DNA of 64,000 bases from Gautieria morchelliformis (Eukaryota; Basidiomycota; Agaricomycetes; Gomphales; Gomphaceae). Both the position numbers and the translations under genes were made by a program. Location of the stretch: NCBI GenBank assembly GCA_015179125.1, contig WHVA01000156.1:62001-126000 (forward strand), in the 5' to 3' direction. The notes under the pieces are model-generated. The model did not search any database. It saw only the letters and a list, made by a program, of their open reading frames with translations, and had not been told where the DNA came from. Numbering within the stretch: the first letter of the stretch is position 1; each line of letters starts with the position of its first letter. Positions 1 through 64,000 of the stretch are shown one piece after another.

Positions 1-728
1 ATTAATAGATAGAAGGTTCTACCTGCTTACTAAGCTCTTGTACATTACAATATAAAAGGAGGCCCTTGCCTGCCCTTTGAGCAATCAATCTACCCATCTT
101 CTATCCTACACAGCTTGTGTGACTTGCACATCTTACCTAAGTTCCTAACCCGAACTAGAATACTACTCTTGCTTAGAGTAACTATTCTTAGTTAAGTAGT
201 TGCTTTACTGCTTAGCCACTTAGCCTAACACGCTGGGTGAAACTCTACAGAGTGAGGTTGGCAATCGATTTTCTTGTCAATTAGCACTCCAATACCGGAG
301 ACGAGCTGTTCAGTTGATTTTCCTGTTCAGTGACTTTCACAAGTCAAGTCAAGTTGTGTGCGAAAGCCACTTCACATTACTCTCTCGTTATTGCAGTGCA
401 TTGATGTTGGTCGACCCAATCCACTTACAAACTCTCCTGCGGAGCCTATTCCCTCTTTATTAAAAGGAATACTCTTGGACCCCGATAGTGTCCTTGAACC
501 TACACACTCTTTTAGTTTATTGTTCAGTGCAGCTAAGAAACGCATTGCCTTCCAGCTGTAATAACTTGGACTAGTTATTACACAGATTGCAACCAAGGTA
601 CAAATATTAAATTATTTCCGGAGTTGTGCTGCTGCATTGAACTGGTATTCTACTAGTCATGTAAACGACACGTTCTGATAGACAGAGGCGTTAGCAATAA
701 CACCAAAGTCTTGAAGGGTTCCAAAACA
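1..728 (+). mobile_element. 3' part of an LTR (copy 1), cut by the window edge
   Basis: The stretch matches, in reverse complement, the segment 23900-24627. It carries a TATA box (tataaaagg at about 51-59) and ends in CCAAAACA at 728, as an LTR 3' end would. Beyond 728 the sequence switches to TPR coding sequence on the other strand, so the element lies inside that gene. The 5' part lies outside the window. No internal region is visible, so family (Copia or Gypsy) is not settled. It may be a solo LTR or one end of a larger element. Confidence 0.65.
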
Positions 729-1200
729 AGAGTGCAGTTGCGAGGTTGCTGAAGGAGGAGGATCGGTCAGGATGCGGTGCGGGTTGCAGCTCAAGTGCTT
801 CTCGATGCAATGAAATCGCCTCCTCCAGGTCTTCCTGTTCACCAGACTCGTTAAATCGTGTTCCAAGGGTGGCGAGGGAGATGGCTGGATCAGAATGCGG
901 CGCAGGTTCCAGAACAAGTGTTTCTCTGAATGATGAAATTGTGGCCTCCAGACCTTCCTGATGACCGCGTTCTATCCGAGCGTCAGTGTCATATGGAGCC
1001 GATGTCTCTGACAGATCAGAGGCTGCGGCGATGTGCCGCTGGGATGTTTTGTCAACCAAGTCACCAGTCTCGACAGGGTTTTCCTGGGGAATCTGACCAT
1101 CCTAATAGAACGGAGACATTAGTGCAAACCTCTTGGAAAAGTTGCTGTGGCGTACAGGATGAAGGAGATTTCTCAGGGTTAGTTCTGAGCCGGCAGGTGC
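729..1200 (-). pseudogene. TPR-repeat protein relic, interrupted by an LTR
   Basis: On the minus strand the open stretch 1059 to 729 reads as tandem tetratricopeptide-like units. Pieces such as EEAISLHREALELQPAPHPD and SSSFSNLATALL follow the repeat style of Agaricomycete TPR/CHAT proteins, where units of about 45 residues carry AL.L.P.PHPDR. Two units can be seen (residues about 35-80 and 81-115 of the open stretch). The reading is broken at 728 where the LTR begins, and no continuation is found on the far side within the window. An in-frame leader extends upstream to about 1095. A role as a protein-interaction scaffold is known for the family; here the gene is dead or truncated. The CHAT-like scrap at 5.9 kb could be from a related gene, but nothing joins them. 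Confidence 0.6.
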
Positions 1201-3415
1201 CAAAGTGTGCTCATCCTGAATCATAAGTTGAAACTCAGTAATAGACATGGTCGGATAGTACGTACTCTGAGTGGAATGTCACTGTTATACTTGATGGTGG
1301 TCCTCGAGATCGCCCAGGTGATGACGATGGGGATGGCAATAGCGGCGGCCTCCATGCCAAGGTATGAGGGGTATGAGGGGACGTCCAAGATACTGGTAAT
1401 TATTTTACATAATGCTATACAGAGCATGGCGGATGTTCGCTGAGAAGAGCGACATCATGCCTGAGTTTGGGATAGGTATGCGCTGAGAGGGCTAATACAC
1501 AAACTTGCGCTGATCAACTTTCGCAGTGAAAGGAATAATGAGAACAAGGAGTGCAGTAGAAAACAAGGACCTTCTTGTTTTCTACAAGACAAAGGACTTA
1601 ATCATAATTAGAGTAGCAGATCATGTATTTAAGGCAGCGACTTGTGTCGCTGCAAATTATCGATTGGAACAAGCTTCCATATCTTATTTGTAGCATCTCC
1701 TCCTGCCTCTGCTGAATACCTTTTCACGCATGTTCCTGGGTTTTCTTATCAACTGCTAGCTTTCTGGCACCAAATATTCAGTTGCACGCTTATAAACTTG
1801 TAGGTTTCACCCTTGAACAGGAAATGTGATCACTTGAGCCTTCAAAGGGCTTTCGAGAAAGTCTGGTAGGCATCGCTTCTCTTTTGACTTGGGTGGGGTC
1901 ATGCGCATGCACGTACTCCCTCGGAGAGCCTTAGAAAATCAATTATAGTACTCAATCTGTTCAAAATTTGCCAATATAACGTCAGAAATGATCACATTGA
2001 GAAACATAAAAAGTCCAACTTGAAACTGATCTGGATCGAGCCTTAAAGCGGCAGCACCAAATTATCCCAAGTCATGGGTTTAAATACTAGATGTAGGGCC
2101 GCGGTGCCGGCAGTACCCCTTGCTTGCAAGTAAGTGTGCGCATGGCCTCAAGCAGTGTGTCACAAATTTGTACTGTATCGCCATGTACAATCCCTAGTAC
2201 AAGTGTTATATTAGTATTCAGCTCTTGAAGGAACCCGCACTATAGCTCACATCGCTGATACATTGTTGACCATGAGCAAGACAGGGAAAATCATCCAAAC
2301 AAAACATATTTAAGGAACCCGCAATAACGCTCGTCACGCATCATTTATAGGTATATGGCAACATTGCCGATACATTGTTGACCTTGAGCAAAACAGGTAA
2401 AATCATAGTCTGTGCACAGGTACATGACCGCGCCCCTGCATCTCAAACATGAAAACAAAGTTGGGATATGGAGAATGGGGATAGATTGACTGAGGGATGC
2501 AAACTGAAGCGTGAGAGAGTGGTTGCGAGAAAAGTGCAGAAGAAGTCGGTTCAGGGAACAAGCATTGAAGATCACTCATTCAACATCGATGAAAAGATAA
2601 TCGGGAATAATGGGAAGAGGATGGTGGGCAGCACAAAGTAGCACAGAGCATTTGCAGAGAGAGGATGGATTTGTACAAGTCAATCAAAGCATAGATTTAT
2701 ACAGTTGAGGATCGGTGGTCAATGCAACTAGGGCATGAACAAAAACACTGAGGCCATGTCTGATTGAGGCTAGGCATTGAGGAGAGACCACCAACCATTT
2801 AGCTATGCTACCTGTGAACGAAGCCGCGGGTTGCTGCGTCCAACAGAGCGCCGCTGGGCAGATCACAACCTTTGCACCTACCACAGACAGCCATCTCCAA
2901 AGATTGGGCTTCTGCTGGTAGGGAAGAGGGTTGCTAGGGGAGACGGGTGTGTAGCGGTTTCGAGCCGACGAAAGCTCTCATCAGGGGGCTACCGCTACCC
3001 CTACCGCTTGCCCTTCCAGACCTGTTTAGGAGTCGCTGCTTCTGAGCCTTGACTAGTGGGAGTGAACGGTCCGTGCGCATGAACAGTGCCTATTGCCATC
3101 CGAACAGAGGCCACTACAGCAATCGTGACCCACCAGCGGGAAGTGTATGGTTGGGTGGTGCGTTTAGTCAGAGGATGGGAGCTTCGTCCCAAGCTCCTCA
3201 GCTCAAGCTGACTAAAGCATGAACTGCATCCGGTAGTTTCCTTCCGGGTACAGGTATTTTCGTGTGCAGCAAGACAATGTTGGACTAGCATCTCGGTAAG
3301 GAGTCAGCGGAGTAGAATGCTTGGTAAGCTATGGCGTGAAAGCAATTGCATAATACATGGAGAAACCTCAGCAAAAGGTGTCGGATTTCCCACGATTTAT
3401 TGGTTCCCAGTGCCC
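1201..3415. other. no recognisable gene
   Basis: Small open frames exist on both strands (for example 3001-3291 minus), but none shows a domain, codon pattern or splice frame that I can support. No clear terminal repeats are seen. The sequence is probably decayed repeats. Confidence 0.5.
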
Positions 3416-4340
3416 TTGACAAGCAAGGGGATATAGATACAGGCCAGTGGCGGTAGCACAAAAGTGACTTGATCACTCGTCAATCAAATTTAAGACCTGA
3501 GGACACTTGTGCACTCAACTTTCAAACAAGTAAAATATGTTTGCGTCGCGGAAGGTGAGTGCGGAGAGGTCTCAAGGAGCGCTTAGATGATGTGGCTGAC
3601 GAAATCCTTCTTCGCATATGGCGAGATGGCGATCATGGCACATGGAAGCCATGCTGATAGCCGTTGAATTGGCACTCACTCAATTGGGTAGATGGGCCGG
3701 TCGAGTCGGGATGCAGGGTGGCAGGAGGCAGGACTCCGTGGTCAAAGTAGCCGCCGTGCTCGTCGTAGTTGATGATGAAGAGGGTTTTATTCGACAGGGA
3801 TGGCATGCGTGAGGTCGGAATGACAGCGTCGCTGAGGACGACGTTACATGGGCTGGAGCGTCGGTGAATAAATGTCATATAGACTTTTGACAGGAACCAA
3901 CACAGCACTTGGCACTCGTCCCATCCCGCCTCGCTGCCGCCATGCCCGCCCACCGTGCACCTCTGCATGCTGCGCGACACTGCGTCGCTGCCCTCGTCGC
4001 TGCCCTCGTCACTGCCCTCGTCACTGTCCTCATCGCCGGCCGGGGCATCGGGCCTGGTGCCACCGCCTGGGGTGGCTTCGCGGGCGCCACCACCTCCAGG
4101 TTTTTGATCGTGATTCCCCGATGTGATGCCACCACTACGCGTGAAGGGGGGTTGTATTTGGGTGCACAGCTCGGCGAGTTCTGGGGTCGCCCCATTGGGA
4201 AACTGAGCAACGTATTTGGTCCAGCTGAGATTGAATGAGTGGAGTGTATTGAAAATGGTCCAGACGTCGGTTCTGGCTGGAGGTGGCTGCCATGAGGTAT
4301 ATGGGGTTGGGCTCAAAACTGAACAAAGAAATTGATGCAT
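3416..4340 (-). pseudogene. phosphoesterase (phospholipase C/acid phosphatase family) relic, copy A
   Basis: The 235-residue open frame 4340-3633 ends with NKTLFIINYDEHGGYFDHG, the conserved metal-site region of the phosphoesterase family (phosphatidylcholine/phosphatidylglycerol phospholipase C and fungal acid phosphatases; T..ITYDEHGG.YDH in intact members). A family-like stretch FNLSWTKYVAQFPNGATPE precedes it. The first large part of the enzyme is missing, and an acidic SDEGSDEGSDEG repeat fills the middle. The C-terminal motif that ends in TFRDANT can be followed in another frame down to about 3540. A second relic with the same layout lies at 30745-31640, and similarity between the two continues past the coding part to about 3416. 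Intact family members are about 400 to 600 residues, so this is a truncated, non-functional copy. Confidence 0.7.
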
Positions 4341-4616
4341 TAGGAAACGGTTTTCACAGGCTGATTAAATGTCGTTGGCAAGCACTGGACCGTTCGAACC
4401 GTCGCCCGGCCCATGCAATAAGCAAGTTAAGCGCTACTGTATTGGTTTGGGATATATAAAGGGCTGGCAAAATCTAAACCGCCTAGCAGCGGTACAGTAT
4501 GTGGTACCCCATCCTTGGCTACGTTGTAGCCGTGCTAGAAAACCTTGGAATCCCACTCTTGTTATCGACAAACACGGAGAACATTGGCATGGCTAATTTG
4601 GCCACAGAATTCTGCC

Positions 4617-4674
4617 CGCCTGGTAAAACATGGGAGGCGGCAGGGCCTGCTGCCTCCCATTTTTTACCAGGCCC
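4617..4674. repeat. near-perfect hairpin, arms about 26 bp
   Basis: Left arm CCTGGTAAAACATGGGAGGC and onward pairs with right arm GCCTCCCATTTTTTACCAGG, with only about three mismatches and almost no loop. It may be a tiny fold-back element or the end of one. Confidence 0.75.
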
Positions 4675-4769
4675 CAACGCATGTGCTTGAGCTGCTCCCC
4701 CGGCCATCACCTGGTTTTGCGACCCCGGTCATCGCCCTTGCCTTCGCCACCCCAACCCCGACATCTCAA

Positions 4770-5060
4770 ACCGGCCCCAGACCACTCGCCACAGTGGACA
4801 GCCTCATCGACGCTGCGAACGCACCGCTTGTGCCAACTTCAAACACCTCTTTCACGGATCTCCTCTGGGTATGTCGCCACACTAATGTGAAGCAAGAGCT
4901 GATCCGCCACTCTAGATTGTGAACCTCGCCGTGGTGGACAGCCTCATCGACGCTGCGAACGAAACGCTTGGGCCAACTTCAAACACCACCTCTTACACGG
5001 ATCTCTTCGGGGTATGTCGCCACACTAATGTGAAAGGCAACAGCTGATCCGCCATTCTAG
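4770..5060 (+). repeat. tandem duplication of an exon plus its intron (about 135 bp unit)
   Basis: The unit gtggacagcctcatcgacgc to the TAG acceptor occurs twice (about 4793-4915 and 4938-5060). Each unit contains an exon-like part coding VDSLIDAAN...PTSNT and ends in an intron-like part starting GTATGTCGCC and ending TCTAG with a CTGAT branch-like site (4869-4915, 47 nt; 5012-5060, 49 nt). The two differ at several bases and a small indel, so the duplication is not fresh. Confidence 0.7.
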
Positions 5061-5840
5061 ATCATGCACACGGCTGTTGTCAATCTTGTTTGTGAACATG
5101 GGGCAAAACCCCAAACCTTGCTTTGGCTGATCGCGATGTCCGTATTCTTAACGTCGTGCGTCTTGGCAAGAGTGTCTGGCTCTTCAGGCGAGGACAAGTG
5201 GGACCCCAAGGTGCCACTGGAGAAGCAGATCGTCACGTATCAAGCCAAGGATGGTACGATCAAGAAAGCCAGCAAGGCAGAGCTACAGGAGCCTTGAGAC
5301 CAGCGAGAAGCTCATGGACGACCTGGTGCGTACACAAGAAGCACAGAAGGAGCGCGAGAAAGCATTGGAAGACCTCAGAATCACCGTTGAGAACAACGCA
5401 CGCCTACACATGCCTAAGGTGCGTTACCGGTGCGTGAATGGCAAGTTGTGGCTGATGATGTAATTACCTAGACGCCTCACCTGGTCAACTTGGTTAGTGT
5501 TTCGTTCCTTATAATCTCTGTGGTACTCAATAGTGGTTATTGTTTGTTTGGGGTGACATAGAACGACGGTGTGTTGACCAGTTCGTCAGATTCTCTGATG
5601 AGTGAATGTCTTGTCTATCAGCTGCGCCCTGGGCGAACCATGGTACATGTTACATAGTCACCATGGTGACAAGTTTGACGTCTCGCATGGCAGGTCGGTC
5701 GATTGGACGGTGAAAAGCCAGCTGCTATTCAACTTACCGGCGACAACGTTCTTGAGGAACATTGTTTCTTCGACAATACGGATGGAGAGGTGACGCTTAG
5801 TGCCCAGCCAAACAGCACAACAGTATAAATTTAGTAACTC
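4935..5840 (+). pseudogene. kinesin-3 (Unc104/KIF1-type) fragment: neck coil and FHA domain
   Basis: Three spliced pieces match the region after the motor of kinesin-3. First, 5064-5297 has GEDKWDPKVPLEKQIVTYQ and KASKAELQ. Next, in a shifted frame, comes ETSEKLMDDLVRTQEAQKER and EKALEDLRITVENN. Then TPHLVNLN, SECLVYQLRPG, LTGDNVLEEHCFF and DGEVTLSAQPNSTT correspond to the KIF1 FHA core (TPHLVNLNEDPLMSECL, IKEEHC.F, VTLEP). Four candidate introns stay recognisable: 5012-5060, 5419-5471, 5493-5561 and 5643-5693, each GT..AG and 49 to 69 nt. A small deletion near 5290 shifts the frame between AELQ and ETSEKL. Motor domain and the long tail (PH domain) are absent. In an intact gene the product would be a plus-end microtubule motor for vesicle or endosome transport. 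This copy cannot be. Confidence 0.8.
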
Positions 5841-5879
5841 GATCCTCTTGAGAGTGCTCTGATGCTTTATGGTGGCCAC

Positions 5880-6015
5880 TCAAGGTGTCTCAGCCCACAC
5901 CTAATGTGAGGCTAGCTTTCCTTGGTGCATGCCAGACTGCCACAGATGATAAGACTCTTCCTGATAAAGCAAGGCAGATGGTTGAAACTTTTATTACATC
6001 TAGCTTCACCCATTT
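5880..6015 (+). pseudogene. CHAT-like peptidase scrap
   Basis: A short frame reads VRLAFLGACQTATDDKTLPD, close to the catalytic-cysteine motif of fungal CHAT domains (LAFLSACQTATGD...P.EA). Only about 35 residues are readable before stops. CHAT proteins are caspase-like peptidases often fused to TPR repeats. No histidine half is seen. It might come from the TPR gene family represented at 0.7-1.2 kb. Confidence 0.5.
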
Positions 6016-6341
6016 TATTCTCAGATTATAGAAAAGAAGAGGGTGAAAGTATGTGGCAATTTTATTGTTGGGATATAAATAATTCTACTATCGTCCCTCC
6101 CAAGCGGTGGCTCTGCCAACAAGAACACATCTTTTTATTTTTATGTGGCTTCTTATTTTTTCTACCAACTTTTAATATACACTATATCATTATAACTATT
6201 CATATTAATACTTCTTCTCATATATATTGCAAATATCTATCCAACTACTATTACTTCATATTGTAGTCTATCTCTCATTATAACTATTCGTACTAATATG
6301 CCTACTCATATCTATTAGAAGTATCTGTCCAAGTATCTATT
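6016..6341. other. AT-rich spacer, no gene
   Basis: AT-rich sequence with ctatta/tatct runs (about 6180-6330) and no coding signal. Confidence 0.6.
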
Positions 6342-6465
6342 AGGGTGCATTCGGTAACCAGACCACAAAAATCTGATCTGGAGAAGTTACAAAATTGGCA
6401 ACCCAGATATTACCTGATCTTTTTTTTGTGTGAGATTATTATTGAATTGAGCCGAATGCTCAGTA
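6342..6465 (+). mobile_element. MITE-like repeat, copy 1
   Basis: It begins ggtgcattcggtaaccagac and ends ...gccgaatgctc, so the ends are short inverted repeats around TGCATTCGG. The same unit is found in reverse at about 25800-25922 with the same inner words (gatctggagaagttacaaaa; attacctgatcttttttt). A related longer copy starts at 23210. No coding capacity, so a non-autonomous DNA transposon is likely. Confidence 0.65.
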
Positions 6466-6559
6466 ATCTGGACTTGAAATTTCCTTTGCTGACAAAGTGT
6501 GTGGGTGTGGGCATGACACTGACTTGTCATGAATTGTGAGCAAGCCCTGATAGAAGCTC

Positions 6560-7625
6560 GGCCATGCTACAGGAGGCGAAGGCAGATGGTGGCCTTGCTC
6601 AGATCATCAAGACTGTCAGAGGATGGTTCCCATGCTCTGGCCACCATCTGCCAGTGCAGATAACAGTGAAACTACTCCCTCTATAACTGCAGACACCATC
6701 CATACTACGCTCAGCACCCTATATGAACTAATCCATAGCATAGCCCTCCCTGAAACAAGGGCCACAAAGACCTGCACTATCCCTATTGACACATTACATA
6801 GGGCTTGCGATCTAATCTCCTCTGCGTGGGAAACAATTGAGACATCTTACTTCAGCTTGCATGTTTCAAACATCTGCCAAAAGCTGGAGGTAATTTCAAC
6901 ACACATAGGCCTTATGGCATCCCCTAACAAGCCCTCTTACACATCAGTCCTAGCCAGCCCACCAACATGCGTGACACATATCAAACCTCACCACAACACC
7001 AAATCATATCACCCTGTTACAGATCGAGGAAAGAATCAACAAAGCCCTTGTCCCATGATTCTGGGACCCAGACCCTGAAGGAGAGGAGGAAGAGGAGAGT
7101 TTACTTCACATATGAGCTGCAGGATGACACTGAAGTGGTGACATATGGATAGCTGCAGGTTCAGAGCATGAGCATGATGTGATAATCAAGAAAGCGCACC
7201 GATGGCTCCCGGTCCTATCGACGAACCTATGCATCACCCCAAAGACTTACCTGGTGATCGTTCACACCATTCCCACTTCATTTAATCCTGATCCAGACAG
7301 CAACAACATCGCTATGCTATTGGATGACAACAAGCACATCAGTCCCCATCCCTCCATGCTACAACATGCTGAATTTGTCTCCTGCTCTCCACAGCAATGC
7401 CAGAAGGCACACTCATCCCTTGCCCTATACCTAACTGATCATCACACATCCAACAGCTGCATCCAACAACATGTTACATACCAAGGGTGTCTTCACTTGA
7501 CCAAAGGGTTCATATGGCATCCCCCATAATGCTTCAATTGCCACCAGTTAGGTCACTTTGCACGGTCATGCAAGAATACCCTAATGTGTGGAATATGTAA
7601 GATAGAGGACGCCCTAATAGGGCAC
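6560..7625 (+). pseudogene. LINE (Tad1/L1-like) ORF1 relic with zinc knuckle
   Basis: Two open pieces, 6623-7078 and 7179-7529, read like the gag-like ORF1 of fungal non-LTR elements: a helical segment (LYELIHSIALPETRATKTCT), then QKAHSSLALYLTDHHTSNSC, then just past a stop the CCHC knuckle CFNCHQLGHFARSC (about 7529-7573) and a following CGIC. The order RNA-binding region then CCHC is that of ORF1p. A stop before the knuckle and at least one frame change break it. No endonuclease or reverse transcriptase follows; the DNA transposon begins near 7.7 kb instead. Confidence 0.7.
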
Positions 7626-7784
7626 TCTTATGTAATATCTAACCCTAACCCTAAAATTGGCCAAAATCCTGAAGTCGAGTAAAAAAAAAAAAATACTCAT
7701 TAGATTTCAGATCAAGGATGCCTCCCCACCCATAGTCTATGTACTCATAGTCTATGTATTGTAATGTATTAAGTACCAAAGTGC

Positions 7785-10435
7785 TATGCATAGGCAGCCT
7801 TTGCTTTCTCAGCCACCCAAGGGGGTAAAGTCCGGTGTCCATGATACCTTCGGTTTGCCCAGGCAGCCATTGAGCCAGAAAGGCCTTGTGAGTCTGCTGA
7901 AATGAATCTGGCAGATCTATTTGCATAGCTACTCCAAAAAAAAAAAAAAACAATGAGTAATCCATATTCAGATGATGTGGAAACCACTGACTGCCGAATT
8001 TGGATCAATGGGATATCATCAAGGCATGCAATCACATTGCGCTCCATGGCATCCATATCTGTTGTTTGTGCACTTGACCTGTATCGGAACTTGACTGCAC
8101 CCCAGTATTGCTCAATAAAGTTGAGCTCACAATGAAATTTTGGATAAAATTCACAAATGTGGCCACGGGAGGTGATGTACTCCTCAAGCTGTGATTTCTG
8201 TGAACAAAAGTCGGGCTGACAAAATAAAAGACACTGGCAGCAGCAGGCTGTCTTCCCTGTCTCACATTTGAAGCCTGGACACTGGGCATTCAAGGTTCCA
8301 GTTTGTGGCCAAAGACCCCGCTCACGAATAATAGTCTCCATGCCTTTAAACCATCCAGGCATTGTCGGATGGTCATCTGGGTAATAAAAATCTTGTGATT
8401 GCTGATTAGCACCAGTCCCAAAAGAACCATTTCGCATCCTTGGTGTGTCTTTATTTGGCACCCAATCCTTGCTTGCACCCTTGGGCATTTTTCGTGCAGA
8501 AAGGGCATCAGCAGCTCGCTTTTGGTGGCTAGGGGCATTGTCAAATGCAAAGAGGCCAGTGGCAAATCCATTGACCTTAGATTCAAAGATGTCAATTGCT
8601 TTTTCTACCTGTCGCATCAAGTCATCACAGGAGAAGTATCCATCACGGTCCTTCCCAGCTTTGAAAATGATGCGTGCCTCACTAAACTCAGCAAAGCGGT
8701 CAGTGATTGTTACTGGGTTGGAAAGGTACGCACTCATTGCCATCAGTAAGCCATCCCCATTCTGAGGTGACAAAGTCAGAAATCATCAAGGAGGCACCTT
8801 CACCTTTGCGCTGTGGGGTTGCCTTGTCACTTGAATGAGACCATTGAGTCTTTCGGCGATCATATGCATAGAATGTGGATTCATCATGGGTGACTAGAAT
8901 GAGTAGAAATCGGCCCTTTTGAGGAACTGGGAAGCCTCTCAGGGTGTTATCAATGTTCCCATCATTGTCATAGGTAAACATGCGTTTTTCATACTCTTTC
9001 CATCGTGTAAGGAACTCCTTTTGGTATTGAACAACATCTTCTCATTCATGACCATCAATGTACATGCCATTCTTCTTTCGACCATATTGCCAATCCAACT
9101 TCTTCAGCCATCGTCGGGCAGTCCTCACTGAGATATTCGGTGCTTTTGATCCTAACTTCGCTTGCATCTCAGGTGTGGCAACAAAGTCTACAATATCCTG
9201 CGCTCGAACATAGCCACCCTTGGCCTTTTCCATCAGATGAAGCTGGATCTCTTGTGCAAAATCTTCATGGTCCAAGATGGATGAATGGTTCTGACCTCGA
9301 CGATGAGTGGGTAGTTTGCCAGAGGCAAGGAAATGATGAATCCAGGTGCGTATGTTGCGCGCTCGTTTTGATCCACTCTGAACTCCAAGCCCCAGTGATT
9401 TAGCAACAACCAGAGAGGCCTCTCTCCATGAATATGACAGCTCTGTGTCCATGTACAAGTTGAGTGTCCCAACCATTGCAGTAATTTGTGAACGAAAGAT
9501 AACAGCAAGTTTTGGATCACGCGCTTTGACACTCAGTTTTGCTCTTGCTCGACGCAGTTCTGGGAAATTCTTGTAATTCAAGATGTTCAATGCTCCATCT
9601 GCAGTCGTTTCTTCTTCATTTTGATCATCGATTGGTATGCGGCCCTTTCACATCTCCTCCAAGAGTTTGTTAACACGCATTTGACGGTCTGCCAATATAT
9701 TCTTAGAATTCACATCATCAGTGGCAGAGTCCTCTGAGGATTCTTCCTCTTCTTCCTCTTGGAAGTCATGGTATTGGTGCTGGAGACCTTGTAAGCAACG
9801 CTGTCATTGTTATCTCAAACGCTTACCATCTTTGGAGATGCAGGTCCATCTTGCATTTCCACAGAATCACAAACAGTCTCTGAGTCCTCCCTGTTGTTTT
9901 TAGCAGTCTCCTTCACTGATTGCATCCAGGCTGATATTGAGGGCTGTCCCATAGCTGTGAGCTTTTCCCGAAGACCTTTTCGTCGCCTGAGTGTCCGTGC
10001 AGAATTTTTCGTGTATTGCCGGGGGCGCTTCTTTTGACCCCATTTCAGCTTTTCAGCAGCTGTTGCAAGCTCTTGGCCTGTCTGAAGCACCTCAGAAAAG
10101 GTGAGCAGTGCTGCTTCATCATTGATCTCTGCTTCCTCTTCATCATCCAGCTCCCAGTCCCCATCTTCAGAGTCCAAGTCTGATTCATCATCAGACAGGT
10201 CATCCTCCACAAAAGCTAATTGGCCATGGATCTCTTCAACATCAGCTTCTGAGCCCTCTCGCTCCATGTTTGAGCTCTCCTGCATTGTTCCCAAGGTGGT
10301 CTGGTTGTAATCCACATCATCAGACTCATCCTCCCAGTTTGCGGCATCATCCTCTACAGTTACACCATGGTCATTGGAGGCACCCTTTCTCAGGTTTTTG
10401 AGGCATGCTAATCGCGCTTTAGAGTTCCGGCCCGT
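7785..10435 (-). pseudogene. DDE transposase (IS630/Tc1-mariner type), broken
   Basis: The gene reads right to left. The N-terminal part is acidic (10315-9815), followed by a basic KKRPRQYTKNSARTLRRRKG segment. A helical region lies at 9590-9042. The first catalytic Asp is in THDESTFYAYDRRKTQW (8981-8700), the second in FDNAPSH, and the Glu in FHCELNFIEQYWGAVKFRYR (8773-7784), matching the D..D..NPIE.W layout of IS630/Tc1-mariner enzymes. Candidate introns sit near 9790-9835 and at 7991-7929; the latter has a run of 15 T before its AG. At least two TGA stops interrupt the frame (after IDGHE near 9041, and after LLEEM near 9655), there is a frame change near 8760, and the start codon region has no in-frame ATG. 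The enzyme is dead, but the ends NRRYHGHRTLPPWV and the stop remain. Clear terminal inverted repeats were not found. Confidence 0.8.
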
Positions 10436-11019
10436 GCTGGATGCGCAAGGTACAGAGATGCGGTTGGTTCAGCGAGCTTTTCTTCAATTTTCGCACTCCG
10501 CTTATGTCACGTGATCGCTTACATAAGCGGCCAAATTTCTTCATCGTCCCTGCCCAAAAATTTTCTGAACACTAGGTGGGTACCCGCGCTTCGCGTGGGG
10601 GTGTAGGTCAAGTGCCTTGGTAAGGTCAAATGCATCAGTAAGGTCAAGTGCATTGGGGTAAATAGGATGATGCAAAATATATCCCTGATCATATAGTATC
10701 ATGAATCATGTATGCACCCATGGAACAGCTGGACATGCAGAGCTCTCTCTCGACCTCTGGGATGGGCCTCCCAGTGACTCTAGACATGAAAGTGGTAATA
10801 GTCTTGACTGAATCATCAGAGATTATAAGATTGCGCCTATTGTCATAATCCACAGGTTTCAAAGCTTGTGCATTGTGAAATAGATCCAATAGTGATCTTG
10901 GGGATCCGGAATTTTGACAATGTGGTTATATCAATATGCCAGCTGATCCTCCAGTGACACTCTCACAGAACCAGAAACAATACCAAAATCAGAAATGGGG
11001 GAAGACCCAAAGTGCAGTT

Positions 11020-11990
11020 GGATAGCATGTCCTCACATGTAACGTGTCCTCACAGGTAGCGTGTCCGCACAGGTCGCATGTCCGCACAGGTAGCGTGTCC
11101 TCACAGGTAGCGTGTCCTCACAGGCAGCATGTCCCCACACGTAACATGTCCTCACAGGTAGCGTGTCCCCACATGTAACGTGTCCTCACAGGTAGCATGT
11201 CCCCACACGTAATGTGTCCCCACAGGTAGCGTGTCCACAGGTAGCGTGTCCTCACAGGTAGCATGTCCCCACACGTAACGTGTCCCCACCAGTAGCGTGT
11301 CCCCACACATAACATGTCCCACACGTAACGTGTCCTCACAGGTAGCGTGTCCTCACATGTAACTTGTCCTCACAGGTAGTGTGTCCCCACAGGTAGCGTG
11401 TCCTCACAGGTAGCATGTCCCACACGTAATGTGTCCCCACATGTAACGTGTCCCCACAGGTAGCGTGTCCCCACCGGTAGCGTGTCCCCACCGGTAGCGT
11501 GTCCCCACACATAATATGTCCCACACGTAATGTGTCCTCACAGGTAGCGTGTCCTCACATGTAACTTGTCCTCACAGGTAGCGTGTCCCCACAGGTAGCG
11601 TGTCCTCACAGGTAGCATGTCCCACACATAATGTGTCCCCACAGGTAGCGTGTCCCCACAGGTAGTGTGTCCCCACACGTAACGTGTCCCCACTGGTAGC
11701 GTGTCCCCACATGTAATGTGTCCCCACGGGTAGCGTGTCCTCACACGTAACGTGTCCCCACACATAACATGTCCCACACGTAACATGTCCTCACAGGTAG
11801 CATGTCCCCACATGTAATGTGTCCCCACAGGTAGCGTGTCCACAGGTAGCGTGTCCTCACAGGTAGCATGTCCCCACACGTAACGTGTCCCCACCGGTAG
11901 CGTGCCCCCACACATAACATGTCCCACACATAACGTGTCCTCACATGTAATGTGTCCCCACAGGTAGCGTGTCCTCACACATATCAGGGA
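11020..11990. repeat. minisatellite, 17-20 bp units, about 50 copies
   Basis: Units such as ACAGGTAGCGTGTCCTC and ACACGTAACGTGTCCCC alternate in an irregular higher-order order over almost 1 kb. Because many units are 18 bp, several frames stay open (TRYLWGHITCGDTLPVGTRY-like), but this is repeat, not a gene. It lies wholly within the non-autonomous Helitron. Confidence 0.95.
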
Positions 11991-12044
11991 CATGTATCAG
12001 TATCTATTTTGTGACATATATAGACATAAATAAAATAGCAAAAG

Positions 12045-12480
12045 AAACCACATTTAAGCAGCTGTTGTCATTAATTTTAGCAAAGCCTGGATAATTTATT
12101 GATATCTACCTTTTAAAAAAATGTCAACAAATGTACAGTACATGTAACCTGAAGCAGGTATTAATTTTAGCAAAGTCAGGATAATTCATTGATATCTATA
12201 CTTATTCTTCAACAAAAGATCAAAAAAAACACACTACATTAAAACAGAAGTGGTTATTAACTTGAGCAAAGAAGTTATTGATATCCATTTGCGAAGAAAT
12301 GTCAAAAAAATGTAAAGGATATTTAAGTTGGCTGTTATTGAGGTTAGCAAGTTGCATTTATTGATGTCTATTTGCGAAAAAATATCGAAAAATGTACAGG
12401 ATATGTAAGTTGGCTATTGTTAAGGTTAGCAAGTTAGGTTTATTGATAGCTATTTGCGAAAAAATATTGAAAAAATAAAC
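12045..12480. repeat. degenerate AT-rich tandem repeat, about 90-105 bp units
   Basis: The words ttagcaaag(c/t)..ggataatt.attgatatct and tttgcgaaaaaatat recur four to five times. Similar units (gcaaagtcagggGAATTTATTAATTTCT) are found in the autonomous Helitron at 18395-18640, so this is a family sub-terminal repeat. Confidence 0.7.
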
Positions 12481-12896
12481 AGGCCATTCAAGCAGAAGCT
12501 GGTGTCAATTCACAGCCAAAGGCAGAAAAGCCCAGAGAAGCCCAGAGACACCCAGAGACACCCAGAGCCAAGCCAAAGCAATAGTAAGCCCACCAGTACA
12601 ACCAGAACACAGAAAGACACCAGTGGGGAGTGCGGTTCTGCAGCATTGCTCTCTTTATACCAAGCGAAGGGTCGTGCACAGACCACCCTCGCGTATGGTC
12701 GTGACGAACGCGAACCGGTCACGTGACCTAGGACACTGCTGCGCAGTGTCAATGGTCTGGCCTGGGGCTTGCGGCAGCGCCGCTCGCTCCGCTGACCTAA
12801 TTTTTACGTAACATTATTTGTCAGCAGGCCCACAACCACCCCCCCCGGTTTAACTCTTAGACTAGGTGGGTACCCGCGCTTCGCGCGGGGGTGCAA

Positions 12897-13258
12897 GTCA
12901 AATGCATCGGTAAGTCTAATGCATCGGTAAGTCTAATGCATCGGTAAGTCTAATGCATCGGTAAGTCTAATGCATCGGTAAGTCTAATGCATCGGTAAGT
13001 CTAATGCATCGGTAAGTCTAATGCATCGGTAAGTCTAATGCATCGGTAAGTCTAATGCATCGGTAAGTCTAATGCATCGGTAAGTCTAATGCATCGGTAA
13101 GTCTAATGCATCGGTAAGTCTAATGCATCGGTAAGTCTAATGCATCGGTAAGTCTAATGCATCGGTAAGTCTAATGCATCGGTAAGTCTAATGCATCGGT
13201 AAGTCTAATGCATCGGTAAGTCTAATGCATCGGTAAGTCTAATGCATCGGTAAGTCTA
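12897..13258. repeat. 17-bp tandem array, about 21 copies
   Basis: The unit AAGTCTAATGCATCGGT is repeated almost perfectly about 21 times. In the sister Helitron the same place (10610-10665) holds only two or three diverged units (aggtcaagtgccttggt; aggtcaaatgcatcagt), so the array has expanded in this copy. Confidence 0.97.
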
Positions 13259-13328
13259 ACATATCAGTAAGGTCAAGTGCATTGGGGAAAATCAAAGTAA
13301 TCAATTTGCATCAAGTAGATATCAGAAA

Positions 13329-16300
13329 TCAAGGAGCTCTAAGTAATACATCTTTATATACAATGTTGGTTGTGTTCAAACCCTCCTCAAGCAATACCTT
13401 CACTTTGTTCCAGCTTGTTCCCCTTGAAACACCAACATACAACTGACCATGTCCAAACACTGGATATCTCAGGTCCAGCCCAACCGTACCCAAAGACTGT
13501 CCCTGAGACTTGTTGATGGTCATTGCAAATGCCACACGCACTGGAAACTGTCTCCTCTGCAGCACAAATGGTAATTCTCCCTCTGATGGTGAAATGGTGA
13601 TCCTGGGGATGAAAGCAGTATTTCCTGCACGTGGACCTGAGATGATCCTGACCTCCAACACTCTATTCCTCATCCTCACCAACCGCAACCTTGTCCCATT
13701 GCATAGTCCTTGCTTCTTATCCAAATTGCGCAACATCATCAGAGGCACTCCAGGCTTGACTTCCAAGTGAGCAGGAGGAAGACTGCCCATCTCTATGGAA
13801 TTCAGATACTCAACAGGATACTGCTCTGCAAAGTCGGTTTCCTTGACAGAATCTGCACAGTGGAAGACCTGAGCATCACCTGGAAACTGCCTCAACACCA
13901 TGGAATTGATCTCATTGACCTCAATATTTCTGGGACAGAGGATGGCCCGCTCCAAGAAATAATTGTCCTGGGCAGGGATTGCATTGCCAATGCCAGGGTA
14001 TATTTCCTGGATCAGCTCTGCAATTCCAGGGCCACAAACCATGTGTTGAGGGAGTGAGAACGTATGATCTAGTGGGAGATCCTTTCCCTGACCCACATTC
14101 TGCAGCCATTCTGCAAACCTGGCTCTGTCAGGGTCATTTCTCACCCGCATGTTCTCTGTCAGATGGAGGACCTTGATCTTTGGCCACAGATATGACTTCT
14201 GAAGGGTAGCTCCCACGATATCCTCCTTGGAGCCTTTGGGGACAATTGGGAGAGTCTGCTGAAAGTCACCTCCAAAGGCGACTGTGATGCCACCAAAGGG
14301 TCTGTCAGGCTGGTCAAGGAAATCCCTCAGTGTCCTGTCAATGGCCTCTATGGCATGGCGATGCTGCATTGCAGCCTCATCCCAAATGATGAGCCTGGCC
14401 AGTCTCAGCATATCAGCCTGGTCAGAGTTCTTTTTGATGGAGGAGAGAGAGCCCTCATGGACAGGAATTGGAATTCCAAGCATGCTGTGAGAGGTTGTCC
14501 CATTAGTGAGGATAAGAGCAGCCATTGCAGATGAGGCTACAGCAAGCACAATGAGACTCTCCGCTCTACAGGAGTGGATTAGGGTGTTCCATGTGAATGA
14601 TTTCCCAGCGCCCCCTGAGCCAGTGACGAAAAACATTTGTCCGTTAGGGTTCCCCTGAGCATCTATGTCCAGTGCTGACCGTAATATCTGATCATGCGCA
14701 GACCTTTGCCCCTCATTCAGCTTGGGAACCTCCTCATCAGCCATCTGCCTCTCTTGAACAGGGTCATAGTCCCTCTGCTCAGCTATGAACCTGTTTCCAA
14801 TCAGGACCTCCCACTCGCCTACCACCCGAGGCATATCTTTAAAGCTGCTCAAGGACATTCCATTACGCTGAAGGAGTTTATCCAAGAGAAAGAGGCCAAA
14901 ATCGTAGACCTGATCATCCCGTGGCTCCTGGATATTGTGCCTGATTTGGAGCCGATGTCTGAGATCATCACATATGTGCTCCTTGAAGGCATCCCATAGT
15001 CTGTCAGGTTGTGAGGGAATGCAATGACCAAGGATGGTGGCAAAGAGATGTCTGAGCTGAGCGCCTGTTTTCATGCCACTGGCTTCCTGGAGACACAACC
15101 TCCACTCCTGATCATCCTCCAGAAGTCCCCTGGCAAGACAGGCCTCCTTGTAAGTAGCACATTGTATGCCATCCACCGTCCTAAGCTCCTCAAAGGATCT
15201 GGCCCCCTTGACCACCGTGAGGAGAGTGCGCAAATAAAATCTCTCTCCTGATTTTGGGCTTGCAAAGTGAAGGCGTCCAATGCTATATCCCCTTTGACGT
15301 GGTGTCCATACCCTTTCCTCTTTTTTCCAGGTAAAATGCTCAGGAAAATCCACATAGAGCACATCGCGTGCATGAGGGTAGGCAGCATTGGCCTCAAAGT
15401 AAGCCATGAGCGCTGTCTTTGACCCCTCGACCCTGTTCATGATGGTGAGCGGATCAGCATCAGGATTGAAAACGACTGATTGCTGGTCTTTTTCATGGAC
15501 TGGCAGTGCCATGACTGCAGGCACCTGGGTGTGGATTTCCCGCTCCAGCAACCTCCAACAGGCCTCATGAGCACTGACATAGCGAGCGTCCAGGTACTTC
15601 TTTATCTCATCATGGTCGACACCAAACTCCATCGTGGTCCGATCGTGGCCCTTGTATAGATACTTGTGGATATACTTGACGCACCTCACACTGAAGGTGA
15701 ATTCAAGGTTGATGTGACACCGGAGTTTGAGCAAGAGCAGAGGAGAGTATGGAACAACCCATCTGTTGTCCAGCATGTCACCTCTGACATTGTGCAGCCT
15801 TCCATCATTGCGACGACGATATTTTGGATATCCATCTACATTCACAACGGTCTCCTCACAGAATGGCTTTGGGAAGCCTTTCTTGCACTTGCCATTTTCC
15901 ATGCAGGGTGCATTTGGATTCATTTGTCCACAGGGACCATGTGTCATCAGCTCACAGACCAACTGGTAGAGGACAGGATGAGTCTCTGGATCAGGGAACT
16001 CTGCTGAAATCATAGAATCCACCTCATGTGGATGTTTGACCTTGGACTCCCTATCGAACCAGGTAAGCAGGTGCATGTGTGGGAGCCCCCTCTTCTGGAA
16101 TTCAATAGTGTGAACGCGAGGGACAGTTTCTCCAAAGATCTTGTCCTTGACGATCAAGTCAATGAGGTATTTCTTTTTGAGGTGAAACACCCGCGACACC
16201 AGGTCAGGTCTGTCCTGAGCAGTTTGTCCAGGGAGCAACTCGGCCACTATCTCATCCCACTTTGGATTGGCAGTCATGGTAATAAATAAATCAGGGGCAC

Positions 16301-18239
16301 CCTTCTTTGTTGCAATGGCCAGGGAGTTCTGGCAGTTTTGATTCATGTCCCGTGTACTTCCTTGAAATGTCGCAGGCAGAATGACTTTTATGCCCAAGCT
16401 GTTTGCATCTCCAATGTCATTGTCCAAGCCTCCATATGAATCTACCATCTGGTTATACTGCTCAGCACGCAGAGTGTGTTGATTGGCCCTGATCCACCTC
16501 AGTCTGCTTTGCTCTGCAGCAGCCCAGGAGTCTACAATGTACTGCTGGAACAATTCACCACCACGCAGGAGTGTTGTAGGTTCTCTCGCTCTCTGGAACA
16601 GACGATACGCATGGTACTGTATTTGGGTGACCTGTGTCCGTCTGTTTGGATTGGGATTGGCCTGCCGAGCACGCTCTGGCTCATGATAAGGAATACCTGG
16701 TTCCCATCCCAACTCTCCCTTGGGAAAGAGCAAGACATAGTGCAGAGAGGCATAGTTTGCATTGGTATCCAATACCCTTCTGAAAGGTCCACCTCTGAGC
16801 TGGACAATAATATCCCTAGGTTCAGGGTCGATGCCATCTCCAGGAAGAACGACTGCAATCTCATCTGCAGTTGGGACATTATATCTCCTAGGATCCCTGT
16901 GTGCCCTATATGTGAGCCTTGCCTGGATGTCACCATTCTGTTCTTGAGCTCTGAGCCTCTCAGCTGCTTGTTTATATGTGCGCACATGAGGATTGCATAG
17001 CAGGAGCATTTCCTGCAAGTCTCCCATGATAGTTGGAGACAGACGCTCGTTACGATTTTTTCTCTTTGCCAAAGCCAGTGCAGGATCATATATGTAAAGC
17101 TGGGCATACTTTGGATCGTCTTCATTGTCAGGGAGGAGAGAGCCATGGAGATGATACAGTTCACCCTGTAGCTTGAGCACATATGGACCACGACCCTCCC
17201 GAAGCAAATCTTGGTCAAAGTTGGCCCCCACAGAAGTGAATGCAAACGCAGCATTATACTGCCTGATATTCTGGCGAAATCCTTTTGCCTCAGGGTCCTG
17301 GCCTTCTAAGAGCTGTTTCAATGGCTGAGGGGGCTCTGGCAGGTCTTCCAGCTGCACCTTTCCTTCCATACAGCAATCACCAAACCTGGGTCGCACATTT
17401 GAGGATTTCTGCAGGCGTTCTGCCATCCAGTGTAATGCTCCACAGTCAGGGCAGGGAACAACCATGGGACCCAGATCATGACGCAGCACATCTGCCTCGA
17501 TTATTCTAGAGCGACCGAGTGGAATAAAAGGAGGAGGTCGCTGAGGACGCTGCCGAGGTATAGGGAGTGGCTGAGGAGGCTGAGGAGGTGCAGGGAGTGG
17601 CTGAGGAGGCTGTGGAGGTGCAGGGAGAGGCTGAGGAGGTGCAGGGAACATCTGGGGAGGCTGAGGAGGTGCAGGGAGTGGCTGAGGAGGCTGAGGAGGT
17701 GCAGGGAGTCGCTGAAGAGGCCGCAAAAGCGCAGGGAGTAGCGGAGGCATTGGTCTTATTGCATTGGCCTGAGCACGCAATGCTGCCACTCCTGCAGAAC
17801 CTACTACAGGAGGAGGCGCTGGTTGTACAGATGCAGGCCTGTGCCTTCCCAAAGGCCGCAATGCAGCTGCCTGAGCACGCAAGTCTGCAATGGCTGCTGA
17901 ACCTACTATAGGAGCTGGCTGTACAGGGTCTGGCCTATTTCTTCTCAGGGGCTGTAATGGTGGGATAACTGCTAACTGAGCATGAAGGGCTGCCACCTGC
18001 TCTCCAGGACTGAGATTAGGAGGACGTGATGAGGGTGCCAGCATGGGCAGACGTGAAGAGGGTGCAAGCATAGGAGGACGTGATGGCCCGGCCACAGGTT
18101 GTTGAAAAGGATCAGCGACATTTCTTCTAGGAGGAGGGTGAGGGATGGCAAAAGGCTGTGGGGGAGGGGGTGGCTGGTCCTGAGCTCTGACAGCAGCAGC
18201 AGCAAGCGCACGTGCTCTCCGATCAGTGGGCGATGTCAT
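13329..18239 (-). CDS. Helitron Rep-helicase (RepHel), 1636 residues
   Basis: The protein is the rolling-circle transposase of the Helitron: it nicks one strand, links to it through tyrosine, and unwinds DNA. From N to C it shows a Pro/Ala-rich stretch with tandem APPQPPQPLP units (about 20-240), and a Cys/His zinc-binding region CPDCGALHWMAERL (about 260-300). A Helitron-like N domain follows (FQGSTRDMNQNCQNSLAIAT). The HUH motif is in KRGLPHMHLLTWFD (about 715-728). The two-tyrosine motif is CVKYIHKYLYKGHD (about 855-868). Next comes a Pif1-type helicase: Walker A GSGGAGKSF (about 1200-1210), LIIWDEAAM (about 1283), GGDFQQTLPIVPKG, LTENMRV, and the last motif TINKSQGQSLG (about 1578) with YVGVSRG. 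No stop or frame change is seen, so the enzyme may be active. The frame stays open upstream (STPERNRQQERERAREEQEG) to a CAG acceptor-like site at about 18310, so an extra 5' exon is possible; I kept the ATG at 18239. Confidence 0.93.
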   Translation of the reverse strand: MTSPTDRRARALAAAAVRAQDQPPPPPQPFAIPHPPPRRNVADPFQQPVAGPSRPPMLAPSSRLPMLAPSSRPPNLSPGEQVAALHAQLAVIPPLQPLRRNRPDPVQPAPIVGSAAIADLRAQAAALRPLGRHRPASVQPAPPPVVGSAGVAALRAQANAIRPMPPLLPALLRPLQRLPAPPQPPQPLPAPPQPPQMFPAPPQPLPAPPQPPQPLPAPPQPPQPLPIPRQRPQRPPPFIPLGRSRIIEADVLRHDLGPMVVPCPDCGALHWMAERLQKSSNVRPRFGDCCMEGKVQLEDLPEPPQPLKQLLEGQDPEAKGFRQNIRQYNAAFAFTSVGANFDQDLLREGRGPYVLKLQGELYHLHGSLLPDNEDDPKYAQLYIYDPALALAKRKNRNERLSPTIMGDLQEMLLLCNPHVRTYKQAAERLRAQEQNGDIQARLTYRAHRDPRRYNVPTADEIAVVLPGDGIDPEPRDIIVQLRGGPFRRVLDTNANYASLHYVLLFPKGELGWEPGIPYHEPERARQANPNPNRRTQVTQIQYHAYRLFQRAREPTTLLRGGELFQQYIVDSWAAAEQSRLRWIRANQHTLRAEQYNQMVDSYGGLDNDIGDANSLGIKVILPATFQGSTRDMNQNCQNSLAIATKKGAPDLFITMTANPKWDEIVAELLPGQTAQDRPDLVSRVFHLKKKYLIDLIVKDKIFGETVPRVHTIEFQKRGLPHMHLLTWFDRESKVKHPHEVDSMISAEFPDPETHPVLYQLVCELMTHGPCGQMNPNAPCMENGKCKKGFPKPFCEETVVNVDGYPKYRRRNDGRLHNVRGDMLDNRWVVPYSPLLLLKLRCHINLEFTFSVRCVKYIHKYLYKGHDRTTMEFGVDHDEIKKYLDARYVSAHEACWRLLEREIHTQVPAVMALPVHEKDQQSVVFNPDADPLTIMNRVEGSKTALMAYFEANAAYPHARDVLYVDFPEHFTWKKEERVWTPRQRGYSIGRLHFASPKSGERFYLRTLLTVVKGARSFEELRTVDGIQCATYKEACLARGLLEDDQEWRLCLQEASGMKTGAQLRHLFATILGHCIPSQPDRLWDAFKEHICDDLRHRLQIRHNIQEPRDDQVYDFGLFLLDKLLQRNGMSLSSFKDMPRVVGEWEVLIGNRFIAEQRDYDPVQERQMADEEVPKLNEGQRSAHDQILRSALDIDAQGNPNGQMFFVTGSGGAGKSFTWNTLIHSCRAESLIVLAVASSAMAALILTNGTTSHSMLGIPIPVHEGSLSSIKKNSDQADMLRLARLIIWDEAAMQHRHAIEAIDRTLRDFLDQPDRPFGGITVAFGGDFQQTLPIVPKGSKEDIVGATLQKSYLWPKIKVLHLTENMRVRNDPDRARFAEWLQNVGQGKDLPLDHTFSLPQHMVCGPGIAELIQEIYPGIGNAIPAQDNYFLERAILCPRNIEVNEINSMVLRQFPGDAQVFHCADSVKETDFAEQYPVEYLNSIEMGSLPPAHLEVKPGVPLMMLRNLDKKQGLCNGTRLRLVRMRNRVLEVRIISGPRAGNTAFIPRITISPSEGELPFVLQRRQFPVRVAFAMTINKSQGQSLGTVGLDLRYPVFGHGQLYVGVSRGTSWNKVKVLLEEGLNTTNIVYKDVLLRAP

Positions 18240-18394
18240 ATGACCCTCCTGCTCCTCCCTTGCCCTTTCACGCTCCTGCTGACGATTTCTCTCTGGAGTA
18301 GATGGATACCTGAGAAATGCAGGTATAAGCTTAGAGGAACAATCAAGCTACCAGAATTCAACTTACATTTGCAAGCAGATGCTGTTGTTGTTAA

Positions 18395-18640
18395 TTTATC
18401 TTGGGCAAAGTCAGGGGAATTTATTAATTTCTAATTAAATAAATGTCAGACAGCTCACACCAGACCACCGAGAAATACATACATACCCAGGAAGGGACAG
18501 GTAATTGTTTGTTAAGCAAAGTCAAGGGAATTTATTAATTTCTATTTAAAATAAAATAAATAAATGTCAGATGGCTCACACCAGACCACAGAGAAATATA
18601 TACATACCAAGGAAGGGACAGGGAAATTGATTGATGAAAA
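18395..18640. repeat. two tandem units of about 105-115 bp in the Helitron leader
   Basis: Each unit holds gcaaagtca(g/a)gggaatttattaatttct ... aaatgtcaga ... ctcacaccagaccac.gagaaata.atacatacc. On the minus strand each reads GTATGTAT...TTAATAG-like, so they could act as repeated introns or splice sites in the leader of the Rep-helicase message. A CAGGAC hexamer run (about 18688-18712) lies next to it. Confidence 0.7.
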
Positions 18641-19311
18641 TATCCAAGTCTTCTTCGGCTATCCAACTGGAATAATTCCAGTAAAAGGTCCTGGTCCTGG
18701 TCCTGGTCCTGGGAGATGTCTTCTTCAGCCACCAGTAGTGCAAGTCAACACTAAGAGAACTGCAATGCAATTGTAGCTCCCTCTAAGGCAGCCTGGGATG
18801 ACTACCTGGCTCCTTAGCAGAGAAAAAGCTGCCCCACTGAAGAGGTCAACCCCAATAGTTCAGAGCAGAGATCTCCCTGGGAAGAGATCTTTTGTAGTCT
18901 ACACTATATAGGCTATCTATTGTTTCACTCTCACACAATTTTATTCTATCTAGTAGGCAGAGAGGAGAGGAGGGTGGTGGAGTGCGCAGATGCGGCTGCG
19001 CAGCGTTCTGCCAGCGCAGCGCTGCTTTGAGCGCCTGAGCCGGCAGACAGGCATAAACCGCAGCCGCGAGCGCGCTCCAGAACGCTGCGCAGCCGCATTG
19101 AGCGCTGGAGCCAGAAGACTGGCGCAAACCGGCAGCCCGGCATGATCCGGTTTGGGCCAGCTGCACCACTCGCGTCCTTGGCTCGCGGCTGCGCCGCTCG
19201 CGTCCGATTGGCCAGCTGACTAAGGCTGACATAAAACCTGACATAAGCTCGACGCCCACAACCCACCGAGGCGCTTTCATATAGTGTAATGTCCTCGTAT
19301 CATAGAAGTGA

Positions 19312-19835
19312 TTTCCTGCACTTTTGTAAAATTCAAGTTTTTTAGTCTATATATAGCTCAATTTTTATTCAAATAATATTCTGTTTCCTAGGAATCATTT
19401 CTAGAGGTTATTTGCATGGATTGTAGGACGCAAAGTTGCAAAAAATTGACCGTGTGAACGTCTATTTGAGCTCAAAATATTGTGCTAAACTAGATTACGT
19501 AAGGGTGCCCTATTCAGGTGTCCCCTATCTTACTGGTTTACACTCTACACATGATTGTAAGTGCCCAAACCAGAGCGTGTGCCAAGAGGCAGTCTGCCTG
19601 CATGTGACACTGAAATGTGCTCTGTGTGGAGGCCCCCATGTGGTGACCAACCACAAGCTATGCATTACCCACAAATCTATCATGGAACAGCATGGCCACA
19701 ACAACATGACAGAGGATGGACTGTACCACATACAATGACAGAACTGAATGGTTGTGCAAGAGACACAACGAAACTCTTGCTCACACAGGGATGGACATGC
19801 CCAGGGCTTTGCCCATGGTGCACAAGCAGAGATAT
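19312..19835 (+). other. possible zinc-knuckle fragment of a retroelement
   Basis: One frame (19436-19738) reads HDCKCPNQSVC and then CALCGGPHVVTNHKLC, a Cys/His spacing like the second knuckle of LINE ORF1 proteins. Flanks give no further domain. Low support; nothing else is seen between the Helitron end and the repeat at 19836. Confidence 0.3.
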
Positions 19836-20534
19836 GTCATGACTCGTTTATTTCATGTATCCAATAACTCCATTCTCCCTTTCATCACTCCACTTCTATG
19901 TTTGCTTCATTTGCTCTTCACCTAACAGTTATGCGCTACTCGCATCATTCGCCAGTAGGCACGCCATCAAAACATGATCGACATATTGACATCCTTTACC
20001 CAACTCGATGGTTCATCACTGGTCCCATCATCCCCTTGACTCAGTGTCATGACTCATTTATTTCTTGTACCCAGCTATCCCTATTTTCCATTTCTCCACT
20101 CCTCCCCCATGTTCGCTTGGCTTCACCCCTCCCTTTGACCACACCTCCTCTATGTTCACTCCATTCACCCTTCGCCGCATTCACCAAACGACCATTTGCT
20201 ACTCGCATCATTCGCCAGTAGGCACGCCATCAAACACGATCGACATCCTTTATCCGGCTTGATGGTTCATCACTGCTCCCATCACCTTCTCAACTCAACC
20301 CCCTTTGGGTGTTCCTATGGCCGGAATGCATTCGTGGGGTGTCCTACCTGTAGATCATGTGGGATCAACCCAGCAGACCAAGAGGCCGTGCACGGTAACA
20401 TGTATGCAGGTCTCAAGGTGTGTTTTCGTACATAGGTGCCTTCGCTCTCCTTCCTTTCTGTTGTTTCATGTTCACACTCCTCTTTCATTCTATTGTATAT
20501 GTGTTTCATCTATTTGTATCCTGACTGCGCAACC
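19836..20534 (+). repeat. 1-kb repeat family R1, copy A, left part
   Basis: Begins near TGTCATGACTCGTTTATTTC (about 19835) and again at 20046, so a unit of about 210 bp is duplicated inside. It continues through catcattcgccagtaggcac, cccctttgggtgttcctatg and the tgtatcctgactg word. The copy is interrupted at about 20535 by a TIR element and resumes at 22591. The other copies are at 27615-28507 (minus) and 28508-29572 (plus). Confidence 0.8.
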
Positions 20535-22590
20535 CCATCTGTGGCTTGCCAGAGGGGCACCGTCAAAATCAACTGGGTGGGCGCTTGGCTTTGTCCACAC
20601 TGGCTAACACCAAGTCCATTTTCAGTCATCACCCATGTCGTATACTGTCCGTTCGAACAGGTTATTATTGATACTGAAGCTGCTCGCCGTTGTTGATTCT
20701 TGATAAGCCTACGACTTCGTCACTCAGGAAGGAATTGTCTTTTAAAGATGACACTATGGCTTTCTCATCTCTGCCTGCCAGGAGGTGATTATACAAATCT
20801 CCACTACCGCTGTTACTTCCAAAAAAAAAAAAAACAAAAAACTTTTTAATAATGTAAATTTATAGGATTGGAACTAATTTTCTACGTGTACAGGTCCATA
20901 CACATGACCACACATGCTGTCTCAGCTCTTAGCGCGTACACTGATCCTGCCCGTCACTGGTGGAGCACACTCGCACAGGCATGATGAACGGCGGTCTGTC
21001 TCCGCCACACTTTTCCATGTTTATTGTCTTGTGAGCCAAACTGAGTTTCAATGTTCCGCTCCACATTCTAACACTACAATTATAGCACAAATATCTCTTT
21101 CCCCACATCCATCATTCCTCTAACCATGTCCGCAAGTGCTCCAGACAATTCTCGTTGTGCCACTGATGTTCCTGGCGAGGGCTGTGGTGAGATATTCAGT
21201 CGAAAGACTGCGGCCGGACTTTGTGCTCGGTGTCATCACCTGACAAAGATCACAGATGATGCACTCGAACATGGGAGATTTGCAGTACATATTTGTTTGC
21301 TGTTGTCATTGTGCCACTTATAACATAACATAGCAAATCCTGCAATGTGGTGACTGTGAGCTCACATTCAAGAACATTACAGGGGTGTGTTGTGGTGCTT
21401 GCAAGAAGTTAAGTGAGTGAAATTTCCAGGTCTGGGGAGTCTACCGCTTAAGGGTAGCTTCGGCTTTTGCAGAGGATCAGGAATTAGGACATGTGGATCA
21501 AATACTCATCGACAAACATCATGACCGTGTGATGGCCTTCAATGCTCAACTGAGTCGAAATGGTTCACAACCGCTTCCTGCATCCAATCCACTCTCCCAG
21601 GTCAATAACCAGCTGACAATAAGCCTGACCACCGAATCCATCACTGCTGCTAAGCAAGCGGCTGGTCCGGCGTGTGAGGCTCATCTTACGGTTTGTATCG
21701 ACGTGCGCACCAGAGGCAAGATTTCAAGTGCCTTTGGCTCGACTGTTCGGGCATATCCTGAATCAGTTACTATGGCTGGTGAGTTCCTATCTTCGACTTA
21801 TTATACAAACTGACAACTGTACGGACAGAAATTCATGCAGATGTCACTGCGAGTGTCAATCAGACATGGGTCAAAACCCATGATTACAGTTTACAGCGGT
21901 GAGAGCTGAAACATCCTTCCCTTTCATAATAGACATTTCCAGGCCATCCTTGATGACTTCATTGCATACTGGAATAGCCACAGGGTCCGGACACAACACA
22001 ATAAACTAATGCCATCTGGTGCTACCCCTTGCAACATCTTTACATCCCCTGGAGCTTATGGGGGTGAACGATGTTCAATACCGGTGTCACAAGAGGCCAT
22101 CGATGCTCTACGTAAAAACATTCCTTTCAACCATGAGGAAGCCTTAAATTTTTGTGACGAGGACTTCAGTGCCATTGCAAGTGGGGTTTGGAGCGATCTC
22201 AACTCCCCTCCACGCACTGTATCAAATGGCTGGGAGGTTTTCACGAAAATGCTACCTTTGTTGCCCACTTCTGGACTCTGATACTGCAATATAGTATGAC
22301 TATTTTCCTAGTAGGCGAAGCCCATCATGACCTCAATAACGTAGACTGCTGTAAGCTCGAGAATACTCCCCTCGAGAGTATATTATGTATATAACCTTGA
22401 TCGAGAGACATCTTTGAGACATTCTACCCACCAGCTATAGGTTTTGTCAGGACTTAAAGGTCTGTAGTAGCGAAATAGTACTTATTGCTACCAGTATTAG
22501 TCACCAAGTAACTGGTCCGCAGCAGTGGACAGGCCCATAAAAGACCGACCCAGTTGATTTTGACCATGCCCCTCTGGCAAACTTCACCCA
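20535..22590. mobile_element. TIR DNA transposon inserted in repeat R1
   Basis: The ends are inverted repeats of about 45-60 bp: left CTTGCCAGAGGGGCACCGTC then AAAATCAACTGGGT, right the reverse complement with few changes (GTTTGCCAGAGGGGCATGGTC, AAAATCAACTGGGT). The insertion is flanked on both sides by CCCATC, while the empty R1 copies have a single copy of that site between tgtatcctgactg and aaccctgactca. The element is about 2.05 kb and contains a broken coding region (next entry). Confidence 0.75.
21126..22285 (+). pseudogene. transposase-like ORF pieces with zinc ribbons and an integrase-like tail
   Basis: Inside the TIR element three open pieces lie in order. The first (21126-21323 and just beyond) has paired cysteine motifs, CGEIFSRKTAAGLCARC and then CGDCELTF...CCGAC. 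The second (21493-21813) has AHLTVCIDVRTRGKISSAFG. The third (about 21950-22281) has DFIAYWNSHRVRTQHNKLMP and SGATPCNIF, which resembles the end of the integrase-core domain found in many basidiomycete transposon proteins. The full catalytic core was not recognised. Frames change between pieces, although introns could explain some of that. Family unknown to me; the link to the integrase type is tentative. Confidence 0.4.
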
Positions 22591-23105
22591 TCCAACCCTG
22601 ACTCAAGACGGCCTCTTTCCTATTCGCTAGCATGATATGAGCATTCAGTATAAGTAGTCTACATTTGCATGTATATTCCCCAGTTCAATTATCATATGTC
22701 TATCTTGTGCAAAACTTGACCTCATTGTGACCATCGTCTTGAGCCCCCTCCTGTAGATTCCCATCTTCAACCAGAGGAGGACTTAAGCACCACTGGTGAG
22801 TTTTCATACTTCACCTTCATTACCTTAGCCTTCGTACTATTATCTGCGCTGTCAGCGAAGGGCTCCGAAGGAGCGCCTTCACCGATGAAAGGGTTGTTGC
22901 TGCTTCAACAACCTTTCTGTGACACCTTACACATTACATCATTAAGTGTCACGGGCTACTTTGCTACGACTGTAGATAGGGCAAGCCCTGTTCAGGCAGC
23001 CCTCTTACCTTATGGACATTTATTGGTTCATCTTATTCACCCAACGGCACACTTCTTCGCACAAGCTATTTGGCCATTCGCTGTGTTCACTATAGCAGAG
23101 AATTG
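22591..23105 (+). repeat. repeat family R1, copy A, right part
   Basis: Resumes at the ccaaccctgactca word, runs past a TATA-like GTATAAGTAG (about 22640), the aggaggacttaagcaccact word and the caacaacctttctgtgacacc word, and ends gcattcgctgtgttcacta. The same order is found in copies B and C. The layout (TGTCATGAC start, TATA box, common end) resembles a solo LTR, but the end is not CA. Confidence 0.75.
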
Positions 23106-23209
23106 GTAGATATACTATGAGCCAGACAGATAATGGCTTTATATCAAAATGTCCTCTGCATTCTTGGGTGATTTGAGAGGGAAACAGCCCAAGAGAAAGC
23201 TTAGAGGCT

Positions 23210-23405
23210 GTTCAGTAACCAGACCACGAAAATGTATTTTGGTAATCTCTCACCAAAAGTGAAGAAACCACCATTTTGCAATCTTGTGAAATCATTTTAG
23301 ATTTTGGACCGTTTGGTAAACCAAATCTCAATCTAAAAAGATTTTGCCCACACATGATCTCCCTACACTTTTGAGATACAGCTCAGAGCTGTATCTCAAA
23401 TGACA
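23210..23405 (+). repeat. MITE-like repeat, copy 2, with a 31-bp palindrome at its end
   Basis: Starts gctgttcagtaaccagacca, similar to the ends of the repeats at 6342 and 25922, but the inside differs (ggtaatctctcacc; accgtttggtaaacc). At 23370-23400 lies a perfect palindrome, TTTGAGATACAGCTC with its complement around one central base. Confidence 0.5.
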
Positions 23406-23899
23406 TTCTCAGCTCTATGTAAGGGCAACCCTAGCTGGTTGTGGAGATCACACTACCACACAACTGACAAGGGGAAATCCAAAGTATGTATAAATGAACA
23501 GAGCATACAAGAGAGGGGATTCTCACCTGACAAGGGGAAATCCAAAGAGAAAAGTCTAAGGACCCCAATGTCAGCGACCCCGTATTATACTACGCTGCGC
23601 AGCCAGGGACAACACTTGGCACCCCCCATCAACCCTGCATCTCCCTGACCACCCTGACCCTTGATCGACCCTTGATGCCACCTATTACGCGAGTCGCTTG
23701 ATTTCCGACACTGTTCCGAGAGTGGAAGTCGGAAATTGGAGTGGAACTGGCGAGGCGAACAGAACTGGTGGAAGTTCTCCCAGAAGCGGAATCATTTCCG
23801 AAAGCGGAGGCGGAGATGGAATCGGAACCGGAACCGGAGTCAGAAATGGAGTCGGAACTGGGTGTGGTGTTGGAACTGGAAATGGAAAACAGGGTGTCC
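23406..23899. other. spacer with a CGGAA-rich tract
   Basis: Holds a direct repeat ctgacaaggggaaatccaaa (23465 and 23527). From about 23710 there is a run of gGAACnGGAnn triplets (CGGAA/TTCCG words) up to the LTR end at 23900. The tract resembles the word use of the Gypsy element at 43.6-50.9 kb and may be a scrap of a related element. No gene can be supported. Confidence 0.5.
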
Positions 23900-25443
23900 T
23901 GTTTTGGAACCCTTCAAGACTTTGGTGTTATTGCTAACGCCTCTGTCTATCAGAACATGTCGTTTACACGACTAGTAGAATACCAATTCAATGCAGCAGC
24001 ACAACTCCGGAAATAATTTAATATTTGTACCTTGGTTGCAATCTGTGTAATAACTAGTCCAAGTTATTACAGGTAGAAGGCAATGCGTTTCTTAGCTGCA
24101 CTGAACAATAAACTAAAAGAGTGTGTAGGTTCAAGGACACTATCGGGGTCCAAGAGTATTCCTTTTAATAAAGAGGGAATAGGCTCCGCAGGAGAGTTTG
24201 TAAGTGGATTGGGTCGACCAACATCAATGCACTGCAATAACGAGAGAGTAATGTGAAGTGGCTTTCGCGCACAACTTGACTTGACTTGTGAAAGTCACTG
24301 AACAGGAAAATCAACTGAACAGCTCGTCTCGGGTATTGGAGTGCTAATTGACAAGAAAATCGATTGCCAACCACACTCTGTAGAGTTTCACCCAGCGTGT
24401 TAGGCTAAGTGGCTAAGCAGTAAAGCAACTACTTAACTAAGAATAGTTACTCTAAGCAAGAGTAGTATTCTAGTTCGGGTTAGGAACTTAGATAAGATGT
24501 GCAAGTCACACAAGCTGTGTAGGATAGAAGATGGGTAGATTGATTGCTCAAAGGGCAGGCAAAGGGCCTCCTTTTATATTGTAATGTACAGGAGCTTAGT
24601 AAGCAGGTAGAACCTTCTATCTATTAATGGAATGGGGGAAGAAGCTTGTGGAAGATGGAAGAAAGGGTTGGAAGAAACTGGCTGTTTCCAGGGGACTCTA
24701 CCATGCTTCCTACCAATCAGAGCTTGATTTGTCAGGAATGACTCACTGAAAAGGGTCATGTGCCATAGCACAGCTTGGCTGAGTCATGTACTCCTGACTC
24801 ACCAAGTTGTGCCTGGATTGGTTGAGTCATTGAGGCTGTATCTCCAGATAACCATGTATTTGGCACTCAGAAGCTGAGTAAGCAGTTCTGAGCCAATTAG
24901 GGCTCTGTAGCCATGATTACTAAGAGCACTGCTTAGCACAGCTGGGCATAGCCTGGTACAGCCCAGTTGTCATGACTGACCATGATCCCCATTGTTTGGT
25001 GAAGCCAAACAGGCTGCACAGTTGCTATGGCTGCATATAGCAACTGTTTGGGACTCAGCTGGAAATACTGAGTGAGCCATCCTGCCGGACTTGTGGGTGC
25101 TTGGGTGACCATAAGTCCGAAAATGCGGCCACCGCCGAGGTGCCCGGCGGAGTTTGAAATAGAGCGCCGAGAACAGAGTTGTGGGTGCTAGAGGATCCAC
25201 AACTCTGTAATGACAGAAAAATGGTAGTTTGAGCCATGGAGACTTTGGAAAAATAAGGAAAAATAAGAGTTAACTAGAGGAATGTTTGAAAAGCCTTTCA
25301 CCAGTTATATTAACAGCATACAGATACTGTTAATTCCTCAAATGTGTTTTTACATGTTGTCAAGACAAAAAGAAAAGACTAGGGCTGGTTGAGCAGCCTT
25401 CCTTGGCTGGTTGAACAGCCGTTCCCCTACATGTCCCCTGACA
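23900..25443 (-). mobile_element. LTR-like element, copy 2, inverted to copy 1
   Basis: Segment 23900-24627 is the reverse complement of 1-728. Read on the minus strand the element starts TGTCAGGGGACATGTAGGGG at 25443, has the TATA box at about 24577, and ends CCAAAACA at 23900, giving TG...CA ends and a length of about 1.54 kb. No equal 5-bp flanks are seen (TAGAG against GGACA), so it may be one end of a rearranged element rather than a simple solo LTR. The part 24628-25443 cannot be checked against copy 1. Confidence 0.55.
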
Positions 25444-26084
25444 CTCTACCCCTTGCCCTTTTCTTTCCATGCTCTTGGAAGCTGTCTTGGCAACCACACG
25501 CCTGCTGTCCCATGCACACAACATGTCACATCTGGGAGCCAGCTATTACATCTGGTTGAGATTCTTGTAGATAAATGTATTTAAATTATATACATGTAGA
25601 AGTAATATTTATCTATTAATCTGGCTGCAGTCCTGGGGTAACAAGCAGAGATACTAGGCAAGTTATCTTGATGTGTGACTGACTAGGGTTAGGGTGAGTG
25701 TTATTGACACCTATTGCCAAGTCAATTATTGTGGCCCAGCATACCAGGCACACTTAGTCATAGCAGAAGTTACAATTTTGAGATTGCAGAAAATCACAGA
25801 GCATTTGGCTCGATTCAATACTGATCTCATGCAAAAAAAGATCAGGTAATGTCTGAGTTGCACATTTTGTAACTTCTCCAGATCAGCTTTTCATGGTCTG
25901 GTTACCGAACGCATCCTTACTATCAACCACAACAGACCATCACTGTTGCATTTGAAATACAGTGGATATTTCCTACTTTATGTTACTGAAAAGTGGAGTC
26001 AATGCCACGCAGCTGCCCTAGTAAACATGCATGCTGGGATTGCTGGACACTGCTAAAGCCACACTCCTTGTCTGAAGCTGACGG
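25444..26084. other. spacer with MITE copy 3
   Basis: From about 25798 to 25922, minus strand, lies the third copy of the GCATTCGGTAACCAGACCA repeat (best match to 6342-6465). No gene is seen in the rest. Confidence 0.6.
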
Positions 26085-26735
26085 ATATCAGGGCTGATGA
26101 CATCGTGAGTGTTGTCTAGCGTTCCTTGCTGACAAATACTTCCTGTACTTAGCTAGATCTTGAACGCGAAGAGGACTCTAAGCATGGCCAAGCCAAGCCA
26201 ACAACGATGGACTAAACCTGAACCCATTCTAGACATGTACCGGTGCTAATTGGGATGCTGCAGTGTTTTATTAGTTTAAACCTGATTCCCCGCAGAAGCT
26301 TGGGAGGCCCTCATCCTGAAGCAGATGTCCCAGCATAGGACTTGGTCAGCATCAGGATTTCAAAATGGCAGGTGACTAGTTGAAAGGGTATATTATTGGA
26401 TAGCAGGAGATGACATTGGGAGTGCCATTGTATTGTCTAGTGTTCCTTTCTGACAAATACTTCTTGTACTTAGCTAGATATCATGGCAATCACGAAGAGG
26501 AATCTAAGCATGGCCAAGCCAAACCAACAATGACAGACTAACCTGAACCCATTCTAAACACGCACCGGTGCTAATTGAGATGCTGCAGTGTTTTATTAGT
26601 TTAAACCTGATTCCCTGCAGAAGCTTGGGAGGCTATCATCCTGAAGCAGATGTCCCAGCATATGACTTGCACGGTCAGTGTCGGGAGTTCAAAATGGCAG
26701 TTAACTAGTTGAAAGGGTATATTATGTCATTGTAG
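26085..26735 (+). repeat. tandem duplication, two units of about 310-325 bp
   Basis: Unit 1 (about 26085-26395) and unit 2 (about 26410-26735) share long words in the same order: gtctag(c/t)gttcct, tgacaaatacttc.tgtactt, ctaagcatggccaagccaa, gatgctgcagtgttttatta and tagttgaaagggtatatta. They have many scattered differences. Not coding. Confidence 0.85.
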
Positions 26736-27614
26736 TGGTGGTGGCTGCCATGCCAGTCCCCGACTCTCTCCCTTTGGAATTTGAAAACCCATTAGTAAGG
26801 AGGTTTCATTTGACTGGAATATATTGTCTTCATCTTTTTCTAGTCCATGATTGCAGACATGGATGACAAACGAATAGTTAATCCCGGCAACGCGATAAAC
26901 TGCTCAATGCGCTCTAAAGGACAGCATCATTTGACAGCACACAACAATGGGTTGCATGCACATAGCACCATTAAACATTCACACACAGCAGGTAAAGGGC
27001 AACAAAGAGAGAAGACTATAAAAAAATACTGATGGACACAGAAAAGCACGTGCTTGTCCCCCCCAATGCAAGTGAGCAGTGCCGTTGGTGAAGAAGGACG
27101 TGAAATTCTTGAAATCAAAATACAACCAGTCACAAAACACTATAAACAAATGTATGCGATGTCAGATCAGTCAGGAAATATGTAATAAAGCCACGAGACC
27201 AATAAGTGTAAACGGAACCGTCAACATCGGGCAGTAGAAAGCAAGTGCCGTACTACATCAATCAAGAATCATGTAAGAAAATCAGGAAATCAAAAGGCAA
27301 GGTCTCGCAGAAGACTATAAAGAAAAGGAATGGGTTTAGAACAATGTCCTGTACTGTCAGTAGACATGTGCTCACACATGCAATGAATGTCAGGTAGGAC
27401 ATCCATCAGCAAAGGCATAAAAAATACTCAAAATTGACAGCCATAAAAGAACACGCTGAGGTCTACTTTGGTGTGGAAAGAAGGTGAACCAGGTGACGAA
27501 AAAGAAATGAGGTTGAGGACATACCCCTAGCAGGCCAGGCAAGGCGTCAAAAAGACCACGCTCCAATTGCACTGCAAAATCACATGTTTGTCAAGATTGG
27601 GTTTTAGGTATTAA
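26736..27614. repeat. dispersed repeat R2, copy 1
   Basis: The order aaagccac.agaccaata, ggaac.gt.aac.tcgggcag, aggatgtcca..cgcaaa.gcataaaaa, ggccataaaag and gaacagggtga.gaaa.agaaatgagg at about 27185-27545 is found again at 29785-30470. No coding capacity. Confidence 0.55.
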
Positions 27615-28507
27615 TATCATGTATTAGTGAACACAGCGAATGCCCAAATAGCTTGTGAAATGAAGTGTGTAGTTTGGCAAGTAAGTTGAAGCCAATAAAT
27701 GTTTAGAAAGGGAGAGGGCTACCCGAATGGAGTTTGCCCTGTCTACAGTCGTAGCAAAATAGCCTGTGATACTTGGTGATGTAATGTACAAGGTATCACG
27801 GAAAGATTGTTTAGTAGTAACAATCCTTTTGCTGGCAAAGGTGCTCTTTCGGAGCCCTTCGCCAACAGCACCAACAATGGTATGAAGACTAAGGTAGTGA
27901 AGGTGAAGTACGAAAACTCACCAGTGGTGCTTAAGTCCTCCTCGGGTCTAAGATAGTGGTCTATAGAAGAGGACTCAAGACGATGGTCACAGTGAGGTCA
28001 AGTTTTGCACAAGATAGATGTATGATAATTGAACTGCAGAATATACATGCAAATGTAAACTACTTATACCGAATGCTCATATGATATCAGTGAATAGGAA
28101 AGATGCCGTCATGAGTCAGGGTTGGATAGGGGAGCGCAGTCAGGATACAAATAGATGAAACACATATACAATAGAACTAGGGAGGAGTGCGAACATGAAA
28201 TGATGGACAGGAAAGAGGATAAAGGTACCGATGTAAGAAAACATGCCTTGCAACCTGCATACATGTTACCCTGCATGGACTCTTGGTCTGTTGGGTTGAT
28301 CCCACATGATCTACAGGTAGAACATCCTGTGAATGCACCCCAGCCATAGGAACACCCAAAGGGGTTTGAATTGGAAGGGGCCAGTGATGAACCATCACAC
28401 TGGGTAAGGGATGCTGATTGTGTTTGATGGCGCGGCTACTGGCGAATGATGCGAGTAGCAAATGATCTTTCGGCAAACTCGGCGAAGAGCGAATGGAGAG
28501 AACTGTC
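27615..28507 (-). repeat. repeat family R1, copy B (inverted)
   Basis: Reads on the minus strand in the same order as copies A and C: catcattcgccagtagc, cccctttgggtgttcctatg, gatcatgtgggatcaaccca, the TATA-like site, aggaggacttaagcaccact and gcattcgctgtgttcacta. It meets copy C head to head at the palindrome TCATGA near 28508. Confidence 0.85.
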
Positions 28508-29572
28508 ATGACCCGTTTATTTCTTATACCCAGTAACTCCATCCTCCCTTTTATCACTCCACTTCTATGTTCACTCCATTCACTCTTCGCCGAATTCGCC
28601 AAACGGTTATTCACTACTCGCGTCATTCACCAGTAGCTACACCATCAAAACATGATTGACGTCCTTTACCCGGCTTGATGGTTCATCACTGGTCCTATCA
28701 CCTTCTCGGCTCAACCCCCTTTGGGTGTTCCTATGGCCGGATGTCACGACTCGTTTATTTCTTGTATCCAGCTATCCCTATTTTCCCTTTCACCACTCCT
28801 CCTCTATGTTCACTCCATTCGCTACTCCTATCATTCGCCAGTAGGCATGCCATCAAACACAATCAACATCCTTTACCCGACTTGATGGTTCATCACTGCT
28901 CCCATCACCTTCTCAACTCAACCCCCTTTGGGTGTTCCTATGGCGGTGTGTTTTCGTACATAGGTGCCTTCGCTCTCCTTCCTTTCTGTTGTTTCATGTT
29001 CACACTCCTCTTTCATTCTATTGTATATGTGTTTCATCTATTCTGTATCCTGACTGTGCACCCCTGTCAAAACCTGACTCATGACAGCCTCTTTCCTATT
29101 CGCTGATAACATATGAGCATTCAATATAAGTAGTTTACATTCACATGCATATTCCCCAGTTCAATTATCATACATCTATCTTGTGCAAAACTTGACCTCA
29201 CTGTGACCATCGCCTTGAGCCCCCTCCTGTAGATTCCCATCTTCAACCAGAGGAGGACTTAAGCACCACTGGTGAGTTTTCATACTTCACTTTCATTACC
29301 TTAGCCTTTGTACTATTATCTGCGCTGTTGGCGAAGGACTCCAAAGGAGCACCTTCGCCGGCGAAAGGATTGTTGCTACTTAAACAACCTTTCTGTGACA
29401 CCTTACATGTTACATCGTCAAGTAGCCCATGCTACTTTGCTACGACTGTAGATAGGGCGAGCTCTGTTCAGGCAGCCCTCTTACTTTCTGAACATTTATT
29501 GATTCATCTTATTCACCGAATGGCATGCTTCTTCGCACAAGTTATTCGGGCATTCGCTGTGTTCACTAAAAG
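28508..29572 (+). repeat. repeat family R1, copy C
   Basis: Starts TGTCATGACCCGTTTATTTC and repeats that start at 28742, so the first 235 bp are duplicated inside, as in copy A. It runs to gcattcgctgtgttcacta at 29572. With copy B it forms an inverted repeat with arms of about 0.9 kb. Confidence 0.85.
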
Positions 29573-29784
29573 TTTTTTTTTATAATAAGTAAAATCGTGG
29601 AATGTATTAAAATTAGAATTAGAAATTGCTTTTATTTAATTTTACTTTTTTAATTACTTCATATACACGATATTAACACCTAAAAACCAATCTTGACACA
29701 AACATAGAGGTGGAGGGATAGAAAGGGAAAATGGGGCTAACTTGATATGAGAACAAATGGGTCATGACAGTGTGGAGACTTCCC

Positions 29785-30480
29785 AAAGCCACAAAACCAA
29801 TACACATAAAAGGAACAGTTGACGTTCGGCAGGACGCAGGATTCACAACCATGTCCTCACTAGGTGCAAGTCACTGTTTGTTTACCATAACCTATGGCAA
29901 CAAATAGTGAAAAAGAGGAAATCTTGTAATAATTTGAAACTATAGCAAATGGTGAAGAATACTTTCTTTTTGTTAATTTAAAACATCAACAAAATCTGAA
30001 TAAACACAGATGAACATTTATAAGAAATAAATTGTGACAAAATAAATCCTATTCACTGCATAAGATGCAAGAGATTATTATTTGCATTTATTCAGATTTT
30101 CTTGATGTTTTAAATTGTAGACAAAAAGAAAGTATTCTTCACCATTTGCCATAGTTTCAAATTATTACAAGATTTCCTCTTTTTCACTATTTGTTGCCAT
30201 AGGTTATGGTGAACAAACAGTGATTTGCACCTAGTGCCTGTACCTTCAGTACAGATGTGGTCAGGGTGCAACAAAAATCTGGTAGGATGTCCATGCGCAA
30301 ACGCATAAAAATTCCCAAAAACAACGGCCATAAAAGGAGAGGCAGACGTCTACATGAGCACAGAATGAAAGGAGAGGGTGAACAGGGTGATGAAAAGCAA
30401 ATGAGGATGTGGACGGACCCTTACTGGGCCAGGGAACATGGCCAAAGGTGCGCCCTCAATCCAAACACCATGCAAAAAGG
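29785..30480. repeat. dispersed repeat R2, copy 2, holding a fold-back element
   Basis: Matches 27185-27545 in the same direction, but is split by the inverted-repeat element at 29862-30238. The two R2 parts (about 29785-29850 and 30250-30470) meet across it as in copy 1. Confidence 0.55.
29862..30238. mobile_element. fold-back (long-TIR) element, 377 bp
   Basis: Left arm from actaggtgcaagtcactgtt to tcaacaaaatctgaataaa (29862-about 30000) pairs with right arm from tttattcagattttcttgatg to cagtgatttgcacctagt (about 30085-30238). Arms are about 135 bp with only a few differences and the loop is about 90 bp. Without any gene, this is a MITE of the fold-back type. Confidence 0.85.
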
Positions 30481-30744
30481 CACCAGGAGAGTTCCCACAC
30501 TCCAAACGGGCGGGAGTATGGGAAGGGTGGGGAGGGGATGACAAAGAAAAACCATGGCAGGCAACAGCAAAGGACTCAAGACACAGCATATGTTCCCCCC
30601 CCCCCCTTAAAAGGAGAGGGCAGCATGGAAGAAGCCGGTAGGAAAGGGCAACCAATAAAATAAATACAAATTCATCCCCATAACCGTGTTCACGGCCATT
30701 CGCGTTCGTGTAGACCCTCCCTCTCCTTCGGAGAGAGTCGGGGA
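30481..30744. other. spacer, no gene
   Basis: A C11 run at about 30596-30606 and the words ggagaggg; nothing coding recognised. Confidence 0.4.
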
Positions 30745-31640
30745 TCAAATATACATAAATACAGGAGGTGACGGTAGCACAAAAGTGATTTGATCACTCA
30801 TCAATTTGGGGTTTGGGGTTTGGGTTGGGAGGGTGCAGAGCACCGATGCGCTGTGAGCTTGGGGGTGGGGGTTGGGGGGTTGGGGCATATTTTAGACCTG
30901 AGGACGCTCGTGCACCATAGCCGGTCACAAATAAAACGTGTTTGCGTCGCGGAAGGTGAGTGCGGAGAGGTTGAATTTGCGCTCAAGGAGCGCTTAGACT
31001 ATGTAGCTGATGAAATCCTTCTTCGCATATGGCGAGATGGCGATCATGGGCCCACGGAAGCCATGCTGATAGCCGTCGAATTGGGGCTCATTTGGGTTGA
31101 TGAGCCGGGTCGAGTCGGGACGCAGGTCGGCAGGAGGCAGGACTCCGTGCTCAAAGTAGCCGCCGTGCTCGTCGTAGTTGATGATGAAGAGGGTTTTATT
31201 CCACAGGGCGAATTCCCGATGGCATGCATGAGGTCGGAATGAAAGCGTCGCCGAGGACGACGTTATGCGGGCTGTAGCGTCGGCGAAGAAATGTGATATA
31301 GACTTGTGGTTGACAGGAACCAGCACAGCACTTAGCAGCACCCGATCCTTGGCCAGGCCCGTGCCATACAATGCATATATGCATCTCGTCCCGTCCCGTC
31401 CCGCCCCGTTGCTGCCGCCACATCCGCCCACCGCGCACCACGCCCCATCGTGCGCCGCGCACTTCTGCACGCTGCGTGACGCTGCCCTCGTCGCTGTCCG
31501 GGGCGCCGGACCTGGCGCCACTGCCTGGGGTGGTGTCGCGGGCGCCACCTATTTGACGCCATCTCGGAAGAAACACAGGACCAAGCGCACGCCCTAGCAT
31601 CAACGCTGACGAGAACAGGAAAATGGTATTCACCACATTT
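30745..31640 (-). pseudogene. phosphoesterase relic, copy B
   Basis: Same family and same layout as the relic at 3416-4340. The minus frame 31548-30994 has NKTLFIINYDEHGGYFEHG, then VLPPADLRPDSTR, then GFRGPMIAISPYAKKDFIS, the conserved C-terminal block (RVPMI.ISPWAK..ISH in the family). A stop directly follows YIV, after which LLERKFNLSALTFRDANT continues in frame to about 30945. The catalytic N-terminal part is missing and a GC-rich stretch of varying frames fills 31330-31600. It keeps more of the C-terminus than copy A. It is non-functional as read. Confidence 0.7.
30808..30885 (+). other. two G-quadruplex-type tracts
   Basis: GGGGTTTGGGGTTTGGGTTG (30808 onward, then GGAGGG) and GGGGGTGGGGGTTGGGGGGT (30861 onward) both have four or more G3+ runs with loops of 1 to 3. 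They lie within the R2/phosphoesterase relic repeat, on the strand opposite to the relic gene. Confidence 0.8.
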
Positions 31641-32187
31641 GGCAGTGCACACGAGCATCGCGGCCTTGGTCAGAGCTTCTTTGCCAACTTGGCGGATCCA
31701 CTGCACTCAGGAAAACTCAAGGTGAGCGCATCAGCGCTGGGTTCCTTGGGGAAGTTGGCCCAACGAACAGCAAACCGAGTCGAGGTCCCTGGAAAGACTG
31801 GCAAGTATCAAATCCGGTCTCAAGAGAATTCGGAAAATAAAATTTAAGCTAATAGCCAGGCCACAGGAAACCCCGTGAGATGGAACCCCGATAGTATAAT
31901 GACGGGGGGATTGCCTTGGAGAACTGACTATACATGTGAGAGATTCAATGCTTCTCGGAATGTACCTGAACAACCAAGTTGACACCTGGATTTCTGCGAT
32001 GCCAAAGTGTGATTCCAGAATCATTGCTCGTGGCAGGTCGCCCAAGAAGTTATTCCTTTCAACTAAAATACGCGAGCTGTTGGGCTCCCAAGTCAATCGT
32101 CACCTCCAACGCGAACACCAAATGTTGAGCGGCCTAACCTCTCATCCCACCCATCACTTGGATTATAAATTGTTCGCCTTGCTGTAA
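31641..32187. other. no recognisable gene
   Basis: A 121-residue open frame (32096-31731 minus) has no domain or codon pattern that I know. It lies just downstream of the small gene at 32188-32433 and may hold its 3' untranslated region. Confidence 0.4.
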
Positions 32188-32433
32188 TCAGTCGACGTTT
32201 CGCTTACGCAAGGCATTGAGTATTGAGGCGCCGGGCAGGGATGGGATGGTTTTTTTCGGACGGCTATTGAAGTGATACTTAATATTGTTGTGCCAGGCTG
32301 GCGCAACTGATTGTGCAGGAGCACTCACGTGTGATTGCGACAGAAATACCGGCCACGGTAGTACCACGATCCGGGGATCCATAATTTCTTTGGCTCCGAA
32401 GTTTGCTTTGGATTTAGGCGCCGTTCTGCGCAT
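32188..32433 (-). CDS. small basic protein of unknown function, 81 residues or 64 if spliced
   Basis: The frame starts MRRTAPKSKANFGAKEIMDP and ends LPGASILNALRKRNVD. A GTGAGT...TTAAG segment of 51 nt (after LSQSH, resuming YHFNSRPKKTIP) has the look of a host intron. As 51 is a multiple of three with no stop, splicing is not forced. It is rich in Lys/Arg and lacks a membrane segment. It follows the PPR gene in the same direction with about 150 bp between. I do not recognise the family; a small mitochondrial or ribosomal protein is one idea without proof. Confidence 0.45.
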   Translation of the reverse strand: MRRTAPKSKANFGAKEIMDPRIVVLPWPVFLSQSHVSAPAQSVAPAWHNNIKYHFNSRPKKTIPSLPGASILNALRKRNVD

Positions 32434-32579
32434 TTTGAAGTATTAATTTGGGGTGGGATCAGATAGTTCATTTGAGAAAGCAATACTAGCGGGGGCCGAT
32501 CTACAAGAGTCTCATGAAAACCATGTTGTCTCTGAGCCCTTCATAAACAGACAAATGAATCACCCAGCATCTGCTTCGC

Positions 32580-34397
32580 TTAATTACGCTGCAACCGTCC
32601 TCGGGGTATCATGTCGCTCCGAGCTTGTAACATGGCCATCTTTATTGCCTTGTCGGCAGCTAGCTTATGTTGGGTGGGATGAGGGAACCCAAGCGAGGCT
32701 TGCAGCGAAACACGGAGGATGGCTACCAGAAAGCTCATTGCATGCTCTGTCGCACCTTGGATTTCCAGCGAAGGCTTGAGGTATGTCTCGCATCGTGACG
32801 CCTCCAATTCCGTTGCGGCATCACGGCCGACTACGTATAGACGATCAGCAAGCATCTTCTTGTTTGGAACCTGTATCATCGTCGAGCGTCGTTCCCCAAG
32901 AAACCGGTCGAGCCATATAATGGTGTCCATCGTATTCTTCTGAGTAAGTTCTTTATACATCCGTCGCAGGAGACCAAGGATCACAATGCGCATTGTGTCT
33001 CTATCCGGACAAACATGATGACGAGTAAAGCAAGACAGGACGGTCCAAGCGGCAGCATAATCATCTCGCGCGATGAATGTACGCAATGCGGAATTAAAAG
33101 TAGCCGGAGATATCACGTTTTTGTGGGGCTGCGACTTTTTTGGATGCAGGCGCAGGCGATCCAAGGCTATCGTCTCTTTGAAGAGCTGTCGCGCTGTCGT
33201 AGCATCAGGCACAGCGACTTCGCAAACATCTCGCTGTCGCCTCGGATTAAGCATATTGAAGATCTGCCGGAAAGTATACGCATCCGGTAATGCGAGGGAT
33301 TCCGGGGTTAACAGCGACTGGTAAATGGCGTAAGCACGGTGTGTCCAGCCCCAACGAAAGAAGGCCGAAATGAGCATGTTACACATGCTGATGTCCAGAT
33401 CGATTCCCTCCGACCGCATGCGTTCAAAAAGCCATTCTACGCCTTGGGGTGGTGGAGCAGGAGACCGCACAAAACCCATGAGAATAGCCGCGTAAGGAAA
33501 GCTAGGGTGTTCCATCAACGGTCGGGATTTGTTCCGCCGTCGTAGCTTCAGTCCTAGACGGCCCGCAAGAGCATCCGAGTGGTCTGCCGTGGCCAAATCC
33601 GAGCCCGTGATTGGTGAAGCAGCAGTTTGATCTCGAAGTGGCCTTGTCTGGCGGTAGCGTTCCAACCACTCCTGTGCACGGTCCCATTGTCCAGCTAGCG
33701 AATGTGCTTTTATGATGGTCCCGTATACGGAGATAGGTGCTGTCCAATCTGTGCCACGAATGGCCAAATAAGAATCCAGCGCGTTTTCCAGGGCCTCTGG
33801 AGAAGAATTGTGAAGCTCCATTGTGTCAAGGATGGTCTTGAACGCCAAATCGTCCAATTGAGCGGCGCCACTCCTGAGCATGGCCTGAATCTGCTGGACA
33901 TGCTCCAAGTCATGCGTGCGCATGCTCCTCAACAGGACCATCATTGTTCTGGTATTGACTATGAGCCCCTCCTCTGCCATACGGTTACATAGAGACGTGG
34001 CCGCTTCAAAATCGCCATGCCTCGTAAAAAGAGTGATCGCCCTGTGGTAGCAGTCGTGGTGGCCATTTCGGTGTAAAGACGCAAAAGACAGTTCGTCGTG
34101 ACAAAGTGCAAGCGCATCTTCGTTTTTACCATCCACCAGCAAGTCTTGCAAGGTTATGAGAAGCCGAAAAATCCACGGCTCGATCTTTCCTGCAGCAAGA
34201 GGCGTAAATCGAAGGTGGGACCGCTTGGAGTTCCGGGTGAGGAAGTGCTTGGCGGACGCAGGCGAATTGCGAGGCCATTTGGTCTGTAAAGGCGTCCGTG
34301 GCGTTGCGAAAAGCTTTGCGACAGAAAAGGGAGACCATTTGGGCATGAGCAGCCATAGACGAAGTTGTTTATCCGGACACGTTGGCCCTGTGTACAA
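32580..34397 (-). CDS. pentatricopeptide-repeat (PPR) protein, 605 residues
   Basis: The protein is all-helical with PPR-like pairs: VYGTIIKAHSLAGQWDRAQE (about residue 220), SMCNMLISAFFRWGWTHRAY (about 334) and TFNSALRTFIARDDYAAAWT (about 436), plus weaker units from 110 to 190. PPR proteins bind organelle RNA and act in its maturation or translation, so a mitochondrial matrix role is likely. The first 65 residues are basic and poor in acids, as in a mitochondrial presequence. Start choice is uncertain: another frame with a presequence-like MAAHAQMVSLFCRKAFRNAT begins at 34356, so a 5' intron or different start is possible. The frame is whole, on the minus strand, about 155 bp upstream of the 5-phosphatase end (same strand). 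Confidence 0.8.
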   Translation of the reverse strand: MYTGPTCPDKQLRLWLLMPKWSPFSVAKLFATPRTPLQTKWPRNSPASAKHFLTRNSKRSHLRFTPLAAGKIEPWIFRLLITLQDLLVDGKNEDALALCHDELSFASLHRNGHHDCYHRAITLFTRHGDFEAATSLCNRMAEEGLIVNTRTMMVLLRSMRTHDLEHVQQIQAMLRSGAAQLDDLAFKTILDTMELHNSSPEALENALDSYLAIRGTDWTAPISVYGTIIKAHSLAGQWDRAQEWLERYRQTRPLRDQTAASPITGSDLATADHSDALAGRLGLKLRRRNKSRPLMEHPSFPYAAILMGFVRSPAPPPQGVEWLFERMRSEGIDLDISMCNMLISAFFRWGWTHRAYAIYQSLLTPESLALPDAYTFRQIFNMLNPRRQRDVCEVAVPDATTARQLFKETIALDRLRLHPKKSQPHKNVISPATFNSALRTFIARDDYAAAWTVLSCFTRHHVCPDRDTMRIVILGLLRRMYKELTQKNTMDTIIWLDRFLGERRSTMIQVPNKKMLADRLYVVGRDAATELEASRCETYLKPSLEIQGATEHAMSFLVAILRVSLQASLGFPHPTQHKLAADKAIKMAMLQARSDMIPRGRLQRN

Positions 34398-34552
34398 CTA
34401 GTGACGCGACGACCCATACAAGTAAATTTATGAGAATTTCTGGTAAGCTACAGCAAGTACAAAACAGTGCAACAATCGCGGGAATAATTGATGACGAGAA
34501 CAGTATGCCAGTAAGTATGGAATCAGAAAACATCGGACGGATTAAGTGCCTT

Positions 34553-37500
34553 CTATAGGATATGATGGCTTGTATAAAAATCTTGCACGCTGCACAACAG
34601 ACCGAGCTCGCGCTCCCGCCATAACGTCTGCACGTCGGATTTAACAGCCGCACGCGCCTCGTGATGTATAGATTTCACGGTGACCCGAAACGCGGCTGAA
34701 ATGGGCCGATGGTCGGAGACGTTGGCCTCGTATCGACGGTAGTGCAGCGCCCGCACACGTGATGGATCCCGACACCGGTACAAGATGCGGTCACACCACG
34801 CCGGGGCCCGCCTCTTCTCGGAGGTGTCATAATCGGACGTCCGACGATCGTACTTGTACGTGGGCGCGAACGTAATGGGGGCTTCAGTGAAACTGCGCAG
34901 GCGGAAACCAGGATGGTGTTTCGCCTGCTTGCGCAGCTGGTCATGGTTCAAAAGGAAGTCTAGCTCCTGCGATTCGATTGCATTAATGACCACGTCGCGG
35001 CGCTGGTCGATACGATAGTTAAGGTCTCCGCCGAGCTGTGCCGGACATGACATAAATAAACCACTGCGTGTCATCCAGGACCAACCCACTCACGAAGCAT
35101 ATTTCATGGTCCAAAATCATACTGCCATCACCACCCCCTACATACGGAAGCGCCCAGTCAATGCCTGAGGGCGGAAGGGCGGTGCCGTCTTCCAAGATAG
35201 CCACGAGGTCCTGGTTGCGAGCAGTGGTATGCGACTGGCCGGCAGCAAGATGGCAATTAATAAAACACAACGAGGAGTCATCGATCACGAATCGCGCAAC
35301 AATCGCGCCCTGCCAAAGGTAGCCGGTGTCAGTTAACATTGTTAAGGTCCATTGACTGAACCACTACGCACCTTGTTTCCGTACCGGCCACCCATACCAC
35401 GTTTGACAGCTGTAATCGCCGAATCGCGAAGCAGATGCTTCTGTCGTTGCCGGACGAAGATGCAGGAAAACAGGCCGACAAGGCTGTCCGTATGTGCAAC
35501 TACGTAAGGATCATCTACTGGCATAGCGAGTCGTACAGCGTGAACGAGGCGTTCATGCCACATGCGATAGGATCTCGACACCTTCTCCGAAATAGTACCG
35601 TCGGTTTTCTTCTTTTGATTTCCCAGCAAGACAGTCTCTGCAAGCCATCGTTAGAGCTCACACTCACTATACCCGAAGACAGGTGTGTCATATATACAAC
35701 ACTTACTTGCGGTGAGACTTCGGTTCTCAAGATCAATCAGCTCCTGGAAGCCAAACACAATGATATCTGGCGAATCGACGCTGTGCAAAACGTTCTCCAA
35801 GAAGTTTACGTTCTCCGTGTTTCCTGTGAGCGCCTCGGGCTTCTGGGCATCGGTATTCCACGAGCATATGAGGACATTCACGTCCCGGAAGGTGCTGAAT
35901 TCGGCTTCCCGTTTCTGAACTTCGGCCTCTGGGGGTTCAAATAAGCACGGAAGAATTCATCTCTCATAATTGACCTGGGGCAAAGCACTCACCAACCCAA
36001 TCTGTCCCCAACAGCCCATCCCAAAACCGCATCTGTTCGTCCCGGCCCAGACTAACAACATGCAATCGCTGAGACTACACCAACACGCACGTGATTAGCT
36101 GCGACCGTTGGCAGTGATAATAGATACAATCCTGACCTTTCCAATGCTGAACGGATCCGCGAAAATTTTGAGCACTGGCAGCTCCCCATGTGCTTGCCAC
36201 ATATTCGTGATCGTCCACGGCTTCGTCTCCACGTCATAGGCCGTGATGGTCCCCTTCCTGGACCCCATCCACAGCTTGTCCACGACACCCTCCAGCGACA
36301 GCACATCCGACACGGAGATCTTGACGACTTGCACGCAACACGGCACCGGCCTGCCGGAGTCGAACAAGTCCGGGGTCCCATTCGGCGACGCACCATCGGT
36401 TGCCGAGGGACTGAGCGACCAGCAGGAAATGTATCCCCCCTCGTGGCCCAGGTAGACGAGCTGCGGCTGTGACGGGAGCATCGCCCCAGACGTCACAGCG
36501 CCCAGCAAATCCGGGGGCGTGACGAGTTTGGCCGTGCAGTTGAGCGAAAAAATATCATACACGCGGATGGTGGGACCGCGCTGTCCGCCCGCAGCGCCGT
36601 TACTAGAGCCTGAGCCGGCGCCCGACCCACTCGACGTCCACAACAAGCCCGAGAAAATCCTCACGAAGCCCTGCTTGTCCGCCGTGCGCGCAATACGCGG
36701 CTGCCCGCCCGCGTTCAGGTCGTGATAGTCCTTCCACACCGAGGCTTTGCCAGAGTCGTCCAGCGTAATCATCGCCCGGCCATGGCGCAGGACGTGCGCC
36801 ACCGGATGCATATGCGCCGACCGCACGCGCACGAGCGCCCCGCGCTGCACATCGAATTCCCACACATGCCCGTCCTTGCTCCCACACCACAAGAACCCGC
36901 CATCCTCCTCGCCCGCCTCTCCCATCCGAAACTCCATCGCGGTGATGCGTGGCTCCTTGCCCCGCCGCTCAATCGGCAGATCCTTCAAGTCGATCGTGAA
37001 CACGGGTGAATCGCCGCGGGACAGGTCGTACACCCGCAAATCATGATGGTGCCCCGCGACGGCGACGTGGTTCCCAGCAGCCGCGGCAACGCACGCAGGT
37101 GCCGCCACGTGGATACGCGCCCTGGCGAAGATGTAGTTGGGCAACACAGGCGCCCTGCGCGAGCAATGCGTCGAGTCCGGGAGGTCCTCCAGCGCACGAT
37201 TGAGACGCGGCATCGACGGCTGCGTCCGCTCATTCCCCGCATGTTCGCTGTCCGAGTCGTCGGAATCACCAAACGAGCGTCGGCGTGGGGGAGGGAGTTT
37301 GTCGTTAAGACCGATGGCGCGTGTAGGGGGTGGTGCGATGCCATTTGATACGCGGGAAGACGGTTTCGCGGCAACAGAAGCGACTGGCGGTGGGTCATGA
37401 GCTGGCCGAGTCGGCAGAGGCGGAGGCAGTGCGCTCCCAGTCTCCTTGAATTCGCTGCTCGCTCGGTGTCGCCGAGGAAGTGGAGGCGGCCCACCTGACG

Positions 37501-38616
37501 AAGCGATGGGTGGGGGAGGGGGCACCCGACGTAAAGCCAAGGCAGTAGGATCCGCGCTACCTTCACTCATCACACTCCCACTGCTGCTGGTGCTTTCGCT
37601 GGAACTTCTGTTGTGCTCCTGTTGGCCCGCCTCAGCCGTCGACGCAACCGTGATCGTCGGTTTTCCCTGCAGGTCCCCGTTATTCCTAGAGGGAACTGGC
37701 GGAGGCGGCCGTGTATGTAAACTGACAAGTTCTTCGAGGGGAGACTCGCTTGAGGGAGATGAGGCAAACACGCGGGGGATCGGACTGGTGTGGGTCGGGG
37801 AACTACCGTTGGAATGATAGGGAGCGCTAGGCAGAGATGCACGGGGGCCTTTGATAGTTGACGATGGTCCGCCGGCACCTGGACGTGCGGGAAGGGCAGG
37901 TGGTCCGTTGATTGTAGTAGAGACGGAACGCAATTTTTTGTTACGGGTGACAGGGCCGGTAGTAGTGTGTTCGGTGCCCGAGTATTCGGGCGTCGCAGAA
38001 CCTGACCCACTACACACATTGGAGTCAGGCAGCGGGACGCATCTAGTGATATTACTCACGTGAACTTGGACCTTAACGACGCGACACTGCCAGAAGACGG
38101 AGTGGCGTCGCCATCGACCTTGCCCTCCGTTATTGACACGTGAATACCATCGGGTTCCACTCTCGACGCTGCGGCTTTGGTCTGGGGGGGCGGGGGAGGG
38201 GGCGGGGGCCGTCGTGAGAAAGAAGCCGCGGCTTTTGTGTTGGTCGGTTGCACTGTGCCGCCCGCGCCCCCTGGAGAAGGTGGCCGCGGCGACGGTGTAC
38301 GACTGCCCCTGGGTGGCGGGGGCGCGGGCTTGGCCTTCGCCGCGCCTTTCAAGTCTGGCGACGAGGGCGAAGCACGTAGCCCGGGCCAGGCTGCCGCGTC
38401 AGCAGGGCCTGAGATGATGCGTTTAGGGTCCAAGAATTGCTGCTGCTGCTGCTTGAGGTCCGTAATAGAGGACGAGCGTATTCGGTTCGGCGCCCTAGGG
38501 CCGTCGGGAGAGCTAAGAGGAGGTGGGGGAGGCGAGGATGCGGCAGCGATCTGTTCGAACCGAGAGCGAAGCGAGCTCACTGGCGGCGGCGGTGAGGTTG
38601 ACTCTATAGAGGTCAT
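34553..38616 (-). CDS. WD-repeat and inositol-polyphosphate 5-phosphatase (IPPc) protein
   Basis: Seven exons can be placed on the minus strand, with splice sites GT..AG: about 38616-38061, 38009-36137, 36075-36010, 35945-35705, 35645-35371, 35310-35098 and 35046-34553. The total is about 1240 residues. The N-terminus (1-430) is Pro/Ser-rich with a PPPPPPPP run and SLRSRFE/SLRSKF repeats. A beta-propeller of WD type spans about 460-830 (GSKDGHVWEF, DDSGKASVWKD, LGRDEQMRFWDG). The IPPc domain follows, with ICSWNTDAQKPEAL, IIVFGFQELIDLENRSL, GGRYGNKGAIVARF, FINCHLAAGQ, GGDLNYRID, APAWCDRIL and SDHRPISA, so all catalytic motifs are present. It removes the 5-phosphate of PI(4,5)P2/PI(3,4,5)P3-type lipids at membranes and so affects endocytosis and actin. 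An upstream in-frame ATG at 38778 would add 54 residues; I prefer 38616. It shares an intergenic region of 1.4 kb with the divergent glycosyltransferase. Confidence 0.92.
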
Positions 38617-40028
38617 GGTTCGGGGAGAAGGGCGGGGGAGGGTGCGCGGGAAAGGCAGAGGAGTGGGAAGCGACCAGCGACCTCTTCGCAACAGCAGTCC
38701 GTGGCGCACGTCGTCCTGGACAGCGAGCAAGGAGAAATGGGTCGACTTCGGCAACGGCCGAATGCGCCCATCGCTCATTAAACTTCACAGGGTTGGAGGT
38801 GGCTGCTTCTTCGCTATTACTTATACGTGTCTTGCACACATGGGAAAAGAAAATAATTTTACCCTAAGTCCAAACCTAAGAGGTACTACCCAGTCCGCAG
38901 TCACCCTAACTAACCCCTTGGGTGTGAGAATGCTATGCGAAGCGTCTCTGCATACTATGTAATGGCGTGCTAACGCCCATGCGCGAGACAGGCTGCGGAC
39001 AGGACACTAGTTCCCTGCAATAGCCGCAGACGGGGAAAGCTCGAAAGAATGTCGGTCCCTGACATGTTGACGGCTCGGGAGTAAACGGCGGTTCCGAGCA
39101 GCAGCACGAGTGGTATTGGAGAAGAGACTTGGCATGATGTGCAGGCGGAGGAGGGAGAGTGAGCGTGCTCAGTGGTTAAGGATTGCCTGGGATGAGCGGA
39201 CTGGCGCGTGAGGATGGGGGTAGGCGGATCGACGGGTGGAGGATACGAGGCGTAGACAGCGAGCATGGAAGAGATCCAGGTGCCCGGGAGGATCTGGTGA
39301 CGAGACGGAGAAGACCCTGAAGAACGCGAAACAGACAGGATCGAGGTAGAGAAAGGGAATGGGGTGTGGAGGCGTCTACATAATGCACGGGCTACGACCG
39401 TGTGATTCCCGCCGTCCTCACCACGGCGCACGACTTGTAGGATGATAGTGACACGCCTCCTCTATGAGCGCGCTCTCGCATCCCTCGCGCCACGGCTCAC
39501 ACATACGCATCGCCATGAGCCAAGCTCGCGCTCTCACACATACCAGCAATGCGCTAGCTTGTTGGCTGCTTTGCCCAAGCGAAAATGAGCGACGTGACCC
39601 CGTCAAGACGATGGAGGAGGGTGGGTAAGGCTGGGAGACTGTTTGCAGAAACATGTCGGTCATGCTGTGTTCACGGAGAGGACAAAATTTGCAGGGCCGG
39701 ACATGTTGATGAGGGGGGTTCGAAATAAAAGCACTACACGCAGACAGGTCGCCATCCGCAGCAAGCGCGTAAGGACTGCAGCAAGTGTGCTGCGTAGTGC
39801 GCGCCTTGGCCGCATAGCGATGCAAACAGACGCGCAGGATCAAGAGGCGCGACTGCCCAATCGGGTAGCCAGCCCGACCACGACCTGCCTGTTGCAACAT
39901 GGACCCCGCCCAACCCAGTATGGACTCCCTGTTGCCTGCGGCGGGGCCTGCGAGGCGCCTGTGGATCCCCTGTACTCCTCGTCCCGGGTGCTCCCGCCCC
40001 CGCCCATCCTTTACTTTACTTCCCCGTC
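38617..40028. promoter_or_regulatory. divergent intergenic region
   Basis: The upstream regions of the 5-phosphatase gene (minus) and the GT8 gene (plus) lie here. Open frames at 38970-39431 and 39418-39900 (minus) and 39643-40122 (plus) have no recognisable domain and overlap in several frames, as chance frames in GC-rich DNA do. CT-rich stretches precede the GT8 start. An uncharacterised small gene cannot be ruled out. Confidence 0.5.
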
Positions 40029-41135
40029 ATGCCCTCTTACGATTACGACTACTCTCCCCTCCAGAAACCCGCCCCCCGGCCCCGGTCCCACGTCTGGAAG
40101 ATCGCCTGCGCGGCCCTCTTGATCCTCGACATCGTCTTCCTCAGCGTGTACCTCATCGTTATGCCCGTCCGAGATAGATTTGACCCCTTAGACCGCTTCC
40201 AGCAGCTGTGAGTGGCCCCGCCGCTTCTGCCCGTTGCGTATTCACCGTGGTGCGTTAGGAGCAGCATCGGAACTGCGCAGTCCAACAACTCCACGCCCAT
40301 TAATATAAATCCCGACGAGCACGCCGTCGTCTCATCACTCTACACAGACTCGTACATCACAGCCATCACCACCCTGGGCCACTCCTTGCAGGCCGCCAAC
40401 GTCCGCGCCCGCATGATCCTCATGTACGTGCCCGGCCAGCTCTCCCCACACTCCATATGTCGCGCGACGGCCGCCGGCTGGACGCTGCACCCCGTCGCCC
40501 GCGTGCCTCCTCCGCACGCCGGCAAGGGCGTCCTCCCGCACTACAAGGACCAGTACACCAAGCTCCGCATATGGACCCTCGACGCCATCGGCATCAAAAC
40601 CGCCGTCTACCTCGACGCAGACACCCTCGTCCGCCGAAACTTCGACGAGCTCTTCGCCCTCCCCTTCAACTTCGCCGCCGTGCCCGACGTCTTCCTCGAC
40701 CACCGCGGCTTCACCATCGGCTTCAACGCAGGCGTCCTGCTCCTCCGCACCAGCACCGCCGTCTTCGAGGACATGCTCGCCAAGCTCGACGCCGCCGTCT
40801 ACCCCCCCAAATTCGCCGAGCAGGCCTTCCTCAACGTCTACTTCGAATCCCAGGTCGCCCGCCTCCCGTACGCATACAACGCAAACCTCGCCATCAAGTC
40901 GCGGAATACCCAGCTCTGGCACGCCATGGCCCGCGACATGCGCATCGTGCACTACACGCTCTACAAACCCTTCCCGCGCACGTCGTCCGTGCAGGACTCG
41001 GATACGCAGGCGACGATGCGCGAGTTCTTTCGCGGCCAGATGACGCTCGACGGCGGCTTTTGGGCGGAGGAGATGGGCTGGTGGCAGGAGTCTTGGCGCG
41101 ACATGGTCGTTAAAACGCAGAACCAATGCTTGTAG
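40029..41135 (+). CDS. family 8 glycosyltransferase, type II membrane protein, 351 residues
   Basis: Two exons, 40029-40207 and 40259-41135, with a 51-nt intron (GTGAGT...TTAG), give 351 residues. A short cytoplasmic tail with SHVWK is followed by one membrane segment (IACAALLILDIVFLSVYLIV, about 24-45), then a stem, then the catalytic domain. There the N-terminal strand is VVSSLYTDSYITAITTLGHS, the metal-binding DxD lies in YLDADTLVRRNFDELF (about 175-190), and FNAGVLLLRTSTAVFEDM (about 215), EQAFLNVYF (about 249) and HYTLYKPF (about 292) are GT8 (glycogenin/galactosyl- or glucuronosyl-transferase) blocks. It would transfer a sugar from a UDP-sugar in the Golgi lumen; the acceptor is unknown. 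The frame is intact. An antisense frame of 263 residues across it is a mirror of the GC-rich codon use. Confidence 0.92.
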
Positions 41136-42643
41136 TCTTGACTGTATCCTATATCTATGTTATATTTATTGTATCGGGTATGCGAGCTCCGGAGATCGAT
41201 TGCGCGCCCTGTCGGCGTGTCTAATTATAGCATTCAGTCCGTCTCATATGTCCATACTGTACTACGGATAGGGAGCTTCAGAGTATATAGGATCCTATAA
41301 AATGATAAGGCAATTTTAATAGAAACTTGCCGACCTGTGCCTGTTCACCACAGCTGGCTGGACCTTACATGTACAACTTCCGCCACATATGGTACTTAGT
41401 TCAGTTTCTCCATACACACTACTAATTATGCATCGTCTATAAGTAGTCGGCCAAGGCAGGTTTCACGTTCGATTTTAGATGTCTCAGGCTCTTATTCTCT
41501 AACAGCGTCACGGTGCCACTTGCGATGCTGCAATGCGAACCCACTGCCACTGGTTGTCAACGGAACCTGCACGGCCTCCTGCCCTCCTAATAAGTACTGT
41601 ACTTTTCATCGGGAGGCGCATGTCTCGCCTGCCACCCAATGCAGCACATGTCCTTCATCTCGTCCTGTTCCCTCATCCGCTTCGCAGGTCCTAACACATT
41701 TTTGGCATGTTCTAACCAGGTGCTCAGCGCTGCGCTCAAGCTTCAAGCTTCAAGCTCTGACATGGCTTTGCTTATACATAATGGCAACTCATAAAGATGG
41801 TGGCAAGACCCAAGCATCGATGCAGGATCTATTGCCCCTGTAACACTCATGCATGTGGTCCCAGCTGCAGAGAAGCGCCTCTCCCTTCTAACACAACCTC
41901 TGTCAACCCGACTCATGTCTAATCCACTCGATAAGATTCCAACAGATAACAGAACACCCCCGCCATCTACGCAGTCTATCAACTCTTGACAAGTCTTCCT
42001 GGAAGCCCAGGCTGCCCTCAAACCATTACTGTACCACTGTCGCCACTCAGACCATGGCTAGACGAGCTGTTCACCACGACGGGACAGTGGTGGAGCCTTG
42101 TGAGCCCCTCTGAGGTCTGAGTCCCATTGGGGGATTCCCTCCGAGCCTCAATCACAGGCATATTCCTTATCCAGGGTCAGGCTGCCCATGACATCCTGCA
42201 GGAGGAAGTAGCAAGCTGGCTGGCTAAGCATGCCGGCCTGGCTTGCAGCCCGGGTTGAGAGCTTCGTTCAACGTGGCCTCATGGGCACCAGGTTCAGCAT
42301 GGCTGGACTTATAGGCCAGCAGAGGCAGCTTCAAGCTGCACAGCACAGCCACATGCAAGCAATGGTGAGCCATCGCTCAGCTGGACCAAGACCTCGCCGC
42401 AGCACAAGGCCCTTCCCCAGTGGCTGATAGTGATGGGCACGGCCTGGCTTGGCCTGAAAGCCGTGGCTTTGGCCTGGTTAGCGCTGGCTTTGGCCTGCAA
42501 AATCCTGAGCCAGGCCGTTGGCACTTGGCCTGGCTCGGCTCCAGCTTGGCCTTGGCTTGGGCCATGGCCTGTTGGTGGGGGAATGGATTGTAGACACAGA
42601 TATCATTTTTTGTATGTAGCGCAAAAGAGATTAAAATTCTTCC
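41136..42643. other. 3' flank and hAT-like sub-terminal repeats
   Basis: No gene can be supported. From 42435 to 42570 the word GGCTTGGCCTGG and its variants (TGGCTTTGGCCTGGTTAGCG) recur about eight times, as in sub-terminal motif clusters of hAT elements; the hAT transposase end follows at 42644. A short frame 41743-42021 (minus) has no known domain. Confidence 0.55.
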
Positions 42644-43275
42644 TTAAAATTCTTCCTCATCATCGATGATGTCGTCACAATCACTATCCAACTCGAAGCC
42701 TGAGTCAGGCTTGCCCTTGCTGGTTGATACCTCCATGCCCTCCTCTTCACGTAACAGCTCTATCTCTACCTTCGAACTTGGGCTAGCTTCCCATACTAGA
42801 ATGTCATTGCACAGGGCACATTTGACTACTTGAAGTGCCTCCACCACATTGCCTCTCAAGCGGTTATGGCGTTTTGTAATGGTGATGCCCAAGCTAGAGA
42901 AGGTGCGTTCAGAGGATACAGATGACACCATTATAGCCAGGTAGTCGAAGGCCAATGATTCCCAAATGGGGTATTGCCACCTGTTGGCCTTTTTTGCAGT
43001 TAGCTCATGTGTATCCTGTGTTCAAAGGCCGTAGGACTTACCCCCCACCACTGCATCAATGTCATTCCTTGCGACATATGGTCAGGTGACCGAAGGAAGA
43101 TGTTGAAGTCCTCCTTCCAACCCTCATCGACATTTAGGGTTGGACTCGAGAGGTTTGACACTGGGTTAGCTGCAACATTTTCCTCATCTCCACTCAGTTC
43201 CTCCCTCCATAAGTGCCTGGGCACACTGCTTCTTAGGAATGGAGATTGCAGATGTGTCAAGTGCCCCTGCCACTT
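42644..43275 (-). pseudogene. hAT transposase, C-terminal part with dimerisation domain
   Basis: Two exons are seen: 43260-43042, ending MTLMQWWG, and 42988-42644, starting ANRWQYPIWESLAFDYLAIM and followed by VSSVSSERTFSSLGITITKR, RHNRLRGNVVEAL. This is the hAT C-terminal dimerisation domain (SSERxFS, Lx..NVVEALQ). The 53-nt intron (43041-42989) has GTAAGT, a CTAAC branch site and AAG|G. The DDE part is missing: an LTR-like sequence begins at 43381, just upstream. An acidic tail (DSDCDDIIDDEEEF) closes it. Non-functional fragment. Confidence 0.8.
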
Positions 43276-43380
43276 TCAAAGTCTCCCAGTGTGCCTTATA
43301 CTTCATATATTATTGTGAGTGACTAGGGTAACATAAGATGCTGTCCACTTACAATATGCTCAACTGTCACTCTAACCTTG

Positions 43381-43584
43381 TGTTATGACCTGTTCCCGAA
43401 TCCGGACCGAAGCTCAGCTTCGGCTCTCGTTCGTGAATCTTGGGTTATTCTCGGCTTCCTTTGGGTTTCCCTTCGCACTTCCCATCACCCCTGATTCCCT
43501 TATTAGTTAGTTCCCCATTTGTCTGCCCCTTGTTTCCCCTGACCGTTGATCCGATCATGTTCTCTTCGCGACCCTGCATGCTAT
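43381..43584 (+). mobile_element. LTR-like fragment (TGTTATGACC start)
   Basis: Starts TGTTATGACCTGTTCCCGAA and carries a small palindrome (gaagctcagcttc). Words such as attagttagttcccc are shared with the Gypsy LTR that follows at 43585. It is likely a relative of that LTR, truncated, at the border to the hAT relic. Confidence 0.45.
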
Positions 43585-44226
43585 TTGTTATGACTGTGCA
43601 TTTCCAATTTCCGACCCTCAGTTCCGCACACATTCCGACCTCCCAATAGTTCTGATATTCCGCCCCTTGTTCTACTCCCTTGTTCTTTCGACTCTATTAC
43701 TCCGACCCACCAGACCTGCTTCATTGTTCATCAAGATCATATATCCGGTCATCCTTGTAGTTCGTTGTCAGATATGTTTTCCGACCCCTTGTTCTTTTGC
43801 CATTGTTTTACCTTACCCTGAACCCCCCTTGTAGTCCCATTGTTCCCAATTAGTTAGTTCCCACGTATGTCTACCCGACTTCCGCTCCCCCTGGAATTTG
43901 CTTAGTACTACCTCATTACATGTTGTCTCAGCTCTTTGTATAAAAGCCTCTCATGTATGTCTGTTATTCTGCAATCAGATAATCGCCTTTGATACTTGAT
44001 TTCCTTCGCTCCATCTCCTGTTCTTAGCACAACGAGTCTAGCAAGACCTCCGTCTCTCCGCCTTCCACCTTCCAACTCAGTTCCGACTTACCTTTAGTTC
44101 AGTACTTTCTGACTTCCAACCCACATTCCAAAATACTTAGGACGATAGTTCATTGGGGGCGCAACGTACAAGTTGAAGCCGCTGTTCTTTTCAGTTCTGA
44201 CTTAGCGGAAATCTCTATACGTAACA
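43585..44226 (+). repeat. Gypsy left LTR
   Basis: TGTTATGACTGTGC to ATACGTAACA, 642 bp. TATA box GTATAAAAGCC (about 43940). Ends are TGTTA...TAACA. Confidence 0.85.
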
Positions 44227-44259
44227 GTATTATCTGATTCCCACCCGATAACTATCACT

Positions 44260-44995
44260 ATGCCTCCTCGTACCACAGCTACTTCAGCTTGTGCAGGAGC
44301 TGTCGAAGCTCTCTCTTATTTTGGCAACCTTAGATATGCAGCACCAAGACGCGTGGAACCCTCCAGCAGCTCTCGTGCCGACGATGAGCTTTCCGACGTT
44401 CTTCCGCAATGTTTCGAAGAAGTTCCCGATGCTAATCCCGACGACAATCCCGACTATGATGGAAACTCGTCGATGAAATTGCCCGCGTCGGAAAACCCGC
44501 CACCCTTACCGACCTCCGCAACCTCGCCCAATCCATCGATTCGCGCTACTGGGAAAGACACTCCGAGATTGCTCATGAAACCTCCGCCCAGAGCAAGAAC
44601 GACAAGTCTTCCGACAAGAAGTCTGATAAAGACAAGAAGAAGACCAATTCCGGAAACACCAACTCCGGAAACAACAACAACAACAGTTCCGGATCCAACT
44701 CCGGCAACCGGAACAACAACAACACCCCTCGGAACAACCAGGCCTCTGGTTCTAACACCAATGCCCGGAAGAGCACCCCGGATCTTTCCGACAAACTTGG
44801 GAAAGACGGAAAACTAACCCCTGTAGAACGCCAGCGTCGCATGGACAACAACCTTTGCCTCTTCTGCGGCAAAGGAGGTCACGTCGCTCGCGACTGCACT
44901 CGCGCTTCTGCCTCCGCTGCTAAAGCCAAAGGCCGCGCAGCAAAGACGGAAGAGAAATCCGAAGCGGTTCCCGCTGCGGATTCAAAAAAATAGTC
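44260..44995 (+). other. Gypsy gag region
   Basis: Starts MPPRTTATSACAGAVEALSY like the gag of the inverted relative at 53133, and ends with the zinc knuckle CLFCGKGGHVARDC near 44860-44900 and a poly-Lys end. The capsid part is not whole. A stop separates it from pol. Confidence 0.75.
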
Positions 44996-45148
44996 AGCAG
45001 TCCTCCGGCCTCCGCACGAGCTGAGGGCTGTGTTGACCCCATTCGTGCGACAAACGAGGTTAAACTCAACGCATCCGCTCTTTCGTCCTCCGACTCTCTC
45101 TCTGTTCCGCTCACTTCCGATACCATTTCCACACCCCCGTTTACAGCA

Positions 45149-48100
45149 TTGGTCGACTCCGGTTCGACTCATTGTTTCCTCGATTCCGACTTTGTTTTGA
45201 AACATAAACTTCCGACCCGCAACATTCCGACTATTCCGCTCCGCCTTTTCGACGGGTCTTCCAACACGGGAATTTCCCAAGTTGTGGATCTGTCTATCCG
45301 TTTCGCTACTGGGGACAACCATGAAGTTACGTTTTACGTTACTCCGCTAGATGCTAGCTGTTCCGTTGTACTAGGACACAATTGGCTCACCCGATATAAT
45401 CCGTCGATTAACTGGGCATTGGGTCAAATACAGTTCCGTACCCCGGATCAACTTCCGTCTATTCCGACGTCTTCTGCAAAGATGGCTCAGGCCTCTTCTG
45501 CAACTCCGCTCGTGGATTCAGTTCCGCACTCCGGTCCCGCTTTAGCACCTCCGCCCCTCGAAGCCCCTCGAATTGCGCTCGTTTCCGCCACCGCTTTCTG
45601 TGTATTGCAACGGCAAGTTGATACGACCGTCTTCCAGCTTCACCTCTCCGATTCGGCTTCAGTCAAGGCTCGTTCCGCCTCGACTTCCGCTCCGGTCGAC
45701 ATGAGCTCAGTTCCGGAAGAATATCGTGACTTCCCGGACGTGTTCAATAAGGCCAAAGCCGACAAACCTGCTGAACATCGACCTCACGACTTGAAGATAG
45801 ATTTGGAAGAAGGAGCATCTCCGCCCCTTGGACCGATCTACTCTCTTTCGCAAAGTGAACTCCTAACTCTCCGAGAGTTCGTCGATGAACATCTCAACAT
45901 GGGCTTTATCTGCCCTTCGCTGTCTCCGCACGGCGCTCCGGTCCTCTTCGTCAAGAAGAAGGATGGATCTCTCCGCCTCTGCGTCGATTTCCGCGGACTC
46001 AATGCCCTCACTAAAAAGGACAAATATCCGCTTCTGCGCATTTCCGATTTACTCGACACTCCCCGCAGGGCGAAGATCTACACCAAAATTGACCTACGGC
46101 ACGCTTATCACCTTGTCCGCATCCGGGAAGGTGACGAGTGGAAAACCACCTTCCGCACCCGCTACGGTGCCTTTGAGTGGACTGTCATGCCTTTTGGTCT
46201 AACCAACGCTCCCGCCGCTTTTCAGCGATTCATGAACGACGTATTTTCCGACCTCCTCAACGTATGCGTTCTAGTCTACATTGACGACATCCTCATCTAT
46301 TCTGACACACCGGAAAAACATCGGGAACATGTCCGCGAAGTACTCCGCCGCCTACGCAAACACCATCTCTACGCAAAAGCAGAGAAATGCGAATGGCATC
46401 GCGACACAGTCGAATACCTCGGCTACATCCTCTCTCCAACAGGTCTTACCATGGCAGAGGACAAGGTCAAGGCAATTCAAGAATGGCCGGAACCCCGACG
46501 TGTTAAGGATGTGCAGTCTTTCCTTGGCTTCGCCAACTTTTACCGGCGTTTCATTTATAATTTTTCCGACATTACTGTTCCGCTCACGCGTCTCACCAGG
46601 AAGGGTGCCCCATGGAATTTCACACCGGAATGCCGTTCCGCATTTGAAGCCCTCAAATCGGCCTTCACCACGGCTCCCATACTCGGTTTCTGGATTCCTG
46701 ATGCCCAACTTGTACTCGAAACCGACGCTTCTGACTACGCGCTAGCCGCCATTCTTTCCATCATTTCACCCGACGACGGAGAAATTCATCCGATCGCCTT
46801 TCATTCCCGCACCTTTTCCGCCCCGGAACTCAACTACGACGTCCACGATAAGGAACTACTTGCGATTTTCGAAGCCTTCAAAATCTGGAGACATTACCTC
46901 GAAGGTCCAACTTATCCGATCGACGTTGTAACGGATCATAAGAACCTTGAGTATTTTGCAACCACTAAGATTTTGACTCGCCGTCAAGTCCGCTGGTCTG
47001 AATACCTCTCACAGTTCAACATGGTGATCCGTTTCCGCCCCGGAAAGCTCGGAGCAAAACCCGACGCGCTCACTAGACGTTGGGACGTCTACCCAAAAGA
47101 GGGAAGTAGCGACTATGCCAGCGTTAATCCGCACAATTTCCGCCCAGTATTCTCCACTGAGCAACTGGCATCGTCCCTGCGTGCCACAGCATTGCAGTTT
47201 CCACTACTCCGCGCCTCAATTATTATGGACACCGAGTCTCTCCGTTCCGACATCCGTTCCGCACTCCGTTCCGACCCCACCTCCGCAGCCCACCTCGATG
47301 ACCGCACCAGTCCTGGATGGTCCCTCGATTCCGACGGATTTCTCTGGTACAAGTCCCGGATTTACGTTCCGGACACCAACGATCTACGACTTCGCGTGCT
47401 CCAGCAAAGCCACGATCATCCGCTCTCAGGACACCAAGGCCAGAACAAGACCCTCGACATAATCCGACGCACCTATACTTGGCCTCTCCTCCGCACGATG
47501 GTCCAAGACTACTGCAAGTCATGCACCACCTGTATGCGAGCCAAGCCTCAACGTCACAAACCCTACGGCCTCCTGAAGCAACTTCCGATCCCGGATCAAC
47601 CCTGGAATTCGATATCCATGGATTTCATTGAGAAACTTCCTAAGTCATCCGGCTATGATACCATTCTAGTGATCGTTGACCGCCTTACAAAGCAGTCCAT
47701 CTTTATTCCGACCTACGACACCATAACTTCCGCCCAGCTCGCACAGCTCTTTGTGCTCCACGTCTTTTCCAAGCACGGAATCCCTTCCCATGTCACTTCC
47801 GACCGTGGATCCGAATTCGTGTCCTCCTTTTTCCGCACACTCGGCAAGGCTCTCGACATGAAGCTCCACTTCACTTCCGGTTATCACCCCGAAGGAGACG
47901 GACAAACGGAACGTACTAATCAGACCCTTGAGCAGTATCTCCGCGTCTATTGCAACTACCAACATAGCAATTGGTCCGACCTTCTTCCGCTCGCGGAATT
48001 TGCCTACAACAACGCGCCTTCCGCTACCACCGGAATTTCACCCTTTTATGCCAACAAGGGCTACCACCCGAATCTCGCCATCCACCCTGAACGCGACCTC

Positions 48101-48697
48101 GCCTCTGCAAGAGCCCGAGATTTCGTTGTGGAACTTGACGACCTTCACCAGCACCTCCGAGAGAACATTACCGCTGCCCAGAAGAGATACCAAACTTCCG
48201 CCGATCGGAAACGCCTTCCGCAACCGGCATTCGAGATAGGCGACAAAGCCTTTGTCAAAGCGGAAAACTTCCGCACCACTCGCCCCTCGAAGAAGCTCTC
48301 TGAGAAATACCTCGGTCCTTACGAGATCATCGCTAAGGCCGGCAGTCGTTCTTTCACCCTCAGACTTCCTGACAATATGCGCGCAGTACATCCGGTATTC
48401 CATGTCTCCATGCTTGAACCCGCAGTTCCGAATACAATTCCGAATCGAGAACAACCTCCGCCTCCGCCAGTCGTCATCGACGGAGAACCGGAATATGAGA
48501 TTTCGGAAATTCTCAACTCCAAGCTCGACAGAAGATACCGCTGCCAACTCCAGTACCTAGTCAAGTGGGCAGGCTATGAAAACACTGACGAAGAGACTTC
48601 GTGGATTTCCGCCACGGAACTTGACCACGCCTCTGACCTCGTCTCTGATTTCCACAAGTCATATCCTGACAAGCCTGGCCCCATTTCCACGCCCTAG
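45149..48697 (+). CDS. Gypsy pol polyprotein, 1182 residues
   Basis: Domains in order: aspartic protease VDSGSTHCFLD (about 3-12), reverse transcriptase with FVKKKDGSLRLCVDFRG (about 268) and YIDDILIYS (about 377), RNase H TDASDYALAA (about 524), integrase zinc finger H..H..C..C (about 753-795), integrase core with SMDFIEKLP (about 823), TSDRGSEF (about 883) and EGDGQTERTN (about 915), and a C-terminal chromodomain YLVKWAGYENTDEETSW (about 1130-1165). The chromodomain would guide insertion to marked chromatin, as known for chromoviruses. The frame is open throughout. The first visible ATG lies within the protease, so the true start is probably upstream or by read-through from gag. Confidence 0.93.
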   Translation: MVDSGSTHCFLDSDFVLKHKLPTRNIPTIPLRLFDGSSNTGISQVVDLSIRFATGDNHEVTFYVTPLDASCSVVLGHNWLTRYNPSINWALGQIQFRTPDQLPSIPTSSAKMAQASSATPLVDSVPHSGPALAPPPLEAPRIALVSATAFCVLQRQVDTTVFQLHLSDSASVKARSASTSAPVDMSSVPEEYRDFPDVFNKAKADKPAEHRPHDLKIDLEEGASPPLGPIYSLSQSELLTLREFVDEHLNMGFICPSLSPHGAPVLFVKKKDGSLRLCVDFRGLNALTKKDKYPLLRISDLLDTPRRAKIYTKIDLRHAYHLVRIREGDEWKTTFRTRYGAFEWTVMPFGLTNAPAAFQRFMNDVFSDLLNVCVLVYIDDILIYSDTPEKHREHVREVLRRLRKHHLYAKAEKCEWHRDTVEYLGYILSPTGLTMAEDKVKAIQEWPEPRRVKDVQSFLGFANFYRRFIYNFSDITVPLTRLTRKGAPWNFTPECRSAFEALKSAFTTAPILGFWIPDAQLVLETDASDYALAAILSIISPDDGEIHPIAFHSRTFSAPELNYDVHDKELLAIFEAFKIWRHYLEGPTYPIDVVTDHKNLEYFATTKILTRRQVRWSEYLSQFNMVIRFRPGKLGAKPDALTRRWDVYPKEGSSDYASVNPHNFRPVFSTEQLASSLRATALQFPLLRASIIMDTESLRSDIRSALRSDPTSAAHLDDRTSPGWSLDSDGFLWYKSRIYVPDTNDLRLRVLQQSHDHPLSGHQGQNKTLDIIRRTYTWPLLRTMVQDYCKSCTTCMRAKPQRHKPYGLLKQLPIPDQPWNSISMDFIEKLPKSSGYDTILVIVDRLTKQSIFIPTYDTITSAQLAQLFVLHVFSKHGIPSHVTSDRGSEFVSSFFRTLGKALDMKLHFTSGYHPEGDGQTERTNQTLEQYLRVYCNYQHSNWSDLLPLAEFAYNNAPSATTGISPFYANKGYHPNLAIHPERDLASARARDFVVELDDLHQHLRENITAAQKRYQTSADRKRLPQPAFEIGDKAFVKAENFRTTRPSKKLSEKYLGPYEIIAKAGSRSFTLRLPDNMRAVHPVFHVSMLEPAVPNTIPNREQPPPPPVVIDGEPEYEISEILNSKLDRRYRCQLQYLVKWAGYENTDEETSWISATELDHASDLVSDFHKSYPDKPGPISTP

Positions 48698-48826
48698 TCA
48701 TTTCCGACCTCATTTCCGACGCCCATTGATTCTTACAGTTCTCAAGTCATTTGTCAAAATCCGATTAATTTCCCGTTACTCTATTTTCCGACACTTCAAG
48801 AAATTATCTACAAGTCCTTGATACCC

Positions 48827-50036
48827 CTACTCCTCCCCCATTGTCTCCGCCTCGACCTCTTTTTCCGCCTCCCCTACCTCGACACTCACCAACTCCATTT
48901 CCACCCTTTCCCTCGTTTCCGCCCCACCGCTCGAACCCGTTTCCGCCCCAACTCCCTGCTCCCGCAGCCGCGCATCCATTCGGTCCCGGACCAAATCATT
49001 CCGCCACCTCATTTCCCGCGTCAACTGCTGTAGCACTGTGGACATAACAGTCATCTGGTTCTGAATCGACAGAACCTGATGCTGTTGAACCTCGGCCATA
49101 TCGATCATGATATCCCGGATTTCGCGTTGCTGTTCCCGCATGGCCCTCAGCGACCCGGCGATGTCGAGGAGCGGAGAAGCCATGGTGAACCGGTTCAACA
49201 CCGCCTGTGCCGACGTTCCGGTCACCGGAAAAGATTCCTCGGCCCTCCCTCCGCTCGGTCCCGGTTCCGCCTTCGGATTTGACTCCTCAACCTTCTGTTT
49301 CTTTCGCTCCAGCCTCGAAGCGCACCCGTCCACGACGCAGCGCCTTTTCCTGTCACGGCACTGGTCGCACGACGTTTCCCGTGGATTGCTCGACCACGTG
49401 CAATCCACCCCCTTAGACTCGCATGGGTCACAAGGGGCCTTTTCCTCATCGCCGTCCCGAGTTTTCCGCTTCTTAGTCGCGGGATTTTCCGGCCCCAGTT
49501 CACGGAGTTCTAACATCCGACTCAACTTCTCCTTTCGAGCCTTCTGGAATGCGTCCGCTCGAGTTTTCCGTTCCGCCACAAGGTTCACCGGGGTCGCAAT
49601 CTCCTTTTGCTTCCCTTTTCCTTCCGGAGTCGGTGTACTTTCCGCCGAACCTTCCGAGTCTGACTCTGACTCGTCCTGAACATGATTCTGGAAGAACTCT
49701 AGTTAATTTCAAGATCATTTCCGCCGGACATTTCCAACTCACCTGATCCCTTTCCGCTTTCTCCGCAGCCGCTTTCTCTGCAGCAGCCTTGTCCGCAGCA
49801 GCCTTCCGTGCCGCGTTCCGTTTCCGTTTCTCTTCACGGACGCACTCCTCCTCCTCACGGCGTTCGCGCTCTTTCCTCTCCTGCTCCTTCCGCTCCTTCT
49901 CCCGACGTTCTTTCTCTTTCCGCGCAGTTTCCTCAGCCTCGCGTTTCTCGGCCATTTCCTTTTGCGTGAGCATATCAGCGAAGTGCTGTTTCATCTCCGC
50001 GCTGGACATCTTAGAGAAATCTACTGGGGCACTCAT
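48827..50036 (-). CDS. antisense accessory ORF of the Gypsy element, coiled coil plus Zn2Cys6-like cluster
   Basis: Between pol and the right LTR, on the opposite strand, lie two open parts (50036-about 49746 and about 49690-48827) separated by a short segment with GTGAGT and CTAGAG borders, typical of a host intron. The first begins MSAPVDFSKMSSAEMKQHFA and is a charged coiled coil (KEKERREKERKEQERKERER; AADKAAAEKAAAEKAE). The second has an acidic patch, a basic stretch, then cysteines spaced CX2CX6CX10CX2CX6C (CDPCESKGVDC ... CDQCRDRKRRC), the pattern of fungal Zn(II)2Cys6 DNA-binding domains, followed by helices (QREIRDIMIDMAEVQQHQVL). Its start lies 123 bp from the LTR. A regulator or nucleic-acid-binding role is inferred only from the pattern. 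It shares the CGGAA word use of the element, so it has been resident for long. Confidence 0.7.
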
Positions 50037-50158
50037 GATGGAATAGAGAGAAGACGCGTTTGTCTTTCAGCCTATATTTCAAACTCCGACGCGTTTGTTC
50101 ACAGGTCACGTGATTCCGACTTGTGGTCTCGCGGGGCTCGACCTTAGAAGGGAGATAC

Positions 50159-50851
50159 TGTTACGACCGTTCATTTCCGACTTCCGACCCTCAGTTCCGC
50201 CATACATTCCGCCTCTCCAATAGTTCCGCCACACGTTCCGCCCCTCCGACATTTCCGCCATTCCGCCCCTTGTACATTTCCCTTGTTCTTTCGACTCTAT
50301 TACTCGGACCCACCGGATCTACCTCGCCATTCATCAAAACCATATATCCGGTCACCCTTGTAGCTCGTTGTCAGATATGTTTTCCCGACCCCTTGTTCTT
50401 TGCCATTGTTCTACCTTACCCTGAACCCCCCTTGTAGTCCCATTGTTCCCAATTAGTTAGTTCCCACACATTGTACTCGACTTCCGCTTCCTCCGGAATT
50501 TGCTTAGTACAACACCATTACTTGTTGCTCTGCGCTTTGTATAAAACCCCCCTCATGTATGTCTGTTATTCTGCAATCAGATAATCACCTTCGATACTTG
50601 ATTTCCTTCGCTCCATCTCCTGTTCTTAGCACAGCGAGTCTAGCAAGATCTCAGTCTCTCTCTCAGCCTTCCGTCCTCCGCCTTCCGCCTCAGTTCCAAC
50701 TCAAGTTCCGACCAAACCTCTGGTCCAGTACTTTCCGACTTCCGGCTCATTTCCGAAATACCTAGGACGATAGTTCATTGGGGGCGCAACCTATAAGTTG
50801 AAGCCGCTGTCCTTTCCAGTTCTGACTTAGTGGAAATCTCGATACGTAACA
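50159..50851 (+). repeat. Gypsy right LTR
   Basis: TGTTACGACCGTTC to ATACGTAACA, 693 bp, TATA box TATAAAACCCC. It is followed by AAATC, then Copia RNase H coding sequence. Nearly identical to the inverted LTR 53167-53859 (one difference noticed, at GGATC/GTATC). Confidence 0.9.
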
Positions 50852-51482
50852 AAATCCCAACAACGGTCAATCAACCTCTGGGTTCCTCACAAAGGTCGGG
50901 ACCGGAGCCATCAGCTGGGCCAGAAAATTGCAGAACATAGTCACCTTATCCACAACCGAGGCCGAGTTCGTCGCATCAGTCCTGGCAGGGACCGAAATCG
51001 TCTGGTTGCGAAGCTTATTGGATGAGCTTGATTCAAGGGTTGAAGGACCATCTCACCTATTCATTGATAATCAATCTGCTCTATCTGTTGCCAAAAATCC
51101 CAAGCATAATGGACGCATGAAGCACCTGGATATCCGGTACTTCTGGCTGCAAGAAAAGGTTGCTCATAAAGTCATCCAAATCGGTTACGTACCTACGAAC
51201 AGTATGCCGGCGGACCTACTGACCAAAGCATTACCTTGCGAGTTGGTCGAACGACATAGATGCACTATGGGACTCTTCTGACATTGACCGCGTCAGGGGG
51301 GTGTGTTACTCACGTGCTACTCGTGTGAGATCACGTGATGCAGTCACCCAATATGGTAGTCTGAGTTCGAAGGGAAACCCTATCAGTTTTCCCTTCGAAC
51401 TCAGGTGCGTAATGCTAGGTACTCACCAAGTAGATAGTAATCTAATCAGTTTTCCCTTCGAACTCAGTCCTGCGCATGACAC
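50852..51482 (+). mobile_element. 3' end of old Copia (Copia-1): RNase H end and 3' LTR
   Basis: The frame 50928-51281 has VTLSTTEAEFVASVLAGTEI and HLFIDNQSALSVAKNPKHNG, the RNase H of Ty1/Copia. A purine tract (caGGGGGG) precedes the LTR TGTGTTACTC...GCATGACA at 51302-51482. In the LTR the segment AGTTTTCCCTTCGAACTCAG occurs twice. The same LTR sequence is found inverted at 63510-63600. The rest of this element lies at 53860-63600 in the opposite direction. Confidence 0.8.
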
Positions 51483-51490
51483 CAACAACA

Positions 51491-51655
51491 TGCTGCAATA
51501 AAGCATGCGATAAAGTGTGCGATAATGCATGCGATAAAGCATGTGATAAAGCGCAGTGCGATAAAGCGTGCGATAATGCATGCGATAAAGCGCAGTGCGA
51601 TAATGCATGCGATAATGCACACTGCGATAAAGCACCTTGCGATAAAGCAGTGTGT
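51491..51655. repeat. 12-14 bp tandem repeat, GCATGCGATAAA
   Basis: Units such as GCATGCGATAAT, GCATGCGATAAA and GCGCAGTGCGATAAA recur about twelve times. They are open in several frames (ACDKACDNACDKAQCDKACD), but no gene is meant. It sits next to the point where the block changes direction. Confidence 0.9.
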
Positions 51656-51674
51656 GATTGGTGTTCCCCTGACA

Positions 51675-53859
51675 ACGATGTATTTAGCTATCATATGAGT
51701 GTCTTTCATATAAGCTTATTGAGTTCATTTTCCACATCGGCTTCCATATCAAATGGTCCGAAGTTGCTGCGGAGTTTGGAAATGAAATTGTGATAATCAT
51801 CAGCCCAGTCGATGAGGGCGAACAGATCCATGAGGGCAGGTTCGAAATAGTCGAGAGCCATGCCTCGGAGATAGGAAAGGGCATAGTTGACCTTTCGTTC
51901 GTCATCGGGAAAGGCCTCGGGACGATCACGGAAGTTGAGCTGAAGCTGGACCAAAAAACGCTGGAGCTTCTTGGGGTCGGAACCGTCAAACTGATCTGGT
52001 TCACGGACTTTTGTCTTGGGGCGTGGAGCTTAGGCCAGGCGCTGGAGTTGGCCAGCTAGCATGGCAATAGCCTGTGCAAGATCTGGAACTGGTGCGGGAG
52101 GAACTGGGTTGCCAGGAATCGGAGGTGGAGGACCGCCGGGTGGGCCGCCTGGAGGGGGTCCTGGAGGAGGTGGTGGTGGTGGAGCTGGGTGTCAGAATGA
52201 TGCTGCTGTTTGTTCGCCGCTGCTGTTCTTGATGCGGGATGGCAAGCCCATGTAAAACTGGCGTCGGAGTGCGGCTTCTCCCCATTGGACTCGAGGAGCG
52301 AGCTGCTGAAACGTGACGATATATTTAGCTATCTTATGAGTGTCTTTCATGCGAAGCTTATCGAGTTCGTTTTCCGCATCGGCTTCCATATCAAATGGTC
52401 CGAAGTTGCTGCGGAGTTCGGAAATGAAATTGGGGTAATCGTCGGCCCAGTCGACGAGAGCGAACGGATCCATGAGGGCGGGTTCGAAATAGTCGAGCGC
52501 CGTGCCTCGGAGATAGGAAAGGGCATAATTGACCTTTCGTTCGTCGTCGGGAAAGGCGTCGGGACGATCACGGAAATTGAGTTGAAGCTGAACCAGAAAT
52601 GGCTGGAGCTTCTTGGGGTCGGAACCGTCGAACTGATCTGGTTCGCGGACCTTTGTCTTGGGGCGTGGTGGTGCTTGGGCCGGGCGCTGGAGTTGTCCGG
52701 CTAGCATGGCGATGGCTTGTGCAAGATCCGGAACTGGCGCGGGCGGAACTGGGTTGGCGGGAATCTGAGGTGGAATTGGAGGTGGAGGACCGCCGGGAGG
52801 ACCGCCTGGGGGACCGCCGGGTGGGCCGCCATGAGGGCCGCCTGGAGGTGGTCCTGGTGGAGGTGGTGGTGGTGGAGCTGGGCGTCGGAATGACGCTGCT
52901 GTTTGTTCGCCGCTGCTACTCGTCGAATTCCCGTCGTAGTCGGGATTGTTGTCGGGATTAGCGTCGGGAACTTCTTCGAAACGTTGCGGAAAAGCATCGG
53001 AAAGCTCATCGTCGGCACGAGAGCTGCTGGAGGGTTCCGCGTGCCTTGGTGCTGCGGATCTAAGATTGCCAAAATAAGAGAGAGCTTCGACAGCTCCTGC
53101 TCGAGCTGAAGTAGCTGTGGTACGAGGAGGCATAGTGATAGTTATCGGGTGGGAATCAGATAATACTGTTACGTATCGAGATTTCCACTAAGTCGGAACT
53201 GGAAAGGACAGCGGCTTCAACTTATAGGTTGCGCCCCCAATGAACTATCGTCCTAGGTATTTCGGAAATGAGCCGGAAGTCGGAAAGTACTGGACCAGAG
53301 GTTTGGTCGGAACTTGAGTCGGAACTGAGGCGGAAGGCGGAGGACGGAAGGCTGAGAGAGAGACTGAGATCTTGCTAGACTCGCTGTGCTAAGAACAGGA
53401 GATGGAGCGAAGGAAATCAAGTATCGAAGGTGATTATCTGATTGCAGAATAACAGACATACATGAGGGGGGTTTTATACAAAGCGCAGAGCAACAAGTAA
53501 TGGTGTTGTACTAAGCAAATTCCGGAGGAAGCGGAAGTCGAGTACAATGTGTGGGAACTAACTAATTGGGAACAATGGGACTACAAGGGGGGTTCAGGGT
53601 AAGGTAGAACAATGGCAAAGAACAAGGGGTCGGGAAAACATATCTGACAACGAGCTACAAGGGTGACCGGATATATGGTTTTGATGAATGGCGAGGTAGA
53701 TACGGTGGGTCCGAGTAATAGAGTCGAAAGAACAAGGGAAATGTACAAGGGGCGGAATGGCGGAAATGTCGGAGGGGCGGAACGTGTGGCGGAACTATTG
53801 GAGAGGCGGAATGTATGGCGGAACTGAGGGTCGGAAGTCGGAAATGAACGGTCGTAACA
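51675..53859 (-). mobile_element. 5' part of a second Gypsy copy: LTR and duplicated gag
   Basis: The LTR (53859-53167) is followed by gag on the minus strand: 53133-52192, starting MPPRTTATSARAGAVEALSY, with a Pro/Gly-rich stretch and the capsid part FLVQLQLNFRDRPDAFPDD. From 52190 to 51675 a diverged second copy of the Pro-rich and capsid part follows in tandem. No pol follows. The flank at the LTR 5' end is AAATC. Fossil, broken; at least two structural breaks. Confidence 0.8.
53167..53859 (-). repeat. Gypsy LTR, inverted
   Basis: Reverse complement of 50159-50851, same length (693 bp), nearly identical. Confidence 0.92.
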
Positions 53860-54607
53860 GATTTCCTCCGTGATCAGCGTCGGTCCATGTCTGGAACGAT
53901 TTGATTGATGGATTGGGTGCGTAGGTGAGTGCTAGATCGATTGTCCCTTTCAGGTAGCGTAGGAGGTGTTTCACCACTGTCCAATGCACCGGACCAGGAT
54001 TTGAGTTGAATCGTGCGAGGCATCCGACGGTGTAGGCAATGTCAGGACGAGTCGCGATGGCTAAATAATTCAGCGCTCCGACTGCATTTAGGTAGGGCAC
54101 ATCCCTCATTTCCTCTATCTCCTCTGGTGTTGATGGTCCCATGGCAGTGCTCAAACTCAGACTTGGGGCCATAGGCGTGAATACAGGTCGACAATCCAAC
54201 ATCTGGACCGATCAAGGAGTTCTTGAATGTACAGCTTTTGTGAGAGTCTTAATGTCCTCTGTGAGCAATTGTATTCTACCTCTACTCCCAGTAATGACGT
54301 TGTCAGGCCCAGATCCTTCAATTTGAAGATTTCACCTAGTTTGTTTTTGACCTGGTCTAGTTCCTGCTTGGAGTTTGATACCAGAGTCAAATCATTGACA
54401 AAAACAGGTATGATGATCTTGGTGGTGTTGCTCAACCAGATGTAGACACTTGGCGCAGATTGGAGACGCTTGAATCCCATACTCTCTAGCGCAGTCCCAA
54501 GCTGTTCGTACCATAACCTTCCACTCTGCTTTAATCCATACAGCCCTCTCTTCAGCTTGCATACCCAGTCTGATCCCCCTTGATGGTAGCCTTCCGGTTG
54601 CTGCATG
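53860..54607 (-). other. Copia-1 reverse transcriptase/RNase H part
   Basis: LKRGLYGLKQSGRLWYEQLG, FVNDLTLVSNSKQELDQVK, ATRPDIAYTVGCLARFNSNP and WTDADHGG are Copia RT and RNase H blocks. The part is cut at 53860 by the Gypsy LTR. Old and broken. Confidence 0.85.
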
Positions 54608-55555
54608 TATATTGTTTTAGGAATAATATATCAGATATATCAGGACAGATATATTTGATGACTCAGGGAGTTGGAACTCTTCGTGCACCCCTGTGCACAG
54701 TATATGCGCGAGCTGACTAAGCTCTGTGGAGCGAGTCGTCACTGATTGATGTAGGTCACGTGACCGAGTCGAGGAAGAAACAGATGAGAACAGAGGAACA
54801 AGAGGTCCGAAGCTTTCGCTTTTGGAACAGTATAGTGTAGCCAGTTATAGTAGACTCTCAACAAAGAATTAGAGAAATCTATCAAGAAATAAGCTCTGTA
54901 GCTATCAAACAAGTCTACAGTTACTTCAGGAGGTGAAACAGCAATTCTGGATTGTTCTGGACAATATTCTGGATGTTTTGTTCGTACATTTATGGTAGCT
55001 ACTTATACTAAAATAGTAGTGAGTACCAGTGTTCAAGATAGTGAGTGAATGGGTCAGGATAATGTGGAAATGCTCCACAGGCTGCATACAGCTGTGGAGC
55101 AGGAACAATGATGGGGATACTTGTCCTACTGACAAGTATCTAAGCTGGGACCTTGGAGCAATGTACAAAGCCCCTTTCAACATGTAATACAACTCGTAAT
55201 CAGTGGAGCTGGTCAGGGGAATAGAATAGAAAAGAAATCATGTGTGTCCTGTGCTGTGTGCCTACAGCAGCCTTGGCAAGGCATTTGCCATCTCTGTACC
55301 TCTCTCCTGAGGTAGCTATTCAGTACGTCCGTAGATAGGACAGTGTACTGTAATTTCCATCGTGTCCGATGTCCCTGTATGGGTCTATTAGTCCCATAGC
55401 AATATTTCTTCTGACCAGGGCCCAGGTGCCTGCTTTCCAGGGCAGGCACTGCTACTGGTGCATGGATTATTTCTCCCAGATGTTAGCTCAGTTAGACGAT
55501 TGTATAGACCTTAGAATACTGTGTGATATAGCTATCCATTTATTCTAACATATTG
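54608..55555 (-). mobile_element. LTR-like insertion in Copia-1, about 950 bp
   Basis: On the minus strand it runs from TGTTAGAATAAATGG to TTCCTAAAACA, interrupting the Copia RT between ...DDATI and YMQQPEGY. The word CAATA lies on both sides, so a 5-bp target duplication is likely, although its overlap with the terminal CA makes the exact border ambiguous. It has no coding part, so it is probably a solo LTR. Confidence 0.6.
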
Positions 55556-56213
55556 TTGCGTCATCGGCGAGTACTCCATTTAGGTAAGCGTTCGATATGT
55601 CTATTGACTCGATATGTGCTCCCTGTAGTGCTCCCTGAGCTAATATTGTGCGCAGGGCTGCCCATCGTGTGGTAGGAGCGAAGACTTCGTCGTAATCGAT
55701 GTTGGGTATATCCCTTCGCTGCCAGGCAGCTCTTGTATTTATCTAGAGAGCCGTCCGAATGGAGCTTGATTTGGAAGACCCACCGAGAGCCAATGGCTTT
55801 CTCTCCAGGAGGTAATTTCACTAATTCCCATGTCCCATTGTCTAGGAGGGCTCGGATCTCTGCGTCCGTCGAGTCCTTCCATATTGGCACGTCGGAGCGT
55901 TGCATTGCTTCAGCGAACATCTTGGGAATGCGGCCATCTTTTATTGTTGCATTCAGTGCTGCTCTGATGATACCCGGTGAGATCGCGTTTGCGTCCATGA
56001 TGTCTGATTCATCATATATGAATTCCAGGGCCTGAATGATTGAAGCGCTGGCTGCTGCACCCCCCTCAGGGCCTGGATCATCATGATCAGGAGGTGGACG
56101 AGGTTGGAGGAATGGGTCATGGAGATGGCGATAATCAATCCGGGCAGTAGTCCTGCTGGACCGGTGGAGGGGTGCGATAGGTGTGGGTGGGGCTGGTGGG
56201 TCAAGGTCAGCTG
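55556..56213 (-). other. Copia-1 integrase-RT linker and RT start
   Basis: IWKDSTDAEIRALLDNGTWE, LVKLPPGEKAIGSRWVFQIK and KSCLAAKGYTQ are the N-terminal Copia RT blocks. Cut at 56213 by the young Copia. Broken; a few breaks. Confidence 0.85.
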
Positions 56214-56711
56214 TGTTGGGTGCATTTATGCTCCTGCACCAAAATCAAGCATAATATATCCAATTTGTTGTGTGGCCTTCCAATTTCTTCTCACATTGTT
56301 CTTGTATTATGCATCCATTTCTCTGGTTATTTTCGAAATTTTCCACTCATTCTTTATTTTTCTATTTCATCTTGTTATTCCTACTTTCACAAGCGGCTGC
56401 ACCCAGCGGAGTCTGAAATGACTTCGACGCGCGAGCTCTTGGGCGCTAAAGGGCCGGGTAGTAGTACATGCGCAGTGGAACACATTTCCCCCTCTCTCAG
56501 TGACCACTAAATTCACTGAGAGAGGCAAGTAAATTAGTCTAGTAGTCTTTGCATTTATTGACCTAGAAATCCTCTGTAGTGAATTGATTTCTAGGTAGTG
56601 TATAATATATTTATAGTGACCACTAAATTCACTGAGAGAGTGAATTGATTTCTAGTCTATTCTTTTGAATAACAAGTCCATACCTACTGCCTATAATTCC
56701 TGTCCTCAACA
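56214..56711 (+). repeat. Copia-2 left LTR
   Basis: TGTTGGGTGC to CCTCAACA. It holds a perfect hairpin CCTCTCTCAGTGA / TCACTGAGAGAGG (about 56491-56526) and a partial repeat of its right half; a TATA-like tataatatatttata lies downstream of it. Confidence 0.95.
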
Positions 56712-56716
56712 GGGTT

Positions 56717-59700
56717 ATGGGCCCCGGAGACACTTCTGAGAAGCTATTGGGTGTTGAGAAGCTTGCTACTGATGGAAGTAATTGGCCATTGTGGCGAGCC
56801 ACTCTCATCAGTTATTTCGAGTCCAAGAATCTACTCAAGCATGTAGAAGGGAGAGTCACTAGACCTCCTGATCCTCCAGTCATGCCCCCAGGCCATATTC
56901 TTACAGAAGCTGAGGAAACTCAGATGGATAAGGCTGAGGAGAAGCTGGAGAGATACCTTGCTAGAGAAGGACAAGCCAAGACCCAAATCATCGTCTCAGT
57001 GTCAGAGTCATTAGCCCTGATGCTACAGAAGCAGAAGACAGCAAAAGAGACTTGGGATGCACTGGTCAATGAAATGACCAAAAAGCCCAAGATGGTCCTC
57101 ACCAGCCTGCAGAGACAACTCCGCAGTATGAGATGTCCTGAGGATGGAGATTTGAGAGATCACTTGGACAAGGCCCAAGACCTATATGCTCGTCTTAATG
57201 AGATGGGAGCTAGAGTTTCTGAAGAAGAATTCATGGACATAATCCTTGCGTCACTTCCACCATCCTATGAGGCAGTCATGAATGCCCTTACAACTTCGCT
57301 TGAAGAATGCGGGATGCCATTGGTCCCTGATAATATTATTAGGGTACTAAAGGCTCAGTATGACAGGAAGAAAACACTCCCGCAAGAAGAGCAGGTGTTT
57401 ATTGGTTCATCTACTAAGAAGGACCAGAAGGGGCAGAAGGCGCATGTATGCACCAACTGCAAAAAGCCTGGACATTCCATCGAAAATTGCTGGGCTAAAG
57501 GAGGTGGTAAAGAAGGTCAAGGACCACGTCAGAAGAAGAAAGCCAAAGGCAAGAAGAAGAAGAAGGGTAAAGCAAAAGCGAATGTTGCCGAAGAAGAGTC
57601 TACTTCTGAGGAAAGTGGTGATGGGCATCTTGCCTTCACCAATTTCGACGAGTGCTCTAATTTCAATTTGAGCACATCCTCAGGGGTTATAGTCATACTC
57701 GACACCGGAACGACATCGCATATGACTCCTCACAAAAATTTATTGAGGAACTACTGTCAATTCTCACAGCCGAGGACTATCCGAGCAGCCAACAAAGGTA
57801 CCTTTGATGCCTTCGGCTCAGGACTGCTCGTATTATCCAATAAGGTTGGAGATAGAACAGTAGAAGTCACGTTGCAAGATACATACTATGCACCCAAAAT
57901 TGCTGCTACCCTCGTCTCGATCGGTCGGTGCGATGATGCTGGCTACGACATTCGACTCGGTGGCCAGAAATGCACAATATCTAATGCTGCTGGAAAAGTA
58001 TTGATGCAAGCACCGAAAGTCAATGGCTTATATCGACTAGACCTCCAGTCACCAAGTGCTCAAGCCCATATGTGTTTATCTGCCATGGAAATTCATCAAA
58101 AGATGGGGCACATCTCGCAGAAGTCCCTACAACATCTATTAAATCATGGCATGATATTGGGCATTGAACTGAGCTCCACAGGCGATAGAATTGTCTGTGA
58201 TGCGTGTATTCAGGCCAAGATTGCGCGCAAACCTCTTCCTCGAGAACCCAGAGACCGAACATCAAAATTCGGTGACAGAATTTATTCTGATGTCTGGGGA
58301 CCTGCAAGACACCTCACGATCGATAAGAAGTCATATTATGTCTCCTTTATCGATGACTACTCAAGAGAATCGGTGATCTATCTCATGGCGAACAAATCAG
58401 AAGCATTCTCAAAGTACAAGCTCTACGAGGCTTTAATGCTTCGACAGAGAAATGTGCACATCAAGGCACTTGTTTCTGATCGAGGGGGCGAGTATATGAG
58501 CTCTGAATTCGAACAGCATCTAGCCAAACAAGGCACGAAGCATCAGTTGACGGTACACGACACACCAGAGTCCAATGGTGTTGCGGAACGCCTGAATCGA
58601 ACTCTCACTGAGAGAACTCGTGCCATGCTGCTAGAATCAGGCCTTCCTAAGATATTATGGGGCTATGCGATACAGCATGCCAATTATCTTAGGAACAGGA
58701 CGCATACAAGAGCTCTACCAGATAAAACGCCCTACGAGATGATTCACCATGAAAAACCGAATCTCAAAGACATTCACGCGTGGGGAACTGAAATTTACGT
58801 TAAAATCACTCAGGGAGATAAATTGGCAGCTCGTGCCAAGAGAGCTCGGTGGATAGGAATTTCTGCGCAGAGCCATGGTCATTATGTTTATTGGCCTGAC
58901 TCGCACAAAGTTTCTGTCGAGCGGAACGTTGTCTTTGATTCAGAAATGAAGAAGGGAAAGGTCCCAATCATTTCTATTGAAGAATCCAAGCTACCTACGT
59001 CTAAAGAGGAGAAGAAGGCCATTCCGGCATCAGTGCCTGTGCCCGGTCGCTTAGTCAGCGAAGAGGCAAAGATCGAAGAAATTGATGAAAGTGCACCGGA
59101 AGAATATCTTGAAAAGCTGCAACCTATTCAGGGAGTTGATGACAGACCTAGAGAAGCTGAACCGATAAGGAGAAGCGAAAGGATCCGTCAACAACAAGTG
59201 CAGCCGGCCCCATCAGGTCCCGTGACAAGATCTCAAACTCAGAGACAAACTGGCGCACATATGACTACGCTAGCTTACGAGGACGTTGAGGACCATAAAG
59301 AAGTTTTATTCGACCAAGAATTATCCTCCGAGATTGATGGCATCAGTAGCTATGAGTGTGCCATCAGTGCGTTTCTAACCGACGGTCAAAACAATAACAA
59401 GGCGCCGGATTTGAGTCAAATTGAACCTAGCAATGCAGACGAAGCTCTGAATAATCCTATATGGAAGAAATCAATGGACAAAGAGTATGAGGCCCTAATC
59501 GACAAGGGAGTGTGGGAACGAGCCAAACCACCTCCTGGAGCCAATATTGTCGGTAATAAATGGGTCTACCTTTGGAAGCGTAATCCAGAAGGGAAACCAA
59601 TAATGCCTAAATCGAGAATGGTCGCCCAAGGCTTCACACAGAAGTTTGGAGTCGACTATGATGAGACATACTCACCTGTTGCTCGGTTATCCTCCCTACG

Positions 59701-60961
59701 GATCATATGTGCCATTGCTGCTAGGAATGACTGGCCTATTCATCAAATGGACGTGGACTATGCATACCTCAATGCTACGTTGCCCGAACCTATTTACATG
59801 AAGCAGCCGTATGGATATGAGTCAGGAGACAAAGGCGAAGTGCTACTTTTGAAGAAAGCACTCTACGGCCTCAAGCAATCTGGAAGAGAATGGTATAAAC
59901 GTCTAAGTGGTGAATTCCACAAGTTAGGATTCACTACGTCAGCCACAGATGGGGCTGTATTTTATAGACGTGGCGGAAAGGGGCATGTGATCATTGCAAC
60001 AGCTGTGGACGACCTTACCATCACAGCTGAGAATCAATCAGTCCTGGATGAAATCAAACGAGATCTTGCTCAGGTCTTCAGTATGAAAGATCTAGGCGAG
60101 ATTCATTGGCTATTGAATCTCAAAATCGAAAGAGACTGGCAGAAGAAGACCATTGCAATTTCACAACCTGCATATATCGAGAAGATCATCAAAAAATTTA
60201 ATCTCGAAGATGCAAAGACTTATGCTACGCCTCTTGATCCAGCCGTAAAATTATCTAAAGACCAATGTCCTTCTACAGAGAGAGGCAAGAAAGCCATGTC
60301 GAAGTTTCCATACAGGCAAGCTATAGGATCACTGATGTGGGCGGCTGTAGCCACTCGACCTGACATTGCATTTGCGGTGTCATTACTCTCGCAATTCCTT
60401 GAAAATCCAGGTGGCACACACTGGAATGCAGTCAAACGTGTCTTCAAATATTTGAAAGGCACGAAGCATTACAAGCTCACACTTGGAAGAAATCAAGACG
60501 GCTTGATGGGGTATTCAGATGCGGATTGGGGTTCACAGAGTCATAGGCGTTCGTATTCGGCATACTTATTTCAGATTGATGGAGGCACTGTTTCATGGAG
60601 TTGCCAGAAACAGTCGATAGTAGCCCTCTCATCAACTGAAGCCGAATTCGTCGCCCTGACCCATGCGGGCAAAGAGGCTCTTTGGATGCGCCATTTTATT
60701 TCTGAAATATTCCAACCACTGAACAGACCCATCCAAGTTTATTCAGACAATCAATCAGCCATTGCCATCACGTATGGCACCCAACAACACACGAGAACCA
60801 AGCATTTCGACATCCGATTATATTTCCTTCGAGATATACTCAAAAATCAACAAGCCAAGCTCGTTTATTTGCCAACCGAACAAATGTTGGCAGATATCCT
60901 CACTAAAGGACTTCCTAGTCCTAGAGTGAAGATTCTCAACGAGCAAATCGGAATATATTAA
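56717..60961 (+). CDS. Copia-2 gag-pol polyprotein, 1414 residues
   Basis: A single frame starts at the ATG inside the primer-site motif, five bases after the LTR. In order: gag with a UBN2-like part (WPLWRATLISYFESKNLLKH), zinc knuckle CTNCKKPGHSIENC (about 245), a Lys-rich linker, protease DTGTTSHMT (about 328), integrase HHCC (HQKMGHISQKSLQHLLNHG, CDACIQAK; about 459-497), integrase core YSDVWGP, FIDDYS, PESNGVAERLNRTL (about 523-630), RT with NKWVYLWKRNPEGKP, SPVARLSSLRII (about 988) and AVDDLTIT (about 1095), then RNase H GYSDADWGS (about 1265) and STEAEF (about 1306). No stop or frame change is seen. Confidence 0.95.
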   Translation: MGPGDTSEKLLGVEKLATDGSNWPLWRATLISYFESKNLLKHVEGRVTRPPDPPVMPPGHILTEAEETQMDKAEEKLERYLAREGQAKTQIIVSVSESLALMLQKQKTAKETWDALVNEMTKKPKMVLTSLQRQLRSMRCPEDGDLRDHLDKAQDLYARLNEMGARVSEEEFMDIILASLPPSYEAVMNALTTSLEECGMPLVPDNIIRVLKAQYDRKKTLPQEEQVFIGSSTKKDQKGQKAHVCTNCKKPGHSIENCWAKGGGKEGQGPRQKKKAKGKKKKKGKAKANVAEEESTSEESGDGHLAFTNFDECSNFNLSTSSGVIVILDTGTTSHMTPHKNLLRNYCQFSQPRTIRAANKGTFDAFGSGLLVLSNKVGDRTVEVTLQDTYYAPKIAATLVSIGRCDDAGYDIRLGGQKCTISNAAGKVLMQAPKVNGLYRLDLQSPSAQAHMCLSAMEIHQKMGHISQKSLQHLLNHGMILGIELSSTGDRIVCDACIQAKIARKPLPREPRDRTSKFGDRIYSDVWGPARHLTIDKKSYYVSFIDDYSRESVIYLMANKSEAFSKYKLYEALMLRQRNVHIKALVSDRGGEYMSSEFEQHLAKQGTKHQLTVHDTPESNGVAERLNRTLTERTRAMLLESGLPKILWGYAIQHANYLRNRTHTRALPDKTPYEMIHHEKPNLKDIHAWGTEIYVKITQGDKLAARAKRARWIGISAQSHGHYVYWPDSHKVSVERNVVFDSEMKKGKVPIISIEESKLPTSKEEKKAIPASVPVPGRLVSEEAKIEEIDESAPEEYLEKLQPIQGVDDRPREAEPIRRSERIRQQQVQPAPSGPVTRSQTQRQTGAHMTTLAYEDVEDHKEVLFDQELSSEIDGISSYECAISAFLTDGQNNNKAPDLSQIEPSNADEALNNPIWKKSMDKEYEALIDKGVWERAKPPPGANIVGNKWVYLWKRNPEGKPIMPKSRMVAQGFTQKFGVDYDETYSPVARLSSLRIICAIAARNDWPIHQMDVDYAYLNATLPEPIYMKQPYGYESGDKGEVLLLKKALYGLKQSGREWYKRLSGEFHKLGFTTSATDGAVFYRRGGKGHVIIATAVDDLTITAENQSVLDEIKRDLAQVFSMKDLGEIHWLLNLKIERDWQKKTIAISQPAYIEKIIKKFNLEDAKTYATPLDPAVKLSKDQCPSTERGKKAMSKFPYRQAIGSLMWAAVATRPDIAFAVSLLSQFLENPGGTHWNAVKRVFKYLKGTKHYKLTLGRNQDGLMGYSDADWGSQSHRRSYSAYLFQIDGGTVSWSCQKQSIVALSSTEAEFVALTHAGKEALWMRHFISEIFQPLNRPIQVYSDNQSAIAITYGTQQHTRTKHFDIRLYFLRDILKNQQAKLVYLPTEQMLADILTKGLPSPRVKILNEQIGIY

Positions 60962-60974
60962 GCTTGAGGGGGCG

Positions 60975-61472
60975 TGTTGGGTGCATTTATGCTCCTGCAC
61001 CAAAATCAAGCATAATATATCCAATTTGTTGTGTGGCCTTCCAATTTCTTCTCACATTGTTCTTGTATTATGCATCCATTTCTCTGGTTATTTTCGAAAT
61101 TTTCCACTCATTCTTTATTTTTCTATTTCATCTTGTTATTCCTACTTTCACAAGCGGCTGCACCCAGCGGAGTCTGAAATGACTTCGACGCGCGAGCTCT
61201 TGGGCGCTAAAGGGCCGGGTAGTAGTACATGCGCAGTGGAACACATTTCCCCCTCTCTCAGTGACCACTAAATTCACTGAGAGAGGCAAGTAAATTAGTC
61301 TAGTAGTCTTTGCATTTATTGACCTAGAAATCCTCTGTAGTGAATTGATTTCTAGGTAGTGTATAATATATTTATAGTGACCACTAAATTCACTGAGAGA
61401 GTGAATTGATTTCTAGTCTATTCTTTTGAATAACAAGTCCATACCTACTGCCTATAATTCCTGTCCTCAACA
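60975..61472 (+). repeat. Copia-2 right LTR
   Basis: Same 498 bp as the left LTR with no difference noticed. Confidence 0.95.
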
Positions 61473-63600
61473 AGCTGGTGGGTCGGGGTCGGCTGGTGGG
61501 TCAGGGTTGGGAGGAGGGTTGGGAGCAACTGGTGGGTTGGGTTCGGCTGGTGGTCTGGGATTTTCTGGAGGGGCGGCTCCTGGGAGTTCAATGCCTTGGT
61601 CTGGTTGCCCTTCCAGTGGAGCTACGATCTGGTTGGGAAGTATGGTGGATGGTAAGAGTGGTTCAGTAATATTGTTAGCCGTGGTATGACCTGGGAATTC
61701 AGATTCATCAAAGATGACGTCTCGAGATATGATGGTGCATTTTGTGATGGGGTCCAAGCAGCGCCAACCCTTATAACCATCCTCGAAGCCGAGGTAAATG
61801 CATTTGCGAGATCTGGGTTGCAGTCCAGCTCTTTCGTCCTTTTGCACATGGACATAGGCAGTGCAGCCAAAGGTACGCAGCATTCCAAGGTTTGGTTTGT
61901 GGCCAAACCAGGCCTCGTAGGCAGTTTTGTCTATGAGCGCAGAGGTTGGAGTGGCATTGATGATTCGAACCAATAATTTTAGGGCATCTCCCCACCTCGA
62001 CGCTGGTAGATGGGCTTGCTGTAGTAGTGCGATCATTCCTTCCATGAAGGTCCGATTCATCCGTTCTGAGATGCCGTTCTGCTGCGGTGTGCCCTTAGTA
62101 GTATGTTCATGAAGTATACCCCGGTGCTGGAAATGTTGGTCCCACTTATGACCAGTATACTCCCCACCTTTGTCGTCCCTAAAACGCTTCACTCTCGAGT
62201 TTAATTGATTTTCTGCCAGTGCTTCGAAGGCCTGGTAGGCATCAAATGCCTCATCCTTTGTCTTCAGGAGATAAACGGTCCTGTACCTCGTGCAGTCGTC
62301 CGTGAAAGTAATCCAGTATCGGTGTCCTGATGGTGTGCAGACTGGGAGAGGCCCATGGACATCTGAGACAACAAGGTTGAGTGGGCTGGACACGCGGTTG
62401 GTGCTTTTTGGGAAGGGGTTGCGGTGTTGCTTCGCAGCAATACATGGTTCGCAGATATGAGGAACAGTCCCATTTGAGTTTACCTGTATCCCGTCGACCA
62501 TGTTATTTTCTAGGAGCTTCTCCAGCCGCGCCTGTCCAATGTGCACGAGTCTTCTGTGGAGTAATGGTCTGTCTACTATTTGCGAAGAGATGGCGAGTGC
62601 GAGTTCTTGATTTGGGACTGTGTTCCCAGTCAAGAAACCCGTCCTGTTTCGTACGGCGGCACAGAAGCGCAATTTATTGCCTTGGATAAACAATATGTGG
62701 TCCTTCACAATGCAGACGGTGAAACTGTGGTGTGTGGTAAGGTGGAGGACTGTGAGTAAGTTGTTCTGGAGTGCAGGCACGTGTAGAACTTTCAAGAACA
62801 AAATGTCTTGTGTCGGCTTCCCGTCAATCATGGGGGAAAACAATACTTGCCCCCGCCCGGCTGAGTACACTACCTTGTTTGTTGCTAGTCTGATGGGTAC
62901 TCTGTAGTACTCGTAATTCCGCAGCCAATGACGATGAGGAGTCATGTGGCTGGTCGCTCCTGTGTCTGTGTTCCAGCACAGATCGGCGTCTCCATTGATT
63001 GATGATGAAGGCGAAGGTCGTAGGTTCGCATTCCCAGCAAGTTCCTCTGTGATATCGCTTGATGCACTTTTCTTCTGTTTTCGTGGTGCGGATAGCCTTT
63101 CTGCAAGTGGTGCAAAGGATCCTCGTCGCTTCAGGTTTCTGTTTCCTGTAGCGATAGTATTTCCATCCAGATTCTTGCTTTTTAGCCTTTTCCACATTTC
63201 GATGGGATTTTCCATGGTGTTCTCGACGTGGACGTATTGTGTCGGAGTTAGGGATTCGAGTATGGTGCCGGCAGCCTCCTCCCTCTTCAGGATCCATTTT
63301 TCCGCTTCTCTCACGTCCATCGGTCTTTTGAGGTCTTCGATGACTATTCGCCATGCACCTATTTTCATGAGCTTCTCCTGCATTTCAGTTGCCCAGAGAT
63401 CATAATTCATGCCCATGAGTCTGACGCTTTTCGCGCGACCTTCAGCCTTTGATTTGGACATGCTGAGTTCTTTTCCTTCAATTATAGCGCGGGGCCCATA
63501 ACCTGTCACGCGCAGGACTGAGTTTGAAGGGAAAACTGATTATATTACTATCTACTTGGTGAGTACCTAGCATTACGCACCTGAGTTTGAAGGGAACACT
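61473..63600 (-). mobile_element. 5' half of Copia-1: LTR end, gag, protease, integrase
   Basis: The open frame 63509-61467 (680 residues) has gag-like MSKSKAEGRAKSVRLMGMNY and DLWATEMQEKLMKIGAWRIV, then protease DTGATSHMTPHRHWLR, integrase LLHRRLVHIGQARLEKLLEN, SDVHGPLPVCTPSGHRYWIT, GTPQQNGISERMNRTFMEG and a Pro-rich PNPPPNPDPPADPDPPA end, cut at 61473 by Copia-2. The gag part is short, probably damaged. Part of the 5' LTR (63600-63510, ending CCTGCGCGTGACA) and the primer site GGTTATGGGCCCC are visible. Together with 50852-51482 and 53860-56213 it forms one old, broken element. Confidence 0.85.
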
Positions 63601-63601
63601 G

Positions 63602-64000
63602 TGTAAGAACCCGGCCTGTGGCCGGTTACTTACTGGTAGAACCTTCATCCGAGCCCGAGCCTTGTGATATTCATTCCCGAGTACATATGATCCTTATCCG
63701 CGCCTGAGCCCGAGCCCGAGCTGGAGTTCATATCCGACCTTGATCCCATGCCCGTATCCCCTTAGTTACTGATTCTGCTCCATCACGCATCATTCGTATA
63801 TTACCTCACCCTGACCTCGGCCTCCTGACCTCGTCCTGACCTCCACTAATATGTTCGCCCCTGACTTGTACCCTCGCCCGTATATAACCCCCTTGTATGC
63901 ATTCCTACTCCTCAGTCTGAAAATCAACTATCGTACCCCTTCGATCATTAGCTAGTTTCTAAGCCTCGCCTCTTAAACCAAACCTCGCCTCTTATTCGTT
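63602..64000 (+). mobile_element. 5' part of another LTR, cut by the window edge
   Basis: Starts TGTAAGAACCCGGCC, has ccgagcccgag repeats (63650-63720) and a TATA box (TATATAACCC at 63881), and lies directly against the truncated Copia-1 LTR. It looks like the start of a Gypsy or Copia LTR in the plus direction. Confidence 0.55.

Follow-up and report, generated by a model that had tools for sequence, protein, structure and literature searches.

A conserved antisense gene with a zinc-cluster-like motif, and a pentamer saturating the surrounding DNA, in a chromodomain Gypsy element of Gautieria morchelliformis

The window, which is the whole 64,000-nucleotide stretch of Gautieria morchelliformis DNA that was analysed, contains a Gypsy element spanning positions 43586-50851. 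A first-pass annotation had described this element as a chromodomain Gypsy, a reading borne out by matches to PF00078, PF17921 and PF00385, with PF00665 just below its cut-off. It had also placed a minus-strand coding region between pol and the 3' LTR, and both this placement and the ends that it gave (ATG at 50036, stop codon ending at 48827) are exact. The region is not one frame, however. Two exons, 50036-49743 and 49687-48827, flank an intron that had been overlooked. The element is laid out as follows:

43586..44226, plus strand: 5' LTR, with 84 mismatches against the 3' LTR in 697 aligned columns
44206..44817, plus strand: start of gag, part of gag being missing (by-eye comparison with the gag at 53187-52192)
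44924..48697, plus strand: pol, a single frame with protease, RT, RNase H, integrase, SH3-like domain and chromodomain, from profile matches
48827..49687, minus strand: exon 2 of the antisense gene with its stop codon, 286 amino acids, scored for dN/dS among copies
48959..49177, minus strand: predicted long helix, exon-2 residues 171-243, from a single-sequence model
49322..49432, minus strand: zinc-cluster-like motif of six cysteines plus a seventh cysteine, with the PF00172 halves in reversed order
49688..49742, minus strand: intron of 55 nt, GTGAGT...TTCCAG, of the GT-AG kind
49743..50036, minus strand: exon 1, beginning with the ATG, 98 highly charged amino acids, matched in 48 of 50 loci compared
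50037..50157, no strand: spacer between the antisense ATG and the 3' LTR, with a purine tract at the LTR border
50158..50851, plus strand: 3' LTR, with 15 TTCCG in 694 nt

Exon 2 encodes, in order, an acidic N-terminal part, a conserved basic KKRKTR stretch, the zinc cluster, the long helix and an acidic tail. Both exon 1 and the exon-2 helix read as coiled coils, and the helix is a possible dimerisation part of the modelled protein. An alternative splice acceptor may lie in frame, 12 nt past the first one. The LTR-side part of the spacer is better conserved between types of the gene than the gene itself, and the spacer as a whole is a possible antisense promoter.

Several other features lie in the window. 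A partial inverted second copy of the same Gypsy family occupies 51706-53860, with gag preceded by an LTR (53860-53167) whose sequence is identical (100%) to that of the 3' LTR at 50158-50851; this copy carries a 91% direct repeat (51712-52011 and 52354-52653). Beside the element, an ORF on the plus strand at 51446-51793 has a repeated CDKACDNAC-like cysteine pattern and looks like a short tandem DNA repeat. Further away, an uninterrupted Helitron-like ORF of 1672 amino acids with PIF1 and Helitron_like_N lies in CpG-poor DNA on the minus strand (13332-18347). Two Copia-type ORFs are found at 56669-60958 and 61470-63539, of which the first is open over 1430 amino acids and has AGAAG over-represented.

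The antisense gene is not peculiar to the window. When the genome (122 Mb in 1113 contigs) was searched with exon 2, 137 rows were obtained, representing at least 136 places at 62-100% identity; this is a lower bound, as 703 first-look candidates were present and 136 were scored. By hand count, 108 of the 137 listed rows have no internal stop, in a list biased to intact copies because it was ranked by score. Moreover, 16 of 16 further pol copies that the exon-2 listing did not match also carry the gene, with exon 2 in one piece in 7, in two or more pieces in 6 and with internal deletions in 3. Together with the at least 136 places, these copies rule out the capture of the gene by a few copies only.

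Fifty loci (L009-L058, L009 being the window copy) were compared. In 48 of them the opposite strand carries a match to the C-terminal 167 residues of pol (L050 and L055 have none), and the full 3' LTR was recovered at 40. In all 48 loci with an exon-1 match the donor GTGAGT stands between the exon matches, and it stays although the intron body varies among types. Exon 2 is complete and free of stops in 46 loci, exon 1 is complete in 42 and the pol C-terminus in 31. The antisense frame is open in 46 of the 46 scored copies, which had been pre-selected from the 50 loci for the absence of a stop in that frame; the other five frames average 4.0-10.5 stops. An ORF arising by chance opposite a sense gene was ruled out, as only 0-2 of the 46 copies are open in each sense frame. 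Of 1035 pairs, 891 have a dS of 0.1-1.5, and in these the median dN/dS of exon 2 is 0.17. Among 12 type representatives, third codon positions hold 55% of the differences, and the internal gaps of the nucleotide alignment are all multiples of three, a property partly built in because copies containing stops had been dropped beforehand. Conservation among copies and purifying selection, two of the signs by which the first-pass annotation proposed to judge the ORF, are both present, and its claim that the element carries its own antisense protein gene beside the LTR is strongly supported. Overall, this chromodomain Gypsy lineage carries, as a standard component, a conserved antisense protein gene that has a conserved intron and is under purifying selection.

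The class of protein that this gene encodes is less straightforward. Zn(II)2Cys6 proteins follow the spacing rule CX2CX6CX5-12CX2CX6-8C, hold two zinc ions and bind CGG half-sites or triplets. The cysteines of the window protein are spaced CX2CX6CX10CX2CX6C, exactly as had been read from the sequence, and this spacing agrees with the rule. All 46 copies retain the motif cysteines, except that one column has 45 of 46, and a seventh cysteine after the motif (VDGC) is kept in all 46. The PF00172 profile matches the window copy with 15.0 bits, below its gathering cut-off of 21 bits. At E up to 1 the profile matches 19 of 20 copies, and a single one passes the cut-off (L052, 22.2 bits). Taken alone, the N-terminal cysteine half aligns to PF00172 positions 15-37 (E 0.0029). 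The C-terminal half, which is basic, aligns on its own to positions 1-13 (E 0.11), and the two together reach 20.6 bits in two stretches. Since the halves match positions 15-37 and then 1-13, the canonical order of the cluster appears reversed, with the basic half second. The proposed Zn(II)2Cys6 assignment therefore stands in part: the spacing is exact and the expected PF00172 match is present, but this match is weak, being below the cut-off in 19 of 20 copies, and the halves are in reversed order.

A single-sequence model of the protein has a mean pLDDT of 64.8, with low confidence in the zinc region. For the helix at residues 171-243, pLDDT is 70 in the block at the start and 84-96 across residues 181-240. 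Comparison of the fold with solved structures gave nothing significant, the one match having an E of 7.5. No relative was found among PDB sequences, in the bacterial and archaeal library NCBIfam or among viral contigs.

The antisense gene also differs from the rest of the element in its diversity. When other types were compared with the window copy in 100-bp windows (leaving out L055, which has no matching pol, and L053, in which part of the gene is missing), identity was 87-100% in pol at 47.5-48.6 kb, mostly 50-80% at about 48.8-50.05 kb and 77-100% in the LTR, except at 50.2-50.3 kb, where it was 39-98%. Divergence is concentrated at 48.7-50.05 kb and is arranged block-wise, as a mosaic, within the gene. 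In 406 pairs scored for both parts, dS reaches at most 0.30 in the C-terminal part of pol and 1.53 in the antisense gene. A pol dS below 0.1 is combined with an antisense dS above 0.8 in 53 of these pairs, and the reverse, an antisense dS below 0.1 beside a pol dS above 0.1, occurs in 3. LTR distances between types are 0.02-0.10. Within the element, gag and pol of six elements differ from those of C539 by 0-4% in nearly all 200-bp windows, the exceptions being one gag window of C982 at 10% and the 5' part of C425, which is non-homologous and was left out. Five elements have a complete pol frame. Their pol dS is 0.03-0.06, while antisense dS between types is 0.42-1.17 in 9 pairs and 0.94-1.17 in 7 of them.

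Hypermutation of this segment was ruled out on one pair of the same type, C577 and C425, in which antisense dS (0.038) shows no excess over pol dS (0.049). This absence of excess points to the exchange of old alleles instead. The 5' and 3' LTRs differ by 0-4 mismatches in four of the five elements examined (in C539 over the part compared); in the fifth, C425, no 5' LTR was found. Three of the four (C577, C14 and C539) have an exon 2 that is open yet different, and with such nearly identical LTRs it follows that young elements carry different old types. The element is thus nearly uniform apart from this gene, of which several old types exist and recombine. Recombination between co-packaged RNAs would be the route by which types are exchanged. 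They may be kept by an advantage of rare types or by sweeps of pol and LTR across pre-existing types. It would be unusual for a mobile element to keep such old allelic variation, with dS near 1 in this gene and 0.03-0.06 in pol; variation of this kind is expected of immune or self-recognition genes.

In one alternative account, the function resides in the antisense RNA, acting through dsRNA, silencing or self-limitation, with the reading frame secondary. Synonymous sites take part in the diversity peak, which coincides with the very part that is potentially transcribed both ways; this would be expected if the element were escaping sequence-specific small RNAs. Control by antisense RNA is discussed for plant elements in the accessible text of PMC7264820. 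Such a function could explain the diversity but not the protein, whose constraint is strong, with its dN/dS of 0.17 and near-invariant cysteines. We regard it as very unlikely.

The second unusual property of the element is the abundance of a short word. TTCCG, which reads CGGAA on the antisense strand, is its most over-represented pentamer. In C577, whose two pieces were counted separately, 116 TTCCG were found, compared with 11.2 expected from composition and 19.4 from dinucleotides. Counted on the sense strand, it occurs 23-25 times per kb in the LTRs and 9-14 times per kb across gag, pol and the antisense gene, and each of 21 copies has 9-23 TTCCG in the gene region. In the window at 1-40000 and 54001-64000, both orientations together occur about once per kb. 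The pol of the window element contains 44 TTCCG; codon shuffles give 14.3 +/- 3.3 (z 9.0), and across 300 of them the highest z of any of the 1024 pentamers was 5.1. The exact word is enriched 10.4-fold and its single-base neighbours 3.1-fold or less. Because the neighbours are weak and codon shuffles fail to reproduce the word, its excess is not a matter of general composition. Between types, TTCCG sites are retained at 52%, against 30% for all pentamers, but the word ranks only 19th of 178. The excess is absent from two Copia ORFs, one Helitron ORF and two host ORFs in the window and from the pol pieces L083 and L084, which are of other Gypsy-type elements. Codon use and CpG retention were rejected as causes, as no excess arises in codon shuffles or in two CpG-rich host ORFs. 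The DNA of the element is therefore saturated with TTCCG/CGGAA.

The orientation of the word is relevant to the main rival explanation, in which the pentamer acts in the sense RNA, as nucleocapsid sites for Gag or a packaging tag, and the antisense protein is unrelated to it and regulates something else. The strong bias in the C577 pieces, 116 TTCCG to 30 CGGAA, fits an RNA-level role, as does the presence of the word throughout coding and non-coding parts and both LTRs. Such a role does not predict the excess of the other orientation, CGGAA, in the sense strand of pol (16 in the window, compared with 5.3 in codon shuffles) and of gag (9, compared with 3.1). Moreover, the motifs of VANC proteins, which are bound as DNA, also form one-orientation arrays, as described in the accessible text of PMC5735166. 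Within the antisense gene itself, CGGAA occurs 13 times in the window copy, compared with 6.3 +/- 1.9 expected; in C577 it is not clearly enriched (11, compared with 7.4 +/- 2.0). A role of the word in RNA is, in our judgement, unlikely.

It is also conceivable that the antisense protein is an accessory factor acting on host genes or proteins, the motif being an unrelated mutational or compositional habit of the lineage. The saturation of gag and pol, away from regulatory regions, fits this account, as does a Copia element in which another pentamer is over-represented. A compositional habit does not sit well with the gap between the 10.4-fold enrichment of the word and the 3.1-fold or less of its neighbours, with the failure of codon shuffles or with the two GC-rich, CpG-rich host ORFs at 32-39 kb, which have no TTCCG excess. 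We rate this account, too, as unlikely.

A sister family provides a natural comparison. The locus L082, which is 76.9% identical over pol residues 819-1255, carries an antisense ORF at the equivalent place (L082:3-764) with one CX2CX6C and, judged by eye, a coiled coil. Its protein matches nothing in Pfam and is not clearly homologous to the window protein. The sister gene is repeated, with 155 matches, and by hand count a stop is present in about 32 of the matches listed. TTCCG is not enriched in L082 (1.8 per kb). Instead, CCTCG occurs 28 times in a 2193-nt pol-antisense piece of the sister family (6.5 +/- 2.5 expected) and 9 times in its presumed LTR of 563 nt (1.9 +/- 1.3 expected). Neither word is enriched in the other family's pol: 3 TTCCG were found in the sister pol piece, compared with 2.4, and 13 CCTCG in the window pol, compared with 11.3. 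In the sister pol piece alone, CCTCG occurs 15 times, compared with 6.0, and its z of 4.6 is within the reach of codon shuffles (5.0); CGAGG there is at 3, compared with 2.3. This restriction to one orientation again suits a role in RNA, and a relative with a different word could equally have a different compositional habit.

The presumed sister LTR was picked by scanning for CCTCG-rich stretches and was given to the sister family because it lies beside L056 and L066, where a sister element should have its LTR. The window-family loci L037, L053 and L061 also contain stretches in which CCTCG or CGAGG reaches 9-11 per kb. A Copia control with no known antisense gene shows a comparable excess, in that AGAAG is found 36 times, compared with 10.5 +/- 3.0 in the dinucleotide test; codon shuffles give 17.3, and the z of 5.4 equals the shuffle maximum. 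Both this control excess and the way in which the sister LTR was found weaken the argument from the sister motif. What the results indicate is a sister family that has both a different antisense gene and an excess of another pentamer, CCTCG; this is a lead and not proof, and the link between gene and motif rests on two families. At the edge of the window, 63592-64000 is part of an LTR that is 92% identical to the presumed sister LTR in L056 and has 5 CCTCG in 409 nt.

Based on this evidence, the reading that we favour is that the antisense gene encodes a regulator of its own element. The protein would be a nuclear, dimerising zinc-cluster protein with reversed Zn2Cys6 halves, which may bind a CGG-containing word, GKCGGAA, at sites spread over the LTRs and the rest of the element that encodes it. 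In this role it would drive transcription from the LTR or hold host silencing off the copies; the VANC proteins of plant VANDAL transposons are the working analogy. The types of the gene would be swapped between co-packaged RNAs during reverse transcription, and their diversity would be kept since rare types do better, either against a type-specific host response or against cross-repression. DNA binding, nuclear action and a benefit of the protein are inferred. As the LTR and the motif are almost the same in all types, recognition of the LTR does not explain their diversity. As a whole, a regulator or anti-silencing factor that reads the word of its own family, with types swapped and kept by rare-type advantage, is a tentative reading whose chance we put slightly below even. 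A broader version, in which related families each encode an antisense protein reading a family-specific pentamer throughout their own DNA, coding regions included, while ancient types are held by rare-type advantage as pol and LTR sweep, is doubtful. If true, this would be a retrotransposon self-recognition system. The window family offers a concrete pair for testing, a DNA-binding-like protein and the word that may be its target, for which the sister family, possibly with another word, is a natural control.

Among known proteins, the fungal Zn(II)2Cys6 factors share with the window protein the cysteine spacing, one basic half and a long helix after the cluster. Unlike them, it has reversed halves, scores below the profile cut-off in 19 of 20 copies and is encoded by a retrotransposon. 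A literature search, outside which most subscription journals lay, found no fungal Gypsy element described with a zinc-cluster antisense gene or with such saturation by a pentamer.

The closest parallels in position are the aORF-3R genes of plant Gypsy elements (gene23 of Grande, RIRE2 and Retand), which lie antisense between pol and the 3' LTR. In the accessible portions of PMC7264820 and PMC11963269, nuclear or DNA-binding roles are proposed for them, and what antisense genes do in LTR retrotransposons is described as an open question; in Retand, 97% of clusters have an antisense ORF bearing TRP28, which probably can bind DNA. As far as these portions extend, the window gene agrees with the plant genes in place, orientation and presence in most copies of the family. 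It differs in belonging to a fungal chromodomain element, in having a zinc cluster rather than TRP28 (no PF04195 match was listed for either exon at E up to 10) and in its conserved intron. Pentamer saturation and hypervariability confined to the gene may be further differences. In fungi, brtn, of a Boty-like Gypsy of Botrytis cinerea (Zhao et al., 2011), is likewise described as an extra antisense gene in a Gypsy element.

With respect to the word, the closest parallel is VANC of the Arabidopsis VANDAL DNA transposons. There, an element-encoded protein is paired with a dense word in one orientation that is rare elsewhere, and related VANDAL families have different words, according to the accessible text of PMC5735166. 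In the window family TTCCG is also dense in the family's own DNA and rare elsewhere, elsewhere being the rest of the window and a few loci, and CCTCG may be a different word of the sister family, in a comparison of two families only. VANC motifs lie mainly in non-coding tandem repeats, as that text describes, whereas the window word is inside coding regions too. Finally, unlike VANC, the window system would be that of a retrotransposon with a different protein, the binding of which is predicted.
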